IMG/VR virus record: IMGVR_UViG_3300017917_002948
Span: 1-63,577 of that record
Source of the DNA: a virus
Reading direction: 5' to 3' (one strand)
DNA length: 63,577 nucleotides
In this document: one piece after another, positions 1 to 63,577 of the stretch
Position numbering within the stretch: position 1 is the first letter of the stretch
How the letters are laid out: each line of letters starts with the position of its first letter
Position numbers and translations under genes: made by a program
The notes under the pieces: generated by a model
Databases searched by the model: none
Seen by the model: the letters and a program-made list of their open reading frames with translations, nothing else
Told to the model about the DNA's origin: nothing

Positions 1-1
1 T

Positions 2-916
2 ACTCCTCCTATAAATTATATTGAAGTACAAAGTTTATCCCAATTAGTCCCTTCTATTCCTGGACCTCAAGGAGTACAAGGACCAATCGGACCTCAGGGA
101 GTGCCTGGTCCTGTTGGTCCTGCAGGACTGAATTGGCAGGGTGCTTGGTCTGCAACTGGAACTTATGTAGTTGATGACGCAGTAGGATATGCTGGAGCAT
201 CTTGGTTCTGTATAAATAATGTAGGCCCATCTGCAGTTACTCCTGATATGGATTCAACTAATTGGGCTTTATTGGCAGCTCAGGGAGCAACAGGCCCTCA
301 AGGTCCACAGGGTATTCAAGGCCCACAAGGTCCTGCGGGAGGAACTCCTATTTTTACATCAGGTGTTGTACCCACAACAGTAAGTCAATCTGACCCTGCT
401 AACGTGTTAATTTATGACAGAAACTTTGTAAATGGAACCACGCTTAGGAATGTAAGACTGCCTGATAACGCCCCAATAGGCAAAGAAGTAATAGTACAAT
501 ATGGAGCAATCTCTTCTGGAGATGTTGTACGTATTCGCTGTTTTGACTTAAGTACAAATATTTCTATAAATAATTCTAATTCAAATTTTGATTTTTATAG
601 TTTATATGGATTTGAAACAGTTAAGTTTATATCAAGAGGAAGTAACTCTTGGATTGCAGAATATGTTATTGGCACAGCAACCACTTTTAATAATATAAGA
701 ATTTCATCTTTTAATAATAACATATCTGAAACTATTGTAAACAACACATTAACTCCCCTTTCTTTAGCTACCTTAAATTCTACTTATCCCAATTTTTCAA
801 TTATTGGAATACCTACACTTATTGGTTTAAAAGTATATTGTCCTAATATTGGGTTGGTTTACATCAGAACAGCAACAAGTACATGGGTAAGTAGCCCAAT
901 AACTATAGTAACATAA
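2..916 (+). CDS. Collagen-like fibre/adhesin protein, 5'-truncated
   Basis: The reading frame is open to the left edge, so the gene starts outside the window; a GTG at 101 lies inside the collagen-like repeat and is not a credible start. Two runs of Gly-X-Y triplets rich in GPQ/GPA flank a short Trp-rich segment (W-x-G-x-W, then D-D-A-V-x-Y) that resembles small carbohydrate-binding modules. The C-terminal part is Asn/Ser/Thr-rich and beta-like. Collagen-like triplets in phages usually trimerise fibres on heads or tails. Its place before the neck and tail genes fits a head fibre or receptor-contacting appendage. The appendage role is inferred from repeat type and context; the host ligand is unknown. 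Confidence 0.75.
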   Translation, partial: TPPINYIEVQSLSQLVPSIPGPQGVQGPIGPQGVPGPVGPAGLNWQGAWSATGTYVVDDAVGYAGASWFCINNVGPSAVTPDMDSTNWALLAAQGATGPQGPQGIQGPQGPAGGTPIFTSGVVPTTVSQSDPANVLIYDRNFVNGTTLRNVRLPDNAPIGKEVIVQYGAISSGDVVRIRCFDLSTNISINNSNSNFDFYSLYGFETVKFISRGSNSWIAEYVIGTATTFNNIRISSFNNNISETIVNNTLTPLSLATLNSTYPNFSIIGIPTLIGLKVYCPNIGLVYIRTATSTWVSSPITIVT

Positions 917-934
917 TAATTAATTTAATATAAA

Positions 935-1564
935 ATGGCACAAAGAAGTAAAATAAAAAGGTTTAACTTTCCACAACCTACTAATACTGAAAATTCTGGA
1001 ATAGTAAGAAATAGGGATTATAATGAAGCAGTGTTAGATATTGCTGAGTTATACTCAATGATGGAAAGTAATAAAAGGCCTTATAAAGTGTATACAGCTT
1101 TATTGACACAAAGTGGTGGTGATAATCCTACTTTTACAGTAGGAGATGAAACAATAGAAAAAGGAGTAACTTATACTATTAATCAACTTGATAGTGGAGA
1201 TAGTTTAATTCCTTATGGTGCTCCGAACAATAATCTTGGTACAACTTTTGTTTGTAACCAAGAGGCAGCATCCTGGGGAAGTCCATTTACTCAATTATCT
1301 TACAACACAGGAGCCCCAGTAGTAACAGTATTAGAAAATACTATTGGGAATATATGGTGGACTTATATTGATGTTGGAAATTATTTCTTAAATAGTAATG
1401 GATTATTTTTAAATAATAAAACATACACTCCAAATGTACTTATTAACACTATACCACAAATGCTTACTATAACTACAGGCAATACAAGTATTATAGAATT
1501 TGTTACTAATGATGGCAATGATTGTTTATTTAATACCCCAATAGAAATTAGAGTATATCTTTAA
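935..1564 (+). CDS. Putative fibre-associated structural protein
   Basis: This 209-residue protein follows the collagen-like gene by 18 nt, in the same orientation. The N-terminus is basic (MAQRSKIKRFNF) and is followed by a short helical stretch and a beta-rich C-terminal domain containing PVVTVLENTIG, then IWWTYIDVGNYFL. I recognise that motif as recurring in appendage proteins of Bacteroidota phages, but no function is established for it. No signal peptide, membrane segment or catalytic motif is visible. Co-transcription with the fibre gene suggests a fibre attachment or trimerisation part. Function is inferred from neighbours only. Confidence 0.5.
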   Translation: MAQRSKIKRFNFPQPTNTENSGIVRNRDYNEAVLDIAELYSMMESNKRPYKVYTALLTQSGGDNPTFTVGDETIEKGVTYTINQLDSGDSLIPYGAPNNNLGTTFVCNQEAASWGSPFTQLSYNTGAPVVTVLENTIGNIWWTYIDVGNYFLNSNGLFLNNKTYTPNVLINTIPQMLTITTGNTSIIEFVTNDGNDCLFNTPIEIRVYL

Positions 1565-1567
1565 TTT

Positions 1568-2194
1568 ATGAAAAATCTGAATTATATTTTAGCAGCTTTA
1601 GTATTTGTACTATTTACTTCTTTACTGATTACTTGTAATAATACAAGTATTGAAAGAAAAGAAACTAAGAAACTTGCTAAAGAATATAAAGAACTTGAAA
1701 AGCAAAAAAAGGAACTGGGTAAACAACTTGCTCAGTTCCAAACTAAGTATGCTGCTCTTGAGAAAAAAGATTCTGCTCTACAAAGAAGTATTGGATTGAT
1801 ACAAGTAAACAATAGTAAGCTTAAAAAAGATTTATCTAAAGCTAAGTCTGAACTTGCTGCTTACAGAAAAGTTAATCCTGTTACTCCTGGAGATTCATTA
1901 TGTGACCAAGTAATTGCAGAATGTGATACTCTTATATCAGGTATAAGTCTTGTGTTAGTTGCTAAAGATTCACTTATCATAGTTAAGAACTCTAAGATTA
2001 ATAACCTTCAGAAACAGTTAATCAATAGAGAACTTGCTTTTGCAATGTCTAATGATCAACTTGCTTTGCAGACAGGTATTATAGACAATCAAAAACTACA
2101 GATAAGAAAGCTTAAGACTAATAACATTGTACTTGGTACTACAGGAGGAGCTATTGCATTGGGATTAATTTTAGGTTTAGTACTAATAAAATAA
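1568..2194 (+). CDS. Coiled-coil membrane protein, possible spanin-like
   Basis: This 208-residue protein has a hydrophobic N-terminus (about residues 5-22) ending in LLITC, which resembles a lipobox with Cys23, although Thr at -1 is unusual. A long Lys/Glu-rich coiled coil follows (about 28-100), then a second helical stretch, and a C-terminal hydrophobic segment (about 186-206) ending in Lys. A lipoprotein-like start, coiled coil and C-terminal transmembrane segment match the layout of a single-gene spanin that links outer and inner membranes during lysis. An ordinary two-pass membrane protein is equally possible. It starts 4 nt after the previous gene and ends just before a promoter-like motif. 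Confidence 0.5.
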   Translation: MKNLNYILAALVFVLFTSLLITCNNTSIERKETKKLAKEYKELEKQKKELGKQLAQFQTKYAALEKKDSALQRSIGLIQVNNSKLKKDLSKAKSELAAYRKVNPVTPGDSLCDQVIAECDTLISGISLVLVAKDSLIIVKNSKINNLQKQLINRELAFAMSNDQLALQTGIIDNQKLQIRKLKTNNIVLGTTGGAIALGLILGLVLIK

Positions 2195-2197
2195 CCA

Positions 2198-2228
2198 AAA
2201 ACGAAACCTTTTTCTCATTTTTACGTTA
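2198..2228 (+). promoter_or_regulatory. Promoter-like motif, copy 1
   Basis: AAAACGAAACCTTTTT at 2198-2213, nine bases, then ACGTTA at 2223-2228. The same two blocks with the same nine-base gap recur at 15852-15882. In both places the first base of ACGTTA lies 27 nt before an ATG. The identical spacing in two otherwise different intergenic regions suggests a phage promoter or other start-linked control site. The sigma factor or polymerase that reads it is unknown. Confidence 0.55.
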
Positions 2229-2249
2229 TTGATTAGCAAACCTTTTAGT

Positions 2250-3209
2250 ATGATCTTACAATACTTAGATAATAAAGTAATAGCAGAATACATAGATCTA
2301 AACGAAGCCTCTACATTTAGTGGAATATCTAAAAGAAAAATTCGTAGAACACTTAATGGTGAAACGTCAACAGGTGGAGGTTATCGTTGGGTTTACTCAA
2401 CAAATGTAAAGCAAGAAGAATCTGAATTAGATATACTCAAAAAAGAAGTAGCTCAACTTAGATCAGCTTTACTTAAAAAAGAATTTACAGAAAGACCTAA
2501 AGTATCTGAAACTGCAAGAAGAGTAGAACCATTTGTAGGTGGTGATCCTAACAATGTTATTGTAATAGGAGATATCCATGAACCATTTTGTAGAGAAGGT
2601 TACTTAGAACACTGTAGAACAATACAACAAAAGTACAATTGTGGAACTGTAGTATTCATAGGAGATGTTATAGATAACCACTATTCATCTTATCACGAAA
2701 CAGATCCGGATGGAGTATCAGCAAAAGATGAATTAGAACATGCAATATCTAAAATCCAACAATGGTACTATACTTTTCCTAATGCTTCTGTATGCATCGG
2801 TAATCACGATGCTATCATTACTCGTAAAGCTTTTAGTTCCGGACTTTCTAACAAATGGATTAAAAGTTATTCAGAAGTACTGGGAACGCCTAATTGGAAG
2901 TTTGATATGAGTTTTGATATCAAAGGTGTTTACTACTATCATGGTACAGGTTCAAGTGGTGAGAAAGCTGCTTTTACAAGAGCAATGAATATCCGTCAAC
3001 CTGTAGTACAAGGTCACTTACATACAGTAGCAAACATTCAATACAACGCTTCCAATAGAGATTTAATTTGGGGAATGCAAGTCGGTTGTGGAATAGACGA
3101 TACTAAGTATGCTTTTGCATATGCTCAACAAGGAATTAAAAAATCAATAATATCATGTGGTGTCGTGTTAAACGGAAGGATTCCAATAATCGAACCGATG
3201 TCTCTTTAA
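2250..3209 (+). CDS. NUMOD1-like DNA-binding domain fused to calcineurin-like metallophosphoesterase
   Basis: From the ATG at 2250 the protein is 319 residues. A TTG at 2229 in the same frame is less likely, because the upstream motif lies 27 nt before this ATG exactly as it does before the gene at 15904. Residues 1-47 look like a NUMOD1 repeat (ILQYLDNK, LNEASTFSGISKRKIRRTLNG, GGGYRWVY), a DNA-binding module usually attached to homing endonucleases. A coiled linker follows. The C-terminal domain has the metallophosphoesterase motifs GDIH (D108, H110), GDVIDNH, GNHD (N185, H186) and GHLH (H256, H258), so a two-metal phosphodiesterase or nuclease is likely. The substrate cannot be told from sequence. 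A terminator follows. Confidence 0.8.
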   Translation: MILQYLDNKVIAEYIDLNEASTFSGISKRKIRRTLNGETSTGGGYRWVYSTNVKQEESELDILKKEVAQLRSALLKKEFTERPKVSETARRVEPFVGGDPNNVIVIGDIHEPFCREGYLEHCRTIQQKYNCGTVVFIGDVIDNHYSSYHETDPDGVSAKDELEHAISKIQQWYYTFPNASVCIGNHDAIITRKAFSSGLSNKWIKSYSEVLGTPNWKFDMSFDIKGVYYYHGTGSSGEKAAFTRAMNIRQPVVQGHLHTVANIQYNASNRDLIWGMQVGCGIDDTKYAFAYAQQGIKKSIISCGVVLNGRIPIIEPMSL

Positions 3210-3232
3210 TTGTTAAAAATACTACGCAAAGT

Positions 3233-3256
3233 ACCTCTCCTAAGTGAGAGGTTTTT
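3233..3256 (+). terminator. Rho-independent terminator
   Basis: Perfect 7-bp stem ACCTCTC/GAGAGGT (3233-3239 with 3246-3252), six-base loop CTAAGT, then TTTTTGTGTTTT. It closes the metallophosphoesterase cassette and lies 22 nt before the next start codon. Confidence 0.85.
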
Positions 3257-3277
3257 GTGTTTTAAAAAGTTTACAAA

Positions 3278-4006
3278 ATGACTCTTGACGAATTAATATA
3301 CCAAGTCTACGAAATATTAGAAATAAACAGTGATGACACTAGTGCTGACGATAGATTGGTTGAACAGTTAATTGTACAACAACGTGCTCTTTGGTTAAGG
3401 AATGAGTACAATAAGAATCGTACTATTGATCAAAACGTAATACAAGACTTAGGATGCGTTGAAGTAATTGAAGTAGACAAATCTGAATGTTGTGAAATTA
3501 AGTTAGATTGTAAAATACTTCGTACAAAGAAACCTTTACCTAACACTATAGAGTTCTTTAGAGATAATGCAATTACCAGAGTAGGTCCAATTGATATTAC
3601 TCAAAGAGCTTACAAAGAACTAATGTATCCTAAAGAAGTTCCTTTCTTTGGTAATGGTAGAACTAATCAAAAAACTATAGCTTGGTTCTTAAAGAAAACT
3701 TTTGAAGGTTTACATATCTACTTAATATCTAAAGATACATTTAACGCAAAGTTAATTGAACAAATTAATGTAAGTGGTATATGGGAAGATCCAAGATTAG
3801 CAGGTCAATATAGTAACTGTCAAGGTAAACCTTGTTGGACTCCTGCTTCTCCTTATCCTATTAACGCTTGGATGTGGAACTATATGTTACCTGAAGTAGC
3901 AAAGTTACTTGAACTAAAACTGAAAATGCCTCAAGATTTGGAATCTGATAATAAAGACAACATAGGAGATAATGATAACGTTCAAGCGAGCAGACAACAA
4001 GGTTAA
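3278..4006 (+). CDS. Putative neck/ring (head-tail connector) protein
   Basis: This 242-residue protein opens with a helical segment (MTLDELIYQVYEILEI) and has a mixed beta-rich middle and a helical C-terminus with an acidic, Asn-rich tail. It has no catalytic motif. In crAss-like phages the IHF-like gene and the muzzle gene are grouped with ring proteins that extend the portal, and this gene sits directly before the IHF-like gene, overlapping it by 35 nt. The assignment as a ring or connector protein rests on this order and general character, not on a motif. Confidence 0.55.
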   Translation: MTLDELIYQVYEILEINSDDTSADDRLVEQLIVQQRALWLRNEYNKNRTIDQNVIQDLGCVEVIEVDKSECCEIKLDCKILRTKKPLPNTIEFFRDNAITRVGPIDITQRAYKELMYPKEVPFFGNGRTNQKTIAWFLKKTFEGLHIYLISKDTFNAKLIEQINVSGIWEDPRLAGQYSNCQGKPCWTPASPYPINAWMWNYMLPEVAKLLELKLKMPQDLESDNKDNIGDNDNVQASRQQG

Positions 4007-4520
4007 GATAGATTTCAAATTTAACGACGTTTATAAGCGTTTTAAGAAGACTTCAGAGTTAGTTAAACCATATGACATCACTTACTCTAAATGGTGTCAA
4101 ATAAACGAAGAAATAAACGACTCTATAATAATCAATATGATTAATACTGGAAACGAAGTAAGAGTTCCACATCTAGGTTACTTTAGAGTTATAAAATATA
4201 AACCCAATATTACATTGGATGAGAATGGAGAACTTGTATTAAAGACTGTTCCAGTTAACTATAAGGAAACTCTTAAGTTATGGGAAAAGCTTTATCCAAA
4301 TATGAGTTCTGAAGAAGTTTCTGAAATTAAAAATAAACCACTTGTATATCTTGAGAACAAACATACTCGAGGTTACAGATGTAAATTCAAGTGGAAAAAA
4401 GGTAAATGTAAAGTAAAAAATAAAACTTATTACGGTTTCTTTACTATAAGAAAGTACAACAGGTTACTTAACACTGTATTAAAAGACCCTAATTTTAAAG
4501 GAGATTTCTATGAGTCTTAG
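3972..4520 (+). CDS. IHF/HU-like DNA-binding protein
   Basis: This 182-residue protein has the layout of crAss-like phage IHF-subunit proteins. A helical first half contains ITYSKWCQINEEINDSIIINMINTGNEVRVPHLGYFRVIKYKP, interrupted here only for description: the helix pair is followed by the N-x-x-x-x-P-x-L-G-x-F/Y-x-V segment that leads into the beta arm in HU/IHF folds. The C-terminal half is strongly basic (K-rich, about 115-155). Members of this group lie beside the connector genes in crAss-like genomes. It overlaps both neighbours, so translation is probably coupled. A role in DNA bending at packaging or in virion DNA organisation is inferred. Confidence 0.65.
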   Translation: MITFKRADNKVKIDFKFNDVYKRFKKTSELVKPYDITYSKWCQINEEINDSIIINMINTGNEVRVPHLGYFRVIKYKPNITLDENGELVLKTVPVNYKETLKLWEKLYPNMSSEEVSEIKNKPLVYLENKHTRGYRCKFKWKKGKCKVKNKTYYGFFTIRKYNRLLNTVLKDPNFKGDFYES

Positions 4521-5319
4521 TGGTAAATATGTATCACTTGCAAGAGTGATCGAAAACGTAAATAATAATTTTAGATTTAAAGGTGACTTTGATTGGCAAG
4601 ATGCTGCAGAATGGATTGCATCTTTACTTGCTTTATTAGAAGTTCCTGCTGCTCTAGAAATGAAAACTACCGATGGTAACAGTGATTTAAATAATCCTGA
4701 ACCAATCGAAATAGTAGACGGTAAAGGAAAGCTTCCTTGCGATATGTACAAGATAATTCAAACAGCAGCTGTTGCTGGAGAATATTGTGATCAACCATGT
4801 AATGTATCACTTGTACCAATGAAGTATAGTACAAATACATTTCATCAATTGTACCATTGCGATAGTTCTGACTTTTACTGTGTATCTGAACTTACATATC
4901 AACTAAATAAAAACTACATCTTTACTTCGTTTCCTGTAGGTAAAGTATACATGTCGTATCTTGCAATACCCACAGACGAAGAAGGTATGCCGATGATTCC
5001 TGATCACGAATCTTGGATTAAAGCATGTGAGTATGAAATAATGTACAAGCTTGCAATACGTGCGTATTTGAACGATGAGTTGACTATGGACAAGTTCCAA
5101 TTTATAGAAAGAGAAAGAGATTGGTATGTTGCTCAAGCAGTGAACGCAACTAAGAACATGAGTCTTGATGAATGGGAATCTTTCAAAAACATGGTTGTTA
5201 GAAGTATTCCTAAAATTAACTTCCATCAAGGATTCTTTAAAAATATGAATACTCAAGAAGTAAGATATAATCATCCGTTCCGAAGAGAAATTTCATCATT
5301 CAATCTTAAAAACATTTAA
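4510..5319 (+). CDS. Putative ring/tail tubular protein
   Basis: This 269-residue protein overlaps the IHF-like gene by 11 nt and the muzzle-like gene by 1 nt. The N-terminal helical region (VSLARVIENVNNNFRF, then DWQDAAEWIASLLALLEVP) and the central beta-rich stretch ending in IPKINFHQGF resemble the ring or tail-tube-like proteins placed between IHF and the muzzle in crAss-like phages. No enzymatic motif is visible. It probably builds the short tail barrel onto which the muzzle assembles. The call depends on gene order and overall resemblance. Confidence 0.6.
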   Translation: MSLSGKYVSLARVIENVNNNFRFKGDFDWQDAAEWIASLLALLEVPAALEMKTTDGNSDLNNPEPIEIVDGKGKLPCDMYKIIQTAAVAGEYCDQPCNVSLVPMKYSTNTFHQLYHCDSSDFYCVSELTYQLNKNYIFTSFPVGKVYMSYLAIPTDEEGMPMIPDHESWIKACEYEIMYKLAIRAYLNDELTMDKFQFIERERDWYVAQAVNATKNMSLDEWESFKNMVVRSIPKINFHQGFFKNMNTQEVRYNHPFRREISSFNLKNI

Positions 5320-8300
5320 TGGCTACTATATCTTCTACATACGCTAAAGGATTAGACAGAGATACATCTATTTCTAAATTAACTAACGAATCAATTTATG
5401 ATGCCTTAAACATAGATTTAGTTACTGATTTAGGTACATCTACTGGATCAATTCACAATCATAGAGGTAATAAATTAGATTTTAGTTTACCTGATAGAGT
5501 ATTGTCTGTATATAAATTAATAATAAAAAACTTACCTACATCAGGTACTATTACAGGAAACATATCAATATTAGGGTCAGCGTATCCACCAGTTGTTGTA
5601 ACAATCTCTTCTTCCACAACAATTCTGGATTTGTATAATCAAATAACTTCTCAATTACCTAGTAATGTTTTTATAGTAAATAAGAACAATTCTAACATGG
5701 TGTTTGTAAACATTGAAGATAGTTATCAACTACAAATTAATCCAGCAGACCCTTTGTTTCCTTATCTTGGAATATCACTTAAAGCAGCTACTGTAGATAA
5801 TCCTGTAATTATAGGTTGGACTATGATGATAGAAGGTATAGTACTGTTTACTACACAAAAACAAGTACTAGAATCAGGTAATTTAGTAATTAATGATTCT
5901 AAAACTCCAAATGGTACTACTGGTCAAATATGGTATATTGAATATGATGATGTAGAAGATAAAGTAATTGGTACTAACAATGGTGTATTAGTACAACAAA
6001 CACATTTAAAATATCACGGTGTACTTAACTTTTCTCTTGCAAACGCAATTTATAGAGAAGCTGTAGCTAGATACGAAGATGTGGATAAAGCAAACGTATA
6101 TTGGACAGATAACTTTAATCCACCAAGAGTATTCAATATATTTAATCCTGAAGGATTTGCAATAGAAGAAGAATTACTTGATTGGAAACCTTCTATTAAA
6201 TTTTCAGTACCTATTATTAAAAAAGTACTTAATTCAGGTTCTATTAAAGTAGGAAGTTATCAGTTTGCTTATAGAATGAAAACTAATGATGGTGGTATGA
6301 CTCAGTTTTCACCATTAAGTAAACTTATTAATATTACAAGTAAAAAAGAATTAACTACGTTTATAGATTACGATGGTGCCGAACCTGGTACTGATGCAAA
6401 CAAATCAATTAAGCTACAGGTATCTGCTTTAGATTTAAACTTTGATACAATTGAATTTGCAGTAATAGAGTACCAAGTAAAGAACTCTCCATTAGTTTAT
6501 GTTTTTAAAGAACTTCCTATTACTAGTAAAAAAGTAGAAGTAATTTATACAGGTAATGAACAAAAGGTTCCTATTACTATTGCGGAGTTAGTTAATCCAA
6601 GAATATTTTTTGACAGAGTAAAAACATTTACTCAAAAGAAAAATAGGCTATATCCTGCAAATACTAAAAAACAAACGTTTGAGATTAAAAACTGGGATGC
6701 TCGTTCATATAGATTTAACAATGCAGGTATATGTAAACTATATACAGTAAATGGTGTATTCCAAGAATTTAATTCAAGTGTTCCTGCTCAACTTACAGCA
6801 CTATATAATCTTCCAGATGTACACGATGCAGTAAACCCATATAACGACGATTCAGGTACAGTATATGGTTTACTTGGAACAGTTTTTGATTTTACAAGAG
6901 ATCAGTGGTGGAATGACTTTCAATATAAGTTTCAAACAGATGGTGTAACTTATGGTGGAGAAGGACCAAATGTAGATTACAAAATAATTACTAAAGAATA
7001 TTTAGGAGACACTGATATATATACAGGAAAATCAGGTGTACCTTTTAATACTGTACTTTTTGCTACACCTTCTACAGAAAACTTAGGTGTAGTAGGTCAA
7101 GATTACGATATAGAAGGATTAGATGGATCTAAAAATATCTACATACAAGAGATATATAGGTCACATCAAATAGGTGAAGTATACAGATACGGTATAGTTT
7201 TATATAACCAAAAAGGTGAAGAATCATTTGTTAGTTGGATAGCTGATATTAGAATACCTGAACCAAGAGAAGATTCTCAATTTGACTTATCTAGAGTTGA
7301 TGGTATAAATCTTAAACTTAGAACTTATCTTATAGAATTTACCATAAAAAATGTATCTGCATTAATTGCAAACAATCCTGGAATTACTGGATTTAAAATA
7401 GTAAGAAAAGAAAGAGATATATTAAATCGTAACAGACACGGCATGGGAGTATTAATGGCTCCTATGGGTGGTAAAGTTATGATTAATGGTGATACATATG
7501 GTACAGGTTCTGGACCTGCCGGAGCAAATCCTGGCACTGATGTATATTTACTTACAAGAATACAATCTTTAATTGGTGTAGGTTTAAATGACGTAATTCA
7601 AGATAAACTTAATTTACCTAGTGGTTCTACTCCTGCAGAAGATGCTTTTTTACAAGCAAATTGTCCAAACATTTTTGGTAACATGGATGGTTTAAATGAT
7701 CCACCTGATTATCCAAGAATAGTATTACCAAGATATAATTTTGATTTTGACAAAAGATTAACTAGTTTTGAATATTCAGGCAGATTACCAATACTTAAAT
7801 CTCCAGAAGTTGATTTTGAAAAATATGGAAACAATGCTACACATTATAACATTGTTTCTAGATTTGATTGGGGCGAATCGGCTTATTGGACAAGGATGTG
7901 TATAGATGATGTTGCTGTAGATGAGGTAGTAAATCATATAAGAAATTCTAAAGCTTTTTATGTATTTTTAAGTAACCCAGTTGATTACGGTAAATCTCTT
8001 TATTCAAATAATGTAATTGATATTAATTCACAAAAAACAATAGATGTCGAATCTACAGTTGTAAAAACTTTTTCTTCTTTTATGAACTTTGATTATCATC
8101 ACATAGGTACATATAGAAGAGCATTTTATGACAACCCATCTGGTGCAAGTTCTTCACAACATAGATGGAATTCACTTGCTGGCCTCGGTACTAAAATGTT
8201 ATTTACTGAAGTCCAAGGTACTAAACTGGAATCAGATATAAATGGTGATTACAAAGACGGTGGGTTAGAAGAATTTACAAGAACAAGAATTAACTTAGTT

Positions 8301-10154
8301 AATCTTTGTACACATAATTTTGGTCAGTATGGAGGTCCTTGGAGAAGTTCAAGGTACAATGATGTATATTCAATTAGTTCAGAGTTTGTTCCAATTGATG
8401 TCGCTGTAAATCCTCAACCATTAATTACATCTGGAGATGTTTATACTACATACTATACTTGTACTGCAACATTCATGCATTGGAGACAAGCTGGTGAAAC
8501 AAAAGAAGACTTTAGTAAAAACGTTTTTCCACAAAGACAAGGTACAGGTTTAGGAGCAATTTATAATCCTATACGACACATTATGTCAGCACTTGCATTA
8601 GGATTTCCTTGTCAAACAAGTGTAAATGTAGATTTAAGATATGGTAAATATTGGAATAAAAATCAAGTAATAACAAGTTCTGGTTTAAATGGTATTGATT
8701 TTGCAAGTTTTCTATTTGATGAGTATACTGCAAACGATGCATATACTCAAGAAAACAACACTAAAACTTTTACAACTAAACCATTTAATGTAAACTTTAA
8801 TGAAGAACAACCATTTACTGTTTGGGCAAGTGAACTTAAATTAGAAGGTGAAGCAGTAGACTCTTGGAGAACATATTTAATTAATAATCAAAAAGACGTA
8901 GAAGGAATATATGGACCAATTAATAAAATTGTTACATTTAAAGAAGACATTATATCTTATCAAAATAAAGCATTGTGTAAAGTACTTTCTGAAGAAGTAA
9001 GTTCTGTAAACGATAATTCTGGTTCAGTATTTCAAATTGGCTTAGGTGCTGTATTAGTAGGTTACCAATATCTTACAAAAGAAACTGGAACAATTCATCA
9101 ACACTCAGTAATACCTACTGCAGATGCAATATTTCATTTTGATGCAAGATTAAAGAAAATGTTTTCTTTAGGTAATGGTGTAATTCCAATAAGTGATGCA
9201 AAAGGTTTAAATTCTTTCTTTAAAGAAAGTTTAAGTAGTCAGGTATTAGTAGATGATATGCCATTACTTTCCAGAGGTATACATGGTGAATTTGATAGTA
9301 AATATAATAAGGTATATTATACATTTGCTGACTCAATAAAAATAACTTTAGCACCCGGTCAATTATTTCCATTATTACCGTTGTTACCAAACCAAACAAT
9401 TACTTTTACAGGTTGTGTAATACCAAATGCAAAGTATCTACAATTATTAAAAGAGTACACTGTTAACGGAGTAATATTCCAGTTATCATCTCTTATCCCT
9501 ACAGGTAATACTTATACAATTGAGTTAGTCTATAAAAGTGGACCTTGGCAAAATTTGAACAGAGGAAGAAGTGTATTTTATCTTGAAAACAAATATACAA
9601 TTGCTTTTAATAGATTCCTAGAAGCTTATGAAAGTTTTTATTCTTTTACTCCTACTTTATATTTAAACACTGGAAAAAGATTACTTAGTGGAAATCCTTA
9701 CGATTTAAATACTTCAGCTTATACACATAATAGGGGTGACTATGGTAAGTTTTATAATTTACCTATAAAGAGTTCAAAAGTAGAATTTTATGTTACTGCT
9801 GATGGTACTTCAAAAAGTACTTTTAAAACTAACTATTGTGAATTTTGGTCACAAGTATTTGATCAAAACGGACAAGACGTATTTAATGAAACAATAAATT
9901 CAGTTGTGTTTAGTAATGATTATCAATCAACGTTAAATTCATTAGCCCCATTAAACGCAGTATCTTTAAAAAGATTTGAAAGAATGTGGGGTATTAATAC
10001 TATACGTGATTATACTACATCATTACCATACAAACCTTACTTAAGAGATAAGTATCTTAAGGTTGCTATAGAGTATTACAATACAAACAACAATAGGTTT
10101 ATTCTACATAACTGGAATACTGATTTAATAATTTCATATCCTGTAAGCAAATGA
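5319..10154 (+). CDS. Muzzle-like large tail protein (often labelled stabilization protein)
   Basis: This 1,611-residue protein has no signal peptide or transmembrane segment and is beta-rich and Asn/Tyr/Thr-rich throughout. It begins MATISSTYAKGLDRDTSISKL, a start seen in large tail proteins of short-tailed Bacteroidota phages that lie after the ring genes. In crAss-like virions a protein of this size and position forms the muzzle at the tail tip, which closes the channel through which cargo and DNA leave. Here it directly precedes the cargo genes and overlaps the next gene by 4 nt (ATGA). The fold is not provable from sequence; the assignment is from size, composition and position. Confidence 0.65.
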   Translation: MATISSTYAKGLDRDTSISKLTNESIYDALNIDLVTDLGTSTGSIHNHRGNKLDFSLPDRVLSVYKLIIKNLPTSGTITGNISILGSAYPPVVVTISSSTTILDLYNQITSQLPSNVFIVNKNNSNMVFVNIEDSYQLQINPADPLFPYLGISLKAATVDNPVIIGWTMMIEGIVLFTTQKQVLESGNLVINDSKTPNGTTGQIWYIEYDDVEDKVIGTNNGVLVQQTHLKYHGVLNFSLANAIYREAVARYEDVDKANVYWTDNFNPPRVFNIFNPEGFAIEEELLDWKPSIKFSVPIIKKVLNSGSIKVGSYQFAYRMKTNDGGMTQFSPLSKLINITSKKELTTFIDYDGAEPGTDANKSIKLQVSALDLNFDTIEFAVIEYQVKNSPLVYVFKELPITSKKVEVIYTGNEQKVPITIAELVNPRIFFDRVKTFTQKKNRLYPANTKKQTFEIKNWDARSYRFNNAGICKLYTVNGVFQEFNSSVPAQLTALYNLPDVHDAVNPYNDDSGTVYGLLGTVFDFTRDQWWNDFQYKFQTDGVTYGGEGPNVDYKIITKEYLGDTDIYTGKSGVPFNTVLFATPSTENLGVVGQDYDIEGLDGSKNIYIQEIYRSHQIGEVYRYGIVLYNQKGEESFVSWIADIRIPEPREDSQFDLSRVDGINLKLRTYLIEFTIKNVSALIANNPGITGFKIVRKERDILNRNRHGMGVLMAPMGGKVMINGDTYGTGSGPAGANPGTDVYLLTRIQSLIGVGLNDVIQDKLNLPSGSTPAEDAFLQANCPNIFGNMDGLNDPPDYPRIVLPRYNFDFDKRLTSFEYSGRLPILKSPEVDFEKYGNNATHYNIVSRFDWGESAYWTRMCIDDVAVDEVVNHIRNSKAFYVFLSNPVDYGKSLYSNNVIDINSQKTIDVESTVVKTFSSFMNFDYHHIGTYRRAFYDNPSGASSSQHRWNSLAGLGTKMLFTEVQGTKLESDINGDYKDGGLEEFTRTRINLVNLCTHNFGQYGGPWRSSRYNDVYSISSEFVPIDVAVNPQPLITSGDVYTTYYTCTATFMHWRQAGETKEDFSKNVFPQRQGTGLGAIYNPIRHIMSALALGFPCQTSVNVDLRYGKYWNKNQVITSSGLNGIDFASFLFDEYTANDAYTQENNTKTFTTKPFNVNFNEEQPFTVWASELKLEGEAVDSWRTYLINNQKDVEGIYGPINKIVTFKEDIISYQNKALCKVLSEEVSSVNDNSGSVFQIGLGAVLVGYQYLTKETGTIHQHSVIPTADAIFHFDARLKKMFSLGNGVIPISDAKGLNSFFKESLSSQVLVDDMPLLSRGIHGEFDSKYNKVYYTFADSIKITLAPGQLFPLLPLLPNQTITFTGCVIPNAKYLQLLKEYTVNGVIFQLSSLIPTGNTYTIELVYKSGPWQNLNRGRSVFYLENKYTIAFNRFLEAYESFYSFTPTLYLNTGKRLLSGNPYDLNTSAYTHNRGDYGKFYNLPIKSSKVEFYVTADGTSKSTFKTNYCEFWSQVFDQNGQDVFNETINSVVFSNDYQSTLNSLAPLNAVSLKRFERMWGINTIRDYTTSLPYKPYLRDKYLKVAIEYYNTNNNRFILHNWNTDLIISYPVSK

Positions 10155-13100
10155 GTTGGTTAAAAAAATACGATACAGAAGGATCAAATGTAAAAATGAG
10201 TAATGGTGGTCCTATTGGAGGAGGAGAAACTTCTTCTAAATATACTTCTAATACAGTTCCTAAAAATGTAAATCCTAATGATTTACGACCTTCTGATTTT
10301 GTTTCGGAAAAAGATTACATAGATTATTTTAAAAAAGCCGGATACAATTATAATTGTGGAAAAAAGGGATGTGCTGATTTTGCAAATAACTATTCAGGAT
10401 TTGCAGTAGGATTATCTGGAGTAGATAGAGAGCGATGGGATAGAGAAGGTGCAAATATATTATCAGGACATGCTTGGCAAAATTACGGACACATAATAAA
10501 CTCTGGAGGTAAATCTAAATATAATTTTTATAAAAACGAAGGAAATTTAAAAGATTTAAAACCAGGAGATATTGTAGGGTTAAAAAGTACAAATAATTTA
10601 TTTTCTGGAGCATATGATATTTCTGGACAAAATGCTCCTTATGAAGGTGTAGATAATACACATACTGGAGTAGTTGACTTTGTAGATTCTAATGGAAACA
10701 TTTATGTTAAACATAATGTTGGAGGAAAAGTAAGATTTGCAAAAATAGAAAGAATTGATCAAGACCCTAATGTAGAAGGGTGGAGTGTAGTTACAGCTGC
10801 TGAACCAAATTGGGGAAAATATAGTCCTGAATTTTCTTATGATGATGAGAATAAAACTTGGAACTTTAGTCCTTACAAAAGTGATTATGATCCAAATAAT
10901 ATTTTAGGTTTACAATCATCTTCTTATGATATTTATGACGAAACTCTTCCTGGTAATTTATCATCAAACCCAATTGAAAGAAGTAAACAATTAAAGGATT
11001 ATAATTGGGAAAAACCATCAAGAAACAAAAGGAATGTAAAGTTGTTTAACGATAAATTAAACAAAGCATTAAATTCATTAAATTCTAATAAAAAAGAATT
11101 AATGGATTATTATAGATTATCTGAAAATGAATTCAATGAACTTGCTAAAAATACAATAGCAACATTAGGTGTTGAAAGTAAATTTGGAACAAGTGCTAAA
11201 GAAGATTTTAAAAATGAACACCCTTGGTTAGTAAACGTAGCAAAACTTTTAAAAAGAGGAGAGTTTAATAAAGAAGGACTTTCTAAACCTTTTGCAAAAA
11301 ATAAAGATAGTTTAGCTGCCTTTGGGCAAAACTCTTTTGGAATAGGACAAGTAAAACCTTATTCTATAAATGAATATTTTGCAAGTAAATTTGGATTAAA
11401 TTCAGTAGATGATTATAAAGATCCGGCTAAAAATGTTTTAGCTACTTTTGCTCACATGTATGAAGATGTTAATAAAGCAAAAAGGTGGGCAAATAAAAAT
11501 AAAGAACTTGATGAAAGTTTTAAAAACCCTTACGATTTAGCTTATCCTGTTTACAATTCTCCAAGTACAGTATTGTCTGGAAATTTATCAGGACAAGAAT
11601 CTCCTGATAATATTAAGTATAGAAGATTCTTAGAGTATAAAAAAAATATCCCAGTTATAGGAAACATAAAGGAGAGTACTTTTACAGATCCTGTTAAAAG
11701 TTTTTTAAGGCCTGTAGAAATAGTAAATAATAAAGAAATGGTAGATGGGGGTCCTATTTGGCCGAAACCTGCTGCAAGACAGGGATCAGTGCTTTTACCA
11801 GGAGAGTCAAAACCTTCTACTCATTTATACGCAAGTGGTAAATCTGAAGGAAAACATTATGCGTTTCCTACTTTGTTTCAGACAGCTGAAGGAAGTTGGT
11901 ATCAACATGCAGATCCTTTTGAACACTCTTTAGAAATAGGAGAAGCTTTAGAGTTTAATAAAGCAAGACATGCTAAAAAATATGCTAAAGGAGCTTGGAA
12001 ACAAGAAATGGCATATGGAGGCCTTATTAAAAGAGCTGATGGTTCATATTCTAAAAGAGGTCTTTGGGACAACATCAGAGCTAATAAAGGTTCAGGCAAA
12101 AAGCCTACTAAAGAAATGCTTGAGCAGGAACGTAAAATTAAAGCTAAGATGGAGTACGGGGGTTGGTTAAATACTTATGAAGAAGGTGGTCCTATAGAAC
12201 CAGAACCTCCATTATTTGGCGGTACATTAAGACCTGTTGAGATTACTCCTTACACTAAAGACTATCCTTACTATAATGATTTAACTAAAGTTGAAAAACA
12301 ATTTATAGGAGATACTGGTCCTATTGGTAGAAGCATTAAAGGTAAGGCTAGACATGGAGAATACATTGACGTAAATCAATTAAAAAATAATGTAGTAAAT
12401 GCAGTTACTTATCCTGTAATAGGAGCATTACAAGGTATGCAAGTTCCTCAAGCAACAATGATTGAGGGTATAGAACAATTTAGAGGTAACCCTTATGATT
12501 ATTCCAATGTATTACCTAGAGGAGTTATGTACAATAAACAAAGAGCTCCTTCAGATACTTTTTTAAAAGGAACAGGATTAGTTCCTGAACTAGTAGGAGA
12601 CATGGTATTAGATCCTTTGAATTTATTAGGAGTAGGATTTATAAAAGGAGGAATGAAAGATCCTTCTAGGTATACTTTAAAAATGCTTAATAAAGATATT
12701 GCAGATATTTCAAAAAGTACTGCAAAAGGTATTAAGGGTGCCAAAGGGTTAGATAACGCTTATGATGTAGCGCAGTCTGATTTATATAATAAAAAGTGGA
12801 CAAAATTTTCTGAAGCGTTAAAAGGAACAGCTCACCTTTTAGATGAAATACAAGGTGAATTATTACAAGGTAGAATAAATAGAGAATCAATTAAAAAGGG
12901 AAATGAGTGGCTAGAAAGTTGGATAAATAGTCCATTTACTAAACAAAAAATTGATAAAGACATTGATGCTAAAATAGATTTTAATAAACAATTTATAAAT
13001 AATTCTGAAGATCAAATAAACTTTTTAAATTTAATTAAAGAACAATCTAAAAATTTTAAACCAAACAGTAAAGAATATAGTTTATTAAAACAGTTAGATG

Positions 13101-13795
13101 AAAACTTACAACAATATTTAACAATTAATTCAAATACTCCACTAAATTACAATGATTTTCATATACACAAAGGTAATTTCGGAGTAAGTTATGCACATCA
13201 AGTACCTCCTCAATATAGATTTGATGTAGAAAACAATTTGGTAACTCCTTATAATAGATTTGGAAGTTGGATATCAAGAGCAACTAAAATACCACAAAAT
13301 AAAAGAGTTAACACTACAATACATGAAGGTGTTCATGATTGGGTTTCTGAAGATGCGTTTGGTGTTTCAGACATGAGAGGTGTTGCTTTAAAAAACATGA
13401 ATCCTGAAATTAAAAAAGATTTCATGGAATGGGAAAGATATCGTAATTCTGGAATTGATCCTGTTAAAAAAATGGGAAAAGAAAGAGCATATCAAGCTTA
13501 TTTAGCTAACCCTACAGAACAACATGCTAGAATAATGGAATTAAGACATCAATTAGGAATTAAACCAAATAATATTGTAAGTGAAGATAATGCCAAACAA
13601 ATTATAAATTTAATAGAAAATGGTAGGACTACAGTTGATCCAAAGTTTTTAAATGTAATAGATAAAGATCCTAAAAAACTTTCTACACTTTTTAATAAAT
13701 TTTGGGCAGTACCTCCAGCAGCAATAGGGGGAGTAGGTGCATTACAACAAACAGAACAAAAACAAATGGGCGGATGGCTCAACAAATATAATTAA
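10151..13795 (+). CDS. Multidomain virion cell-wall hydrolase/cargo protein
   Basis: This 1,214-residue protein has several enzymatic-looking domains. About residues 60-215 resemble an NlpC/P60 or CHAP amidase, with likely catalytic C74 (GCADFANN), H171 (NTHTGVVDF) and H188 (VKHNVGG). About residues 320-460 resemble a lytic transglycosylase, with E342 in GVESKFGTS and the FGIGQVKP motif near 398. Near the C-terminus HEGVH (1058-1062) is a zincin HExxH motif. The short phrase GGWLN-Y or SWLKKY occurs at the N-terminus, around 680 and at the extreme C-terminus. The protein is probably packaged, helping peptidoglycan penetration during DNA entry and perhaps maturing cargo. Domain calls are motif-based. 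Confidence 0.7.
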   Translation: MSWLKKYDTEGSNVKMSNGGPIGGGETSSKYTSNTVPKNVNPNDLRPSDFVSEKDYIDYFKKAGYNYNCGKKGCADFANNYSGFAVGLSGVDRERWDREGANILSGHAWQNYGHIINSGGKSKYNFYKNEGNLKDLKPGDIVGLKSTNNLFSGAYDISGQNAPYEGVDNTHTGVVDFVDSNGNIYVKHNVGGKVRFAKIERIDQDPNVEGWSVVTAAEPNWGKYSPEFSYDDENKTWNFSPYKSDYDPNNILGLQSSSYDIYDETLPGNLSSNPIERSKQLKDYNWEKPSRNKRNVKLFNDKLNKALNSLNSNKKELMDYYRLSENEFNELAKNTIATLGVESKFGTSAKEDFKNEHPWLVNVAKLLKRGEFNKEGLSKPFAKNKDSLAAFGQNSFGIGQVKPYSINEYFASKFGLNSVDDYKDPAKNVLATFAHMYEDVNKAKRWANKNKELDESFKNPYDLAYPVYNSPSTVLSGNLSGQESPDNIKYRRFLEYKKNIPVIGNIKESTFTDPVKSFLRPVEIVNNKEMVDGGPIWPKPAARQGSVLLPGESKPSTHLYASGKSEGKHYAFPTLFQTAEGSWYQHADPFEHSLEIGEALEFNKARHAKKYAKGAWKQEMAYGGLIKRADGSYSKRGLWDNIRANKGSGKKPTKEMLEQERKIKAKMEYGGWLNTYEEGGPIEPEPPLFGGTLRPVEITPYTKDYPYYNDLTKVEKQFIGDTGPIGRSIKGKARHGEYIDVNQLKNNVVNAVTYPVIGALQGMQVPQATMIEGIEQFRGNPYDYSNVLPRGVMYNKQRAPSDTFLKGTGLVPELVGDMVLDPLNLLGVGFIKGGMKDPSRYTLKMLNKDIADISKSTAKGIKGAKGLDNAYDVAQSDLYNKKWTKFSEALKGTAHLLDEIQGELLQGRINRESIKKGNEWLESWINSPFTKQKIDKDIDAKIDFNKQFINNSEDQINFLNLIKEQSKNFKPNSKEYSLLKQLDENLQQYLTINSNTPLNYNDFHIHKGNFGVSYAHQVPPQYRFDVENNLVTPYNRFGSWISRATKIPQNKRVNTTIHEGVHDWVSEDAFGVSDMRGVALKNMNPEIKKDFMEWERYRNSGIDPVKKMGKERAYQAYLANPTEQHARIMELRHQLGIKPNNIVSEDNAKQIINLIENGRTTVDPKFLNVIDKDPKKLSTLFNKFWAVPPAAIGGVGALQQTEQKQMGGWLNKYN

Positions 13796-13797
13796 TC

Positions 13798-15840
13798 ATG
13801 AATACAAAAGACTTTTTGAAAATAGCAGGAGTTAAATCTGAAAAGGAATTCTACAAGAAATTTCCAACAGAAGAATCATTCTTTGAAGCTTACCCTCAAT
13901 TTGCTCCAAGTACTCCAAATCAAAACATGATGATGGCAGCAGGTGGTAGCATACACATAGATCCATCTAAGAAAGGTACGTTTACTGCAGCAGCTAAAAA
14001 GCGCGGAATGGGAGTACAAGAGTTTGCTTCTAAAGTAATGGCAAACAAAGAAGACTACTCTTCTGCAATGGTAAAGAAAGCTAACTTTGCTAAGAACGCT
14101 GCAGGTTGGAAACATCAATTTGGTGGATACATGTATCCTGATGCAATGCAGTACATGCCTATGGGTACTACTGTGCAAATGAGAGATGGTGGAAATGTGC
14201 CTGCAAATTCCCCAGGAACTGTACCTGCAGGAGCTGCAGGATCTGGAGAAGGTAGTCTTGCTCAACAATTAAATGCTGATTCTATTACTATGGGTAGTAA
14301 TAAATCTACAAAAGAACAAATGGTTGGTGCAACTATAGGTGATATTTTAACAGCAAACTTAGCAAAAGCTTTTACTGGTAAATCAATTTCACAATATGTT
14401 ACTGGTCATCAAAGTACATTTTCTAAAGTAGAAGATGCTGCACATGGTGTTGCTGCTGACATTGTTGGTACAGTAGTTCCTTTTGCTAAACCATTTATTG
14501 ATGCAAGAAGAGGAATACGAAAAGGTGTTTCTGGACTTACTGGAGGTGAACCAGTAGATGGTGGAGATTTGTTGGGTAGTGAAAATGCTGAAGCATTACA
14601 TGGTGCAATTGGTGGACTTGGAAATATTATGGGAGGCGGCGGAGGAGGTGGCGGCGGTTTAGGAAGCATGTTAGGTGGACTATTTGCAATGGGTGGAAGT
14701 ATTAAACCTGTTGTAGAAGAGATTGGTGGATATCCTCACGAACAAGGTGGTACAATGATTGCTCAAGGTGTAGAAGCAGAGAAAGGTGAAGCTAAAGTTA
14801 GAGACTTTGTTTACTCTGATAAGTTGTACTATAAGAAAAATAAAACGTTTGCACAAGCTGCTAAAGATATTGAAAACAATCCTACATATAAAATGAGACC
14901 TTGGGATAAGGCTGTAACAAAACAAAAGGAAAAAGAACTAAATGATCTTGCACAAATGCAAGAGGAAGTTAAAAGAACATTGTTTGCTGAACAACAACAA
15001 ATGATGGGAAATCAAATGATGGCAATGGGTGGACCTTTTGCAGGCGGAATGACTCCTAATTTAATGAACACTGTTAGTAATTCAATTAATTTTCAAAAAC
15101 CTAATCAAATAAATCCTTCACCAACACCAAATACTTACTTTACATCATTTAATCCTGATGAACAATTTATTACAGGGCAACCTTTAAGTGAGTACAAACC
15201 TGATTATAAACAACCGGACGCTTCTAAAGATATAAAAGTAGATAAAAAGAAAAAAGGAGCAGACTTCTACGAAAGATTAAACAATGCATTAGGTGCAGCA
15301 GGAAGTATGATGGGACCACTTGGTAACTTTGCAGCAGCCAAAGCTTCTCCAGATCCTCTTTTAAATAGACACGTTGATTTAAAAACAGTCAATCCAATTG
15401 AATTAGATATAATGAATCAGCGTATGTATAACAATGCAATTGCTTCTTACATGTACGGTGCAAAGAATAGTCCTACCGGTGGAGCATACTTAGCAAACGT
15501 AGCAGTAGGTGTACCTAATATTTACTCTAAGTCTGCTGAACAAGCTTTATCCTCTGCATACAATACTAGACTTGCAAATGTAGGAATTAAAAATCAACAA
15601 GAGATGCTTAATCAAGGTATTGACAGTGCAAACAACTTGATGACAGATCAATCAAGAGCACAAAGAATTAACTTAATGTTAGCAGGTATACAAGGATTAG
15701 GTCAAAACATGATGGGTATGGGTAAAGATTACAATATGCAAACTGCACAAAATAGAATGATGCCGTTTATTGGTCAACCAAATTATGACATATCAAGAAA
15801 TCCTGATGGTAGTTATTCAATTAAATTTAAACCATCATAA
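13798..15840 (+). CDS. Cargo/internal virion protein with GG-rich motifs
   Basis: This 680-residue protein starts 2 nt after the previous gene. It contains repeated M-x-x-G-G type phrases (MMAAGGSIHI, QFGGYMYP, MRDGGNVP, FAMGGSIKP, MAMGGPFAGGM) and a run of glycines at about 279-290. A segment around GGYPHEQGGTMIA followed by VRDFVYSDKLYYKKNKTFA is one I recognise from crAss-like cargo or tail proteins. The C-terminal third is helical and Gln/Asn-rich. No catalytic motif is seen. It is likely an internal protein ejected with the DNA. The GG phrases may mark proteolytic processing, which is only a suggestion. Confidence 0.55.
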   Translation: MNTKDFLKIAGVKSEKEFYKKFPTEESFFEAYPQFAPSTPNQNMMMAAGGSIHIDPSKKGTFTAAAKKRGMGVQEFASKVMANKEDYSSAMVKKANFAKNAAGWKHQFGGYMYPDAMQYMPMGTTVQMRDGGNVPANSPGTVPAGAAGSGEGSLAQQLNADSITMGSNKSTKEQMVGATIGDILTANLAKAFTGKSISQYVTGHQSTFSKVEDAAHGVAADIVGTVVPFAKPFIDARRGIRKGVSGLTGGEPVDGGDLLGSENAEALHGAIGGLGNIMGGGGGGGGGLGSMLGGLFAMGGSIKPVVEEIGGYPHEQGGTMIAQGVEAEKGEAKVRDFVYSDKLYYKKNKTFAQAAKDIENNPTYKMRPWDKAVTKQKEKELNDLAQMQEEVKRTLFAEQQQMMGNQMMAMGGPFAGGMTPNLMNTVSNSINFQKPNQINPSPTPNTYFTSFNPDEQFITGQPLSEYKPDYKQPDASKDIKVDKKKKGADFYERLNNALGAAGSMMGPLGNFAAAKASPDPLLNRHVDLKTVNPIELDIMNQRMYNNAIASYMYGAKNSPTGGAYLANVAVGVPNIYSKSAEQALSSAYNTRLANVGIKNQQEMLNQGIDSANNLMTDQSRAQRINLMLAGIQGLGQNMMGMGKDYNMQTAQNRMMPFIGQPNYDISRNPDGSYSIKFKPS

Positions 15841-15851
15841 TTAATTGACTT

Positions 15852-15882
15852 AAAACGAAACCTTTTTACCTAAAATACGTTA
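15852..15882 (+). promoter_or_regulatory. Promoter-like motif, copy 2
   Basis: AAAACGAAACCTTTTT at 15852-15867, nine bases, then ACGTTA at 15877-15882, 27 nt (first base to first base) before the ATG at 15904. It matches the site at 2198-2228 in both blocks, in the gap and in distance to the start codon. It sits in the 63-nt gap between the GG-rich cargo gene and the next virion gene and would give the distal virion genes their own transcript. Confidence 0.55.
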
Positions 15883-15903
15883 CAAATAAATTATTTAAAT
15901 CAT

Positions 15904-18543
15904 ATGGCAGTTAGATTTGTCAACCCAATCAGTACACCTTACGAGTCTCAATTTGTACCTCTTCCAATAGAGTACATGGCAAAGAACTTGGAAGCAAAAC
16001 AAAAAGCTTTTGACGAAGGTACTCAAACTATATCTCAACAAGTATTTGACCTACCAGATGTTCCTTGGACAACTAATGCAAATGTTCTTGCTCAACCATT
16101 TATTCAGGAGCGAGATAAGATACTTACCAATCTTCAACAGACAGGTAATGTTAATCAAGCATTAATGCAAATGAACAATTTGAAAAAGAATTGGACAAAT
16201 AACGAACGTGTCAAACAACAACTTGAGTATATTAACTACTATGAACAGTTAAAACCCATTTACCAAAAAGATCCAAACTTATTACAAACAGGTTGGGATC
16301 CAAACTTTATGCAACAACCTGGTCAATGGACTAAACGAGATTGGGCAAAGCAAGCTGAAGAATTTGATGCGTTACGTGGACAAGCACCTGCTTTATATGG
16401 TGACCAAACAGTTAAGTATATAACTGAAAACATGGGTGAAAAATTACGAGGTATCGAAATTGGAAACTCAAAAGTAAGTAACGCAGTATGGGATCCTAAT
16501 GTAGGTAAGTTTAGAGCTATTACTCAAGATGGAAAAACACACTTAATTAGTCCAGAAGATCCTTGGACAAAGAACGCAATTAAAAGTTGGGCACAGCGTA
16601 TTAATGACGAAACTCTTGGTACTGACATTAATGAGAGATATATTCGTGAAGCAAAGTTTGGAAAATTAGCTAGTGATAAACAAACAAGAGGACTTGCAAT
16701 TGAACAATTAATTACTTCAATACTAAGTCCATATTACATGTCATCAACATTAAATAAAGAAACTGATGAGTGGATTACACCTCCTGATGATGGGGATGGT
16801 ACAACAAAATCTTCTGATTATCAATTTTATCCTCACGAAAGTCTTCCTGATTTAAATACTCAAAAGTTTGATGACTTTTATAATGCGATGAGCAATATTC
16901 AATCAGCTGCTCGTAATTATCAAGACGTAAGTATAAATACTGGACTTGAACATTTTGGTTCAGATGTTGATTTTTTAAAAAAATTAGTAACTTATTTTCC
17001 TCAGTCTGGAATTAAACCTGAAGATATTAAACCTGGTTATGTTCTCAAAAAAGATTCTCAAATTTGGAAAGATATCCTTTTTGAAATGAACAATAATAAT
17101 GAACTTATTGAAATAACAGGAGCTGATGGTAATAAGAATTTCTTTACAAGAAAAGAAATAGTTTTAAATGAGTTAAGTAATAAAGCTGTTGAAGAATCTG
17201 CAAAATTACAAAATAGTACAAATCCTAAAGACATTGCAAGAAGTCAAGAATTAAATTCAATTGTAGCTAATATTTCAGAAGCTTATACATTAAGAGAAAA
17301 ACATTCTGAAATTTATGGATTAGTACAAAAAGAAGAACAAAAGGTTTTAGATAATTTTGTTAATAATTATGATTACAAAGGTTCACTTTTTGATCAAGCA
17401 ATAAGTCAAGTTAATCCTGCTTACAAAATGCTTATTGGTCTAAAAGGTACTAGAGAAAAAGTTTTACAAACTATTTCTAATTATGGAGGAAAAGATTTTG
17501 TAAAAGATGTTACCCAAGGAAGTTATGAAGAGGCAATGAATAATGCTATGTACGAGTTTTATCAAAAGACTGGTATAGCTATTAAAAACTTTGTCAATGA
17601 TGATTTTGATTTAATTTATAATAAAAACTTATATAAACAAGAAACAAAAGGTAGACAACTACTTACTTCAGATGAAGAAAGAAAAATTAGACAAGATTAC
17701 GAATTACTAAAAAAATCTGTAGATGATATAAGAAAAACTTATAAGTACGAAAGAGAAAAACATTCTTTAACTAGTACTATTTCTAAAGGTGTATATTATA
17801 CTGTTGACGGAAAAGAGACTGCTGCACCTGTACAACAAATGACTCAATACTTACAAGATTTTAAAACAACTACTCTTCCACAAATGATGGAAAGAATGTT
17901 TGGTAGTGAGTACGATGTTGACGCAGAAGGTTTACAAGACTTATTAGAAAGTCCAATGATTAGATCATCAGTTGATCCTGGGTTTGATTTTACTAAAGTA
18001 AGTCTTGCTGACGGTAAAGCAATTGGATTTGATATTGATGCAACAGATGGTGTGCATGTAATTTATTCAGTAGCACAAAAAGAAGGTGATCAAACAAAGA
18101 ATGCCAAATTTAGATTTAAATTAGATCCAGTTTCATTAACTTTGTTTAAACAAAATGTAATTATACCAATGATTACTGATCCTTCTCAAACAACATCTGA
18201 ACATGGTATATCCTTACTTGTTCAAATGGAGATGGACGCAAATGAAAAAAATTTAATAAGATTAGTTACAAGTGGTTTTGATTTACCTGGAGAATACAAA
18301 CATAAAAAATTAGATGTAAACTCTGCATTAGGTAATTTTGAATTTGATTTAATTTCTACATCAACAGGTGTTGTTTTAGTTAATAGTAAAAATCCTAAAC
18401 AAAAAATACCAGTTTCTAAAAATTATCAATCTACAATGCAAGCAATAGCAGCAATGATTAGGGATAATTTACCCAAGGGGAGTGGAGGTCCCCAAACGCC
18501 GGGAAAGCCCAGCAAGCCAGCGGACAAGACCTGGCTCAGATAA
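15904..18543 (+). CDS. Virion/cargo protein, probably the N-terminal part of a larger product
   Basis: This 879-residue protein is preceded by promoter-like motif copy 2. It is soluble-looking and helical, with Gln-rich stretches (EYMAKNLEAKQKAFDEG, DEGTQTISQQVFDLP) typical of crAss-like internal proteins; no catalytic motif is visible. The last 24 codons differ from the rest: they are encoded by a GC-rich patch and read as a Pro/Gly/Lys-rich tail ending at a TAA at 18541. Removing 80 nt (18464-18543) would join residue N855 directly to the downstream M15 peptidase frame and give a protein of about 981 residues. So the annotated end may be that of a short form only. Confidence 0.65.
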   Translation: MAVRFVNPISTPYESQFVPLPIEYMAKNLEAKQKAFDEGTQTISQQVFDLPDVPWTTNANVLAQPFIQERDKILTNLQQTGNVNQALMQMNNLKKNWTNNERVKQQLEYINYYEQLKPIYQKDPNLLQTGWDPNFMQQPGQWTKRDWAKQAEEFDALRGQAPALYGDQTVKYITENMGEKLRGIEIGNSKVSNAVWDPNVGKFRAITQDGKTHLISPEDPWTKNAIKSWAQRINDETLGTDINERYIREAKFGKLASDKQTRGLAIEQLITSILSPYYMSSTLNKETDEWITPPDDGDGTTKSSDYQFYPHESLPDLNTQKFDDFYNAMSNIQSAARNYQDVSINTGLEHFGSDVDFLKKLVTYFPQSGIKPEDIKPGYVLKKDSQIWKDILFEMNNNNELIEITGADGNKNFFTRKEIVLNELSNKAVEESAKLQNSTNPKDIARSQELNSIVANISEAYTLREKHSEIYGLVQKEEQKVLDNFVNNYDYKGSLFDQAISQVNPAYKMLIGLKGTREKVLQTISNYGGKDFVKDVTQGSYEEAMNNAMYEFYQKTGIAIKNFVNDDFDLIYNKNLYKQETKGRQLLTSDEERKIRQDYELLKKSVDDIRKTYKYEREKHSLTSTISKGVYYTVDGKETAAPVQQMTQYLQDFKTTTLPQMMERMFGSEYDVDAEGLQDLLESPMIRSSVDPGFDFTKVSLADGKAIGFDIDATDGVHVIYSVAQKEGDQTKNAKFRFKLDPVSLTLFKQNVIIPMITDPSQTTSEHGISLLVQMEMDANEKNLIRLVTSGFDLPGEYKHKKLDVNSALGNFEFDLISTSTGVVLVNSKNPKQKIPVSKNYQSTMQAIAAMIRDNLPKGSGGPQTPGKPSKPADKTWLR

Positions 18544-18550
18544 ATAATTT
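18464..18550 (+). other. GC-rich 80-nt gene interruption with direct repeats and hairpins (bypass/frameshift candidate)
   Basis: The direct repeat ATAATTT lies at 18464-18470 and again at 18544-18550, exactly 80 nt apart. Between them 45 of 70 bases (18471-18540) are G or C by hand count, far above the surrounding AT-rich genes. It can form GGGGA/TCCCC (18477-18481 with 18489-18493, seven-base loop), a weaker GGG/CCC hairpin at 18501-18510, and AGCCAG/CTGGCT (18515-18520 with 18531-18536, ten-base loop). The upstream frame stops at 18541-18543 and the downstream frame is open back to 18468. Deleting one repeat unit fuses the two frames. Recoding, a small mobile insert or a chance arrangement are the alternatives. 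Confidence 0.6.
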
Positions 18551-18629
18551 TATAAATACTTACAAAGGTAAAGGTAAATTTACATTTAAATCAACTGATC
18601 CAAATGTTGCTACTAGAGCTACATCTTTT

Positions 18630-18929
18630 TTGACAGATCCTTTAAATGAAGTACCATTTGGAATTACTGTAACAAGTACTGTAAGAACTCCTCAAGAACA
18701 AGCATCGCATTATAAAGATAACCCATTAGAAGCTCCTAAGAATCCACCACATGTTGCAGGTAAAGCTATTGATATACGTGATGATGATGAAGCATTAGCT
18801 TTCTTTTATTGGGTAAAAGAAACACCTGAAGGACAAGCTTGGAAAAATAAATATAAAGCTCAAATATTATATCATACGGTAACAAATGGGAAACCACATT
18901 ACCACATCGAATTTGAATATAAACCGTAA
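18630..18929 (+). CDS. M15-type D-Ala-D-Ala carboxypeptidase/endopeptidase domain
   Basis: The visible zinc-binding motifs are HVAGKAID (H-x6-D) and PHYHIEF (H-x-H), with TSTVRTPQEQ before them, as in M15 peptidoglycan peptidases. Only TTG at 18630 offers a start in this frame, with no ribosome-binding site before it. The frame stays open upstream to 18468 without any ATG, and the residues there (NNFINTYKGKGKFTF, then DPNVATRATSFL) look like genuine protein. The domain is therefore probably made as the C-terminus of the preceding virion protein through the interruption at 18464-18550. It would cleave peptide cross-links in the cell wall during entry, or act as an endolysin if made alone. Confidence 0.65.
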   Translation: MTDPLNEVPFGITVTSTVRTPQEQASHYKDNPLEAPKNPPHVAGKAIDIRDDDEALAFFYWVKETPEGQAWKNKYKAQILYHTVTNGKPHYHIEFEYKP

Positions 18930-18937
18930 AGAAAAGT

Positions 18938-21900
18938 ATGGAAAACTTAAATCCCGGACCACCTGAAAGAGTTGTAATAACTCCTGATATGTGGAATGCA
19001 ATTGTAAATAAAGATAGTGCAACCAGTAAATTAAGAAGGATTCAGGCATCTCAAGATGATCCTTATCTTTCCTCAAGAGAGATGGGTTCAAACTTTACAG
19101 GACAGTTTAGAGAAAGATATGTAAGTGATGAGGAAAGGGAAAAGATTAATCTGTTAAGAGAAAAGACGGGTTATTTAATGAGTCCTGATCAAGATGTCAA
19201 CGAACTACTTGCACAAAATCAATCAAGAACAGATAAATGGTTTAACGGTATTGTAAGATTAACAGGAGTTGCAAGTACTACTCTTGCAGAACCATTTACA
19301 ATGTTAGCATTTGGTTTACCTGATGCGTTAATTTCTTGGGATAAATCAAAAATATACAATAACGAAATTGGTAAATCATATGACGCCCTTAATGAAAAAT
19401 TGAGAGAGGATTTTCCTATATACCAAACTCAAGAGTATCAAGGTATGGATTGGTATGAAAAGATGGGTAAAGCTAACTTTTGGGCCGATTCATTTCTAAA
19501 TGGTGCAGGTACAATGATTGGTGCCATAGGTTCAGGTTATTTAACTGGTGGTATTCTTTCAGGAATGTCAACAGCAGCAACTTTGACTAGAGCAGGAAGG
19601 ATGGCTCAGGCTGCAAGTAAATTCAAAGACATTACAAAAGTAATGGAAACTGCTGCAAAACAATCAGCAGCAATGCAAAGAATATCATTAGCTGAAAAAG
19701 CATTCATTGGCAGTGTTACTGCTGCTGGGGAATCTGCAGTAGAAGCAAGACAAATATTTAACGATACTCTTACAAAACTTCAAACACTTAAAGAAAAAGG
19801 AGATCCACGATATGCTAACTTGAGTGATGAAGAATTAGAAAACGTTGCCAAGTCTGCAGGTAATATTGGTTTCTTACTTAACATGGTTACTGTAGGTTCT
19901 ACTAACTTTGTTACATTAGGTAAAATGTTTAACAGTGGTTGGTCAACAGGTAAAAGAAGTTTAGGTAAGATTGTAAAAGAAGGAGATCAATACGTTGCTC
20001 AGAAATCTTTACTAGATTCAAGAGTTGCTGAAACAGTTAAAGAAATGACTTCAGAGTCATTTCAAGAAGGTATGCAGTTTTCTTACCAAGTTGGTTTACC
20101 ACAGTATGTAATGAACAAGAAAGACAAAGAAGGAACTGTATATGGTCTTGCTAGTTCTATTATGGATGGTATGAAAGAAACACTTGGTTCTAACGAAGGT
20201 ATGGAATCAATTGTATTAGGAGCACTGTTAGGTGGTATAGGTGGAGCAGGAGCTAACTTACTTAATAATGAAAACAAAAGTAAATACGAAAGAACACAAG
20301 CTGCTGTAGATATATTAAACAAATATAAGAATACGGATCTTAAACCATTACTTGAACAAATTGCTTTACAAGGTAACTTTCAAAAAGTAATGGATAACGC
20401 TTTAATCAAAGGTGATAGATTTGAGTATGAGAACGCAAAATTTGCACAATCATTTTCTTATATTAACTCAAGACTTACTGCTGGGTTAAAATCACAATTA
20501 GAAGAAGAAATAGATAGAGTAAGTGATATTAGTGAGGAAGACTTTCAGAAGTTCTATCCTGGTCTTGTTGAACAAGGAAAGACACTTGCTGATTTAAAAC
20601 AAAGTGTCAACGAAATAAAAGGTAACATTAAAAAACTAAATGACACATCAAATTACGTTGAATCAACATTTAGTCTTTTAAATGACGAAGATAAAGAATT
20701 AATGAAGTATGCTTTAGCTTCTGTAGATAACTTTGATCAAAGAATAGGTCAGTTGTCAACAGAGTTAATTGCTCCAAAGATTAATTCTGAAAACGTAAGT
20801 ATGTTTAAGAAAGTCTTAGATACACTTACTAGAACTCCTTTAAGTAAAAAAGAAGAACAAGAAAGAAAAGAGGAGTGGAAAAAGAAAGCTGATGAAGCTG
20901 CAGAGTATGCTAAAGCATCTAAGACCATAGATGACTTATTAGATAACTCTGAGATCACAGGGTTCATGAGTGGTCTTGAAACTAAGTTAAAAGAGAATCC
21001 ACATTTAAGACAAGACACTTTAGATAAGTTAAGTGATCTTATTAAAATGCATGGTAGAAGAGAAGAGTTTCTAAAAGACTACGAAAAGATTGTAACAACT
21101 GGAACATTTACTCCATTTGCTGAAGCAAAAATAAAAAGAGAAATGTCTAGACTCTATGAAGACATTGGTAAACAGTTTTCACTAAGAGGTCAAACATATA
21201 AATCAATTGAGGATTATATAAAAAGAATGACTCCTCAATTCAAAAGAGATTATTTAAAGACAGCATACGGAAACCTTGCTGATAAGATGAACTTCTTTGA
21301 TGCTTTAGAAAAAGCAGACTTTGCTGAAGTTAACTCTTTGCTTTCTAAAGGTACTTTTAATTTATCTCAAGAAGAATTAGAGCAGTTAGAAAACATTGCA
21401 TCAAATCTTAAAGCTCAAGCTCAGACATTATCAAACAAATATGCTGATGTTGATCCAGAAACTTTTGAAACCTTTGATACTGATCCTTCTGAATGGGCAT
21501 CAATTAAACCAGAAAATGACGAAGGTGCTCAAGATGCAGAATTGTACAATGAGATAATAGAAAAACTTAAAGATCTTGATTCAGCAATTCTTTCAGGTAG
21601 TTCAAGAAACGTAGTACAAGAAGATCCAAACGAAGATACAATTAGAAAAGATTTATACTACACGTATTCAAAAGTTGCTCAACAAGTAATAGACGACGCT
21701 AAAGCAAACGAAGATTACGATAACGAACAGAAAGTAGAAGAAGTTTTAGGTGATTTAATTCAGTTAAGAGAAATTCTCGAATCAGTTACTACATCTGAGT
21801 TACCATTTAGAGATGAATTACTTAATCAAATAGAACCTCAAATAAATGAATTAAAACTATTAAAAGTTGAGGTAGCAAAAAGAGTAACCAACAAAGAAGT

Positions 21901-24900
21901 AAAACAAACAAGAGCTTACGATTACGAAGCAAAGTTAAATAACTTAATGTTTGGTATATTCGATGAAGAAGATCCAAAGATGTTTAGTATCCATTTGGAT
22001 CCTACATTAAATTTATTATTAGGAAAGATATTCCAAATATTTGAATCTGACAACAAAGAGAATACTTTAATTCCAGTATTGGAAGAAATGAATAAAGAAG
22101 TATTAGCAGGAAACAAACTGTCTCCTGTTTATTCTCTTATTCTAGTAAGTAAAGTTGTAAGTACACTTAGTCCGGCTGCAAGAGAGTCCTTAATTAAATC
22201 TGTTGAAGAAGTTATTAAGAAAGACTATCAAGATAAAATTAAACAAACGTTTAAGAACTTTGAGAGTCCAATTGAAGCACCAGGTACTCGCCTTGAGCTC
22301 TACAAGAATTCACCATTTGAAAACTTTAAAATACTTATTGATAACTGGAAGAAAGCTAACTTAGCTGAGTTACCTGATTCTCTTTCCTTAGCAATAGATA
22401 AGTTTGCAAACGAGGGTAGTCTTGCTGAACTAAATCATGAAGTAAATAAGTACGATACTGAAGTAATTAAAGAATTAAAGTCAGCAATTAATTTCCATGA
22501 AAACTATATTTCTAAACTGAGATTAGTAAGTTATCTAAACTCTGAGTTTAATATTGCAAAAGAAATATTTAGTGAGGAATCTTTAATTGAATCTAAAGAG
22601 TCTGTAGATAACAATGACTCACCTACTTTCCAACAGTTAAACGCTATTCGTCAAATAATGGTTTACTTGAATGAAGTAACAAGTAACGAACCATTTGAAG
22701 ACATCATGTACATGAAAGGTCCTGCAGGTACAGGTAAAACTTCTTATGTACTTAGATGGTTGTTTAATCTTACTGGAATAGAACTTAATGATGTATTTGT
22801 AGTAGGACATAATGATAGATCCACTAGAACTGCAAATAAAGCCCTTGGTAAGACTACTGAGCCTACATTGGAACAACTACTTGCCAAGCTAAGAGATAAG
22901 TCGTTTAATCAAGAATTAATCATAATAGACGAGGTTAGTGGTATTACTGATACTAACCTAATGTTAAGTTTAGTTGAATCTCTTTCTGAGTTCAACAAAG
23001 ATAGAGTAAGTAAAGGTAAGTCTGCTGTTAAGATGATTACTATGGGTGATCCAAATCAACTTGGGTTCAAAGGTATATCATCAAACATGTTCAATGAACT
23101 TTTACAAAACAGAACAAACAGTGTTCGCATAATCGATCCTATTACAATCAGATATAGAAGTAACGTAAGAGAGGTAGTTGACTTCCAAGATCTCTTTATG
23201 AGTACTGATAAGGATTTAGCTAAAACTCCAAGGATCGTAAAAGTTAATAGTTCGATTCCCGGAATGCCTTTGTTTGGTGTACAAGGAACTAAAGCAAAAG
23301 GTACATTCATTGCAGAAGCTGTAGAAATACTTAAAGACCAAGTAGGTCAAAATAAATCTGCAGTAATTATAATTGAACCAAATGAAAGTAAAAGAGAATC
23401 ATATAGAAAAGCTCTTGACGCAGAAGGTTTAACTAATGTACAAGTATTAGACTATGTTCAAGTACAAGGAGAAACAGTAGATCAAGTATACATTGATATA
23501 CCAAACAATACTACTGAGTTCATGAACATGAATGCTTATAATAAAGCAATCTATACTGCAACATCCAGAGCTCGTGATTTTATCTTCATAGATAACTTTG
23601 ATTTACAAACAGTAGTTGATGAATCAATTAGTGAACTGGCAGCTAATCAGCAAGAACAGTTAGTTAAAAAATACGAAACTGTTTCTGAGCAAATTAAAAA
23701 GGAATCAGCTTTAGTTAGTAAGTTCATAGAAGATGCTGCTAAAATTAAAGAATCAGTTGAAAAGACTCCTACTGAAGAAGAAACTGAAGAGGAGACTGAA
23801 GAAGAACCACAACCTGAAAAGCCAACTGAAGAAGAAGATATTACAGATGAGATTGCACTGAAAGAGGAAGAAGAAGACTTTACTGATGAAGAAGAAAGTT
23901 TTGACGATGAGTTTGCTGTTGTTGAGTCTGCTGTACAAGATGAACCTGTTGATAACACAGAGTATCTTGGTGAAACTGTAACTCCAGTTAAATCAGATAC
24001 TGCAAAAGAACTGATGTATCCTACAAGGGAGCAGTTACTTTTCAGAGCTGCACCCGGAACTAGATTTAGACAGATAGTAAATCCTGGAGATAAGATTAAA
24101 ATTATCCCAGTAATGCCTCAAGGTTCTAAAGATATTAACGATGTTAAGTTAACAATATTTGCTTCTAATGGTAAAGATGGTTTTAGAAGAATTGCTGTAC
24201 TAGATAGAAAAGAAGTACAAGACTTAGGTATTGATGTAACTAAAATAAAAAGAACTGATACACTTTCTGAAACTCAATTAACTAAGTCAAGAAGTGAGTG
24301 GTCTACAGATGTAAACCTTGATTCTATTTCATTAGGATCAGGTACCATTACTCAAGCGACTCCAATGTCAATTGTTTATGACTTTAAGTCTTCTAAGAAG
24401 TTTTCATTAGAGAACGTTGTAAACAAATACTTACTTAGATTGTCTGAGAGTCCTAATCATGCAGCACTTAAAGATAAAAACAAGAGAGACAGTATAATTG
24501 AAAATAATAGTAAGATTGTAATATTCAATCAAAAACAAGTAACTCGCATTAGTCAATCTAAAGAAAATGAAATAAGTGGATTTGTACCAAAGGCAGGTAT
24601 ACCTTATTTAGTAATAACCGTAAACAATTCTAAACATTATGTACGGTTAGCTCCAAGAAGACTTAATGCTGAGATACATTCACAATACGTTGCACCTGCA
24701 CAAGAGTTCATCGCTAAAGCTAAACAGTTTAGAGACATCCTCAATAAGTTAATTTGGGGAGACGATGAATCAAGATATGACAACAACGTTACTAACTTAG
24801 GTCAAAGAATATTTAATCTACCTGTATTGTATTTTGGTGAAGGATCTTTGACAAGACCTGAGATACAAACTTACATGATGATTAAAGAGATCTTAGGTGA

Positions 24901-27900
24901 CAATACTCCATTTACCTTTGGAGATGCTTCTAAGTTCTTTGTAGATAAACTTGGTGACAAGGGTTATAAAGATTTCCAAAACCTTGCTAAAGAAATATAC
25001 AACTTAGTATATACTGAAAAGGTTAGCCCAAGTGAAAGTCAACTTATTAAATTGGTAAAGCGTACTACAAAAGGTGCGAAGTATCAAATTAGTGAAGATG
25101 ATAAGATATACAACATATATCAAGACATCAGAGGTAATGCCATCATAAACTACAATGGTGAGAACTATCCTGTATTGTCACACAAAGCTGAGAAGTTTAC
25201 TGAAGAACAACTAAGAGATTACATTACTAAGAAGAAAAACTTAACAGGTGAGAAACTAAACGAAGAAGTTAAGAAGTACAAAAAAGATAGTAAAGGTAAG
25301 TATACTGTAAACCTCTATAGAATAAAACAAAGATATGGTTCAGAACTATTTTTAGAGTTTGATGAGTTTACCTTTATACAAAAACATCCACACGGAGAAG
25401 TACAAGAAATACTCAATCAGTTAGCCAAATCAAATAAGATGGCAAACGATGTAGTATTTGGTACTACACAAAAAGTAAAAGATAAGTTTAAAAGAAAAGC
25501 TAAGAACCTTTTACAAAGATCCTTTACATTTCAATCAAGCAATGGTAGTAATCAATTTAGAATGCCTACAGCTGATAGTAAGGGATACGTTTCTAAATCT
25601 ATTCTTGACTATGTAAAATGGTACGAAGCTAAAGAAAGAAAAAGAAATCCACTGTTTGAAGGTGCACCTGATGGTAACGTAACTGAAGATTACTTCTTCA
25701 ATACAGATAACTATTCATTAGAAACTAAACAAAGGTTTGCTGACATGGTTCACAGACCGTTAACTATTGAAGACTTAGAAACAATCTTTTCATTTGGAGA
25801 GAATGGTGATTCTAATGTAAACGAAGGGTTTGGTTTAAGAATGCCAATCAAACGTTTTGGTAAAATTAAAGTAAAGGGTGAAGATCAAAGCTTTTCATTT
25901 ACTCATAGAGAAGATGGTTCAGAGAGTACATTTACAAACAACAAGACTCAAAAAGAAATTGAGGAAATGATGTTTGAAGATACCTTTGAAGATCTTAAAC
26001 CTACAGTAATTAAAGTTGACTTTGACAAAGTAAATAAACCTACAGAACCTGAACCTACTGAAAAGAAAGAAAACAAAACAAGAAAGAAAGATGCTGATGA
26101 CTTCTTGGGTGACATTCTTGATTACGCTGGTGCAAGGGGAGTAAAGGTAGAAGAAGTATTATCTTCTGGAGTAATCCCACAGGAAGACGTTGTAGAATAC
26201 ATTAAACGCTTTATACCTAACGTTAATGACTTCCAAGTAAGATTTCTTACTAGAGAACAAATGCGTGCAAGAGAAAAGAGATATGGTTTCTACGCAGTTA
26301 AGGAAAAAGTAATCTACTTAGAGTTAGACGAAGAAGGAAACGTTCCTAAGAGAGTAGTTCGTCACGAATTATTCCACATGGTATTTAATGAATATCTGAC
26401 TGATCAGCAAAGAAAACAATTGTACGCAGCTGTTGAGAAACAAAAGTCTGGATTAAACTCTTATCAAAAAGAAGAATGGTTAGCAGATAACTATGAACTC
26501 TGGGATAAGAAAAAGAAATCTTTCAGTGGAATTATTCAACAACTCTTTGATTGGGTACGGAAAGTATTCAGATTAATATCAAAGAATCCTGTTACAATAA
26601 CTGAATTGTTTAATAAGATTGAACGTGGTGATTTCAAAACCATAGTAAACTATAAGTCACAAGGAGGATCATTTGAAAAGGGTTACATTAACTTAAGAGA
26701 TACTTTTAAGAATCCTTACTACTATGAAAAAGCAAGAGACATTTTCTACAAAGGAATGGCTCAACAAGTTGACGTAACTAAAAGATGGTTTACTTATAAA
26801 GATATTGAACGTGAGATTAAAGAAAAAGGTTTAAGGTTCTTTGTAAGTAAAGAGGAAGCAATAAACAACGTATTCAATACTTTGATTCCTGATACTATTG
26901 AGAACCTAAAAGGTAAGATTGAAAGGGGTGAAGGTAATTTAGACAACAACAAGTTTGTTCTTGAATCTTTACAGTTGTTATTAGACAACAAAAAAGCTTT
27001 CCTTAATGATATATACGACAACATTAAATTTGATAAGAAAACCGGTAACGTTTTAATTGCTGACGAACAATACGAATTGTTAGTTAACATTGAAGATACG
27101 GAAGCTGATACTGAAGCAGAGGAAGAAAATCAATTCTACGAAAAACAATTTGTAGAAAATGATAAGTACAATGCTGAAACAAAAATAAACAAAACTACCA
27201 AATACTTCTTGTCGACGATATTTATACAAGAAGGTGGTAAGTCTTATCCTGTGAATCCTTCAGTTGCTTTTGTAAGAACTGCAAAGATACTTAACAGTAT
27301 AAGAAACGACAGAGAAGATACTGACTTCTTTACAAGACTTAACAAAGTAACGTATAGTAATCCTGTAGATGAAGCAATCCGTAAAAGATTACTTGCCATT
27401 TACTCATTAGAAAGCTATGTAAGCGACTTACAATCTGACGAAGACTTTAAGTATAGTAATGGTAAGAGAGTAACAGGAGAGTTTGCATACGAAACAATAT
27501 TTGATGAGGGTACTGGTTACAGTTCATCTAATCTTGTATTCAAAAGAAAAAACAGAGTAGTTGCCAGAAGAATAGACTTTGGTTCAGTAGAAGAAATGTA
27601 TGAGGAAATTCTTAGACAAGAATTTGGTAACAAACCTTTTACTGAGGTAGATAAGTTTAAGTTAGACATACTTAACAGAAAGGTTGCTGCTTCTGATATG
27701 CTTTCATCAATCTACAGTAGCATAGCAAGTCTTAGAGAAAAGAATGTAATGTACGGTCAATCAGATTATCAATTTATAACTGACTTCTTAGTTGAACAAA
27801 TACCTGATGAGTTTGTAGAATTACAAGCAGAAGTAGAACAGTTAATTGATGAGATAGAACAAAACTCACCGGTAAGTATTACTACAAGATCTGGTAAAAC

Positions 27901-30900
27901 TTACAGATACTTAAAAATGTTTATTGACCATACTAAGGTTCAATCTCATAACTTACTTAAGAATCAATTACTTAGTAGCATAAACTTATTTTCAAATACT
28001 GACTTTTCTAAAATTAAAACGAAACCAAATCTCGAAGAAAAGAAAAAGGCTCTTGAAGATTTCTTTGAAAGTGTAAAGTTAATGTACAAGGGTGAAAACT
28101 TACTTGGAGATTTTACTGAAGTTTCTGTTAATAACATTATAGATGACTTAGTATATCTTTCAGAAGAGATTAAATCAATTCAAAAGAATCTAAACAAACA
28201 AGTAAATAAAAAAGAGTTATCATTAGATGAACTTGAGAAAAGTAAGATAGAACAAATAAATAATTTGTTTACTAGCCAATACACTCGTTTAAATAACATA
28301 AACGCGTTGTTTACATCTAAGACTATTGAATCAGAAAGATCTACTTCCTACAGAGGTAAAGATGGTGAAATGAGATGGTCTTTAGAGTTGTCAAGTTATG
28401 CTGTAGATATTTTCAATAATATATTTGATGCTTTAAAGTTTTCAGATAAAGCTAAGATTAGAAAAGTGTTTACTAACTTTAAAAGTAAACTATTTGAAAA
28501 CAATCCTATAGTAAACGAAAAGATAAAAATCCATCAGTTAATTGATCATGATGCTCTTAGTCAAAAGGACGAGTCGTTTGTAACTAATTACAAAAACGAG
28601 AATGAATCCAGTTGGTTGATTAGAAACTTGTTCTATTCCTTTGGAAGTAAACAATTATCTAAGTCTACTAAAGGACGACCTACATACTTCCATTTCTTTA
28701 ACACGATGTCAAACAAACCAAGAACAAACGCTTTGGAAGTTGACATGTTAAGTGCAAACTCAAAGTCTAAGTATGGAATTAAACAAGCGATCATAGATGC
28801 AATTAAGCATGAGATCACAAGAGCAAACATTAATGACATTAACGATAAGAACTTTAATAAGAATAAGAAAGTAAGTCAACTCCCAGGAATTGAAACTATA
28901 CCTGAGATCAGTGTACTTAAAGATGAGAAAGCTCTTTCTGATTATGCAGATAAAGTAATTGCTGCTATTGAAACAAAATCTGAAAGAATGATTGATTTTA
29001 TTATTGATAATAAGATCCAAGTAGATGCATTCTTACCTAAGATATACAAGGAGCTTTCAAATCAAGGTGGGGTATCAATGTTCAGTGATAAGTTCTTAGG
29101 AAAAGATGGTTTACTTAAATCTGAATATGCAAGTGATTACAACCTTGCAAGTAGAATGTTCATAAGAGATTACAAAGTATCTAGAGATGAACTTAAACCA
29201 CTTATAGATCTTTATTACAAAAACTACTTTGTAAACAATTACTTTGCTAACATGATGGTAGTTGGTGATCAAGCATTCTACAAAGGTAGCTACGACATAA
29301 TTAAACGTATGTCAATAGTATTTGCTACTGGTCAAAAAGGTAGAGTAAGTAAAGATGCATTACCTGATAAATTTAAAGTAATTGTAGCAAAGGATCCTGA
29401 AGGTCAACTTAGTGAAGAAGTTAAGAAACTGTTCCCTCACTTACAAAATGCAAAAAATTGGGACGAAGCAGATGGTCAAGGTTTTGTAATTAAGAAACGT
29501 GTACAAGACTTTAAGAAAGGTTTTGGAAGAGATTCTAATTACTCTGTTACAATGAAACCTGTTTACTTTGGTCAAGACGAACAAGGTAAACCTACTGCTT
29601 TAAAGTATTCTTCTATTGAGATTACTGATGAACTTATGAATAGTTCACCTTTCTTTAGGAACTTAAATAGATTAATGGAAGCAAATAATGTAGATGAGTT
29701 TGTGTTTGCATCTGCAGTTAAAGTGGGTATTCCAAATACTACATTCGATACTCAACTACTTACATTAGAAAACTTTGATCCTAAATCAATCAACGTAACA
29801 GATTCTGTAACTAACTCAATACTTACTTTAAGTAATGAGAACTATAGAATGCAGTTAAATCCAAGATCTTCTGTAAACAAAAACCTTTCTAAGACAAGTC
29901 AGTTATTCTATACTATTGATACGTTCTTAACTGGAACTAAAGAAGCAACTGATATTGAAGCTGCAATAGGTAAGATAACATCTTATGGTTATACTAAGTT
30001 TAGTAAACTCTTTAACATTTACAGTTTAAGAGACGATAAAGATAGAAGAAGTAGACTTCGTAGATTAAGACAATACTTAAGGAGTACTTCAGTAAAAAAT
30101 GAATCAGACAGAAGACTTGTTGATTTCTTAACTAACGAAAAGATTAGCTTTGACAATCCTGTTATTGCAGAAAAAGTATTTAGTGCAATAGCTTCTTTAG
30201 TACACAAGTCTACAGTAGGGTTTAAGTTTCCAGGTGCTAAGCTTGTACTTCAAACATCTTACGGATTACTTGAGGGAACAGGATTAAGAAAGCCTCAGTT
30301 AGTTTATGGACAGAATGGAGAGTTTTATGCTGAAGCATACTTACCAGATGTATTCCAAAATGAATTAGGTGATTCACTTGCAGGAGGACAATTGTATTTA
30401 ACTGAAGAGAAGTTTAAACAAATAAAAGATAAGTTCTCTGCTACTAAAGATGAACAAATCAAGAAACAACTTGAAGATATAACTAAAGCATTTGCTGTTC
30501 GTATTCCTACTACAGGCATTCACTCTGCAATACCAATTAAAGTAATAGGATTCTATCCCTCTAAGTCTGGTAACGATAACGTTATTATTGCCCCAAGTGA
30601 GTTAGTATTCTTACATGGATCTGACTTTGACATTGACACATTGCAGTTGTATCGTCAAGAAGTTGCTAAGAAAGATTTTGCTATTGATTACATTGTAGGT
30701 AAAACTAAAGAGACAATAGTATTATCTGAAAAGAATGTTCCTTTTGGTTATACTAAAACTGTAGATAATAAAGGTAAGATATCTTTTACTAAGAACCTTA
30801 CCGACAAGTATATCAAATCAATAGAAACTTTAATAGCAAGTTACGATAACTCTCTTAGTGATCATTACAAAAAGAGATATGAAGAAATACAAAAGGATCT

Positions 30901-33900
30901 CATTGATAAAAATGAAGCTAAGTTAGAAAATAAAAAAGACTATACAACTCCTGAGGGAATAAATAGTCTAAGAAGAAAAGTTGAAGATGAGTTAGAAAAA
31001 GAACAGATTTCTATTATCGACGCTTTTGTATCAGTTAATAAAAACAAAATCGTTGATACAATCTACAACTTCCTTAAAGATCCAAAGAATCTTGACTATA
31101 TGATGCGTCCTATATCTCAAGAAGTATTCAAAGGTACAGATCCTCAAGTAGAGTCTACTTTTGATATGATCGCAAGGATTAAAGGTATTGTAAGAAAAGA
31201 AGGTGAAAGCGATTCAGATTGGGAAAAGAGAAGAGAAAGTGTAATTAAACCTACAAGAGATCTTAACGACCCAATGGATCAGATGGCTATGCACCAAGAT
31301 AACTTTGCAGGTAACGCTCTTACTGGTATATTTGCAAATGCTTTCAAATCTCTTGCATATATCTATAGAGCAAACTATAGTAAATCTTACAATAGAGAAA
31401 AGGTTCCTTTATCTCAAAGGTTACATGTTACTATTAAGAAGTTACAAACAAGAGATGAATCATCTGCAATCATAGATGAAACATTTGATTCACTTTCAAG
31501 AAAGACTAAGTCTGGTACTTGGGTATGGGATACCATGGACTCTTTGATCAACGCTGCGATTGACAACGTTAAAGAACAAGTGCTCCAAGTAATTAACGCT
31601 ACAAGAAAAACTGCAAACGCTTGGTCAGCTGCTGTAGCTATGGGTATTGATGTTAACGATATAACTAGAATAATGCTGCAACCGGTAATTGTTCAGTACT
31701 CTAAAACATCAAGAAAGATTTCTGGAAATGATTCATTAGCTTCAGAGATCTCCAGTGTAGCAAAAGAAATATACGAAGTAAATGAGTTTCCTATTTCTGA
31801 AAAAGATAACGTTGTAGTAAAAGAAATACTTAATACTTATACTATAGAAGAATTTGAGGAAGTAATGTCTGCTAACTACAGATCACTTAATCACATTAGA
31901 GAGGAATATCTTAAATACAAACAAGAAGGTAATCAAGAAAAGTTAGAAGAAGTAAAGAAACATTTTGAAATTCAAATTGCTGCTTACCTTCACTTTAAAA
32001 AGTTTAATGAGATTGGTGAGAACTTGTACGATGTATCTAAGATGATTAACCCAATCAATGATATTCCAAATGAGTTTAGTGGTTTGCAAGATGTATTAAA
32101 TATCTATGATGGTTTCTATAAAGTAGAAGACAGACGAGATGTAAAATATGTTGAAGGAAGTAAAGAGATAGAAGACATATATAACAAAAAACAATACACC
32201 ACACTTGTATCTCCAGAATTAGTATCACAACATGACTCTTTAGTTGAACAAGGTAAAGATGCTGAAGCAAAACAACTTATCACTTCTGAGTTAATTAAAT
32301 TACTTCAAGGTAGATCAATTGATAAGTCAGTATTCTTGTGGACAGACTTTAACCAAGTATCAAACATTCGTGAAGCGTTAAACGTAGTTAAAAAGTTTAA
32401 GACTAAAGCTGAGTACTTATTCTTTAAACATAACAAAGCTTTACAGTTGTACATAGAAAATTACTTTGAACAAGTAAGAACTAAAGCTGAGATAAAAGAA
32501 GAACTGGCATCTACTAATATTTCTGAAGAGGGTGAACTTAATCCTATTGAAGATATTACAGAAGTAGCTAACAGTGGTGTATCAAAAATAAAAATTACCT
32601 TAGATAGAAACAACAATAAGAACAATGAGCTCATTCGTACTGAGTACATGAAGTTTTTAATTAGTGGAGTATCTTTCAGTATAGAATCTAAAGAAGATCC
32701 TTCAAAGAACTTTACTGTTGATATGTCTACAAGTAATGAGAAACCTTATGTAATAAAAGTAGGAGAGACTACAATTAAAACTGTATACGGAAGAGATGCT
32801 TGGATTGAAAGATTTATAGACAAAGTTGAAGGTATTAAAAACAACAATAAGGAAATAAACTTTGTATTAGACAACTTGACAATCAAAAGAAATAATGATG
32901 GTACAAGGAAGTTAATATTTCCAATGTCTTCTAAGATGAAACAAAACGATGTGTTTAAGTTTGAAAAAGATTTCAATGCTTTAAATACTGATAGTGAGTT
33001 AGTTTATAATCAAATCCAATATGACTTCTTAAAGTATTCAGTACTTACTGAGGGATTAGCTTACGGTCAAGTTAACTTTGCACCGATACTTCCTCCAAAC
33101 CTTTATGAAAAGTTTGATGAATCATTGCAAAAAATTCTAGTTAGAGTATTTAAGTCAGTAGAAAATAACGATGAAAGAGAAAGAGACTTTACATTGCTAA
33201 GAAGAATGCATGAACCATTCCTGATTCAGTTAGTATCTAACTACTGGAAAAGTTTACCAAACATTCTTTACGGTAAATACAAGATTGGAAAAGATGATAG
33301 AGTATCAGGAAGAATTGAAACTAAAACTCAAGGTACAGTATTCTATGATGCAGTAATGAAAAATAAAAACTTTACTGGACCATTGTTTGTTCAAGATAAA
33401 ACAAAGATCTATATCAGAGTATTTACTGAAGTAAAAGCTGGTGAAAATAAAGATAACACAACTACTTACTACCAAGCAATAAACTATGTAACTGATCACA
33501 AGACTTATGACTTTAACAAAGCATTTGAACAAGAAGACTTTGAGTTTAGTATCAACGAAGCATTTAAAAAAGATTCTTCTTCTATAGTAACTGGAGATCC
33601 TTCTCCTAGTCAAAACGGAACTAAAGAAGTAGACACAACTTATGTAGATAGATCTGAACAAGTAAAACAAGTTACTACTTCAATAGGTAATCTTAAAGTA
33701 GGTGATAGTTTACTAATGTATAATTACAATGACAAGTTTAGAATTAACGGAGTAGAATACAGAGTATCAGAAATTAAAAACAATAAATTGAAACTTTCTG
33801 TCAAATTATCCGTTAACAACATGTCTCATGTTGATAGTGTACTATCGAGCTTTACTAAAGAAGGTAAGTTAGATACAGATGCATTGGTTGACTACATGTT

Positions 33901-34012
33901 TACAGAAGTTAGAGTTAAGGATGAAAACTCAACTCTCACTAAACAACACATAAGAGAGTCAATAGAAAAGATTGGTGCTGAAGCAACGTTAAAAGAAAAA
34001 ATGGAATGTTAA
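18938..34012 (+). CDS. Giant virion polyprotein: SF1 helicase, zincin and crAss-like RNA polymerase
   Basis: This 5,024-residue protein is a single uninterrupted frame. A hydrophobic, Gly-rich helical region lies near residues 100-230. An SF1-type ATPase/helicase follows: Walker A GPAGTGKT from 1261, LIIIDEVSG, MGDPNQLGFKG, then IRYRSN and YTATSRARD. An acidic Glu-rich linker lies at about 1605-1690. A zincin motif HELFH is at 2476-2480. The polymerase catalytic motif DFDID is at 3896-3900, preceded by RIPTTGIHSAIPIKV and followed by DPMDQMAMHQDNFAGN, as in virion RNA polymerases of crAss-like phages. It probably enters the cell with the DNA and transcribes early genes. Cleavage into separate proteins is likely but unproven. 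Confidence 0.85.
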   Translation: MENLNPGPPERVVITPDMWNAIVNKDSATSKLRRIQASQDDPYLSSREMGSNFTGQFRERYVSDEEREKINLLREKTGYLMSPDQDVNELLAQNQSRTDKWFNGIVRLTGVASTTLAEPFTMLAFGLPDALISWDKSKIYNNEIGKSYDALNEKLREDFPIYQTQEYQGMDWYEKMGKANFWADSFLNGAGTMIGAIGSGYLTGGILSGMSTAATLTRAGRMAQAASKFKDITKVMETAAKQSAAMQRISLAEKAFIGSVTAAGESAVEARQIFNDTLTKLQTLKEKGDPRYANLSDEELENVAKSAGNIGFLLNMVTVGSTNFVTLGKMFNSGWSTGKRSLGKIVKEGDQYVAQKSLLDSRVAETVKEMTSESFQEGMQFSYQVGLPQYVMNKKDKEGTVYGLASSIMDGMKETLGSNEGMESIVLGALLGGIGGAGANLLNNENKSKYERTQAAVDILNKYKNTDLKPLLEQIALQGNFQKVMDNALIKGDRFEYENAKFAQSFSYINSRLTAGLKSQLEEEIDRVSDISEEDFQKFYPGLVEQGKTLADLKQSVNEIKGNIKKLNDTSNYVESTFSLLNDEDKELMKYALASVDNFDQRIGQLSTELIAPKINSENVSMFKKVLDTLTRTPLSKKEEQERKEEWKKKADEAAEYAKASKTIDDLLDNSEITGFMSGLETKLKENPHLRQDTLDKLSDLIKMHGRREEFLKDYEKIVTTGTFTPFAEAKIKREMSRLYEDIGKQFSLRGQTYKSIEDYIKRMTPQFKRDYLKTAYGNLADKMNFFDALEKADFAEVNSLLSKGTFNLSQEELEQLENIASNLKAQAQTLSNKYADVDPETFETFDTDPSEWASIKPENDEGAQDAELYNEIIEKLKDLDSAILSGSSRNVVQEDPNEDTIRKDLYYTYSKVAQQVIDDAKANEDYDNEQKVEEVLGDLIQLREILESVTTSELPFRDELLNQIEPQINELKLLKVEVAKRVTNKEVKQTRAYDYEAKLNNLMFGIFDEEDPKMFSIHLDPTLNLLLGKIFQIFESDNKENTLIPVLEEMNKEVLAGNKLSPVYSLILVSKVVSTLSPAARESLIKSVEEVIKKDYQDKIKQTFKNFESPIEAPGTRLELYKNSPFENFKILIDNWKKANLAELPDSLSLAIDKFANEGSLAELNHEVNKYDTEVIKELKSAINFHENYISKLRLVSYLNSEFNIAKEIFSEESLIESKESVDNNDSPTFQQLNAIRQIMVYLNEVTSNEPFEDIMYMKGPAGTGKTSYVLRWLFNLTGIELNDVFVVGHNDRSTRTANKALGKTTEPTLEQLLAKLRDKSFNQELIIIDEVSGITDTNLMLSLVESLSEFNKDRVSKGKSAVKMITMGDPNQLGFKGISSNMFNELLQNRTNSVRIIDPITIRYRSNVREVVDFQDLFMSTDKDLAKTPRIVKVNSSIPGMPLFGVQGTKAKGTFIAEAVEILKDQVGQNKSAVIIIEPNESKRESYRKALDAEGLTNVQVLDYVQVQGETVDQVYIDIPNNTTEFMNMNAYNKAIYTATSRARDFIFIDNFDLQTVVDESISELAANQQEQLVKKYETVSEQIKKESALVSKFIEDAAKIKESVEKTPTEEETEEETEEEPQPEKPTEEEDITDEIALKEEEEDFTDEEESFDDEFAVVESAVQDEPVDNTEYLGETVTPVKSDTAKELMYPTREQLLFRAAPGTRFRQIVNPGDKIKIIPVMPQGSKDINDVKLTIFASNGKDGFRRIAVLDRKEVQDLGIDVTKIKRTDTLSETQLTKSRSEWSTDVNLDSISLGSGTITQATPMSIVYDFKSSKKFSLENVVNKYLLRLSESPNHAALKDKNKRDSIIENNSKIVIFNQKQVTRISQSKENEISGFVPKAGIPYLVITVNNSKHYVRLAPRRLNAEIHSQYVAPAQEFIAKAKQFRDILNKLIWGDDESRYDNNVTNLGQRIFNLPVLYFGEGSLTRPEIQTYMMIKEILGDNTPFTFGDASKFFVDKLGDKGYKDFQNLAKEIYNLVYTEKVSPSESQLIKLVKRTTKGAKYQISEDDKIYNIYQDIRGNAIINYNGENYPVLSHKAEKFTEEQLRDYITKKKNLTGEKLNEEVKKYKKDSKGKYTVNLYRIKQRYGSELFLEFDEFTFIQKHPHGEVQEILNQLAKSNKMANDVVFGTTQKVKDKFKRKAKNLLQRSFTFQSSNGSNQFRMPTADSKGYVSKSILDYVKWYEAKERKRNPLFEGAPDGNVTEDYFFNTDNYSLETKQRFADMVHRPLTIEDLETIFSFGENGDSNVNEGFGLRMPIKRFGKIKVKGEDQSFSFTHREDGSESTFTNNKTQKEIEEMMFEDTFEDLKPTVIKVDFDKVNKPTEPEPTEKKENKTRKKDADDFLGDILDYAGARGVKVEEVLSSGVIPQEDVVEYIKRFIPNVNDFQVRFLTREQMRAREKRYGFYAVKEKVIYLELDEEGNVPKRVVRHELFHMVFNEYLTDQQRKQLYAAVEKQKSGLNSYQKEEWLADNYELWDKKKKSFSGIIQQLFDWVRKVFRLISKNPVTITELFNKIERGDFKTIVNYKSQGGSFEKGYINLRDTFKNPYYYEKARDIFYKGMAQQVDVTKRWFTYKDIEREIKEKGLRFFVSKEEAINNVFNTLIPDTIENLKGKIERGEGNLDNNKFVLESLQLLLDNKKAFLNDIYDNIKFDKKTGNVLIADEQYELLVNIEDTEADTEAEEENQFYEKQFVENDKYNAETKINKTTKYFLSTIFIQEGGKSYPVNPSVAFVRTAKILNSIRNDREDTDFFTRLNKVTYSNPVDEAIRKRLLAIYSLESYVSDLQSDEDFKYSNGKRVTGEFAYETIFDEGTGYSSSNLVFKRKNRVVARRIDFGSVEEMYEEILRQEFGNKPFTEVDKFKLDILNRKVAASDMLSSIYSSIASLREKNVMYGQSDYQFITDFLVEQIPDEFVELQAEVEQLIDEIEQNSPVSITTRSGKTYRYLKMFIDHTKVQSHNLLKNQLLSSINLFSNTDFSKIKTKPNLEEKKKALEDFFESVKLMYKGENLLGDFTEVSVNNIIDDLVYLSEEIKSIQKNLNKQVNKKELSLDELEKSKIEQINNLFTSQYTRLNNINALFTSKTIESERSTSYRGKDGEMRWSLELSSYAVDIFNNIFDALKFSDKAKIRKVFTNFKSKLFENNPIVNEKIKIHQLIDHDALSQKDESFVTNYKNENESSWLIRNLFYSFGSKQLSKSTKGRPTYFHFFNTMSNKPRTNALEVDMLSANSKSKYGIKQAIIDAIKHEITRANINDINDKNFNKNKKVSQLPGIETIPEISVLKDEKALSDYADKVIAAIETKSERMIDFIIDNKIQVDAFLPKIYKELSNQGGVSMFSDKFLGKDGLLKSEYASDYNLASRMFIRDYKVSRDELKPLIDLYYKNYFVNNYFANMMVVGDQAFYKGSYDIIKRMSIVFATGQKGRVSKDALPDKFKVIVAKDPEGQLSEEVKKLFPHLQNAKNWDEADGQGFVIKKRVQDFKKGFGRDSNYSVTMKPVYFGQDEQGKPTALKYSSIEITDELMNSSPFFRNLNRLMEANNVDEFVFASAVKVGIPNTTFDTQLLTLENFDPKSINVTDSVTNSILTLSNENYRMQLNPRSSVNKNLSKTSQLFYTIDTFLTGTKEATDIEAAIGKITSYGYTKFSKLFNIYSLRDDKDRRSRLRRLRQYLRSTSVKNESDRRLVDFLTNEKISFDNPVIAEKVFSAIASLVHKSTVGFKFPGAKLVLQTSYGLLEGTGLRKPQLVYGQNGEFYAEAYLPDVFQNELGDSLAGGQLYLTEEKFKQIKDKFSATKDEQIKKQLEDITKAFAVRIPTTGIHSAIPIKVIGFYPSKSGNDNVIIAPSELVFLHGSDFDIDTLQLYRQEVAKKDFAIDYIVGKTKETIVLSEKNVPFGYTKTVDNKGKISFTKNLTDKYIKSIETLIASYDNSLSDHYKKRYEEIQKDLIDKNEAKLENKKDYTTPEGINSLRRKVEDELEKEQISIIDAFVSVNKNKIVDTIYNFLKDPKNLDYMMRPISQEVFKGTDPQVESTFDMIARIKGIVRKEGESDSDWEKRRESVIKPTRDLNDPMDQMAMHQDNFAGNALTGIFANAFKSLAYIYRANYSKSYNREKVPLSQRLHVTIKKLQTRDESSAIIDETFDSLSRKTKSGTWVWDTMDSLINAAIDNVKEQVLQVINATRKTANAWSAAVAMGIDVNDITRIMLQPVIVQYSKTSRKISGNDSLASEISSVAKEIYEVNEFPISEKDNVVVKEILNTYTIEEFEEVMSANYRSLNHIREEYLKYKQEGNQEKLEEVKKHFEIQIAAYLHFKKFNEIGENLYDVSKMINPINDIPNEFSGLQDVLNIYDGFYKVEDRRDVKYVEGSKEIEDIYNKKQYTTLVSPELVSQHDSLVEQGKDAEAKQLITSELIKLLQGRSIDKSVFLWTDFNQVSNIREALNVVKKFKTKAEYLFFKHNKALQLYIENYFEQVRTKAEIKEELASTNISEEGELNPIEDITEVANSGVSKIKITLDRNNNKNNELIRTEYMKFLISGVSFSIESKEDPSKNFTVDMSTSNEKPYVIKVGETTIKTVYGRDAWIERFIDKVEGIKNNNKEINFVLDNLTIKRNNDGTRKLIFPMSSKMKQNDVFKFEKDFNALNTDSELVYNQIQYDFLKYSVLTEGLAYGQVNFAPILPPNLYEKFDESLQKILVRVFKSVENNDERERDFTLLRRMHEPFLIQLVSNYWKSLPNILYGKYKIGKDDRVSGRIETKTQGTVFYDAVMKNKNFTGPLFVQDKTKIYIRVFTEVKAGENKDNTTTYYQAINYVTDHKTYDFNKAFEQEDFEFSINEAFKKDSSSIVTGDPSPSQNGTKEVDTTYVDRSEQVKQVTTSIGNLKVGDSLLMYNYNDKFRINGVEYRVSEIKNNKLKLSVKLSVNNMSHVDSVLSSFTKEGKLDTDALVDYMFTEVRVKDENSTLTKQHIRESIEKIGAEATLKEKMEC

Positions 34013-34013
34013 T

Positions 34014-37000
34014 ATGAATTGCGTAAACGAAAGTTCTCCCGAATATAAAAAGTATCTTGACTCTGGTATAGACAACAGATTATTATTAAACATAATAATC
34101 AAACAATATCAGAAACGAAATAACACTGATGCGTTCCCTTCAGTCAATCACGTTATGAAAATAATGAGACCTGAAGTTGCTCCTGCTGAAATTGTTGAAG
34201 TTAAACCAACAGTTGAAGTTCAAGAAAAAACAGAAGCACAAAAGCGTCAACCTCCTCATAAAGCAAAACTTTCGGAGTACGTTAATGAAATAATAAATCA
34301 AACTACCAATCCAAATCTAAAAAGATTAGCAAAGAAAATGTTACTCTTCTTAGATAAGAACAATGTTGAGGTAGAGTATACATCAATAGAAGACGATAAC
34401 AAAGAAGGTGTTCTTTTAGGTAGATACGACTCTACAAGAAACGTAATTGAAATCAACAGAGATGTTGAGATGAGTACTGAGCAAATGATTGAAGTAGTAT
34501 TACACGAAGCTATCCATGCTTTTACTATTTCTACGTTGCGTAAACAAAACCCAACTCAAAAGGAAATTGATTTTAGAAATGCTGCAGATAAATATTACAA
34601 CATGTTCATTGCAGCTGCTCGTAGAGAACTTGGTTTAACTGAAGAACAACTTAAAGATAAATACAACGGGTTCTTAAATAAAGAAGAATTTGTTGCGGAA
34701 CTTCTTACTGACAAAGACTTTTACAATCTACTTAAGAAGTTAGAGAAGAGTGATCCTGAGAAATTATTTAACGCACTAATTAGAGTAATTAGATTAATTG
34801 CAAACTACATTTCTTCTGGTGGTATAAACATTTACAATGAAGAAATGAGAGGTTCATTGGATCCTTATGTAGAATACCTTGTTGACTTTATGCAAAAGGA
34901 TTTTGTATATGAGTACACACCAGGATTTAATGCAAACAAAAAGAGTGTAAAAGTAGATCACGTTAAACTAATTAAAGAAGATAACGAGAAAGCAGGACTA
35001 AAGCTTACAGCTGATGAATCAAGTTATACTGACTCTTCAGGTAACTTATTCTCTCGTCTTACCGACTTTGTTACTACTAACTTTAATAACAGATATGCAA
35101 TTGATAAAACTCTTTCTCCAAAAGAACTTACACAGAAGATTGCTGAAGGTCAAGCTAAGAGCGATTGGAAGAAAGCAGAAGATTCATCAGATGACTTTAC
35201 CGGAACAATTAATTTTCCAGTACTGAACCACGAAACAGGTTTAACTGAAGTCAAAGTTGTAAGTTATCCTGATCTTGTAGAAATTAAAAGACAAGATATT
35301 GAAGCAGGTAGAATGTATGGTAAGCTTGTTCACAAAGTAATTGAGATACGCATTGCCAGAGATAAGAACGATGACTACCTCGCTAAGAAACTACTTGATG
35401 AAGCCACTGAAATAGTAAAAGGTAAACCAGGTTTATACCCACCACTTAATCCTTCTTCAGTTAACTGGATTCTTTCTGATGATTTTACTAGAGCATTTAA
35501 CGATGCAGGTATTCAATTCTTTAGAAGAATCCAAGAGAACGCTGACGTAATGGAGTCTGAGTTAAGTGTATTTAGTAACAAATTTAATGTTGCTACTACA
35601 ATAGACGGATTGATTAAACATAGTGATGGTTACTATACACTACTTGACTTTAAAAGTGGTAAGAGATTCTTAAACGATCCTAATGAAGCTGTACTATTAA
35701 AGTATGCACAGTCACTCTATGGTGATGTGTTCGATACTAAACTCAGTAAAGCTAAACTTGAGCTAGCATTTAGAGCATTGTTGTTAAAAGAAAAGTACGG
35801 TGACATTAAGTTTAGAGATATCCGAGTAATACATTTGGCAGATCAAGAGTTCAATATATTTGACGTTGATCAGCTACAAACTTACATGACAATCATTGAA
35901 AGGTTCTATAAGGAGACAAATCCTGAGTTACATAAAGAACTTAAAGAAAGAAACTTATTTAACGCAGACCTTTACAAAGCTCCAAGTAAATCCTTTTCTG
36001 AATTACTTACTGAGAATACTCTTACTAAAGAACAAAAGCTTGCTAAACTTAAACAGGAATTAGAAACCTTAATGTTAAGTTATCCTGAAGCTAAACGTAG
36101 TTACTCAATAAGAGAAAAAATTGTTCAACTTACTAAAGATATAAATGACCTCGAATTTGGCGTTTTAAACGTAGAAGATGACAAGTTGGATATGGGACTA
36201 TTCAAACGTTACTTAGGAACGATTACAGATAGTTTTAACCCTATTTTACAAAGATTCTCAGTAGCGTTCTATAAGGCTGAAGATAAAATAAACAAAGAGG
36301 AAGCTGAAGTAAATAAGCTACACAACTCTGCTTACTTTGAACTTGAGAAAGAATACTACAGAAAATTCCCACAAAAGAAGTTACTTAACAAAGGAGTTGC
36401 CGGAGGAATAGTTTGGACAACTAAAGATCTTAATGGTCAAGGTATATTTGACTTTATGTGGGAAAAGAAAAACAAAGCCGGTGATTACGGTAACTATTTT
36501 AAACCACTTAGTAAAATACTTGCTGATCCTAGTTTAAGTGCTGCTCAAAAAAACTATGCTAAGATGTTTAGAGAAAACATTGAGAAGCATTATAATGAGA
36601 CAATGCTTAGAAAGATAACCATTAAGAAAACGTTTAAGGTTTCTGAGGATGGTAAGTATACAAAGAAGACTAAGAATGTTGAGATGACTATTGCGAAAGC
36701 ATTAGGTTATCCAGAAACATTACCAGAAGACTTTACTCCAAGATTGTTGACTACTGTTGAAGAATTATCACAAAGAGAAAAGGTTGGTATACTTGATAAG
36801 AAGACAAGAGATTTTTATTACAAACAAAGATTCCAAACATTCTTAGAAAAAGAGATGTTACCTAAAGATCAAAAGAACTTAGGTATACCTGTAAAGTATA
36901 TGGGTCAATCTCCTTATCTTATAAACAACGAATTACATACATTCAATCCTGAGATAATACTCAAACAGTTTACTTCTTCTATGATAAAGAAAAAGTACAA

Positions 37001-38513
37001 AGATGAGTTATTACATTTAGGAAATGGAATAGTTCAATACTACAGACTAAAAGGACTTGAAGAACATGAAGATGAGGAGTTCTACAAAAACACAATGGAG
37101 TTCATTAGTGATCATCTAATTGGTCAAGTAATGGATACTAATAAAGAAACTTCATTTACTAGAAAAAATATTAGAATATTTAATAAAACAGCCAATGTAG
37201 AAAAGGTAATGCTTGCAGGTAAAGATTATGTATCTGCTACTTCAATGTGGTTACAAGTACCAAACGGTATTGCCAACACTGCATTGATTACTATATTGAA
37301 CAGAAAAGAATCACTCAAAGGATCTTTAGCAAAAAGATTAGGAGTAGAAGAGTCTGCAATAGATTTTACTTTTAAAGATTTAAACTTTGCAGATGCTCAA
37401 ATAGGTGTACTTATGAAAGACATGATGCTTGGTAATCTTAATAAAAATAAACTCTGGTTACTGGCAAGAGAACTTAAATACCTACCTGACAATTATGACT
37501 ATAAAGGAATTAAAGATCAGTTATCTTCTGCAAGAAACAAAGCTCTTGATGATAAATATTTGTACTTTGCACATAGCCTTGGTGAAACATACGGTCAACT
37601 TGTGTTACTTGCTGCTCAAATGAAACACATGGGTCTCTATGATAAGTACGAAGTAGAAGAAGTAAAGAATGAACAAGGAGAAGTTGTATACAACGAACTT
37701 GTATGGAAAGGTGGAGTAAGATTCAAAACAGTTGATGGTAGAGAGATAACTGGAATCAGTCCGGAAGAAACAATGAGAATTAAAAAAGTTTCTCAAAGAA
37801 TACATGGTGGCTACCGTAAAGAAGAAAGAACTGCTATGGAACTTACTGCTTTAGGTAAGTGGGCACTGCAGTTTAAAAAATACATACCTTCTATTCTAAA
37901 CAACATGTTCCAACAAAAAGGAGAAGACTTCTCTTTAGGTTATTGGAAGAAGTTTCCTGAACAACAAGATGGTGAAGATGTTTACCAATGGGTAGGTAGA
38001 GTAAATGAAGGTAGAGTATGGACAGTAATTAACGTACTTTTAAACTATGCAAGGTTGTCAAAAAACACTGAATACAATTGGGCAAACTTACAAGGAGAAC
38101 AAAAAAAGAATCTTATTGAGGCTGCTTTGACTGCAACATTTGTAATGACTTTATTAATGGCAAGGGGAGCATTCTTTGATGATGACGATGAGGAAACTCA
38201 ACTATATAAAAAGTACAGTAGGTTAATGGAAGACATTACTCAAGGTTGGTTACCAAGTGACTTACTTAGAAACTTCCAAACTCAAACAGCAGTTCTTCCT
38301 AAAACATTTGATATAATGCAGGCATGGACTACATTTGTTTATGATGGTATAATTAAAGGAGAAGAAACCCAGCAAGGTAGAACAAAAGGACTTATTCAAG
38401 TATTTAGAACTACTCCAGCATTAAACGCAGGTTGGCAATGGGATAAATACTTACCAAATGAATATCAATTCATACCAGGTATATTTGGACCAAGCTACAT
38501 GCAACCAAGATAA
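34014..38513 (+). CDS. Large virion protein with zincin and PD-(D/E)XK nuclease domains
   Basis: This 1,499-residue protein begins one base after the polymerase gene stop. HEAIH at 164-168 with surrounding VVLHEAIHAFT is a metallopeptidase-like zincin. The stretch TTIDGLIKHSDGYYTLLDFK (D531, D545, K547) matches the D...D-x-K core of RecB-type PD-(D/E)XK nucleases. The middle is helical and Lys/Glu-rich. Near the C-terminus a hydrophobic segment (LTATFVMTLLMARGAFF) precedes an acidic run. It is the last gene of the virion arm and probably a second ejected cargo protein. The zincin call is weaker than the nuclease call. Confidence 0.7.
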   Translation: MNCVNESSPEYKKYLDSGIDNRLLLNIIIKQYQKRNNTDAFPSVNHVMKIMRPEVAPAEIVEVKPTVEVQEKTEAQKRQPPHKAKLSEYVNEIINQTTNPNLKRLAKKMLLFLDKNNVEVEYTSIEDDNKEGVLLGRYDSTRNVIEINRDVEMSTEQMIEVVLHEAIHAFTISTLRKQNPTQKEIDFRNAADKYYNMFIAAARRELGLTEEQLKDKYNGFLNKEEFVAELLTDKDFYNLLKKLEKSDPEKLFNALIRVIRLIANYISSGGINIYNEEMRGSLDPYVEYLVDFMQKDFVYEYTPGFNANKKSVKVDHVKLIKEDNEKAGLKLTADESSYTDSSGNLFSRLTDFVTTNFNNRYAIDKTLSPKELTQKIAEGQAKSDWKKAEDSSDDFTGTINFPVLNHETGLTEVKVVSYPDLVEIKRQDIEAGRMYGKLVHKVIEIRIARDKNDDYLAKKLLDEATEIVKGKPGLYPPLNPSSVNWILSDDFTRAFNDAGIQFFRRIQENADVMESELSVFSNKFNVATTIDGLIKHSDGYYTLLDFKSGKRFLNDPNEAVLLKYAQSLYGDVFDTKLSKAKLELAFRALLLKEKYGDIKFRDIRVIHLADQEFNIFDVDQLQTYMTIIERFYKETNPELHKELKERNLFNADLYKAPSKSFSELLTENTLTKEQKLAKLKQELETLMLSYPEAKRSYSIREKIVQLTKDINDLEFGVLNVEDDKLDMGLFKRYLGTITDSFNPILQRFSVAFYKAEDKINKEEAEVNKLHNSAYFELEKEYYRKFPQKKLLNKGVAGGIVWTTKDLNGQGIFDFMWEKKNKAGDYGNYFKPLSKILADPSLSAAQKNYAKMFRENIEKHYNETMLRKITIKKTFKVSEDGKYTKKTKNVEMTIAKALGYPETLPEDFTPRLLTTVEELSQREKVGILDKKTRDFYYKQRFQTFLEKEMLPKDQKNLGIPVKYMGQSPYLINNELHTFNPEIILKQFTSSMIKKKYKDELLHLGNGIVQYYRLKGLEEHEDEEFYKNTMEFISDHLIGQVMDTNKETSFTRKNIRIFNKTANVEKVMLAGKDYVSATSMWLQVPNGIANTALITILNRKESLKGSLAKRLGVEESAIDFTFKDLNFADAQIGVLMKDMMLGNLNKNKLWLLARELKYLPDNYDYKGIKDQLSSARNKALDDKYLYFAHSLGETYGQLVLLAAQMKHMGLYDKYEVEEVKNEQGEVVYNELVWKGGVRFKTVDGREITGISPEETMRIKKVSQRIHGGYRKEERTAMELTALGKWALQFKKYIPSILNNMFQQKGEDFSLGYWKKFPEQQDGEDVYQWVGRVNEGRVWTVINVLLNYARLSKNTEYNWANLQGEQKKNLIEAALTATFVMTLLMARGAFFDDDDEETQLYKKYSRLMEDITQGWLPSDLLRNFQTQTAVLPKTFDIMQAWTTFVYDGIIKGEETQQGRTKGLIQVFRTTPALNAGWQWDKYLPNEYQFIPGIFGPSYMQPR

Positions 38514-38526
38514 GCTGAAGAATAAA

Positions 38527-38547
38527 AAGGGAGCATTAAGCTCCCTT
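38527..38547. terminator. Bidirectional terminator between convergent arms
   Basis: 8-bp stem AAGGGAGC/GCTCCCTT with loop ATTAA. On the plus strand it is followed by CTTCGTTT. On the minus strand it runs into TTTTTATT. It ends the virion arm (stop at 38513) and the replication arm (stop at 38554). Confidence 0.85.
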
Positions 38548-38553
38548 CTTCGT

Positions 38554-38910
38554 TTATTGTATATTCTCTTCTGATATCAACGTTTCGTAATAACTTACGA
38601 TTTCAGAAATCTTTTCATCTGAGAGGTCAGCATATGGACCTCTTTTTTCTTTTACATCACTTATTGTTTTTTCATAACTATAAAGATCAAATTTTCTTTT
38701 TGCAATTAAGTATCTGTTATACTTCTCATTTTCTATTTTCTCATTAGCTTTCCTAAGTTCTTCTTTTAGTTTGCCAATTTCAGAAACTAGAAATGATTCA
38801 TAACTTTTTGAATTTGATTGCATGTTTGTAGTATTATCTATTGAATCATTGTTTGTTGTAGTAGAACTAGTATTATATAGCTTATAATTGTAAGTGTGAT
38901 AAGTTGCCAT
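38554..38910 (-). CDS. Hypothetical protein, coiled-coil
   Basis: This 118-residue protein is the last gene of the minus-strand arm, ending 7 nt from the shared terminator. The N-terminal 40 residues are Thr/Asn/Ser-rich and probably disordered. A charged coiled coil follows (SEIGKLKEELRKANEKIENEK), then a short helical end (LSDEKISEIVSYYETLIS). I do not recognise a family. It lies 1 nt after the next upstream gene, so it is probably co-transcribed with the UDG region. Confidence 0.55.
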   Translation of the reverse strand: MATYHTYNYKLYNTSSTTTNNDSIDNTTNMQSNSKSYESFLVSEIGKLKEELRKANEKIENEKYNRYLIAKRKFDLYSYEKTISDVKEKRGPYADLSDEKISEIVSYYETLISEENIQ

Positions 38911-38911
38911 A

Positions 38912-39145
38912 CTAATCGCTTTTGTTTTTTCTAATTGCTTTCATTGCTTCTAATTGTAAAGTTAATCTTTCTGAAAATTCTTCATCAGTTACATCATGAA
39001 GTATTTCACTTTCATCTAAGCAAGTAACATTATCTAAAAGTTGACCTATTTGTAGTTCATCTCTGATTACCCATAGCTCAATTAAATTAAGAATGATTTC
39101 TTTTTTTTCATCACTTAATTTACCAAATAATCGGTTGTTTTCCAT
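38912..39145 (-). CDS. Hypothetical small protein
   Basis: This 77-residue acidic, helical protein (MENNRLFGKLSDEKKEIILNLIELW) overlaps the end of the UDG gene by 26 nt. It ends in TAG, which supports use of TAG as a real stop in this phage. No motif or membrane segment is visible and the function is unknown. Confidence 0.55.
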   Translation of the reverse strand: MENNRLFGKLSDEKKEIILNLIELWVIRDELQIGQLLDNVTCLDESEILHDVTDEEFSERLTLQLEAMKAIRKNKSD

Positions 39146-39782
39146 TTTCTATTAATATTTCGTTAGCTTGATTAAAGTGATTACATCCTTCAAACTTATC
39201 CTTAGTATTTAAAGGACTAGGATGACCTGCAAATAGTAAGTGATGTTTAACAGGACTAATTATTTTACTAAAGGATTGAGCATGCCTACCCCATAGTAAA
39301 AAGATTATATCTTCTGTTTCTTCACTTATTGCTTTGACTACTTCATTAGTAAATACTTTCCACTCTTTTGAATGTGATCCTGCTTCACTTTCTCTTACAG
39401 TAAGTGCAGTGTTTAACAGTAATACGCCTTGAATAGCCCAATTTTCTAAAGAGTTACCTCCATTAAAAGATCCAGTACTTTCAATTACTTCTTTCTTTAT
39501 TACCTTTAAACTTGGTGGTAAATACTTTTCATCCAATGCATCGGGTACACCAAAGGCAAGTCCTGTTGCCATACCTGGGGTATGATAAGGATCCTGACCA
39601 ATGATTACTACTTTTAGATCTGAAAGATTGCACAGAGTAAAAGCCCTGAAAACATTCTCAGGGCTAGGATATACTACTGTGTTATTTCTTTCTTGTTGGA
39701 TAAAGTTTGAAAGATCTTTTGTGCTTGGTAAACTGAATACTGGTTTAAGAAGATTATCCCAATTGTTGTTAAATCTAGACAT
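39120..39782 (-). CDS. ung: Uracil-DNA glycosylase (family 1)
   Basis: This 220-residue protein has the usual length of family 1 enzymes. Motif A GQDPYHTPGMATGLAFG contains the catalytic D64; motif B GHPSPLN has H187; VLLLNTALTVR and FLLWGRHAQ are also typical. It removes uracil from DNA, opening base-excision repair. Its presence in the replication arm argues that this phage does not use uracil in place of thymine and removes uracil from its DNA. It is preceded by a gene whose stop shares one base with its start. Confidence 0.95.
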   Translation of the reverse strand: MSRFNNNWDNLLKPVFSLPSTKDLSNFIQQERNNTVVYPSPENVFRAFTLCNLSDLKVVIIGQDPYHTPGMATGLAFGVPDALDEKYLPPSLKVIKKEVIESTGSFNGGNSLENWAIQGVLLLNTALTVRESEAGSHSKEWKVFTNEVVKAISEETEDIIFLLWGRHAQSFSKIISPVKHHLLFAGHPSPLNTKDKFEGCNHFNQANEILIENGKQPIIW

Positions 39783-40423
39783 TAGAATTTTCCTCCGGTA
39801 TTAATGTATTCATAAATGACTCCGTTTGGTTTAAATTGTTCTTCATCGTAAAATTCCAAATCCGTATTGAAAAAACTTTCAACCTCACCTACTTCTTTTA
39901 TCATACTCTCAGGCACACCAAGTTGTTCAGCAAGCTTTTTGTATTGCTCAGGAGTTGGATTTAATCTGTAATCAATATAGAGAACTACACCTTGATTATC
40001 TGAATAGAATACTTTTACTCGAGTTTTAAACTCTTTAGAAACAGTACTATATTTAGTTCCATAAACTTTATAGAAATCTTCTAAGTACTGCTCAGGTATT
40101 CTTGAACAAATAATTGTAAAGGTATCATTTTCAATCTTGCTCTCAAAGTGTTCATCAAAGCATAGTTTGTTAATGACTTTCTCAAATTGATTCTCGTTAA
40201 ATTTCTCCTCGGATACAGATCTATTTACAAATACAGTATACAATAATGCTTGCTCATCACAGTAAGTATTAAAGTAATTTGTTTTGACATAATCTGTACG
40301 ATACTTAGGTGCTAACAGTGGCCTAAGATAAATTGAAGTTTTAGTTAAGTCCCAAGAGTAAGAAGGTTTATCTTCAGCTTTCTTACTTTTCGCCAACACA
40401 AAATCAAACATTTTTTCTGACAT
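39782..40423 (-). CDS. Hypothetical protein of the replication arm
   Basis: This 213-residue protein has no motif I recognise. It is a soluble, mixed alpha/beta protein with acidic and aromatic residues. MSEKMFDF gives two possible starts four codons apart. It overlaps the exonuclease gene by 20 nt upstream and touches UDG downstream, so it is probably translated with DNA-repair genes. A role in replication or repair is suggested only by position. Confidence 0.55.
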   Translation of the reverse strand: MSEKMFDFVLAKSKKAEDKPSYSWDLTKTSIYLRPLLAPKYRTDYVKTNYFNTYCDEQALLYTVFVNRSVSEEKFNENQFEKVINKLCFDEHFESKIENDTFTIICSRIPEQYLEDFYKVYGTKYSTVSKEFKTRVKVFYSDNQGVVLYIDYRLNPTPEQYKKLAEQLGVPESMIKEVGEVESFFNTDLEFYDEEQFKPNGVIYEYINTGGKF

Positions 40424-41141
40424 AACTTTCTATAGGTTTTAAAGTATCAATTTTAATAACCTCAGGCTCATTGAAATCTTCATAAGTGTCAAGTAGACGG
40501 AGCATTCTGTAATTTTCGTAAAACTTAATGATACCTTCATATTCACCAAATTTATCTACATATATTCCAAATACTCTATGCCTCATAGAACTTTCATCGA
40601 GACCTTTCAATATTTTCTCAGCACCTTTTGGTCCTATTCCGTAAATACATTTTACATTATCTGAAACATCACCCATCAACATTTGTTTCCAAAAGTTTGT
40701 GTATGCCTCAGCAGGTTCTAGTTTGAAACTATTCTTCTTTGTAATGTTATAGAAGTTACCCGGAACTTGTAAGAGATCTTTATCATTAGTACAGATAATA
40801 CCGTTATCTCTTTTCTTATTAGATATGATTAACGCATCATCTGCTTCTATCCTTTCGGTAAGATAAAAACCTAACTCACTTATTAAAAACTTTTTTACTT
40901 CATAAAACCATTTCGGTTTCTCTTTCGTCCTTGTAGATTTGTACGAATTATCTCTTGGAATACTATACCTAAAGTTATTGGGCCCTGTGAGATAAGCAAT
41001 GTAGCTATCGGTACTGTTGTTAATAAGAATCTCAAATAGTAAAGTGTAAATGTATTCTTTAACTTTATTGAAATCCTCTTCGTTTTCGTTTGCATATGCA
41101 GACCTATACAGAATTACATCTCCGTCTATTAAACATATCAT
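40404..41141 (-). CDS. 5'-3' exonuclease / flap endonuclease
   Basis: From the ATG at 41141 the protein is 245 residues. This start is chosen because AGGAGA lies about 7 nt upstream and the ATGA overlap with the previous gene is typical; an upstream in-frame start would add nine basic residues. ICLIDGDVILYRSA carries the first acidic metal ligands, RIEADDALI the central acidic cluster and TNDKDLLQVPG a further conserved Asp pair, with GIGPKGAEKIL as the helix-hairpin-helix. These mark the FEN family that removes 5' flaps or RNA primers. It would complement the family B polymerase, which lacks a 5' nuclease. Confidence 0.9.
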   Translation of the reverse strand: MICLIDGDVILYRSAYANENEEDFNKVKEYIYTLLFEILINNSTDSYIAYLTGPNNFRYSIPRDNSYKSTRTKEKPKWFYEVKKFLISELGFYLTERIEADDALIISNKKRDNGIICTNDKDLLQVPGNFYNITKKNSFKLEPAEAYTNFWKQMLMGDVSDNVKCIYGIGPKGAEKILKGLDESSMRHRVFGIYVDKFGEYEGIIKFYENYRMLRLLDTYEDFNEPEVIKIDTLKPIESYVRKNV

Positions 41142-41338
41142 GAAACTTCTCCTACGGTTATATACCACTTAGGATTAGTTTCTTCTAATTCTCTTTCTAA
41201 TTTAGATTGTATCTCTTCAGAAAAATTATTATTGAACACTAATTCCAAATGATTTTTGTTAGACAATAAATTAATTGTGTCTTCTTCTGATTCTTCATCA
41301 AGAATTTGACGTTTTAGTTTTTCGCTTACTGTGAACAT
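41138..41338 (-). CDS. Hypothetical small acidic protein
   Basis: This 66-residue protein lies between the RusA-like and exonuclease genes, overlapping the former by 41 nt and the latter by ATGA. It is Glu/Asn-rich and helical (EKLKRQILDEESEEDTINLL). No family is recognised. The tight coupling on both sides supports it being a real gene. Confidence 0.5.
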   Translation of the reverse strand: MFTVSEKLKRQILDEESEEDTINLLSNKNHLELVFNNNFSEEIQSKLERELEETNPKWYITVGEVS

Positions 41339-41885
41339 TTTTTAAACTTTTTATAGTTATTATTAATTTTGAACTATCTGATTCTACAAAGTCACATGGT
41401 ATGGATTGGATACACTTTACGTTATCGTCTTCCATTAAAGCTGGGTATTTTTCTCTATCAGGAATATAACTATTTCGTTTACCTTTAGTTACTTTAATAA
41501 ACTCAACATTTCCACATAGCGCATCTTGTATACACTTTCTGTACCAAGATACATGGTTGTCGAGATCATAGTCACCAAGAGGTCCATAAAATGTTAACCC
41601 TATTGACAGAGGATAATGCTTTTTGTTTATAAACTTCAGTTTCTTTTTTTTGAATATTTCGTAAAAGTAAACCTTAATTTCTTTTGCAATCTTACTTCTC
41701 AAATGATGATCGATACCTGACCATAAATCTTGACCATTTATCTTTCTCATTCTAGGTTTGTTTGCACTTCTAGGATTAGATATTACTTTCTCCCCATCTT
41801 TGTTGACTTTGTATTTGGGACGAACGGCTTTTGAAATAGTAACCTCTTTTATATAGTCGTCCACTTCTATTATTATATCTTTCAT
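41298..41885 (-). CDS. RusA-like Holliday junction resolvase
   Basis: This 195-residue protein contains GPLGDYDLDNHVSWYRKCIQDAL followed later by EDDNVKCI, as separate short motifs: the D-x-D-N-x-x-K spacing with a later Asp pair and Val is the RusA signature. RusA dimers cut four-way DNA junctions. The N-terminal region with several Arg/Lys before RKINGQDLW would contact DNA. It follows the primase gene with a shared base at the stop-start junction and precedes the exonuclease. It may resolve replication or recombination junctions before packaging. Confidence 0.75.
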   Translation of the reverse strand: MKDIIIEVDDYIKEVTISKAVRPKYKVNKDGEKVISNPRSANKPRMRKINGQDLWSGIDHHLRSKIAKEIKVYFYEIFKKKKLKFINKKHYPLSIGLTFYGPLGDYDLDNHVSWYRKCIQDALCGNVEFIKVTKGKRNSYIPDREKYPALMEDDNVKCIQSIPCDFVESDSSKLIITIKSLKNVHSKRKTKTSNS

Positions 41886-42820
41886 TATATTAAACTGTTT
41901 AGTAATGCTTTGGCATATTCGCTTCCTTTATTATTATTAACATCCGATATATCCTTACCCAGATCATTCGGTATTACTATTTGGTCTATGTCATACATCT
42001 CAGATATTATCTCAGAAAACTTTACACCTGTTTCATCATTGTCGTATAATATAACGATTGTTTTGAATCTTTGTTTCAACTCATTAATTATTTCCTCATT
42101 AGGTATAGAACATTCTCCTTGAAAGGATACTGATGCAATACCATAACTATACAATGTCATGATGTCTTTTAGACTCTTTGTGATTATCAAGAGATCCCCT
42201 GATTCAGGTAGTTGTTTCCAACCTTCAATCTCATCGGATGATCCAAAGAATCTCCACTTCTCTTCTTTATCTGAGTATGGTTTGTATATTTTCCAATTAG
42301 TAAACTTATAACCATAACAGTAAGGTTCGTCATCTATTTTCTTATAGTATAAATTTGTTTCAGGTGCTTGTATAAATAGATACTTTATTGCATACACTTC
42401 ATAAAACTTTAGAATACTTTCATTAATATTGAATTGATTCCAGTACTCTAAGTCTTGTGTGTTAAACTCTCTTGTTTCTACTGCATAGTTAATAACTGAA
42501 CTACTACGTTTCTTTGTAGGTTTGTTAAGATTAATCTTTTGGAAACCATTCTTGAACTTGTCAAATATGATTGTACCAACATTATCTCTATCAGTATATT
42601 CTAACTTTGCAACAAAATCAAAAGCATCACCTCTTTCACCTGTACTCCAATCTTTCCAGAAAACTTTATCTCCAACCTCTCTAAAAGTAATAGTAGGATG
42701 TTTATCTTTTCTAAAAGGAGAACATATAGGTTTCAATTGTCCTATATAGTTTTCAAGAAGATTCTTTTCAGATATATAATTCTTAATATTACTTATCGAA
42801 GTGTCAAATAAAGTTATCAT
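41885..42820 (-). CDS. DnaG-like DNA primase (Toprim)
   Basis: This 311-residue protein has an N-terminal segment CSPFRKDKHPT followed by WSTGERGDAFDFVA, the counterpart of the DnaG zinc-binding module but with only one of the expected cysteines kept. The Toprim part shows LLIITKSLKDIM, a phage variant in which the usual Glu is replaced, and YDNDETG with the metal-binding Asp pair. It makes primers for the replication fork with the DnaB-like helicase. The start codon lies only 5 nt after the U-tract of a terminator, so its expression may depend on readthrough. Confidence 0.8.
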   Translation of the reverse strand: MITLFDTSISNIKNYISEKNLLENYIGQLKPICSPFRKDKHPTITFREVGDKVFWKDWSTGERGDAFDFVAKLEYTDRDNVGTIIFDKFKNGFQKINLNKPTKKRSSSVINYAVETREFNTQDLEYWNQFNINESILKFYEVYAIKYLFIQAPETNLYYKKIDDEPYCYGYKFTNWKIYKPYSDKEEKWRFFGSSDEIEGWKQLPESGDLLIITKSLKDIMTLYSYGIASVSFQGECSIPNEEIINELKQRFKTIVILYDNDETGVKFSEIISEMYDIDQIVIPNDLGKDISDVNNNKGSEYAKALLNSLI

Positions 42821-42824
42821 AGAA

Positions 42825-42851
42825 AAAAATAAAAAGGGGGATTTCTCCCCC
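42825..42851 (-). terminator. Rho-independent terminator before primase
   Basis: Read on the minus strand, stem GGGGGA/TCCCCC (42836-42851) with loop GAAA is followed by TTTTTATTTTTTT. It lies between the stop of the ssDNA-binding-like gene and the primase start at 42820. Confidence 0.85.
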
Positions 42852-42873
42852 TCTTTAATTAAAGTTTACAATA

Positions 42874-43464
42874 TTATTGAATATGAGGAGGAACCATACC
42901 TGCAGGAGGCATCATTCCACCAATACCAGGAAGTACTACAGGTGCAACCTCTTTCCTTCTGTAATCATAGGGATTACTCTTGTCATAGGTGAGTGTTGTA
43001 GCTCCTTCAGTAATTGGTTCAGCCATTGGTGACTTAGGTGAAGGCAACGGAATAATTGCTTTGTCCCAAGACTTACCATTAGAAATAACTTCTTCACCGG
43101 AAAATTTCTGACGATATGGTTTGTTTGCAAGAAACTCATTTAGTTTCTGTACAAGTTCATCCACACTACTTGCAGTAAGATTGACCAAACCTTCTTCGCC
43201 AATGATTGCTCTTGCAATGTGACGAAGTTTGATAATAGTCATGTCGATAGGAGCTTGTTTCTTACCTTCAGCTACCTCAGTACTTGCAGGAAGCTCAGAG
43301 GATAGTTGTGCAGATCCGTCAGTAGTTCTGTGTTTGATTGTAATAATCTCACGATCAGTTCTTGCGTTCTTACCAAATTCAAACGAATCGATTACGACTT
43401 CGTGTACTCCGGGAGTAATAAATAAATTACCAGTTGTTTCTTTTACTTCAGCTAAATTAAACAT
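42874..43464 (-). CDS. Putative single-stranded DNA-binding protein
   Basis: This 196-residue protein begins FNLAEVKETTGNLFITPGVHEVVIDSFEF, written here as the region where an OB-like first strand pair would lie. The middle is charged and the C-terminus is Pro/Met/Gly-rich (GGMMPPAGMVPP). Such N-termini occur in small ssDNA-binding proteins of Bacteroidota phages, but I cannot verify an OB fold by eye. It is the only gene here with spacer on both sides (43 nt before, terminator after), which fits a highly expressed protein such as an SSB. The function is tentative. Confidence 0.45.
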   Translation of the reverse strand: MFNLAEVKETTGNLFITPGVHEVVIDSFEFGKNARTDREIITIKHRTTDGSAQLSSELPASTEVAEGKKQAPIDMTIIKLRHIARAIIGEEGLVNLTASSVDELVQKLNEFLANKPYRQKFSGEEVISNGKSWDKAIIPLPSPKSPMAEPITEGATTLTYDKSNPYDYRRKEVAPVVLPGIGGMMPPAGMVPPHIQ

Positions 43465-43507
43465 AAATTATTCTTTTTAATTGTTAATTATCCTTATTTA
43501 AAATTGA

Positions 43508-44104
43508 TTATTCAATGATTTTTACTTCACCATCTTCGGTCAATGAGTAGTTGACATTTGCAACATCAGCTAACTCATCAGTCATATATAAACCTCCGGT
43601 TAAGTCTGGAGCTATTCTGTCCAAAAGTCTGCTTAAACATCTCCAATAAGCCATTATTTTAGGTTGTTTCTTCCAATTGTCTTTTGTTACCAATCCCATT
43701 GAAGCAGCTTCAGAATAAGTATATCGACAATCCTCTTCAACCAAATGACCTTCTTGAACACGATAACCTTTGATTACAGTTTCATAGTCCATTAATTCCC
43801 CTGTTTCTTTGTTATACATGGGTTCCCAATCCTTAACAGTTTTCCACCACACTTTACCGGTTCTTCTCGCAAGACCCGCCTTCGCTTTCGGTTTGAGTGT
43901 AGCCTTACCCATTATTACATCAATCGCCTCAAATGATTGAAGTGGTTGAAAACCTAACTCTTTACCCTTTTGAATAATCAACACTGCTTGCTCAGGAGTT
44001 TTGATGTTCTCAGGTAAATATTTAGATTTAATGTAATAAGAAGCAATCTCCATTAACTGTGGAAGGCTGTTATTATTTTCTTCAGCTTTGATTATTTCGC
44101 TCAT
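43508..44104 (-). CDS. RecT-like single-strand annealing protein
   Basis: From MSEIIKAEENN the protein is 198 residues; TTG and ATG starts about 30 nt upstream (44137, 44134) are also possible and have a GGAG nearby. The phrases YLPENIKTPEQAVLIIQKGKEL and GFQPLQSFEAIDVIMGKATLKP, in two adjoining pieces, match phage proteins annotated as RecT-like or recombination mediators. These pair ssDNA with its complement. Position next to SSB-like and helicase genes fits. RecT assignment is by recalled resemblance, so an ERF-like or unrelated replication factor cannot be excluded. Confidence 0.5.
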   Translation of the reverse strand: MSEIIKAEENNNSLPQLMEIASYYIKSKYLPENIKTPEQAVLIIQKGKELGFQPLQSFEAIDVIMGKATLKPKAKAGLARRTGKVWWKTVKDWEPMYNKETGELMDYETVIKGYRVQEGHLVEEDCRYTYSEAASMGLVTKDNWKKQPKIMAYWRCLSRLLDRIAPDLTGGLYMTDELADVANVNYSLTEDGEVKIIE

Positions 44105-44423
44105 AATTTTCTTTGTATAAATTGTTTCTATCATCAATACCTACTCCGTTATTTATGGAGTGTTTTAACATCATCAAGGAAGCAATTGCATGATCCACAT
44201 GATGATTTCCAGATTCATCTATATCTTCCCCAGTCATAAAAGATATCATATGACGCATACAAGCATCAAAGTATCTTGACCATTCCATACCTTTACTATA
44301 GTTATATTTTCCGTAACGATTGCCACCATCAGTAAATGCTTTACTCACAGTCAACAGTACGTCTAAAGGTACGTCGGAAACTCTTACTTTACCACCATCG
44401 TCTTTAATAGCATTATTTTCCAT
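44082..44423 (-). CDS. dATP/dGTP diphosphohydrolase-like protein
   Basis: From MENNAIKDDGGKVRV the protein is 113 residues; this start overlaps the helicase stop by 11 nt, as neighbouring genes do, while an upstream in-frame start would add a hydrophobic segment read from helicase codons. RYGKYNYSKGMEWSRYFDAC, RHMISFMTGEDID and HHVDHAIASLMML match the conserved core of the small family often labelled dATP/dGTP diphosphohydrolase N-terminal domain (PF18909). The enzymatic activity is known only for relatives. A role in nucleotide pool control during replication is plausible. Confidence 0.7.
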   Translation of the reverse strand: MENNAIKDDGGKVRVSDVPLDVLLTVSKAFTDGGNRYGKYNYSKGMEWSRYFDACMRHMISFMTGEDIDESGNHHVDHAIASLMMLKHSINNGVGIDDRNNLYKENYERNNQS

Positions 44424-45516
44424 ATAAATCGTATAGTTCGGGTTTGTTAGTAAACTCTTTTGACTCAGGTAACTCACAAAAATAATTAGATGCACCGTTA
44501 AAGTATAGTTGTGTTGTTACAGAAAAACCGTGTCGATTAAGAATTATACTTAACTCTCGATGGTGATCTCTTAACTTGGTTATATCATAACCTTCATATT
44601 CTCTAATTTTATATCTGACGGGCGCAAATAGGCCAAGCATAATGTTACAATCTCTACCGATTACTTTTGAATCACCTAAACCGGAAGCAGATGGTTGCAA
44701 CATATTCAATTTAATGTTTTCTGTAGATTCCTGTGCAGCTGCTTGTTGTTGTATAAGTACAGGCGAGTATCTTAATCTATCGCGCATATACAAACAATAG
44801 TATGAACTGAAATCATTTAGTGCTAACCTTAAGTCGCTATAACCGTCTTCTTGAAATGAGAGTAACGATCCGTGATCAAATATGGGTATAACATATGTAT
44901 CAGGATCATTTGCAAGGTACACGTCTAACTTTTCTAAAGTTTCTTTATCCCCTTTGTGTACTAATGTAGGATCTAAGATTTCCCCAGTCTTAGAAACGTA
45001 TCTACCAGTATTAGCTGCGTAAGTGAGTACGTAATTAAATATTGCACTAGGTGACCGCTTAGTGTCAATAATTTGAACTACTCTCTCAAACATTTCAATC
45101 CAAGAAATAAATTCTTTACTTTGAATAATACTTAGTACTCTGTCATCAAGTATGTAATTTTTAAACATTGAGGATAATTGCTCAGGACTTCTAAGTATAC
45201 CATATTTTACGTGTAATCTATGGCATATCGCTTCTTTAATTTTATCTTCCTTACTTACCTCAAGACTAAAATACAACACTTTTGCTTTGATACCTTTGGT
45301 AATTACTTGTTCCACTACATTATAACAATAAAGAAAATCAGTAATCTTTGTTTTACCGACTTTAGAATTGGCAGTAACTATAGTGTACCTTGCTTTTTGT
45401 ATACCCGGAAAGTAGTTTGAAAATCTCTCAAAGGGAAAAGGTATTGAGATCTCCTTACCACTCTCTCGGATATACTTATTATACTTTAACTCTTCTAATA
45501 CTCGTTTATATATCAT
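44413..45516 (-). CDS. DnaB-like replicative helicase / RecA-fold ATPase
   Basis: This 367-residue protein has a RecA-type ATPase core: Walker A ANSKVGKT at 49-56, then VLYFSLEVSKEDKI, the second conserved helicase strand, and DTYVIPIFDHGSL as the likely Walker B region. LIQQQAAAQEST lies near the C-terminus. The length is short for DnaB (the N-terminal domain is missing), like other phage replicative helicases. It would unwind the fork for the family B polymerase. It touches the previous gene by ATGA. Confidence 0.75.
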   Translation of the reverse strand: MIYKRVLEELKYNKYIRESGKEISIPFPFERFSNYFPGIQKARYTIVTANSKVGKTKITDFLYCYNVVEQVITKGIKAKVLYFSLEVSKEDKIKEAICHRLHVKYGILRSPEQLSSMFKNYILDDRVLSIIQSKEFISWIEMFERVVQIIDTKRSPSAIFNYVLTYAANTGRYVSKTGEILDPTLVHKGDKETLEKLDVYLANDPDTYVIPIFDHGSLLSFQEDGYSDLRLALNDFSSYYCLYMRDRLRYSPVLIQQQAAAQESTENIKLNMLQPSASGLGDSKVIGRDCNIMLGLFAPVRYKIREYEGYDITKLRDHHRELSIILNRHGFSVTTQLYFNGASNYFCELPESKEFTNKPELYDLYGK

Positions 45517-46091
45517 TACGCTTTAATTACAAAAGGATCGTCACTTTGATTATTATTTGTAGGATCAGAAGCATTCTCACAATAACCTTGTAACATGCTC
45601 ACACCTTCCTTATTGATGAAGAATGGTGCAAGTTTCATGTGACTATAGTTTTTCTGAGTCATTTCTTCAATGTAATTCTTAGTTGCTTTCATGATTACAT
45701 CCTTGTCGTATTGAGGATTGTCTTTCATGAATTGTTGCATCTTCTTCTTACATGACCTCATTCCGGTTCTTACAAAATAACCACCAGACTTAACTCCTTT
45801 TGGAAACAAATCGTACCAATCAGATATCCACTCATCTACGTCTTCACTATAGAAATTAAACTTAGACTTAGATACCTTGATTGTAGATGACATAATAACG
45901 CCCTTATCCTTTTCATATTTCACCAGACCTTTCTTATATAGGTCTTCCAATACTTCCATATCAAACTCACCTTTATTCTCAACATACTCTTTAAGTTCTG
46001 AACTTAGTCCGTTAGCAAAACAATAAAGAATAAAGAATTGATCAAAAGTGATTTGATACTTCAAACAATAATTTATTACATCAGTAATCAT
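45516..46091 (-). CDS. Putative winged-helix replication accessory protein
   Basis: This 191-residue protein has an N-terminal helical segment (TDVINYCLKYQITFDQFFILYCF) followed by LEDLYKKGLVKYEKDKGVI, which looks like a winged helix. The C-terminal half (KKMQQFMKDNPQYDKDVIMKATKNY, in part, then KLAPFFINKEGVSMLQGYC) resembles replication initiator or helicase loader proteins of phages. It ends exactly where the helicase begins, so translation is coupled. A loader role is inferred from context. Confidence 0.5.
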   Translation of the reverse strand: MITDVINYCLKYQITFDQFFILYCFANGLSSELKEYVENKGEFDMEVLEDLYKKGLVKYEKDKGVIMSSTIKVSKSKFNFYSEDVDEWISDWYDLFPKGVKSGGYFVRTGMRSCKKKMQQFMKDNPQYDKDVIMKATKNYIEEMTQKNYSHMKLAPFFINKEGVSMLQGYCENASDPTNNNQSDDPFVIKA

Positions 46092-46288
46092 AGAGAATTT
46101 CTATAAATTAATTTCATATCTTCTTCTTCCCAATAAGCAAAGCTGGGCTCCTTATAACGTGAATCTTCTTCATAGGTTTCATATTTTGACAAAATTTTAT
46201 TAAAAGACTTCTCCTCCGAAGAGTTCGTTGTAGATATCTTCTTGGGATTGATACTTTTCTTTTGTCTTAATCTGTAGGAATTCTGCAT
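46088..46288 (-). CDS. Hypothetical small protein overlapping the amidotransferase end
   Basis: This 66-codon frame overlaps the last 89 nt of the 494-residue amidotransferase in another frame; the non-overlapping part is about 37 codons and acidic (YETYEEDSRYKEPSFAYWEEED). A GGAGGAG lies near the end of the upstream gene, so the real start may be a non-ATG codon after it. ATGA coupling with the next gene supports translation of the end. No family is recognised. Confidence is low. Confidence 0.35.
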   Translation of the reverse strand: MQNSYRLRQKKSINPKKISTTNSSEEKSFNKILSKYETYEEDSRYKEPSFAYWEEEDMKLIYRNSL

Positions 46289-47684
46289 TATCCTTATAAT
46301 TAGTGTGATCTAAATACTCAATAATGTCTCGTTTGCTAAAAGAATAAGAAGTGTTTGCCCAATTAAACTTCGCTTGACTATTGATTGATCTAATTAACTT
46401 TTTAAATATAGTTTTAGATATATTGAACGTATTTAGTTCGTTATATACTGCATTAGACTCCAATAAGAAAGTGGCAGTTTTTTCTGGTAGTAAAGAGAAT
46501 GGTTTGAGTATTTCAACCAAATCATCAATTTCAGCAGAATAGTTATCGAATCGTACAATTTCTTTACCATTGATATCTCTTCTACTTACGTTAATTTTTG
46601 CATAATTCTTACCAACCCAAACAACATTTACAATATCATCTTTCTCAAAGGATTGATAATCATAACCACTACTTCTAAAATCCATAGATTCGCAGTTATC
46701 AAAATAATAATTTGAAAGATTAATGTTGTCTTTTACTTTGTAGAAACCCGGTTTGATCTCCATCTTATCTTCTTTCTCTGAAGAAGAGTCGAAAGATTTA
46801 AACAGAGTAAATAACGATTCAGCAGGAATGTCAAAGTAACATTTGTAATCTTCTGAATAAGCCATTACTGAATCTACTTGATTCCTAGTATAGTAAACAG
46901 AAGTTACTTCAAGAACATTATTAGGTTTTACTACTACCTTGTCATTCTTTTTCTCACCATCAGTATCAAATACTTTCATGTTTACAGAAATCAAAGGAGT
47001 AATCTTGTCCTTGATCTTTACATCAGAAAATTTGTTGACAGTTTCTTTAATAGTGTAGATCTGCTTTCTTTTGTAACCAGAATGAGAAAACATCAATCCA
47101 GAATCATCTTTAACCCAGCTACCAAAATACCTCATATCGGTATCCTTTCTTACAGACATGAAAGATAATCTACTACCACCCTTCAAACCATCTGCAATCA
47201 TTGCAAAGAGTTGAGGATCTTTATAGAATAACGTTCTTACTGCAGGATTGGAGAACTTTTGATTAACTACGTGCCAAGTATCACTCTTAGAACGATCAGT
47301 AATCGAATAGTTCATACCACCGTTATGAGCCATCACCAAAGTATTCTTTATTCCTGAATCAGGAGTTTCACTCGGTAAGAATATTTCAGTTTCATTTATC
47401 AACCCAGTTTCACAAACAAACGGGTGTGCATTCTCATCGATGATATCTCCGGCAGTACATATTCTACCATGAACCATTATCTCATCTTCTGGACTTGGAC
47501 CAACATCTGTCAGAAAATTCACAATATACTCAGGTGAAATTAAACCTTTCTTCAAATAAATTCCCTCATTATTCTTATAAGCAACACCTAAACCATGACG
47601 GTTAGTGTTTGCAATATGAAAGATGTTATCAATTAAGAAATTATCAAACACGACGCCTTTCGGCTTAGTTACAATTAGACACAT
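46200..47684 (-). CDS. Class II glutamine amidotransferase with accessory domains (494 aa)
   Basis: The protein starts MCLIVT, giving an N-terminal Cys nucleophile after Met removal as in Ntn-type amidotransferases. NTNRHGLGVAY, MVHGRICTAGD with NAHPF, and MAHNGGM are matching motifs of the glutaminase fold. The C-terminal half lacks a familiar ligase domain; about 345-395 (SFEKDDIVNVVWVGKNYAKI) looks like a small SH3-like module. It releases ammonia from glutamine or transfers an amide/acyl group. It is the last gene of the amidoligase cluster and is joined to it by one shared base. The acceptor substrate is unknown. Confidence 0.8.
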   Translation of the reverse strand: MCLIVTKPKGVVFDNFLIDNIFHIANTNRHGLGVAYKNNEGIYLKKGLISPEYIVNFLTDVGPSPEDEIMVHGRICTAGDIIDENAHPFVCETGLINETEIFLPSETPDSGIKNTLVMAHNGGMNYSITDRSKSDTWHVVNQKFSNPAVRTLFYKDPQLFAMIADGLKGGSRLSFMSVRKDTDMRYFGSWVKDDSGLMFSHSGYKRKQIYTIKETVNKFSDVKIKDKITPLISVNMKVFDTDGEKKNDKVVVKPNNVLEVTSVYYTRNQVDSVMAYSEDYKCYFDIPAESLFTLFKSFDSSSEKEDKMEIKPGFYKVKDNINLSNYYFDNCESMDFRSSGYDYQSFEKDDIVNVVWVGKNYAKINVSRRDINGKEIVRFDNYSAEIDDLVEILKPFSLLPEKTATFLLESNAVYNELNTFNISKTIFKKLIRSINSQAKFNWANTSYSFSKRDIIEYLDHTNYKDNAEFLQIKTKEKYQSQEDIYNELFGGEVF

Positions 47685-49408
47685 TACTCTTTAATAAATT
47701 CGATTTTTGTAAATTTTTGAAGTTGTTTTATACCATCAGTCCTGTACTCTTGATCTTCAGTTCTTGCATTCTCCTCAGGATCAAGATTGCTGTACATTTC
47801 TTTACGCTTTTCTATATATTCAATTAATCTTTCAAGTTTCCTTCCTTTATACGAAAACTCAAGTATTTCCGCCAAAGTAATTTTACTCTTTGAAAAAATC
47901 AAATGTGCGTTGTTCTCAACATAATGAACCATTGCCATACATATAAGTATCCAGTTCTTTATCTTGTAATAATTCATTGTACCGTGGTGATTTCTGAACT
48001 CAACAGTATAAGAAGAAGCACTACCATTTTTAGAAAAATTACATGGAATCAAATTTAACCAAACATATCTTGCCAAAGGAAATCTGTTTGGATGACTTGA
48101 AACTTTTCTAGTATTTGGATTATACTCTTTTAAACTGTCGGGATCATTATTCAATAACCAACCGTACATTTTGTTATAGTTCTCAGAAACAATAATCTTT
48201 TGGGTTTCTTTAGGAAGTCCCAAGGTACTTAACTTAAGGAAAGGCATCTTAGGTAACTTACCACAAGAAGAACCCCAGTTCCTACCGGCATTAGAGCCAT
48301 GACCGTTAATGTAGTATTGATTTCTTGTCTTAAGTCTACTCAAAGGAAACATTGAGAATACTTCGTCTTGAACAAGATAACCAAGTTTGTACATTGCAAG
48401 CATAAACTCTTTGGTAAATATTACATTACCAACGTGAACATGTAAACCACAACTATTATCAACTTCACAATTGTACGATACATGGTTACAGATGTTTTTC
48501 AATTGATAAAAACCATCATCACCTTGTAGTACACCAGTTACATACTCACCGGAACCACCATTACCGCAAGAACCATCTCTAACACAAGCAATGTTTAGAT
48601 CATTCCTTAGGAAAGAAGGAATCCTACCACTTATTGTTTCAATCTCAACACCGAAGGTATAGTTAAGACCAGATGTTATGAGATTAGTTGAAACAGTTTT
48701 AGTACCAACATATTGATTTCTAAACTGCTCATAAGTGTTGCTTATAAACTGTCTGTAATTAGATAGATTGGAATTTTTGTGAATATAAACACCACAGTTC
48801 CTTGGATAGAAAAAGTCTGATTCAACAGCTGCTTCATGTGAAATAAAATCATGCTGAAACACATCATTTTTCTTATAGAAAGCAAATGGTACAGGTTTTA
48901 CTTTATCACTACAAGTTTTAATTATTTCACCATCTCCAGTTTCAACACTAAAGTTTACATAATAAGCTCTAGTAAGTATTTCGGGAACTTTTTCTTTAGT
49001 AATTCCGTCAATAACTGTTGGATGAATAGATTCATCTTTATAGAACAGGAGATTTTGAAATAAATAAAATCTATTCAAGTCATAATAACATTGAAAGAGT
49101 TTATTCTTAAACTTGTAAGTAAAGTTTAAAGCATTTGTTGCTAATATCTTTTGACCAAACATATCGTAAACATACTTCTTGTTTTTGAAAGACTCGTTTC
49201 TGTTACTTATTAAGGTTAATACAGATTGCTCTTTCTTATCGTCAGCATGTACACAAGTGTTATAATCACGAGTAACATTATCTCCACCAAATCTGTTAAC
49301 TAAAACAAGTTTATCTTTTAATACTTCTACTACAGTATATAACTTAGATTCATTAAAACAACCGGGGAGAAAGATTACCCTGTCTCCAGCTTTAAATTTT
49401 CTCATCAT
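47684..49408 (-). CDS. Amidoligase (574 aa) with N-terminal SH3-like domain
   Basis: Residues 1-55 (FKAGDRVIFLPG, KLYTVVEVL, KLVLVN) form an SH3-like module. The catalytic part resembles glutamine-synthetase-fold amidoligases: FGVEIETISGR with E-x-E metal ligands, SCGLHVHVG and VEFRNHHGT. These enzymes join an amino group to a carboxylate using ATP. RDGSCGNGGSGEY may be part of the active site. It overlaps the upstream amidotransferase by ATGA. A peptide or amide product is likely, but whether it is free, on a protein or on another polymer is unknown. Confidence 0.8.
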   Translation of the reverse strand: MMRKFKAGDRVIFLPGCFNESKLYTVVEVLKDKLVLVNRFGGDNVTRDYNTCVHADDKKEQSVLTLISNRNESFKNKKYVYDMFGQKILATNALNFTYKFKNKLFQCYYDLNRFYLFQNLLFYKDESIHPTVIDGITKEKVPEILTRAYYVNFSVETGDGEIIKTCSDKVKPVPFAFYKKNDVFQHDFISHEAAVESDFFYPRNCGVYIHKNSNLSNYRQFISNTYEQFRNQYVGTKTVSTNLITSGLNYTFGVEIETISGRIPSFLRNDLNIACVRDGSCGNGGSGEYVTGVLQGDDGFYQLKNICNHVSYNCEVDNSCGLHVHVGNVIFTKEFMLAMYKLGYLVQDEVFSMFPLSRLKTRNQYYINGHGSNAGRNWGSSCGKLPKMPFLKLSTLGLPKETQKIIVSENYNKMYGWLLNNDPDSLKEYNPNTRKVSSHPNRFPLARYVWLNLIPCNFSKNGSASSYTVEFRNHHGTMNYYKIKNWILICMAMVHYVENNAHLIFSKSKITLAEILEFSYKGRKLERLIEYIEKRKEMYSNLDPEENARTEDQEYRTDGIKQLQKFTKIEFIKE

Positions 49409-51150
49409 TTTTCAATATGTTCAAAATTTACTAACTCTTCTTCATTTTTACAAATATAAAGTTTAAACATAAAACCAAGTTTGTTGTACTGATTTCTCAA
49501 GTCTTCAAGTGCAGAGGTAGTTGATCTTGAGTTTTGAGCTTTGATTATAAGCTCACCCAAACTGTTATACCTTTCCATTAACTCATGAACATCTTCGGAA
49601 AAGATTTCAGATTCTTCTAAGTCAATGTAATCTTCTTCACGATCAGACTCATCTTCAACTACATTCTCAGTATTACGAAGATTATATTGCTCAGTAAAAT
49701 CAAACATACTTGTTTCTTTTACATAAGCAGTCAATAACCTTTCAGGTATACTTGTGATTGATAGTTTATTTGCCTCATCATAAAGATCATACCTTGCTTC
49801 ACCTGCTGCTACTTTAAAGTTTTCAACTACGAATATGGAACTTGTCTTATAAGAAGAATGTTTAACTAAGTCACCCTTCTTAAATTTGAAAGTTACATTG
49901 TTTGTAAACTCTTTGTAATATGACATTATTGATTCAATATCGTTCTTACTTATTTTGTAAGAAGTATACTCATAATCATCAAGTTCAACAAGACTTGTTG
50001 CATTAACCAATTCAATTACGTCAGGCTTACTTCTGAAATCATCAACATCTTGAATTTCATCAAAGTTTTCTACATCGATAACTTTGACTTTTTCATTTAC
50101 TCTGTAAAAAGATGGAGCAGTTGTATAAGTTGAATTATTTAGAGACAAAACCAATACCTTTCTCATTGCAGAAAGATATCCTGATTTCTCACCTAATACT
50201 GTTGCAACTTTACCAAATTTACAAGGCTTAATGAGTTCAAAATTATCACGATCTACTTCTTCTGATCCACCATCGAAGCTTATTGAAATCCTCTTGGAAA
50301 GAGAAGTCTCTAAACCCTTTGTAACATAGTAATATGTATCTTTGTAGATTGTAATTTTTTGATTTTTGGAATTAAAAGAGTCAAAAGTTCTTATGCACTT
50401 AACCCATATACCCTTTTCCCATTTCCAATAATCATTATAAGCACTAGAACTTGATGTATTATTTGAGTAATTATTAGTAACACTAATGATTTCTCTCATC
50501 TTAACAACAGAATGGTTTACAACTTCACCACCAAGTATGTTATACCAATAACCATCAGAAAACTCTTTAATCGACGTACAACCTATCGCTTTAAGAGAAT
50601 CTTTGATTGATGATATATACATACCTTCCTCACATTTACCTCTGAATAACTCACGCTCTTTGTGTTTATACACAGTTATATTGTCGTTATTTTTATAGCC
50701 CATTATAATATTGGCTACACCACTAAGTTCACCCATTGCTTCTTTGACAGTTTTGTGCTTTTTGAAAGCATAACCGATCAACAAAGAATCAACAGTTATC
50801 TTAGAATACTCTACATCTAAATTCTTTGACGTTTGAAATACATCAGTCAATGTTCCGTTATGAACATATACGAATTCATCAAAATCAAAAGGATGTGCAT
50901 TCTCAACAGTCTTTGTACCACCCCAACTAGCTTTTCTGGTATGACCAATAAAAACTTTATCAGGAGCAAATTCGTACTCTGGTAACATCTTTTCAGAAGT
51001 TTTGCCCATAGTCTTTACTATTCCTGTACTTGGTGTCCAAAAACCTGATGAATCCTCACCCCTGGATTGGTTGTAAAGCATCAGTAATTTAATCTTGTTT
51101 GGATCAAATTGACCTCCATCTTTACCTGAGAAACCTACTATTCCACACAT
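49405..51150 (-). CDS. Class II glutamine amidotransferase (581 aa)
   Basis: It starts MCGIVGFSG, the canonical N-terminal Cys2 motif of class II amidotransferases, with NQSRGEDSSGFW, GHTRKASWGG, ENAHPFDF and VHNGTL following. Beyond residue 210 there is no synthetase domain of the GlmS, AsnB or PurF kind. Instead beta-rich modules appear, including FKKGDLVKH at about 424. The C-terminus is acidic and helical. It differs in length and sequence from the 494-residue paralogue, so each may serve a different step. The partner is probably one of the neighbouring amidoligases. Confidence 0.85.
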   Translation of the reverse strand: MCGIVGFSGKDGGQFDPNKIKLLMLYNQSRGEDSSGFWTPSTGIVKTMGKTSEKMLPEYEFAPDKVFIGHTRKASWGGTKTVENAHPFDFDEFVYVHNGTLTDVFQTSKNLDVEYSKITVDSLLIGYAFKKHKTVKEAMGELSGVANIIMGYKNNDNITVYKHKERELFRGKCEEGMYISSIKDSLKAIGCTSIKEFSDGYWYNILGGEVVNHSVVKMREIISVTNNYSNNTSSSSAYNDYWKWEKGIWVKCIRTFDSFNSKNQKITIYKDTYYYVTKGLETSLSKRISISFDGGSEEVDRDNFELIKPCKFGKVATVLGEKSGYLSAMRKVLVLSLNNSTYTTAPSFYRVNEKVKVIDVENFDEIQDVDDFRSKPDVIELVNATSLVELDDYEYTSYKISKNDIESIMSYYKEFTNNVTFKFKKGDLVKHSSYKTSSIFVVENFKVAAGEARYDLYDEANKLSITSIPERLLTAYVKETSMFDFTEQYNLRNTENVVEDESDREEDYIDLEESEIFSEDVHELMERYNSLGELIIKAQNSRSTTSALEDLRNQYNKLGFMFKLYICKNEEELVNFEHIEK

Positions 51151-51156
51151 TTTTTA

Positions 51157-51525
51157 CTATTTTTGTTTATTTAAATGTTTAATCCAATCTCCTGATTTTA
51201 CAAGAGTTCCCTCAGGTGACTTAAATAAGTAAATAATTACTTGTTCACCATCGACGTCAATAATAGAAGGTTTATATCCAGCACTAATTTCCATTGAAGT
51301 AACCGTAGATAAACACTTTTCAGATACCTTAACAATATCTACTGTTAATTCTGAATTGTGTTCATTGTCAACTACTGCACATGGATAACCTATACCAAGA
51401 TCATATAACTTGTAACCTCTTATAGTTGCAGTTCTTTCATATTCGTAATCGTCACCAAAGAAAAACTTAAATCTTTCGTAATTGTAAGCATCCTTTCTTA
51501 AACTTCCGTAAACTGCAATTTTCAT
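51157..51525 (-). CDS. Gamma-glutamylcyclotransferase-like protein
   Basis: This 122-residue protein matches the GGCT/AIG2 family: YGSLR at 6-10, GYKLYDLGIGYPCAVV, and E79 at the position of the general base. Such enzymes release pyroglutamate from gamma-glutamyl-amino acids. In the cluster it may act on, or reverse, a gamma-glutamyl bond made by the ligases. It lies 6 nt from the amidotransferase gene and overlaps the upstream gene by ATGA. Confidence 0.8.
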   Translation of the reverse strand: MKIAVYGSLRKDAYNYERFKFFFGDDYEYERTATIRGYKLYDLGIGYPCAVVDNEHNSELTVDIVKVSEKCLSTVTSMEISAGYKPSIIDVDGEQVIIYLFKSPEGTLVKSGDWIKHLNKQK

Positions 51526-52400
51526 TGTTTTATTTTAAATTGTTTTTTATTAAGTATTACATAATCATAAATCACGTCAATAATATCTTTAACAGCTGAT
51601 TCAATGAACTTATAGTTAAGAATTGAAGTAAATCCGTTAGTGCGGAAAACCCCAGATTTAAAATAATATTCATTGTTTGCACATCTATACTTATTTAACT
51701 TTAAAGGAAGAGCAAATCTATTTGAAAAACTATTTAATGGAATACCTTTTGTTAATCTATTTAAACCAGATATGGTACCTGAATAGTTAGAATCAGCTTC
51801 ATCTAATATATCATGTACAAACGGATATATCAATGCTTCCTCGTTATATGAAAATCTAGATCCTTGATTCATTGGATTATAAAAACAACAAACAAATATC
51901 TTTTGAAGTGGAGTTAGTTTAACTTTCCTTCTTCTAGATAATTCTTTGTACATTGATATAAAATACTCAGTAAAAACTATTCTTGATTTACCTGACAACA
52001 TAGATTGTGATTCGTAACAAGATTGTATTGCAGCTCTAAATAGTTGATAGAAATAAAATGCAACTTTCTTATTACTTACTTTTACTTTTAGAATAATAAA
52101 GTATGCTTTTCTATGTTTAACATAACTTACTTCATATATGTCACTTGCTTGATTGAATATATCAATTATAGTTTCTAAATATTTATTTATAACTCTAAGT
52201 TTTGGTTTAGTAATATTAAACAAATAGTTTTCATATCTTGTAGCATAGTGTAAATTTTGATTACAACTATTTAAATTTATAGCACCACTAACTAAAAGGT
52301 TTGAACCCTTTTTTGAAAACTCAAAAGTTTGTACAAAAGAATTACTAGTTCTATAAGAATGAGTTTCAAATAACTCAGCAAGTTGTTTATCTGCTTTCAT
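51522..52400 (-). CDS. Hypothetical protein of the amidoligase cluster (292 aa)
   Basis: I do not recognise the family. It is basic, rich in Tyr/Phe/Asn and probably mixed alpha/beta, with no signal peptide or membrane segment. The phrase LSRRRKVKLTPLQKIFVCCFYNP stands out at about 158-180. It lies between the ATP-grasp and cyclotransferase genes with 4- and 14-nt overlaps. Conserved association with amidoligases elsewhere would be worth testing. It may be an acceptor, scaffold or unrecognised enzyme. Confidence 0.6.
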   Translation of the reverse strand: MKADKQLAELFETHSYRTSNSFVQTFEFSKKGSNLLVSGAINLNSCNQNLHYATRYENYLFNITKPKLRVINKYLETIIDIFNQASDIYEVSYVKHRKAYFIILKVKVSNKKVAFYFYQLFRAAIQSCYESQSMLSGKSRIVFTEYFISMYKELSRRRKVKLTPLQKIFVCCFYNPMNQGSRFSYNEEALIYPFVHDILDEADSNYSGTISGLNRLTKGIPLNSFSNRFALPLKLNKYRCANNEYYFKSGVFRTNGFTSILNYKFIESAVKDIIDVIYDYVILNKKQFKIKQ

Positions 52401-53214
52401 TTTCTATCTCTTTTAACATTTTTACTATTTGATTCTTGTACATATCTTTACCAATATCACCAAGACCAGGAGCACTATTAGTTTCAAGTATCACAAAGTT
52501 ACTTGATTCTCTTTTGTTACCTTTCTTATTGATGGTAGATTGTACTCTTATATCAACTGCAGCCATATCAAGACCTACTGCTCTTACTGCAAGTTTAGCT
52601 TGTTCTTCTATCTCAGACCAATTAGCCGGTTTATCAAACAATTCATTATCTGGTAATACCCAAATAGAATTGTTATCATTTCTGTACCACCTTTCGTTAT
52701 CTGGAGTATCAGATTTAAGCATCTTTCTACAATAATAGAAGCATTCATCTTGTGTAGAGTGAATTCTATATTCCCTTACATAGTTGTAATATTTCTCAAA
52801 GATATAATTTGAAAGAGTTTTGTTAGATATAAATCTTAATAGTTGTTCTTCGTTTTCAATATAAGTATTTCCAGTACCTCTTGATCCAAACCTATGCTTT
52901 CCTACAATGGGATATTTATCTGCTGCCCACTCAACAGGAGAGTCACCATGATACCATTCAGGTGTTCTTACTCCAAATTCAGCAAAGCATCTTTTCATTC
53001 TTAACTTATCAGAACTGTTTTTGATTGCTTCAATACTATTAATCTCAACTCTTTCTTTTGAGTTTTCAATTACTGTAGTACTACCGAATCTAATTACAGA
53101 TCTAAAGTTAAATAATGGTAGATTTCCTCTCAGATAATCATGTGAAGGATGTCTAGATCTTATCTTTGGTCTAAACTTAGTTAAGATGCGACTTGTTTTT
53201 TTATTCTTCTTCAT
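52387..53214 (-). CDS. ATP-grasp ligase
   Basis: Start at ATG 53214 (MKKNKKTSR) overlaps the upstream gene by 14 nt; a TTG three codons earlier is less likely. The 275-residue protein has ATP-grasp features: VGKHRFGSRGTGNTY as the phosphate-binding loop, NYIFEKYYNYVREYRIHS, VGLDMAAVDIRVQ and LETNSAPGLGDIG with the metal-binding E-x-N. These resemble RimK-type ligases that add amino acids to a carboxyl terminus. In this cluster it provides a second, independent kind of peptide-bond-forming enzyme beside the two amidoligases. Confidence 0.85.
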   Translation of the reverse strand: MKKNKKTSRILTKFRPKIRSRHPSHDYLRGNLPLFNFRSVIRFGSTTVIENSKERVEINSIEAIKNSSDKLRMKRCFAEFGVRTPEWYHGDSPVEWAADKYPIVGKHRFGSRGTGNTYIENEEQLLRFISNKTLSNYIFEKYYNYVREYRIHSTQDECFYYCRKMLKSDTPDNERWYRNDNNSIWVLPDNELFDKPANWSEIEEQAKLAVRAVGLDMAAVDIRVQSTINKKGNKRESSNFVILETNSAPGLGDIGKDMYKNQIVKMLKEIENESR

Positions 53215-54034
53215 GTAAAACAAATTTTTGATTTTCTAATACACACTTAAGTGCGTAAGAATCGTAATACTCTCTAGTTTTTAAATATTCATCAAGCTTA
53301 TCAAATTCACGACTGTTAATTATTCTTGCAAAACTAATGTCTATGTTACAAAACTTAGTAAATGTCATGTTTACATTTCCACCAATTGAATAATTAACTG
53401 ATGCATTTTTTAAACTTTTTGATAATTCTTGTATATATTCGTAATCTTTTATCCTTTCTCTAAACTCTTCTATTGTTATATAAGAAGTTTTACTAAGTGC
53501 AGGTAAAAGAGAATAATATCCGTTATAATTAGAATCAGTATAAATATCACAAATTAAAGAAAGTTGAATTGCTTCAAACATGTTGTAAGAAGTATTTCTT
53601 TCTATATCTAAAGCTCTAGATAAAACATTATTATATGTAGAGCCATATATATAACGAACTAGGCAAACTTTAGTACCATTTATTATATTTGTTTTATATT
53701 CTCTCTCTTGAAATAGATTACCTTGGTATTCAACATAAAACTTTGATGGACTATATTGTATTAACTTAAAATCAAAACCTAATTCGTTAAGTCTTGTAAG
53801 ATAATATACAACATCATCAATCTTTACTTTAGTGTTTGATAACCAATTAATATGGAATATTATTTTTACATTTGAAGAATTACAAGTATACAACGTACCT
53901 AAACAAACTCCACCATTATGAGTTAACAAGTCATCAGTTAGAGCATATCCAGCTAAAGTCGTGTTTTCATTTGGTAAACTAGGTAACGAAGGTTTCTTAT
54001 AATTATCCGACAAGCTGCCCAACAAGACTTTCAT
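53201..54034 (-). CDS. Hypothetical protein of the amidoligase cluster (277 aa)
   Basis: No recognised domain. It starts MKVLLGSLSDNYKKPS and contains LTHNGGVCLGTLYTCN, a beta-rich middle and helical stretches. It overlaps the amidoligase upstream by 32 nt and the ATP-grasp gene downstream by 14 nt. The gene is tightly held within the cluster, suggesting a role in the same pathway. It has no signal peptide or transmembrane segment. Confidence 0.6.
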   Translation of the reverse strand: MKVLLGSLSDNYKKPSLPSLPNENTTLAGYALTDDLLTHNGGVCLGTLYTCNSSNVKIIFHINWLSNTKVKIDDVVYYLTRLNELGFDFKLIQYSPSKFYVEYQGNLFQEREYKTNIINGTKVCLVRYIYGSTYNNVLSRALDIERNTSYNMFEAIQLSLICDIYTDSNYNGYYSLLPALSKTSYITIEEFRERIKDYEYIQELSKSLKNASVNYSIGGNVNMTFTKFCNIDISFARIINSREFDKLDEYLKTREYYDSYALKCVLENQKFVLHEEE

Positions 54035-54815
54035 GGAGATTGTATTTTTTAATTAACATGTCTGCTACAACTTGATCGTTGTTGTTTATACATTGTCTAA
54101 TTATAGACCAATCACCATCAGATAAATTTGAATAACCGTTGTTTACAAAATTAACAGCAGCTTCAGTTTGTCTAAATACTTTTCTAATCATATCTTCATC
54201 ATGAATCCAGAAAGAACTAAGTACACGATACTCAACGCCATAGCTTTTTGGTCTGAAACAACCTGATTTACCATAGAGTTTCTTTCTGCGTACGTCTTTA
54301 TCAAAACTTAAAAGACCTACACCCAGGAACAAATCCATAGATTTAATCAAAGCGATTCTTTCTTCGTTTCCTGTACCTTCAAATGAAACATGGACGTGAC
54401 CACCTGCAGATCTACCTTTTACAGTAGGTTTAGGGGCAACGTTTGTACTCATTGTATGTGCATCATAATCAGGACTGCAACCAAATTCTTGAGACATTGG
54501 GTTATCTAACATGTCTCTGGTAGCTTCAATATACACTTCTTTTGAAATAGCAACATCACCAGGTAAAGCTCTTGATCTGATTTCTTGTAAAGCAGATTTA
54601 ATATTATTTACAAACTCATCTTCACTACTGGCAGGACTAACTGTAAACTCAAGCATTACGTTATCACACAGTATACTTACGTTTTCATTTAAGTCAAGCG
54701 GCATATCTTTTGAACCAACAATATAGTCATAAGAAGGAACATATTCCTGTCTTGATTCACTAAATAGAAATACTTCAGGATCACATCCTACGGCAAGCAA
54801 CTTTATTTTATTCAT
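54003..54815 (-). CDS. COOH-NH2 ligase-type amidoligase (270 aa)
   Basis: Motifs match the phage COOH-NH2 ligase type 2 family (known from phiEco32-like phages): GCDPEVFLF, DNVMLEFTVSPA, SAGGHVHVSFEG, GVEYRVLSSFW. The fold is of the glutamine-synthetase/amidoligase kind and should form an amide bond at the expense of ATP. It is the first clearly enzymatic gene of the cluster in transcription order and overlaps both neighbours by 8 and 32 nt. The substrates are unknown. Confidence 0.85.
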   Translation of the reverse strand: MNKIKLLAVGCDPEVFLFSESRQEYVPSYDYIVGSKDMPLDLNENVSILCDNVMLEFTVSPASSEDEFVNNIKSALQEIRSRALPGDVAISKEVYIEATRDMLDNPMSQEFGCSPDYDAHTMSTNVAPKPTVKGRSAGGHVHVSFEGTGNEERIALIKSMDLFLGVGLLSFDKDVRRKKLYGKSGCFRPKSYGVEYRVLSSFWIHDEDMIRKVFRQTEAAVNFVNNGYSNLSDGDWSIIRQCINNNDQVVADMLIKKYNLHESLVGQLVG

Positions 54816-56154
54816 TTTCTACTTTTTTAACTCTGTTTGAATACAATTTTAACTTTTGATTGTTCTCGCAAATTACCTCAACAATGTTTACAAATTTATT
54901 TACTTTATAAACATTTTGAATTTCATATTTCTTATCTGGCAATATCAAACCAAGTAAGTCTTTAGTTTTTGTAAACTTTACTATATCACCTTTTTTGACA
55001 GTAGATCTAGAATGCTTTTCAATAATATCGTTAATTAAAGAAGCAATGTGAAGTAGTGCATTTGCTGCATAGTTAACCAATAAATCACTAGATTTCTTTC
55101 TAAGTACTAATTCAAAATCTTCTAAAGCAAACTTTACTCCTTCAATTTCTACAACTTCGTGTTGGGTTCTAAATTTAGAAGAAGTTACTTTATAGAAATA
55201 CTTATACAAATCTTGATCATATCTTTGTTCACGAAGTATCTCAGTTTTGATTGTTTTGTTACCAAATAATCTTACTGATTCGTTTACTGAGTGTAATCCA
55301 AAATGATAATCAGAAGAATATACTGCTCTAAGTGATGTTAAGCTTACTCTTTTTTGATTATCATTACTGATGTTCTCTAATAACAATTTAACGTTTTTAA
55401 TTTTTACATTGTTATCATTAAACTCACACCCTAATTGTACAGCGTCACCTAAATAGATACAATTGAAAGCTGTAAAATCAGAACTTGAATACCTATCTAA
55501 AGAATTAACTAAAATTAACCTATTAGTATCAGTAACTGCAATAAATGGAAACTTCAATGTATCAAAAGGAAATAACCCATCATTTCGATAAGAAGAAAAT
55601 GAATTATGAATACCTTCTTCACTATTAAACGTTTTTACTGTAGGAGTATTAATTACATAATAGTTAAGCATAGTATGATTATCTGACAATGAAGTTGAAT
55701 CAGTTATCAAACGATTTGAAGCATGTTGATTAAGCTTAGGTTCATAATACATTGGTATCATTGATCTTAAGCCACTAGAAACAGATTCTCTTTGATTACT
55801 ACTAGAAGATTGATTTTTAATATCTTCAAGAAGTGAACAAGCAGCATCCATTGATTTAGAAATATAGTCAACCACGCTTCTTATACTATCTGACTGATCA
55901 CCAGTTATACCTTTATCAAGAATATACCCATATAGAATATTGAGATTCTTGTTATTTTTAAAATTATTTAAATTGTTGAAATGATAAGGAGAATATAAAA
56001 TCTCATCACTTATTTCGTTATAAGTAACAATATATAAAGACAAATAACTTTCAAGTTCTCTATGAATCCCAATTGTTGTCTTTGTTGAATCGACGTCGTA
56101 AACGTTAAACAAATTCTTTTCAGTTAATTTAGCTAAAATGTTTCTTTTATTCAT
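54808..56154 (-). CDS. Hypothetical protein with C-terminal SH3-like module (448 aa)
   Basis: The first 380 residues match nothing I recognise and are Asn/Ser/Leu-rich. Residues about 386-448 read VKKGDIVKFTKTKD, then KKYEIQNVYKVNKF and LYSNRVKKV, a compact beta-barrel-like module resembling the N-terminus of the 574-residue amidoligase. It overlaps the polymerase stop by 8 nt and the amidoligase start by 8 nt, and so links the polymerase to the amidoligase cluster. It is possibly part of the amidoligase pathway. Confidence 0.55.
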   Translation of the reverse strand: MNKRNILAKLTEKNLFNVYDVDSTKTTIGIHRELESYLSLYIVTYNEISDEILYSPYHFNNLNNFKNNKNLNILYGYILDKGITGDQSDSIRSVVDYISKSMDAACSLLEDIKNQSSSSNQRESVSSGLRSMIPMYYEPKLNQHASNRLITDSTSLSDNHTMLNYYVINTPTVKTFNSEEGIHNSFSSYRNDGLFPFDTLKFPFIAVTDTNRLILVNSLDRYSSSDFTAFNCIYLGDAVQLGCEFNDNNVKIKNVKLLLENISNDNQKRVSLTSLRAVYSSDYHFGLHSVNESVRLFGNKTIKTEILREQRYDQDLYKYFYKVTSSKFRTQHEVVEIEGVKFALEDFELVLRKKSSDLLVNYAANALLHIASLINDIIEKHSRSTVKKGDIVKFTKTKDLLGLILPDKKYEIQNVYKVNKFVNIVEVICENNQKLKLYSNRVKKVENE

Positions 56155-58147
56155 TTGATTCTATTTTTTTGATTATTTTATTGCATTCATTAATATAAAA
56201 GTTAAAATCAAAATCGTAACTGTCAAATGGTTTACTTTCATTTACATAATTACTTTTAGTACACAACCTTTCTGATTGAATTTCGACTTCCCTTTCAACA
56301 TTAGAAACATCAACAACATCTTCGATCAAATCAAAAATATTTGTTTGACCTTTAGATTTTTGCTCTTCTAAGTTGTCTTTGAGATTCTTTTCTAAAGGAG
56401 GTAAAACTTTAATAAATTTATTACCTTTCTTTGAAACATAATATCTCGTAGTTTTTGTCAGTTCATTCTTAATTAACTCAGATCCGTCTATGTAATACTC
56501 ATACAACTTAGCACCATTCATGCACTTCTCTCTACCCATGTAAAAATATATTGTAGTATCTTTCTTACGACCCTTTCCATCAAACAAATCATAGTTATAA
56601 GGAAAGTTGTGTATGACATCTTCTACAGGTACACCTTTAATAAAGTATTCAGAAAGAGCAATTGGAACTATTCTAAACGAAGGATCTTTGTGTAACTCTC
56701 TTACATAAAGAAAATCACCCTTGTACTTCGCTTTATTTGTACTCTTGTTGTATGCTATGTAATCATTTACTGAAGCCATAACCATTAAATCGTACTCAGC
56801 ATATTCAAGCTGTAATTTTGATTCTATTTCCCATTCTCTACATATAGAATAATATTCTTCTTCCTTCTCAACAGGAACCATTGCAGTAATACCGTCAGTA
56901 TTTGCCATGAATATCTCAAATCCTTTTAACATCAACTTCTCAATCAACATAGATATCAAGAGTTGACCATTGATTGTAATAGACATAGTATAAAGCGGAT
57001 CATAGAAGAATGAATACTTGTCATTTGACTTACCGTAAGTACCGTTTAATGCAAGTTTTAATCCGGCATCTACAGCTTTGTTACCATTCTTCTTAGCAAA
57101 GTTACGCTTTTTAAACACTGACTCATATATTGTACAGAATGCTTCTGAGAGATGTCTTGGATATCTTTTGTATTGAATACCCAAGTTAGGATACATTGAA
57201 GTAATATCAGCATCAATTAGCTTTACTCTTTCAGTAGATCGATAAATTGCAGGTTTGTTCTCAGAATGAATACCACCGGAACCATAAACCAATGTTAAAC
57301 CTCTTATGTGCTTCGAGATATTAAACTCACCTTTCGTATTCTCAATAACAGTAGATTTAAACATCTTGAGGACGTCTGAAAACTCTTCTGTTTTAAAGTA
57401 AATGTTAGGAAAGATAATATCATTGAAAGCAATAGATCTAACATAAGTTCTCATCTTATCTAAATCATATCTGGAGATCTTAAGATCATCACAAATAATC
57501 TTAGCAAAGATTTCAGTACCTATCTTAGGATCATCAGCATTCATTAAGTCAATAGAATACTCATCAGAAAGTTCTTTTCTCAATTGAAGATTAGGTAAGG
57601 TCAAAGTATAGAGTTTTAATGTAGCATCAACGTCATTTCTGTTGTACTTCATTATTTTACCTATCTCATCGCTTTCTACTCTCTCATAAAACTTCTTTGG
57701 TAAGTCTTCTACGTTATAATGATCAATAGAGCATTCTACATCCTTCAATGAAGTGCGTTTTGCTTTATTGTTGAAGTGATGAATCCTAAATAGATCAATC
57801 TGTTCAATCATTGGTTTATCAATGACTGGATACGGATTTCTAATAGTATTCTGTGATAACTTATAGATCAACTTAGTTATACCTTCAATCGGTTTTGTAG
57901 AAATATAGCTTGAGTTCTTCAATATATGATGTAATATCGGATAATCATATCCTATATTATTGAAACCTATCAGTATTACTTTATTTGACATGAGATAATT
58001 AAGAAAGTTAATGTATTCTAACCATTGCTTTCTTTCATCATACAAATAAAATTCATAGTAAGTTCCATAACTTGTACTATATCCACAAAATGAATGGAAG
58101 TTTGGAAAAACCTCAAGATCGTAAATTATCTTTTCTTGAATGCTCAT
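56147..58147 (-). CDS. Family B DNA polymerase with 3'-5' exonuclease
   Basis: This 666-residue protein has an exonuclease domain with YDLEVF (D10, E12), LIGFNNIGYDYPI and YNRNDVDATL, followed by polymerase motifs A (DADITSMYPN, D312 and D314), B (LKLALNGTYGKSND) and C (ANTDGI, D418). It replicates the genome with proofreading. No terminal-protein region is obvious. It is compact for family B and lacks a visible thumb extension. The start overlaps the preceding small gene by 35 nt. Confidence 0.92.
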   Translation of the reverse strand: MSIQEKIIYDLEVFPNFHSFCGYSTSYGTYYEFYLYDERKQWLEYINFLNYLMSNKVILIGFNNIGYDYPILHHILKNSSYISTKPIEGITKLIYKLSQNTIRNPYPVIDKPMIEQIDLFRIHHFNNKAKRTSLKDVECSIDHYNVEDLPKKFYERVESDEIGKIMKYNRNDVDATLKLYTLTLPNLQLRKELSDEYSIDLMNADDPKIGTEIFAKIICDDLKISRYDLDKMRTYVRSIAFNDIIFPNIYFKTEEFSDVLKMFKSTVIENTKGEFNISKHIRGLTLVYGSGGIHSENKPAIYRSTERVKLIDADITSMYPNLGIQYKRYPRHLSEAFCTIYESVFKKRNFAKKNGNKAVDAGLKLALNGTYGKSNDKYSFFYDPLYTMSITINGQLLISMLIEKLMLKGFEIFMANTDGITAMVPVEKEEEYYSICREWEIESKLQLEYAEYDLMVMASVNDYIAYNKSTNKAKYKGDFLYVRELHKDPSFRIVPIALSEYFIKGVPVEDVIHNFPYNYDLFDGKGRKKDTTIYFYMGREKCMNGAKLYEYYIDGSELIKNELTKTTRYYVSKKGNKFIKVLPPLEKNLKDNLEEQKSKGQTNIFDLIEDVVDVSNVEREVEIQSERLCTKSNYVNESKPFDSYDFDFNFYINECNKIIKKIESNE

Positions 58148-58313
58148 ATGTTATTATATCGTTTATTATACCGTCTGAAGATTTAGATATAAACAGTTTA
58201 GATACTGTTTCTCCGTTAATATATGCATTATACTCACCTCTCGGAAAGCCATACCACAATCCCTTAAAAGGATTATAGTGTATTAAATAGTTATAAAGTA
58301 TACTCTCATCCAT
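58113..58313 (-). CDS. Hypothetical small protein before polymerase
   Basis: 66 residues from the ATG at 58313, chosen because it overlaps the upstream stop by 8 nt; an in-frame start 13 codons earlier would lie deep in the upstream gene. It has aromatic Tyr/Trp content (LIHYNPFKGLWYGFPRGEY). No motif is recognised. It overlaps the polymerase start, so it is likely co-translated with it. Confidence 0.5.
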   Translation of the reverse strand: MDESILYNYLIHYNPFKGLWYGFPRGEYNAYINGETVSKLFISKSSDGIINDIITYEHSRKDNLRS

Positions 58314-58824
58314 TTTCTTCGCTTTTATCGTAAAACAACGTTGATAAATCATCTTTTACCATTTCTTTAAGCTTAATAGAATTGGTGTTTATACCTGTAA
58401 ATTCAGAATGATAACCACCTCTTGCTATTTTCTTAATGAGAGTAGTAAAATATTTGTCTACACTTTGAATATCTTTTCTCTTTTTGCTAGTTACAGCTTT
58501 GTAGTAAGAATCTGCAATAACGTCTTTTACTTGATCAAATATCGCAGCTCTTTCTCTTTCTGGGTATTCTTCTTTAATTATCTTAAAGACCATATCAGCA
58601 TACAAGAAATACTTTGTTTTAAGTATCTGATCAAAGTCTGCCTTATACTTATTAGTAAGCTTAGGTTGATCTTTGAACAACATAGGGTACTCTTTCTTGT
58701 ATCTGTATACAGTTTTTTCATTTATACCATACTTTGCAATTATATCTTTTACTGACATACCTGCATTATAATCAGAAGAGACTAGCATCATTTGCGTTTT
58801 CTTCATCATTACGTGCTTCTTCAT
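58306..58824 (-). CDS. Helix-turn-helix protein
   Basis: From ATG 58824, preceded by AAAGGAGG at 7 nt, the protein is 172 residues (MKKHVMMKKTQMMLVSS). The N-terminal third contains MSVKDIIAKYGINEKTVYRYKKEYP, a clear helix-turn-helix of the kind used by transposon- and phage-associated DNA-binding proteins. The rest is helical and basic. An upstream in-frame ATG is rejected because it reads through the previous gene. It may regulate or recruit the replication genes that follow it. Confidence 0.7.
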   Translation of the reverse strand: MKKHVMMKKTQMMLVSSDYNAGMSVKDIIAKYGINEKTVYRYKKEYPMLFKDQPKLTNKYKADFDQILKTKYFLYADMVFKIIKEEYPERERAAIFDQVKDVIADSYYKAVTSKKRKDIQSVDKYFTTLIKKIARGGYHSEFTGINTNSIKLKEMVKDDLSTLFYDKSEENG

Positions 58825-59302
58825 AAACTTTACCTCCTTTACTTTTTGAATTAGATTTAGAATGTTTGTGTTTTGTAACAATATTTGCCATCAAGTTATC
58901 AATTTGCGGATATTTGATTGTAGAAGGGTTCCTCATAAAGAACTTAACCTTTTCCAACACAACTTGTTCACTAAGTTGTATCTTATAAAAGTTTTCTTCA
59001 AATTCAACAATTTTCCATTTTACATTTGGACTAAAGAAGTAGTCAACCTTAACATCAGAATAGTCAAAAGAATATTCTACGTCGTTGCCACTTTTATTTA
59101 TAACTTCTTCTTTACCGAATGCTTCTTCAATATACAAATATCTGTCACTAATTACATCTAAATCTGAAGAATCTGTAATATAATCTTCATGCATTAAATT
59201 ATCTAAAAATAAAGCAAGAGAACCACATATAACTAAATCTGGATACTTATCCGAAAGACTATTATAAACTTCTAATTTTTTTCTTATTGTTTCATTCATA
59301 CT
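58772..59302 (-). CDS. Nucleotidyltransferase-like protein
   Basis: 176 residues from the ATG at 59302 (MNETIRKKL); the frame is open further upstream, but that part overlaps the preceding gene. VICGSLALFLDNLM, then DSSDLDVISD and SDVKVDYFF give the G-S...D-x-D...D pattern of the minimal nucleotidyltransferase fold. Related proteins transfer nucleotides to RNA, antibiotics or proteins (as in MNT antitoxins). The C-terminus is basic and Ser/Lys-rich. The target is unknown. It overlaps the helix-turn-helix gene by 53 nt. Confidence 0.6.
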   Translation of the reverse strand, partial: SMNETIRKKLEVYNSLSDKYPDLVICGSLALFLDNLMHEDYITDSSDLDVISDRYLYIEEAFGKEEVINKSGNDVEYSFDYSDVKVDYFFSPNVKWKIVEFEENFYKIQLSEQVVLEKVKFFMRNPSTIKYPQIDNLMANIVTKHKHSKSNSKSKGGKVYEEARNDEENANDASLF

Positions 59303-59348
59303 TTTAATGTTTTCGAGTTCATGTCCTCTGCATACGTTGAAATTATTT

Positions 59349-59558
59349 CTAACTTCTTGGCTTTTTTTCTTCTTGAACACTCTCTCCAAATAGCGAAATA
59401 AGTGCATCACTAAAGTTGTTTCCAGCATCTTCAATTAATTCTGCGGTTTTATCAAATTTTCTACCTTTCGCTACATCACTTACAGCTTCTAATGGTATTA
59501 TTGCTGTCTTAATAGTACCTTTTGTTACTCCTTTTACAAAGTTTAATATGTCACTCAT
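59349..59558 (-). CDS. Hypothetical small protein
   Basis: This 69-residue protein has an amphipathic helical N-terminus (MSDILNFVKGVTKGTIKTAIIPLEAVSDV) and an acidic C-terminus with a basic end (EEKKPRS). It shares ATGA with the small membrane gene before it. The residues suggest membrane association, but there is no clear transmembrane span. The function is unknown. Confidence 0.5.
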   Translation of the reverse strand: MSDILNFVKGVTKGTIKTAIIPLEAVSDVAKGRKFDKTAELIEDAGNNFSDALISLFGESVQEEKKPRS

Positions 59559-59641
59559 CTTCTTCTAAATTCATTTATATCTGTTACTAATCCTAATAAA
59601 AATCCAATAGCAAAAGCCACGAGTGAAAAGAATACTACCAT
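59555..59641 (-). CDS. Tiny membrane protein (28 aa)
   Basis: ATG 59641 to TGA 59555. MVVFFSLVAFAIGFLLGLV is a single hydrophobic segment followed by a short polar tail ending in RRR. Its ATG overlaps the stop of the preceding gene and its own TGA overlaps the next ATG. Size and topology match small phage membrane peptides, but no function can be given. Confidence 0.5.
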   Translation of the reverse strand: MVVFFSLVAFAIGFLLGLVTDINEFRRR

Positions 59642-59766
59642 TTGTTTAATGCTCCAGGTTTAGTAAATCCTTTACCACCGTTCACACGATCAGTGGCTTT
59701 CATTCTTTCGTATTTCTCTAACTTTTGCTCAAGTCTTTTTTGAGCTCTTCTATTTGGTCTACTCAT
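59635..59766 (-). CDS. Hypothetical basic peptide (43 aa)
   Basis: ATG 59766 to TAG 59635. It is rich in Arg/Lys/Gln (MSRPNRRAQKRLEQKLEKYE) with a Gly/Lys second half. It overlaps the tiny membrane gene by 7 nt. Likely nucleic-acid-binding by charge, without a recognised family. Confidence 0.45.
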   Translation of the reverse strand: MSRPNRRAQKRLEQKLEKYERMKATDRVNGGKGFTKPGALNKW

Positions 59767-59774
59767 TTTTAAAA

Positions 59775-60197
59775 TTATTTAATTAAACTAATCCAATTTG
59801 CCCAAGTTCTGCCATATTCATCCTCAACATCTGTATTGAAGATAAGTGGTCTTTCAGAATGATACCATACTCTTTTGTTAATAGTATAACAGAAAGAAGT
59901 TCCAATATTGTTTTCACGTAGATATTCTTCGTTGTACAGTAAACGTAATAACTCAAGAATAGTTAAGTTTGGATAGTAATATTTGCATATTTGATAAATA
60001 TCACCAAGACTTCTTCTTCTGTTTGCTATTGTTTGAATTTCACCATTTTCAGTATAGATAGTATCTAACTCTACGTTATACCTACCAAAAAATACAGGTA
60101 AAAAATGCTCTACTGACTTTTCTCTTCTTCGCTTTAATAGACCTTTTACTCTTATTTGAGGTCGCTCATTAATTCGTTCTTCGATTTCTCTAAACAT
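59775..60197 (-). CDS. Hypothetical protein next to class I amidotransferase
   Basis: This 140-residue protein overlaps the amidotransferase end by 46 nt. The N-terminus is very basic (RPQIRVKGLLKRRREKS); the remainder is mixed with several aromatic residues. The phrases RRRSLGDIYQICKYYYP and WYHSERPLIF are distinctive, but I cannot assign a family. The overlap with an enzyme gene suggests joint expression. Confidence 0.5.
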   Translation of the reverse strand: MFREIEERINERPQIRVKGLLKRRREKSVEHFLPVFFGRYNVELDTIYTENGEIQTIANRRRSLGDIYQICKYYYPNLTILELLRLLYNEEYLRENNIGTSFCYTINKRVWYHSERPLIFNTDVEDEYGRTWANWISLIK

Positions 60198-60910
60198 GTT
60201 AATAAGTTATTAATTAAATTTTCTGCATATTCACAATTAGTTTCTTCAGGATGATATTGTACACCTGCAATAGGTAAATTCCTATGTTTGATCGCTTCAA
60301 CAAATACTGATTGAGGTTTTATTTGAAGTTTACCATTTGAAGAATCAATCAGCAATACTTCAAGTTCAGTATGGTTAATATCTTTAACTGAAACAGCTTG
60401 ATGATGAATAGAGTTTACCTTCAATGTTCTGTAGATATTTTTTGGTTTCTTCTTATCATCAAGTACTCTGTAATAAAGATGTGAAACTTCACCTTCAGCA
60501 TTGGATTCAACTTCATACACATCATGAACCAGTTTACTTCTTGGCTCACTGTAAGGATGTTCCATGTGTTGTGTCATTTTACTTCCAAAGTGTACACACA
60601 ATTGTTGAAATCCTAAACATATACCAAATATAGGTGTACCATTCAAAATATAACTTTCCAAGTTATTATCAAAGAAAAACTGCTTGAAAACATCTTGGTT
60701 TGATGTATGAAAGCTTGGAACCTCACCGTAAGATGTAGGATTAACATCCAATCCACCGGGCAATACTAACAAATCCAAATCTTTTCTTATTTGTTTGCTG
60801 GGTAAAAGTATTTCTACTTGACCAAACTTTGAGAAATAGTTCAAATAAGGAACTGTTGCACCAAATGAATTGTCACCTGTTTTCCAACCGACTATGCCAA
60901 TTTTTTTCAT
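60152..60910 (-). CDS. Class I glutamine amidotransferase (PuuD-like)
   Basis: This 252-residue protein has the class I catalytic triad: C98 in FGICLGFQQL, H220 and E222 in GVQYHPEET. LPGGLDVNPTSYG and SIHHQAV are also as in gamma-glutamyl-GABA hydrolase-type (peptidase C26) enzymes. It would cleave a gamma-glutamyl amide. It stands about 4 kb upstream, in transcription direction, of the amidoligase cluster and may belong to the same chemistry. It overlaps the zinc-ribbon gene by 4 nt. Confidence 0.85.
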   Translation of the reverse strand: MKKIGIVGWKTGDNSFGATVPYLNYFSKFGQVEILLPSKQIRKDLDLLVLPGGLDVNPTSYGEVPSFHTSNQDVFKQFFFDNNLESYILNGTPIFGICLGFQQLCVHFGSKMTQHMEHPYSEPRSKLVHDVYEVESNAEGEVSHLYYRVLDDKKKPKNIYRTLKVNSIHHQAVSVKDINHTELEVLLIDSSNGKLQIKPQSVFVEAIKHRNLPIAGVQYHPEETNCEYAENLINNLLTCLEKSKNELMSDLK

Positions 60911-61143
60911 GTTAATAAATGTTTAATTATTTCTAATTTGTTTTTGAACACCACTTTTCTAAAAGACTCTCCAGGTTTTCTATGCCAAGTATACATATTT
61001 TTTGACATTACTTTGTATTGACAAAAGTAACAAACTTTACATGTACCCAAATCATCTTTTCTTTGATATGTCAACCTATTTTTAGGATATAGAAAGTTAA
61101 AATAGTTTATTTGACATCTAAGGCATCTTTTCCTCTTTACCAT
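60907..61143 (-). CDS. Small zinc-ribbon-like protein
   Basis: This 78-residue protein has KRCLRCQ near the N-terminus and CKVCYFCQ about 26 residues later, four or more Cys that could bind one zinc. The surroundings are basic (KRKR, WHRKPGESFRK). Likely nucleic-acid-binding. It overlaps the next gene by 4 nt. Confidence 0.55.
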   Translation of the reverse strand: MVKRKRCLRCQINYFNFLYPKNRLTYQRKDDLGTCKVCYFCQYKVMSKNMYTWHRKPGESFRKVVFKNKLEIIKHLLT

Positions 61144-61324
61144 TTACTTCTTTTGGTTGACTGTCTAAAAATATCTTCATTGTTCTACCTCCATCTTGCA
61201 TAGATATTTCGATGTTATCAAAATCACCTAATTCTTTATGTAAGGTAAGCATCCTACCCACAGGATGTCTGTTATAAGCGTGATTAATTACTTCTAACCT
61301 TGTAACTTTACTTTCGTCTATCAT
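61118..61324 (-). CDS. Hypothetical small protein
   Basis: This 68-residue protein has a recognisable phage pattern: EVINHAYNRHPVGRML, then IEISMQDGGRTMKIFL. Similar short proteins occur in many phages without known function. It overlaps both neighbours and shares the G-G hairpin pattern with the next gene upstream. Confidence 0.55.
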   Translation of the reverse strand: MIDESKVTRLEVINHAYNRHPVGRMLTLHKELGDFDNIEISMQDGGRTMKIFLDSQPKEVNGKEEKMP

Positions 61325-61563
61325 AAGTGTTCATCTAAAAGTTTAAGAACGTTAAGCCAATTTTCTTTTGTTTTAAAATATATTTCCATGGTTGTAGCAC
61401 CACCCTTATCGTTCATGAGGTATATGTCTAAACCATATAGATCAGTATCATCTTTGTAGGCATAATAACCTTTAAAATCAAGTTGATTAAACGTAAAAGC
61501 AACATATCCATCTATGTATACTTTAATTCTTCCATTATAAATCTTTAAATCGTAATCGTGCAT
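61321..61563 (-). CDS. Hypothetical small beta-rich protein
   Basis: This 80-residue protein contains YLMNDKGGATTMEIYFKTKE, which resembles the hairpin IEISMQDGGRTMKIFL in the following gene, suggesting the two are related or that they pair. It has no cysteine, membrane segment or catalytic motif. It is coupled to the next gene by ATGA. Confidence 0.5.
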   Translation of the reverse strand: MHDYDLKIYNGRIKVYIDGYVAFTFNQLDFKGYYAYKDDTDLYGLDIYLMNDKGGATTMEIYFKTKENWLNVLKLLDEHL

Positions 61564-61573
61564 AATTATTAGT

Positions 61574-62443
61574 TTAAAATATGTATCTTATAGTGTTCCA
61601 ATCAATAATTGAGTTGTGTAAATCTGTCCAATCTTTAATATACCCTGCTTTAAGTCTATAATTGTATCGTATATTCTCTCCACCATATTGAGATGTTTTA
61701 GTTTCTTGAATATCTGGTTTCCATAATAACTCTTCACCAGTAAGATTCTCTTGTAAATTAGAGTAATGCTTTGTAGCGTTATGAGTAAGAAATATAACCT
61801 CAGCTTTGACTACATCCTTATGTCTCACCACATCGTTTACATGTTGAAACAATAACTTATACTCATCTAACCAACCATCTGTAACTATAACAGGACTAAA
61901 GTTTATATGCACATCATATCCTGCTTCTATGAATGTATCTATTGCCTGTATTCTGCTCTCAATAGAACTTGTTTTAGGCTCTAATAAATCAGCATATTTT
62001 TGAGGCATAAGACTGTATCTGATTCTAATCTTCTGCTCAGGATTATAATCCAACAACATAGGATTCACATACTTAGTAGCAAATGAGCCCATAGCTACCG
62101 GATGATCCTTAAAGAAATCAAATATCTTTCTCCATTCATGAAACTTAGCGTGAAGTGCAAAATCCTCATTACAGGATATATCATAGGTTGTGTAGACAGG
62201 ATGAGTTTGATTAGGTTTAGAAACAGGAGTAAAATAAGCATGATTGTTAATAGCTGTAAGAATGTCCATTGGATTAGTAGCAACTGTCAATCCTTCAGAT
62301 TTATGACGTTTCATATAACAGTATGTACAATTATACAAACAACCATAACCAAATGAAGGACTGATGAAATCTGTGCTTCTACCAGATTCTCTAATCAACA
62401 TTTCTTTTCTTACAACTTTTTCAATTATTGCTGCTTTTTCCAT
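61574..62443 (-). CDS. Radical SAM protein, spore photoproduct lyase-like
   Basis: This 289-residue protein carries CX3CX2C (C35, C39, C42 in GCLYNCTYCYMKRH), which binds the 4Fe-4S cluster and S-adenosylmethionine. YDISCNEDFALHAKFHEW places C91 where spore photoproduct lyases have the hydrogen-donor cysteine. RIRYSLMP, IEAGYDVHINFSPV and EYKLLFQHV also follow that family. The known enzyme repairs thymine dimers of the spore-photoproduct type without light. Whether this one repairs phage DNA or acts on a base or peptide is open. It overlaps the upstream gene by 19 nt. Confidence 0.8.
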   Translation of the reverse strand: MEKAAIIEKVVRKEMLIRESGRSTDFISPSFGYGCLYNCTYCYMKRHKSEGLTVATNPMDILTAINNHAYFTPVSKPNQTHPVYTTYDISCNEDFALHAKFHEWRKIFDFFKDHPVAMGSFATKYVNPMLLDYNPEQKIRIRYSLMPQKYADLLEPKTSSIESRIQAIDTFIEAGYDVHINFSPVIVTDGWLDEYKLLFQHVNDVVRHKDVVKAEVIFLTHNATKHYSNLQENLTGEELLWKPDIQETKTSQYGGENIRYNYRLKAGYIKDWTDLHNSIIDWNTIRYIF

Positions 62444-62628
62444 TTCTCAAACTCTTTTATTATATAATCAACAGGTGCCTCAGGAGTACACATTTCTTTG
62501 CTGAAGTTAAGTAAATCAACTTGTTGTTGATACTCTTTTTCTTTAGCTTTCTTGAGTATACCATACCAAGCAAACTTGTCTTTAGGTTCTTCCCAAAGTT
62601 TATGAAATAACCATTCAACTACTGTCAT
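62425..62628 (-). CDS. Hypothetical small protein
   Basis: This 67-residue protein is Trp/Lys/Glu-rich and helical (WLFHKLWEEPKDKFAWYGIL), like small phage proteins without known role. It overlaps the radical SAM gene by 19 nt and the next upstream gene by 4 nt. Confidence 0.55.
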   Translation of the reverse strand: MTVVEWLFHKLWEEPKDKFAWYGILKKAKEKEYQQQVDLLNFSKEMCTPEAPVDYIIKEFEKWKKQQ

Positions 62629-63275
62629 TCTGTATCTTTTATAAGTTCATGATACTTAGGTTTCAATACTTCATAGTAATAGTTTACTGATCGTTGACCT
62701 GCTTTATTGTAAACAGTATAAACTAAAGGAAACTTTTTAATACACTCTTTAATTCTCTCCTCTTTTGGTAGTCTTTTATCAGTATGCTTTCTATAATACA
62801 ACCAACCACACCAATAATGGTCTGGATGGTCATGTCCAATCATAATAGCTATTTGATAACCAAAAAATACAAATGAATATACAGGTCCATACTCATATCT
62901 ATAATCTGTATTTGACCATTTAGTTTTATATCCAAGACCACATGAACTAAATCCTATCTTTAAATCAACATGTTTAGTATGATTTGCATAAGAATTATAC
63001 AATTGTTCATAGGTTTTTACAGGTACTTTACTATCAGGATTTTCTTCTATGTACTTGTTAAACTTAGCAAGTTCTTTTATAGCAGCTTCATGCTTATCTT
63101 TATGAGTAAGCTTAACCCATTTTCTAGGATGAAAATAAGGTACACCTACTTTTGTTTTACCTGCATAAAACCTTACTTGAGGTAATACAAATGGAGTAAA
63201 TAGAATTTTAATCCATTTGAATTTCCATTCAAATCTTAGTCTTATGTAATTAAACATGTTTTTAAAAAGATTCAT
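62625..63275 (-). CDS. Hypothetical conserved phage protein
   Basis: This 216-residue protein is basic and aromatic-rich. IGFSSCGLGYKTKWSNTDYR followed by GPVYSFVFFGYQIAI is a pattern I recall from hypothetical proteins of large phages. The N-terminus (MNLFKNMFNYIRLRFEW) could lie on a membrane. No enzyme motif is seen. It shares ATGA with the truncated gene before it. Confidence 0.6.
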   Translation of the reverse strand: MNLFKNMFNYIRLRFEWKFKWIKILFTPFVLPQVRFYAGKTKVGVPYFHPRKWVKLTHKDKHEAAIKELAKFNKYIEENPDSKVPVKTYEQLYNSYANHTKHVDLKIGFSSCGLGYKTKWSNTDYRYEYGPVYSFVFFGYQIAIMIGHDHPDHYWCGWLYYRKHTDKRLPKEERIKECIKKFPLVYTVYNKAGQRSVNYYYEVLKPKYHELIKDTE

Positions 63276-63577
63276 AAGTTTATTTTTGATTTGACTAATT
63301 GTTTTAAATTCCTTTTATCTATAATTACATACAAATTATCAGAAGATTTATTATTACTTATATTCCACACATCATTAAAAGATAGACATGATTTATGACA
63401 TATTAAATAATTTTCAGCAGCTTTTTTAGTTGAGAAAAATATTCTTCTTGGAAATAATTCTTTAATTTTATCTGATGCAGTCCAAACAAATATATCATTA
63501 ACTAAATATGGTTTATTTTCTATTGAAAATACTTTATCATTTTCAAATATTTCTACGCCATCTTCTGATATAAATAA
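63272..63577 (-). CDS. Hypothetical protein, 5'-truncated at window edge
   Basis: The frame runs from the right edge of the window to a TGA at 63272, 101 codons, with no start inside. Residues include VNDIFVWTASDKIKELFP, then FFSTKKAAENYLICH near the middle. The Y/N/K-rich composition is as in the neighbouring genes. The stop overlaps the next start by ATGA. No family is recognised. Confidence 0.5.
   Translation of the reverse strand, partial: LFISEDGVEIFENDKVFSIENKPYLVNDIFVWTASDKIKELFPRRIFFSTKKAAENYLICHKSCLSFNDVWNISNNKSSDNLYVIIDKRNLKQLVKSKINL

Follow-up and report, generated by a model that had tools for sequence, protein, structure and literature searches.

A short GC-rich stretch at the 3′ end of a crassvirus-type cargo protein gene is very probably a programmed −1 ribosomal frameshifting signal, judging by what divergent relatives have kept of it. 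The gene lies in the window, by which we mean the whole 63,577 nt viral sequence analysed (IMG/VR record IMGVR_UViG_3300017917_002948). The features of the locus are:

15904–18543, + strand: frame-0 gene, an ORF of 879 aa; crassvirus cargo-protein-2 homologue (by synteny and N-terminal profile)
18468–18540, + strand: GC-rich overlap, open in frame 0 and in the −1 frame; the only place where a −1 shift yields a fusion
18483–18488, + strand: Shine-Dalgarno-like TGGAGG, 12 nt 5′ of the slippery site; candidate 5′ stimulator
18501–18507, + strand: slippery heptamer G_GGA_AAG, in phase with frame 0; kept in nine distinct loci
18504–18929, + strand: −1 frame module, a linker plus an M15-like peptidase domain (HVAGKAID and HYH motifs), with no ATG
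18515–18536, + strand: stem AGCCAG/CTGGCT with a 10-nt loop, 7 nt 3′ of the heptamer; candidate 3′ stimulator
18541–18543, + strand: frame-0 stop codon TAA; the normal product ends in ...PADKTWLR

Between positions 18468 and 18540, 45 of 73 nucleotides are G or C (0.616, versus 0.317 across the window), and just 10 of about 63,500 windows of 73 nt in the whole sequence are equally GC-rich. Near-misses are confined to this area and the contig start, where the only other comparably GC-rich stretches (58–351) fall in a gene that matches tail fibres, among them a collagen-like family. The initial annotation correctly described this GC-rich segment, the flanking ATAATTT pair (18464–18470 and 18544–18550) and a peptidase frame without ATG. 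Cutting out 80 nt does, as it said, connect residue N855 with FINTYKGKG. From this it suggested translational bypassing as in T4 gene 60, with take-off at an AAT near 18467 and landing on the matched AAT 80 nt further on. The matched repeats and the GC-rich, hairpin-capable segment would suit such a bypass. However, a 7-mer is repeated 60–100 nt downstream at 570 of 63,470 window positions (~1%), and at 29 of 2,530 inside the gene, which places the 80-nt-spaced repeat near chance level. Unlike in gene 60, no stop codon adjoins the proposed take-off codon. Hairpins do form when the whole segment is folded, but they are modest (z = −1.56) and not decisive. The segment reads LPKGSGGPQTPGKPSKPADKTWLR and then stop in frame 0, and FTQGEWRSPNAGKAQQASGQDLAQINNFINTYKGKG in the −1 frame; being open in both, it is a coding overlap and not a non-coding gap.

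The peptidase frame is −1 relative to the upstream gene, open from 18468 and closed by a stop at 18929. In the overlap, frame 0 reads CCG GGA AAG CCC and thus contains G_GGA_AAG at 18501–18507, an in-phase X_XXY_YYZ heptamer within a stretch where the −1 frame is open. This heptamer is reported to be highly shift-prone in E. coli, and the spacers to a 3′ structure that are commonly studied measure 5–9 nt (PMC5009743). A one-base slip back gives GGG AAA, then GCC CAG CAA, and the predicted fusion (slash at the junction) is ...GGPQTPGK/AQQASGQDLAQINNFINTYK..., 1008 aa in total. The length of about 981 codons given earlier needs correction, because the junction is at GK/AQQASG. The two frames would indeed be joined into one product, as first proposed. 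A +1 slip at CCC_C (codons GGT CCC CAA) was rejected because the module sits in the −1 frame. Stop-codon reassignment was no help because the frame-0 gene and the module are in different frames.

The two proteins of the window had no matches in named phages. Direct searches with them (IMG/VR and phage records) yielded no relatives, nor did searches of phage records and GTDB genomes with the proteins of the relatives. Relatives were reached through the neighbouring cargo-1 gene, a conserved motif of which led to 80 loci with related cargo-1 genes. Among these, L058 has both parts in the −1 arrangement (frame-0 protein 23% and module 54% identical to those of the window), and its junction reads ATG GGA AAG CCC. 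Iterated profiles brought in L003, L006, L007 and L013, then L083 and L088. As an independent check, L109 was retrieved by the peptidase module alone; it has GTG GGA AAG in phase, and its −1 frame opens just 3 nt before the heptamer. L006 equals L087 over the junction, L110–L112 are mutually identical across the region compared, and L110 has the same module as L109 behind a differing upstream gene. Counting identical and shared-module groups once, we obtained nine distinct loci (the window and eight relatives).

In all nine, GGGAAAG (GGGAAAA in one locus) is in phase and 21–51 nt before the stop codon. The frame-0 proteins of the eight relatives are only 14–23% identical to that of the window, and retention of an in-phase G_GGA_AAG at such divergence supports frameshifting. 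In L006, L109, L003 and L088, the −1 frame opens 0–6 nt 5′ of the heptamer, which fixes the slip point. The scan covered 411 ORFs from the window and fetched loci, each 200 codons or longer and together comprising 283,586 codon positions. GGGAAAR occurred in phase 28 times, 8 of them within the final 60 nt of the ORF, and these 8 are precisely the eight family members known before L109 was found. The background chance of GGGAAAR in the final 20 codons of one gene is 0.0014; as the loci are akin and not independent, multiplying such chances across loci gives a descriptive figure, not a strict probability. Of the 52 ORF pairs in which the −1 frame continues open, 9 had any of the scanned slippery heptamers (XXXAAAN or XXXTTTN), and in 8 it was GGGAAAR. 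With nine distinct loci, the background control and the independently found L109, conservation of the site across divergent homologues exceeds chance. Other homologues, including L009, L016, L034, L021, L025 and L054, showed no such extension in the scan, and Pfam found no in-frame hydrolase in those that were tested.

These relatives bear directly on the other readings of the locus. L058 and L109 have the gene pair and the heptamer without the 80-nt repeat, which, with the dual-frame segment and its in-phase slippery heptamer in the window, makes bypassing between matched AAT codons very improbable. The initial annotation had also named a small mobile GC cluster; such a cluster, or an intron-like insertion, would interrupt the gene and either be removed or have broken it. 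The sharp GC contrast with the surroundings is what such an insertion would produce. Against it, the segment has no second copy in the window, its two ends have no exact match in IMG/VR, and an Rfam search returned nothing relevant. The overlaps of the relatives are also GC-rich (0.35–0.62 versus 0.27–0.32), but they are unrelated in sequence and have the signal alone in common. The search for a relative with both parts in one frame, the fused empty site that an insertion implies, found none, and we give a mobile element very little credence. What the relatives do back is −1 frameshifting within 18468–18543, which the same annotation had listed as an option. Given that the window is a single uncultured contig, the split between the frames could also be an artefact of sequencing or assembly, or the mark of a formerly continuous gene in decay. 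This we regard as extremely improbable and already refuted by the sequences of the relatives, since the −1 layout with intact modules recurs in nine distinct loci, which come from different metagenome records.

The peptidase could instead be a separate gene that starts at its own non-ATG codon and is never fused. The sole start-like codon of the window module is TTG 18630, 129 nt beyond the slippery site, and in L003, L007 and L088 in-frame GTG codons follow the heptamer at a distance of 15–39 nt. With the reservation of these GTG codons in three loci, a separately started peptidase, which the initial annotation had named as evidence against its reading, was looked for and not seen in any of the nine loci. 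In L058, the module frame beyond the heptamer is devoid of ATG, GTG and TTG codons, and the first ATG is at least 198 nt downstream in L006, L013 and L083. Independent initiation would also leave the conservation of the heptamer without a reason, and we consider it most unlikely.

Candidate stimulators of the frameshift were found on both sides of the heptamer. A Shine-Dalgarno-like GGAGG or GGAGA is located 9 nt upstream in L058, L003 and L013, and is absent in L006, L007, L083 and L088. Downstream, we compared the stems directly because MAFFT alignments of the junctions mis-register their 3′ arms. L006, L007, L013 and L088 have a common CCTCA.../...TGGGG stem that starts exactly 6 nt after the heptamer and shows compensatory changes. 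The sixth pair is G-C in L088 and L007 and A-U in L013 and L006; the seventh is C-G in L013 and A-U in the other three; the ninth differs between L088 (U-A) and L006 (C-G). L003 has an 8-bp stem 6 nt 3′ of the heptamer. The 6-bp stem of the window is modest, as 3% of shuffles are equally good, and no stem stands out in L058 or L083. Stems are thus strong and 4–6 nt away in L003, L006, L013 and L088 and weaker in the window and L007, which indicates that the stimulators vary among members. The modest window stem, the lack of GGAGG in four relatives and the in-frame GTG in three count against frameshifting.

Different modules are found behind the signal. An M15-like domain is −1-joined in three distinct loci (the window, L058 and L109), with 54–61% identity among the three. 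The sequences HVAGKAID and HYH, which the window and L058 have both conserved and which are also present in L109, fit the M15 zinc-ligand motifs HxxxGxAxD and HxH. Profile matches are weak: the module matches the phrog_465 endolysin at 3e-7 in L058 and at 0.003 in the window, and a match to the L-alanyl-D-glutamate peptidase of PDB 2mxz has E = 0.24. We therefore call the domain M15-like, on the basis of motifs and these matches. L003 instead has an M23 peptidase (6e-29), the one module for which assignment to a wall-cutting family is firm, followed by a domain also found in L083. This common domain of about 150 aa (SGIRSEGGKGK...YINRYAP; L003:12257–14410 and L083:9466–11367) has 49–51% identity and no Pfam match, and it stands behind M23 in L003 and without M23 in L083. 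L006, L007, L013 and L088 have mutually related domains that we label lysozyme-like from a sequence pattern and a non-significant fold match (T4 lysozyme on top, E = 2). AlphaFold predicted structures with medium confidence (pLDDT 70 and 76), and fold searches with these models, including the M15-like one, gave no significant match. In L088 (9190–10314), a further stretch with His-rich motifs (GDHIHISF, NSHHYKQF...KGLDIN) comes after the lysozyme-like module and is possibly a second peptidase-like domain.

L109 and L110 (2407–5312) have 0 differences in 329 sites of the module and 390 in 2,494 sites (16%) of the upstream gene. An identical module behind differing genes fits exchange at the junction, and the pattern appears to be a sign of recent exchange or recombination there. 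As the identity of the module reflects such recent exchange, the comparison is silent on constraint, and we dropped it as a constraint test.

In the window, the muzzle gene (PF25731, 3e-124) is followed by a large ORF, then a cargo-1-like gene, the 879-aa gene and a 5024-aa ORF akin to crassvirus RNAP-associated proteins. The successive genes gp44-gp45-gp46-gp47 of crAss001 have a comparable order; cargo proteins 1 and 2 correspond there to gp45 and gp46 and are both expected to participate in the trans-envelope channel (PMC10172136). The frame-0 gene thus has cargo protein 1 on one side and the RNAP-associated giant gene on the other, the position expected for PF25712. The N-terminal profile of the family reaches L004 and L050, both of which match Pfam crAss_CARGO2 (PF25712). 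The window protein itself has no direct Pfam cargo-2 match, and hhalign gave no significant match to crAss001 gp46. Because of the synteny and this intermediate link, we call the frame-0 protein a crassvirus cargo-protein-2 homologue.

We propose that most ribosomes would end the 879-aa cargo protein 2 at the TAA at 18541. At CCG_GGA_AAG, a minority would have the tRNAs on GGA and AAG slip one base back onto GGG and AAA, aided by the upstream GGAGG and the downstream stem. The shifted ribosomes would read GCC CAG CAA and make the 1008-aa protein with the predicted M15-like peptidase C-terminus. Each virion would then contain some copies of the ejected protein that bear a predicted peptidoglycan-cutting domain, for use as cargo and DNA cross the envelope; action of the enzyme during ejection is likely. 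More broadly, we lean toward the view that, in this uncultured crassvirus lineage, the conserved frameshift site at the end of cargo protein 2 serves as a docking point for unrelated cell-wall enzymes (M15-like, M23, lysozyme-like and others), which are exchanged there. The rate of slipping would set the number of enzyme-bearing copies per virion, and the wall chemistry could be swapped with the channel protein unchanged.

T7 gp16 is also an ejected internal virion protein with a peptidoglycan-cutting domain, but there the domain is in frame, in every copy, and no frameshift is involved. Frameshifting in phage virion genes is already known from lambda G/GT, T7 gene 10 and the kuravirus capsid (PMC5009743, PMC9965538, PMC7881722). 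The major capsid gene of kuraviruses (phiEco32-like; phages YF01 and Privateer) has a −1 frameshift at GGGAAAG near its stop (PMC9965538, PMC7881722), the identical heptamer in a similar place, and the minority product has a long C-terminal extension. The extended product of Privateer was seen in virions by mass spectrometry. The kuravirus gene differs in encoding the major capsid protein, and its extension is not reported as a cell-wall enzyme or shown to be exchanged for unrelated domains. In lambda G/GT, ribosomes likewise slip by −1 at a heptamer close ahead of the stop and make short and long forms at a fixed ratio, but the product is an assembly chaperone absent from the virion and the T domain is structural, not enzymatic (PMC5009743). 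T4 gene 60 also makes one protein from two out-of-frame parts (PMC5009743); unlike there, matched take-off and landing codons are not conserved here, take-off has no adjacent stop and a non-coding gap is absent.

In the open-licence literature searched, we found no report of frameshifting in crassviruses, or of any cargo or ejection protein to which a frameshift joins exchangeable cell-wall enzymes. A hydrolase added to a cargo protein by frameshifting would be a concrete, testable part of the passage of crassvirus cargo and DNA through peptidoglycan, and gene finders miss the enzyme because it has no start codon. It would extend known phage frameshifting (tail chaperones, capsids) to a site of enzyme exchange behind a fixed signal, an arrangement that can be scanned for in other phages.

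When examining the neighbouring genes, we noted a weak CHAP match (E = 0.019) in the 1214-aa ORF between the muzzle and cargo-1 genes (10151–13795). A short segment of this ORF, at about residues 615–675, is highly conserved in many crassvirus-type contigs. The single 5024-aa ORF (18938–34012) has a Walker-A/helicase-like stretch, and its relatedness to RNAP-associated proteins is in its first part.
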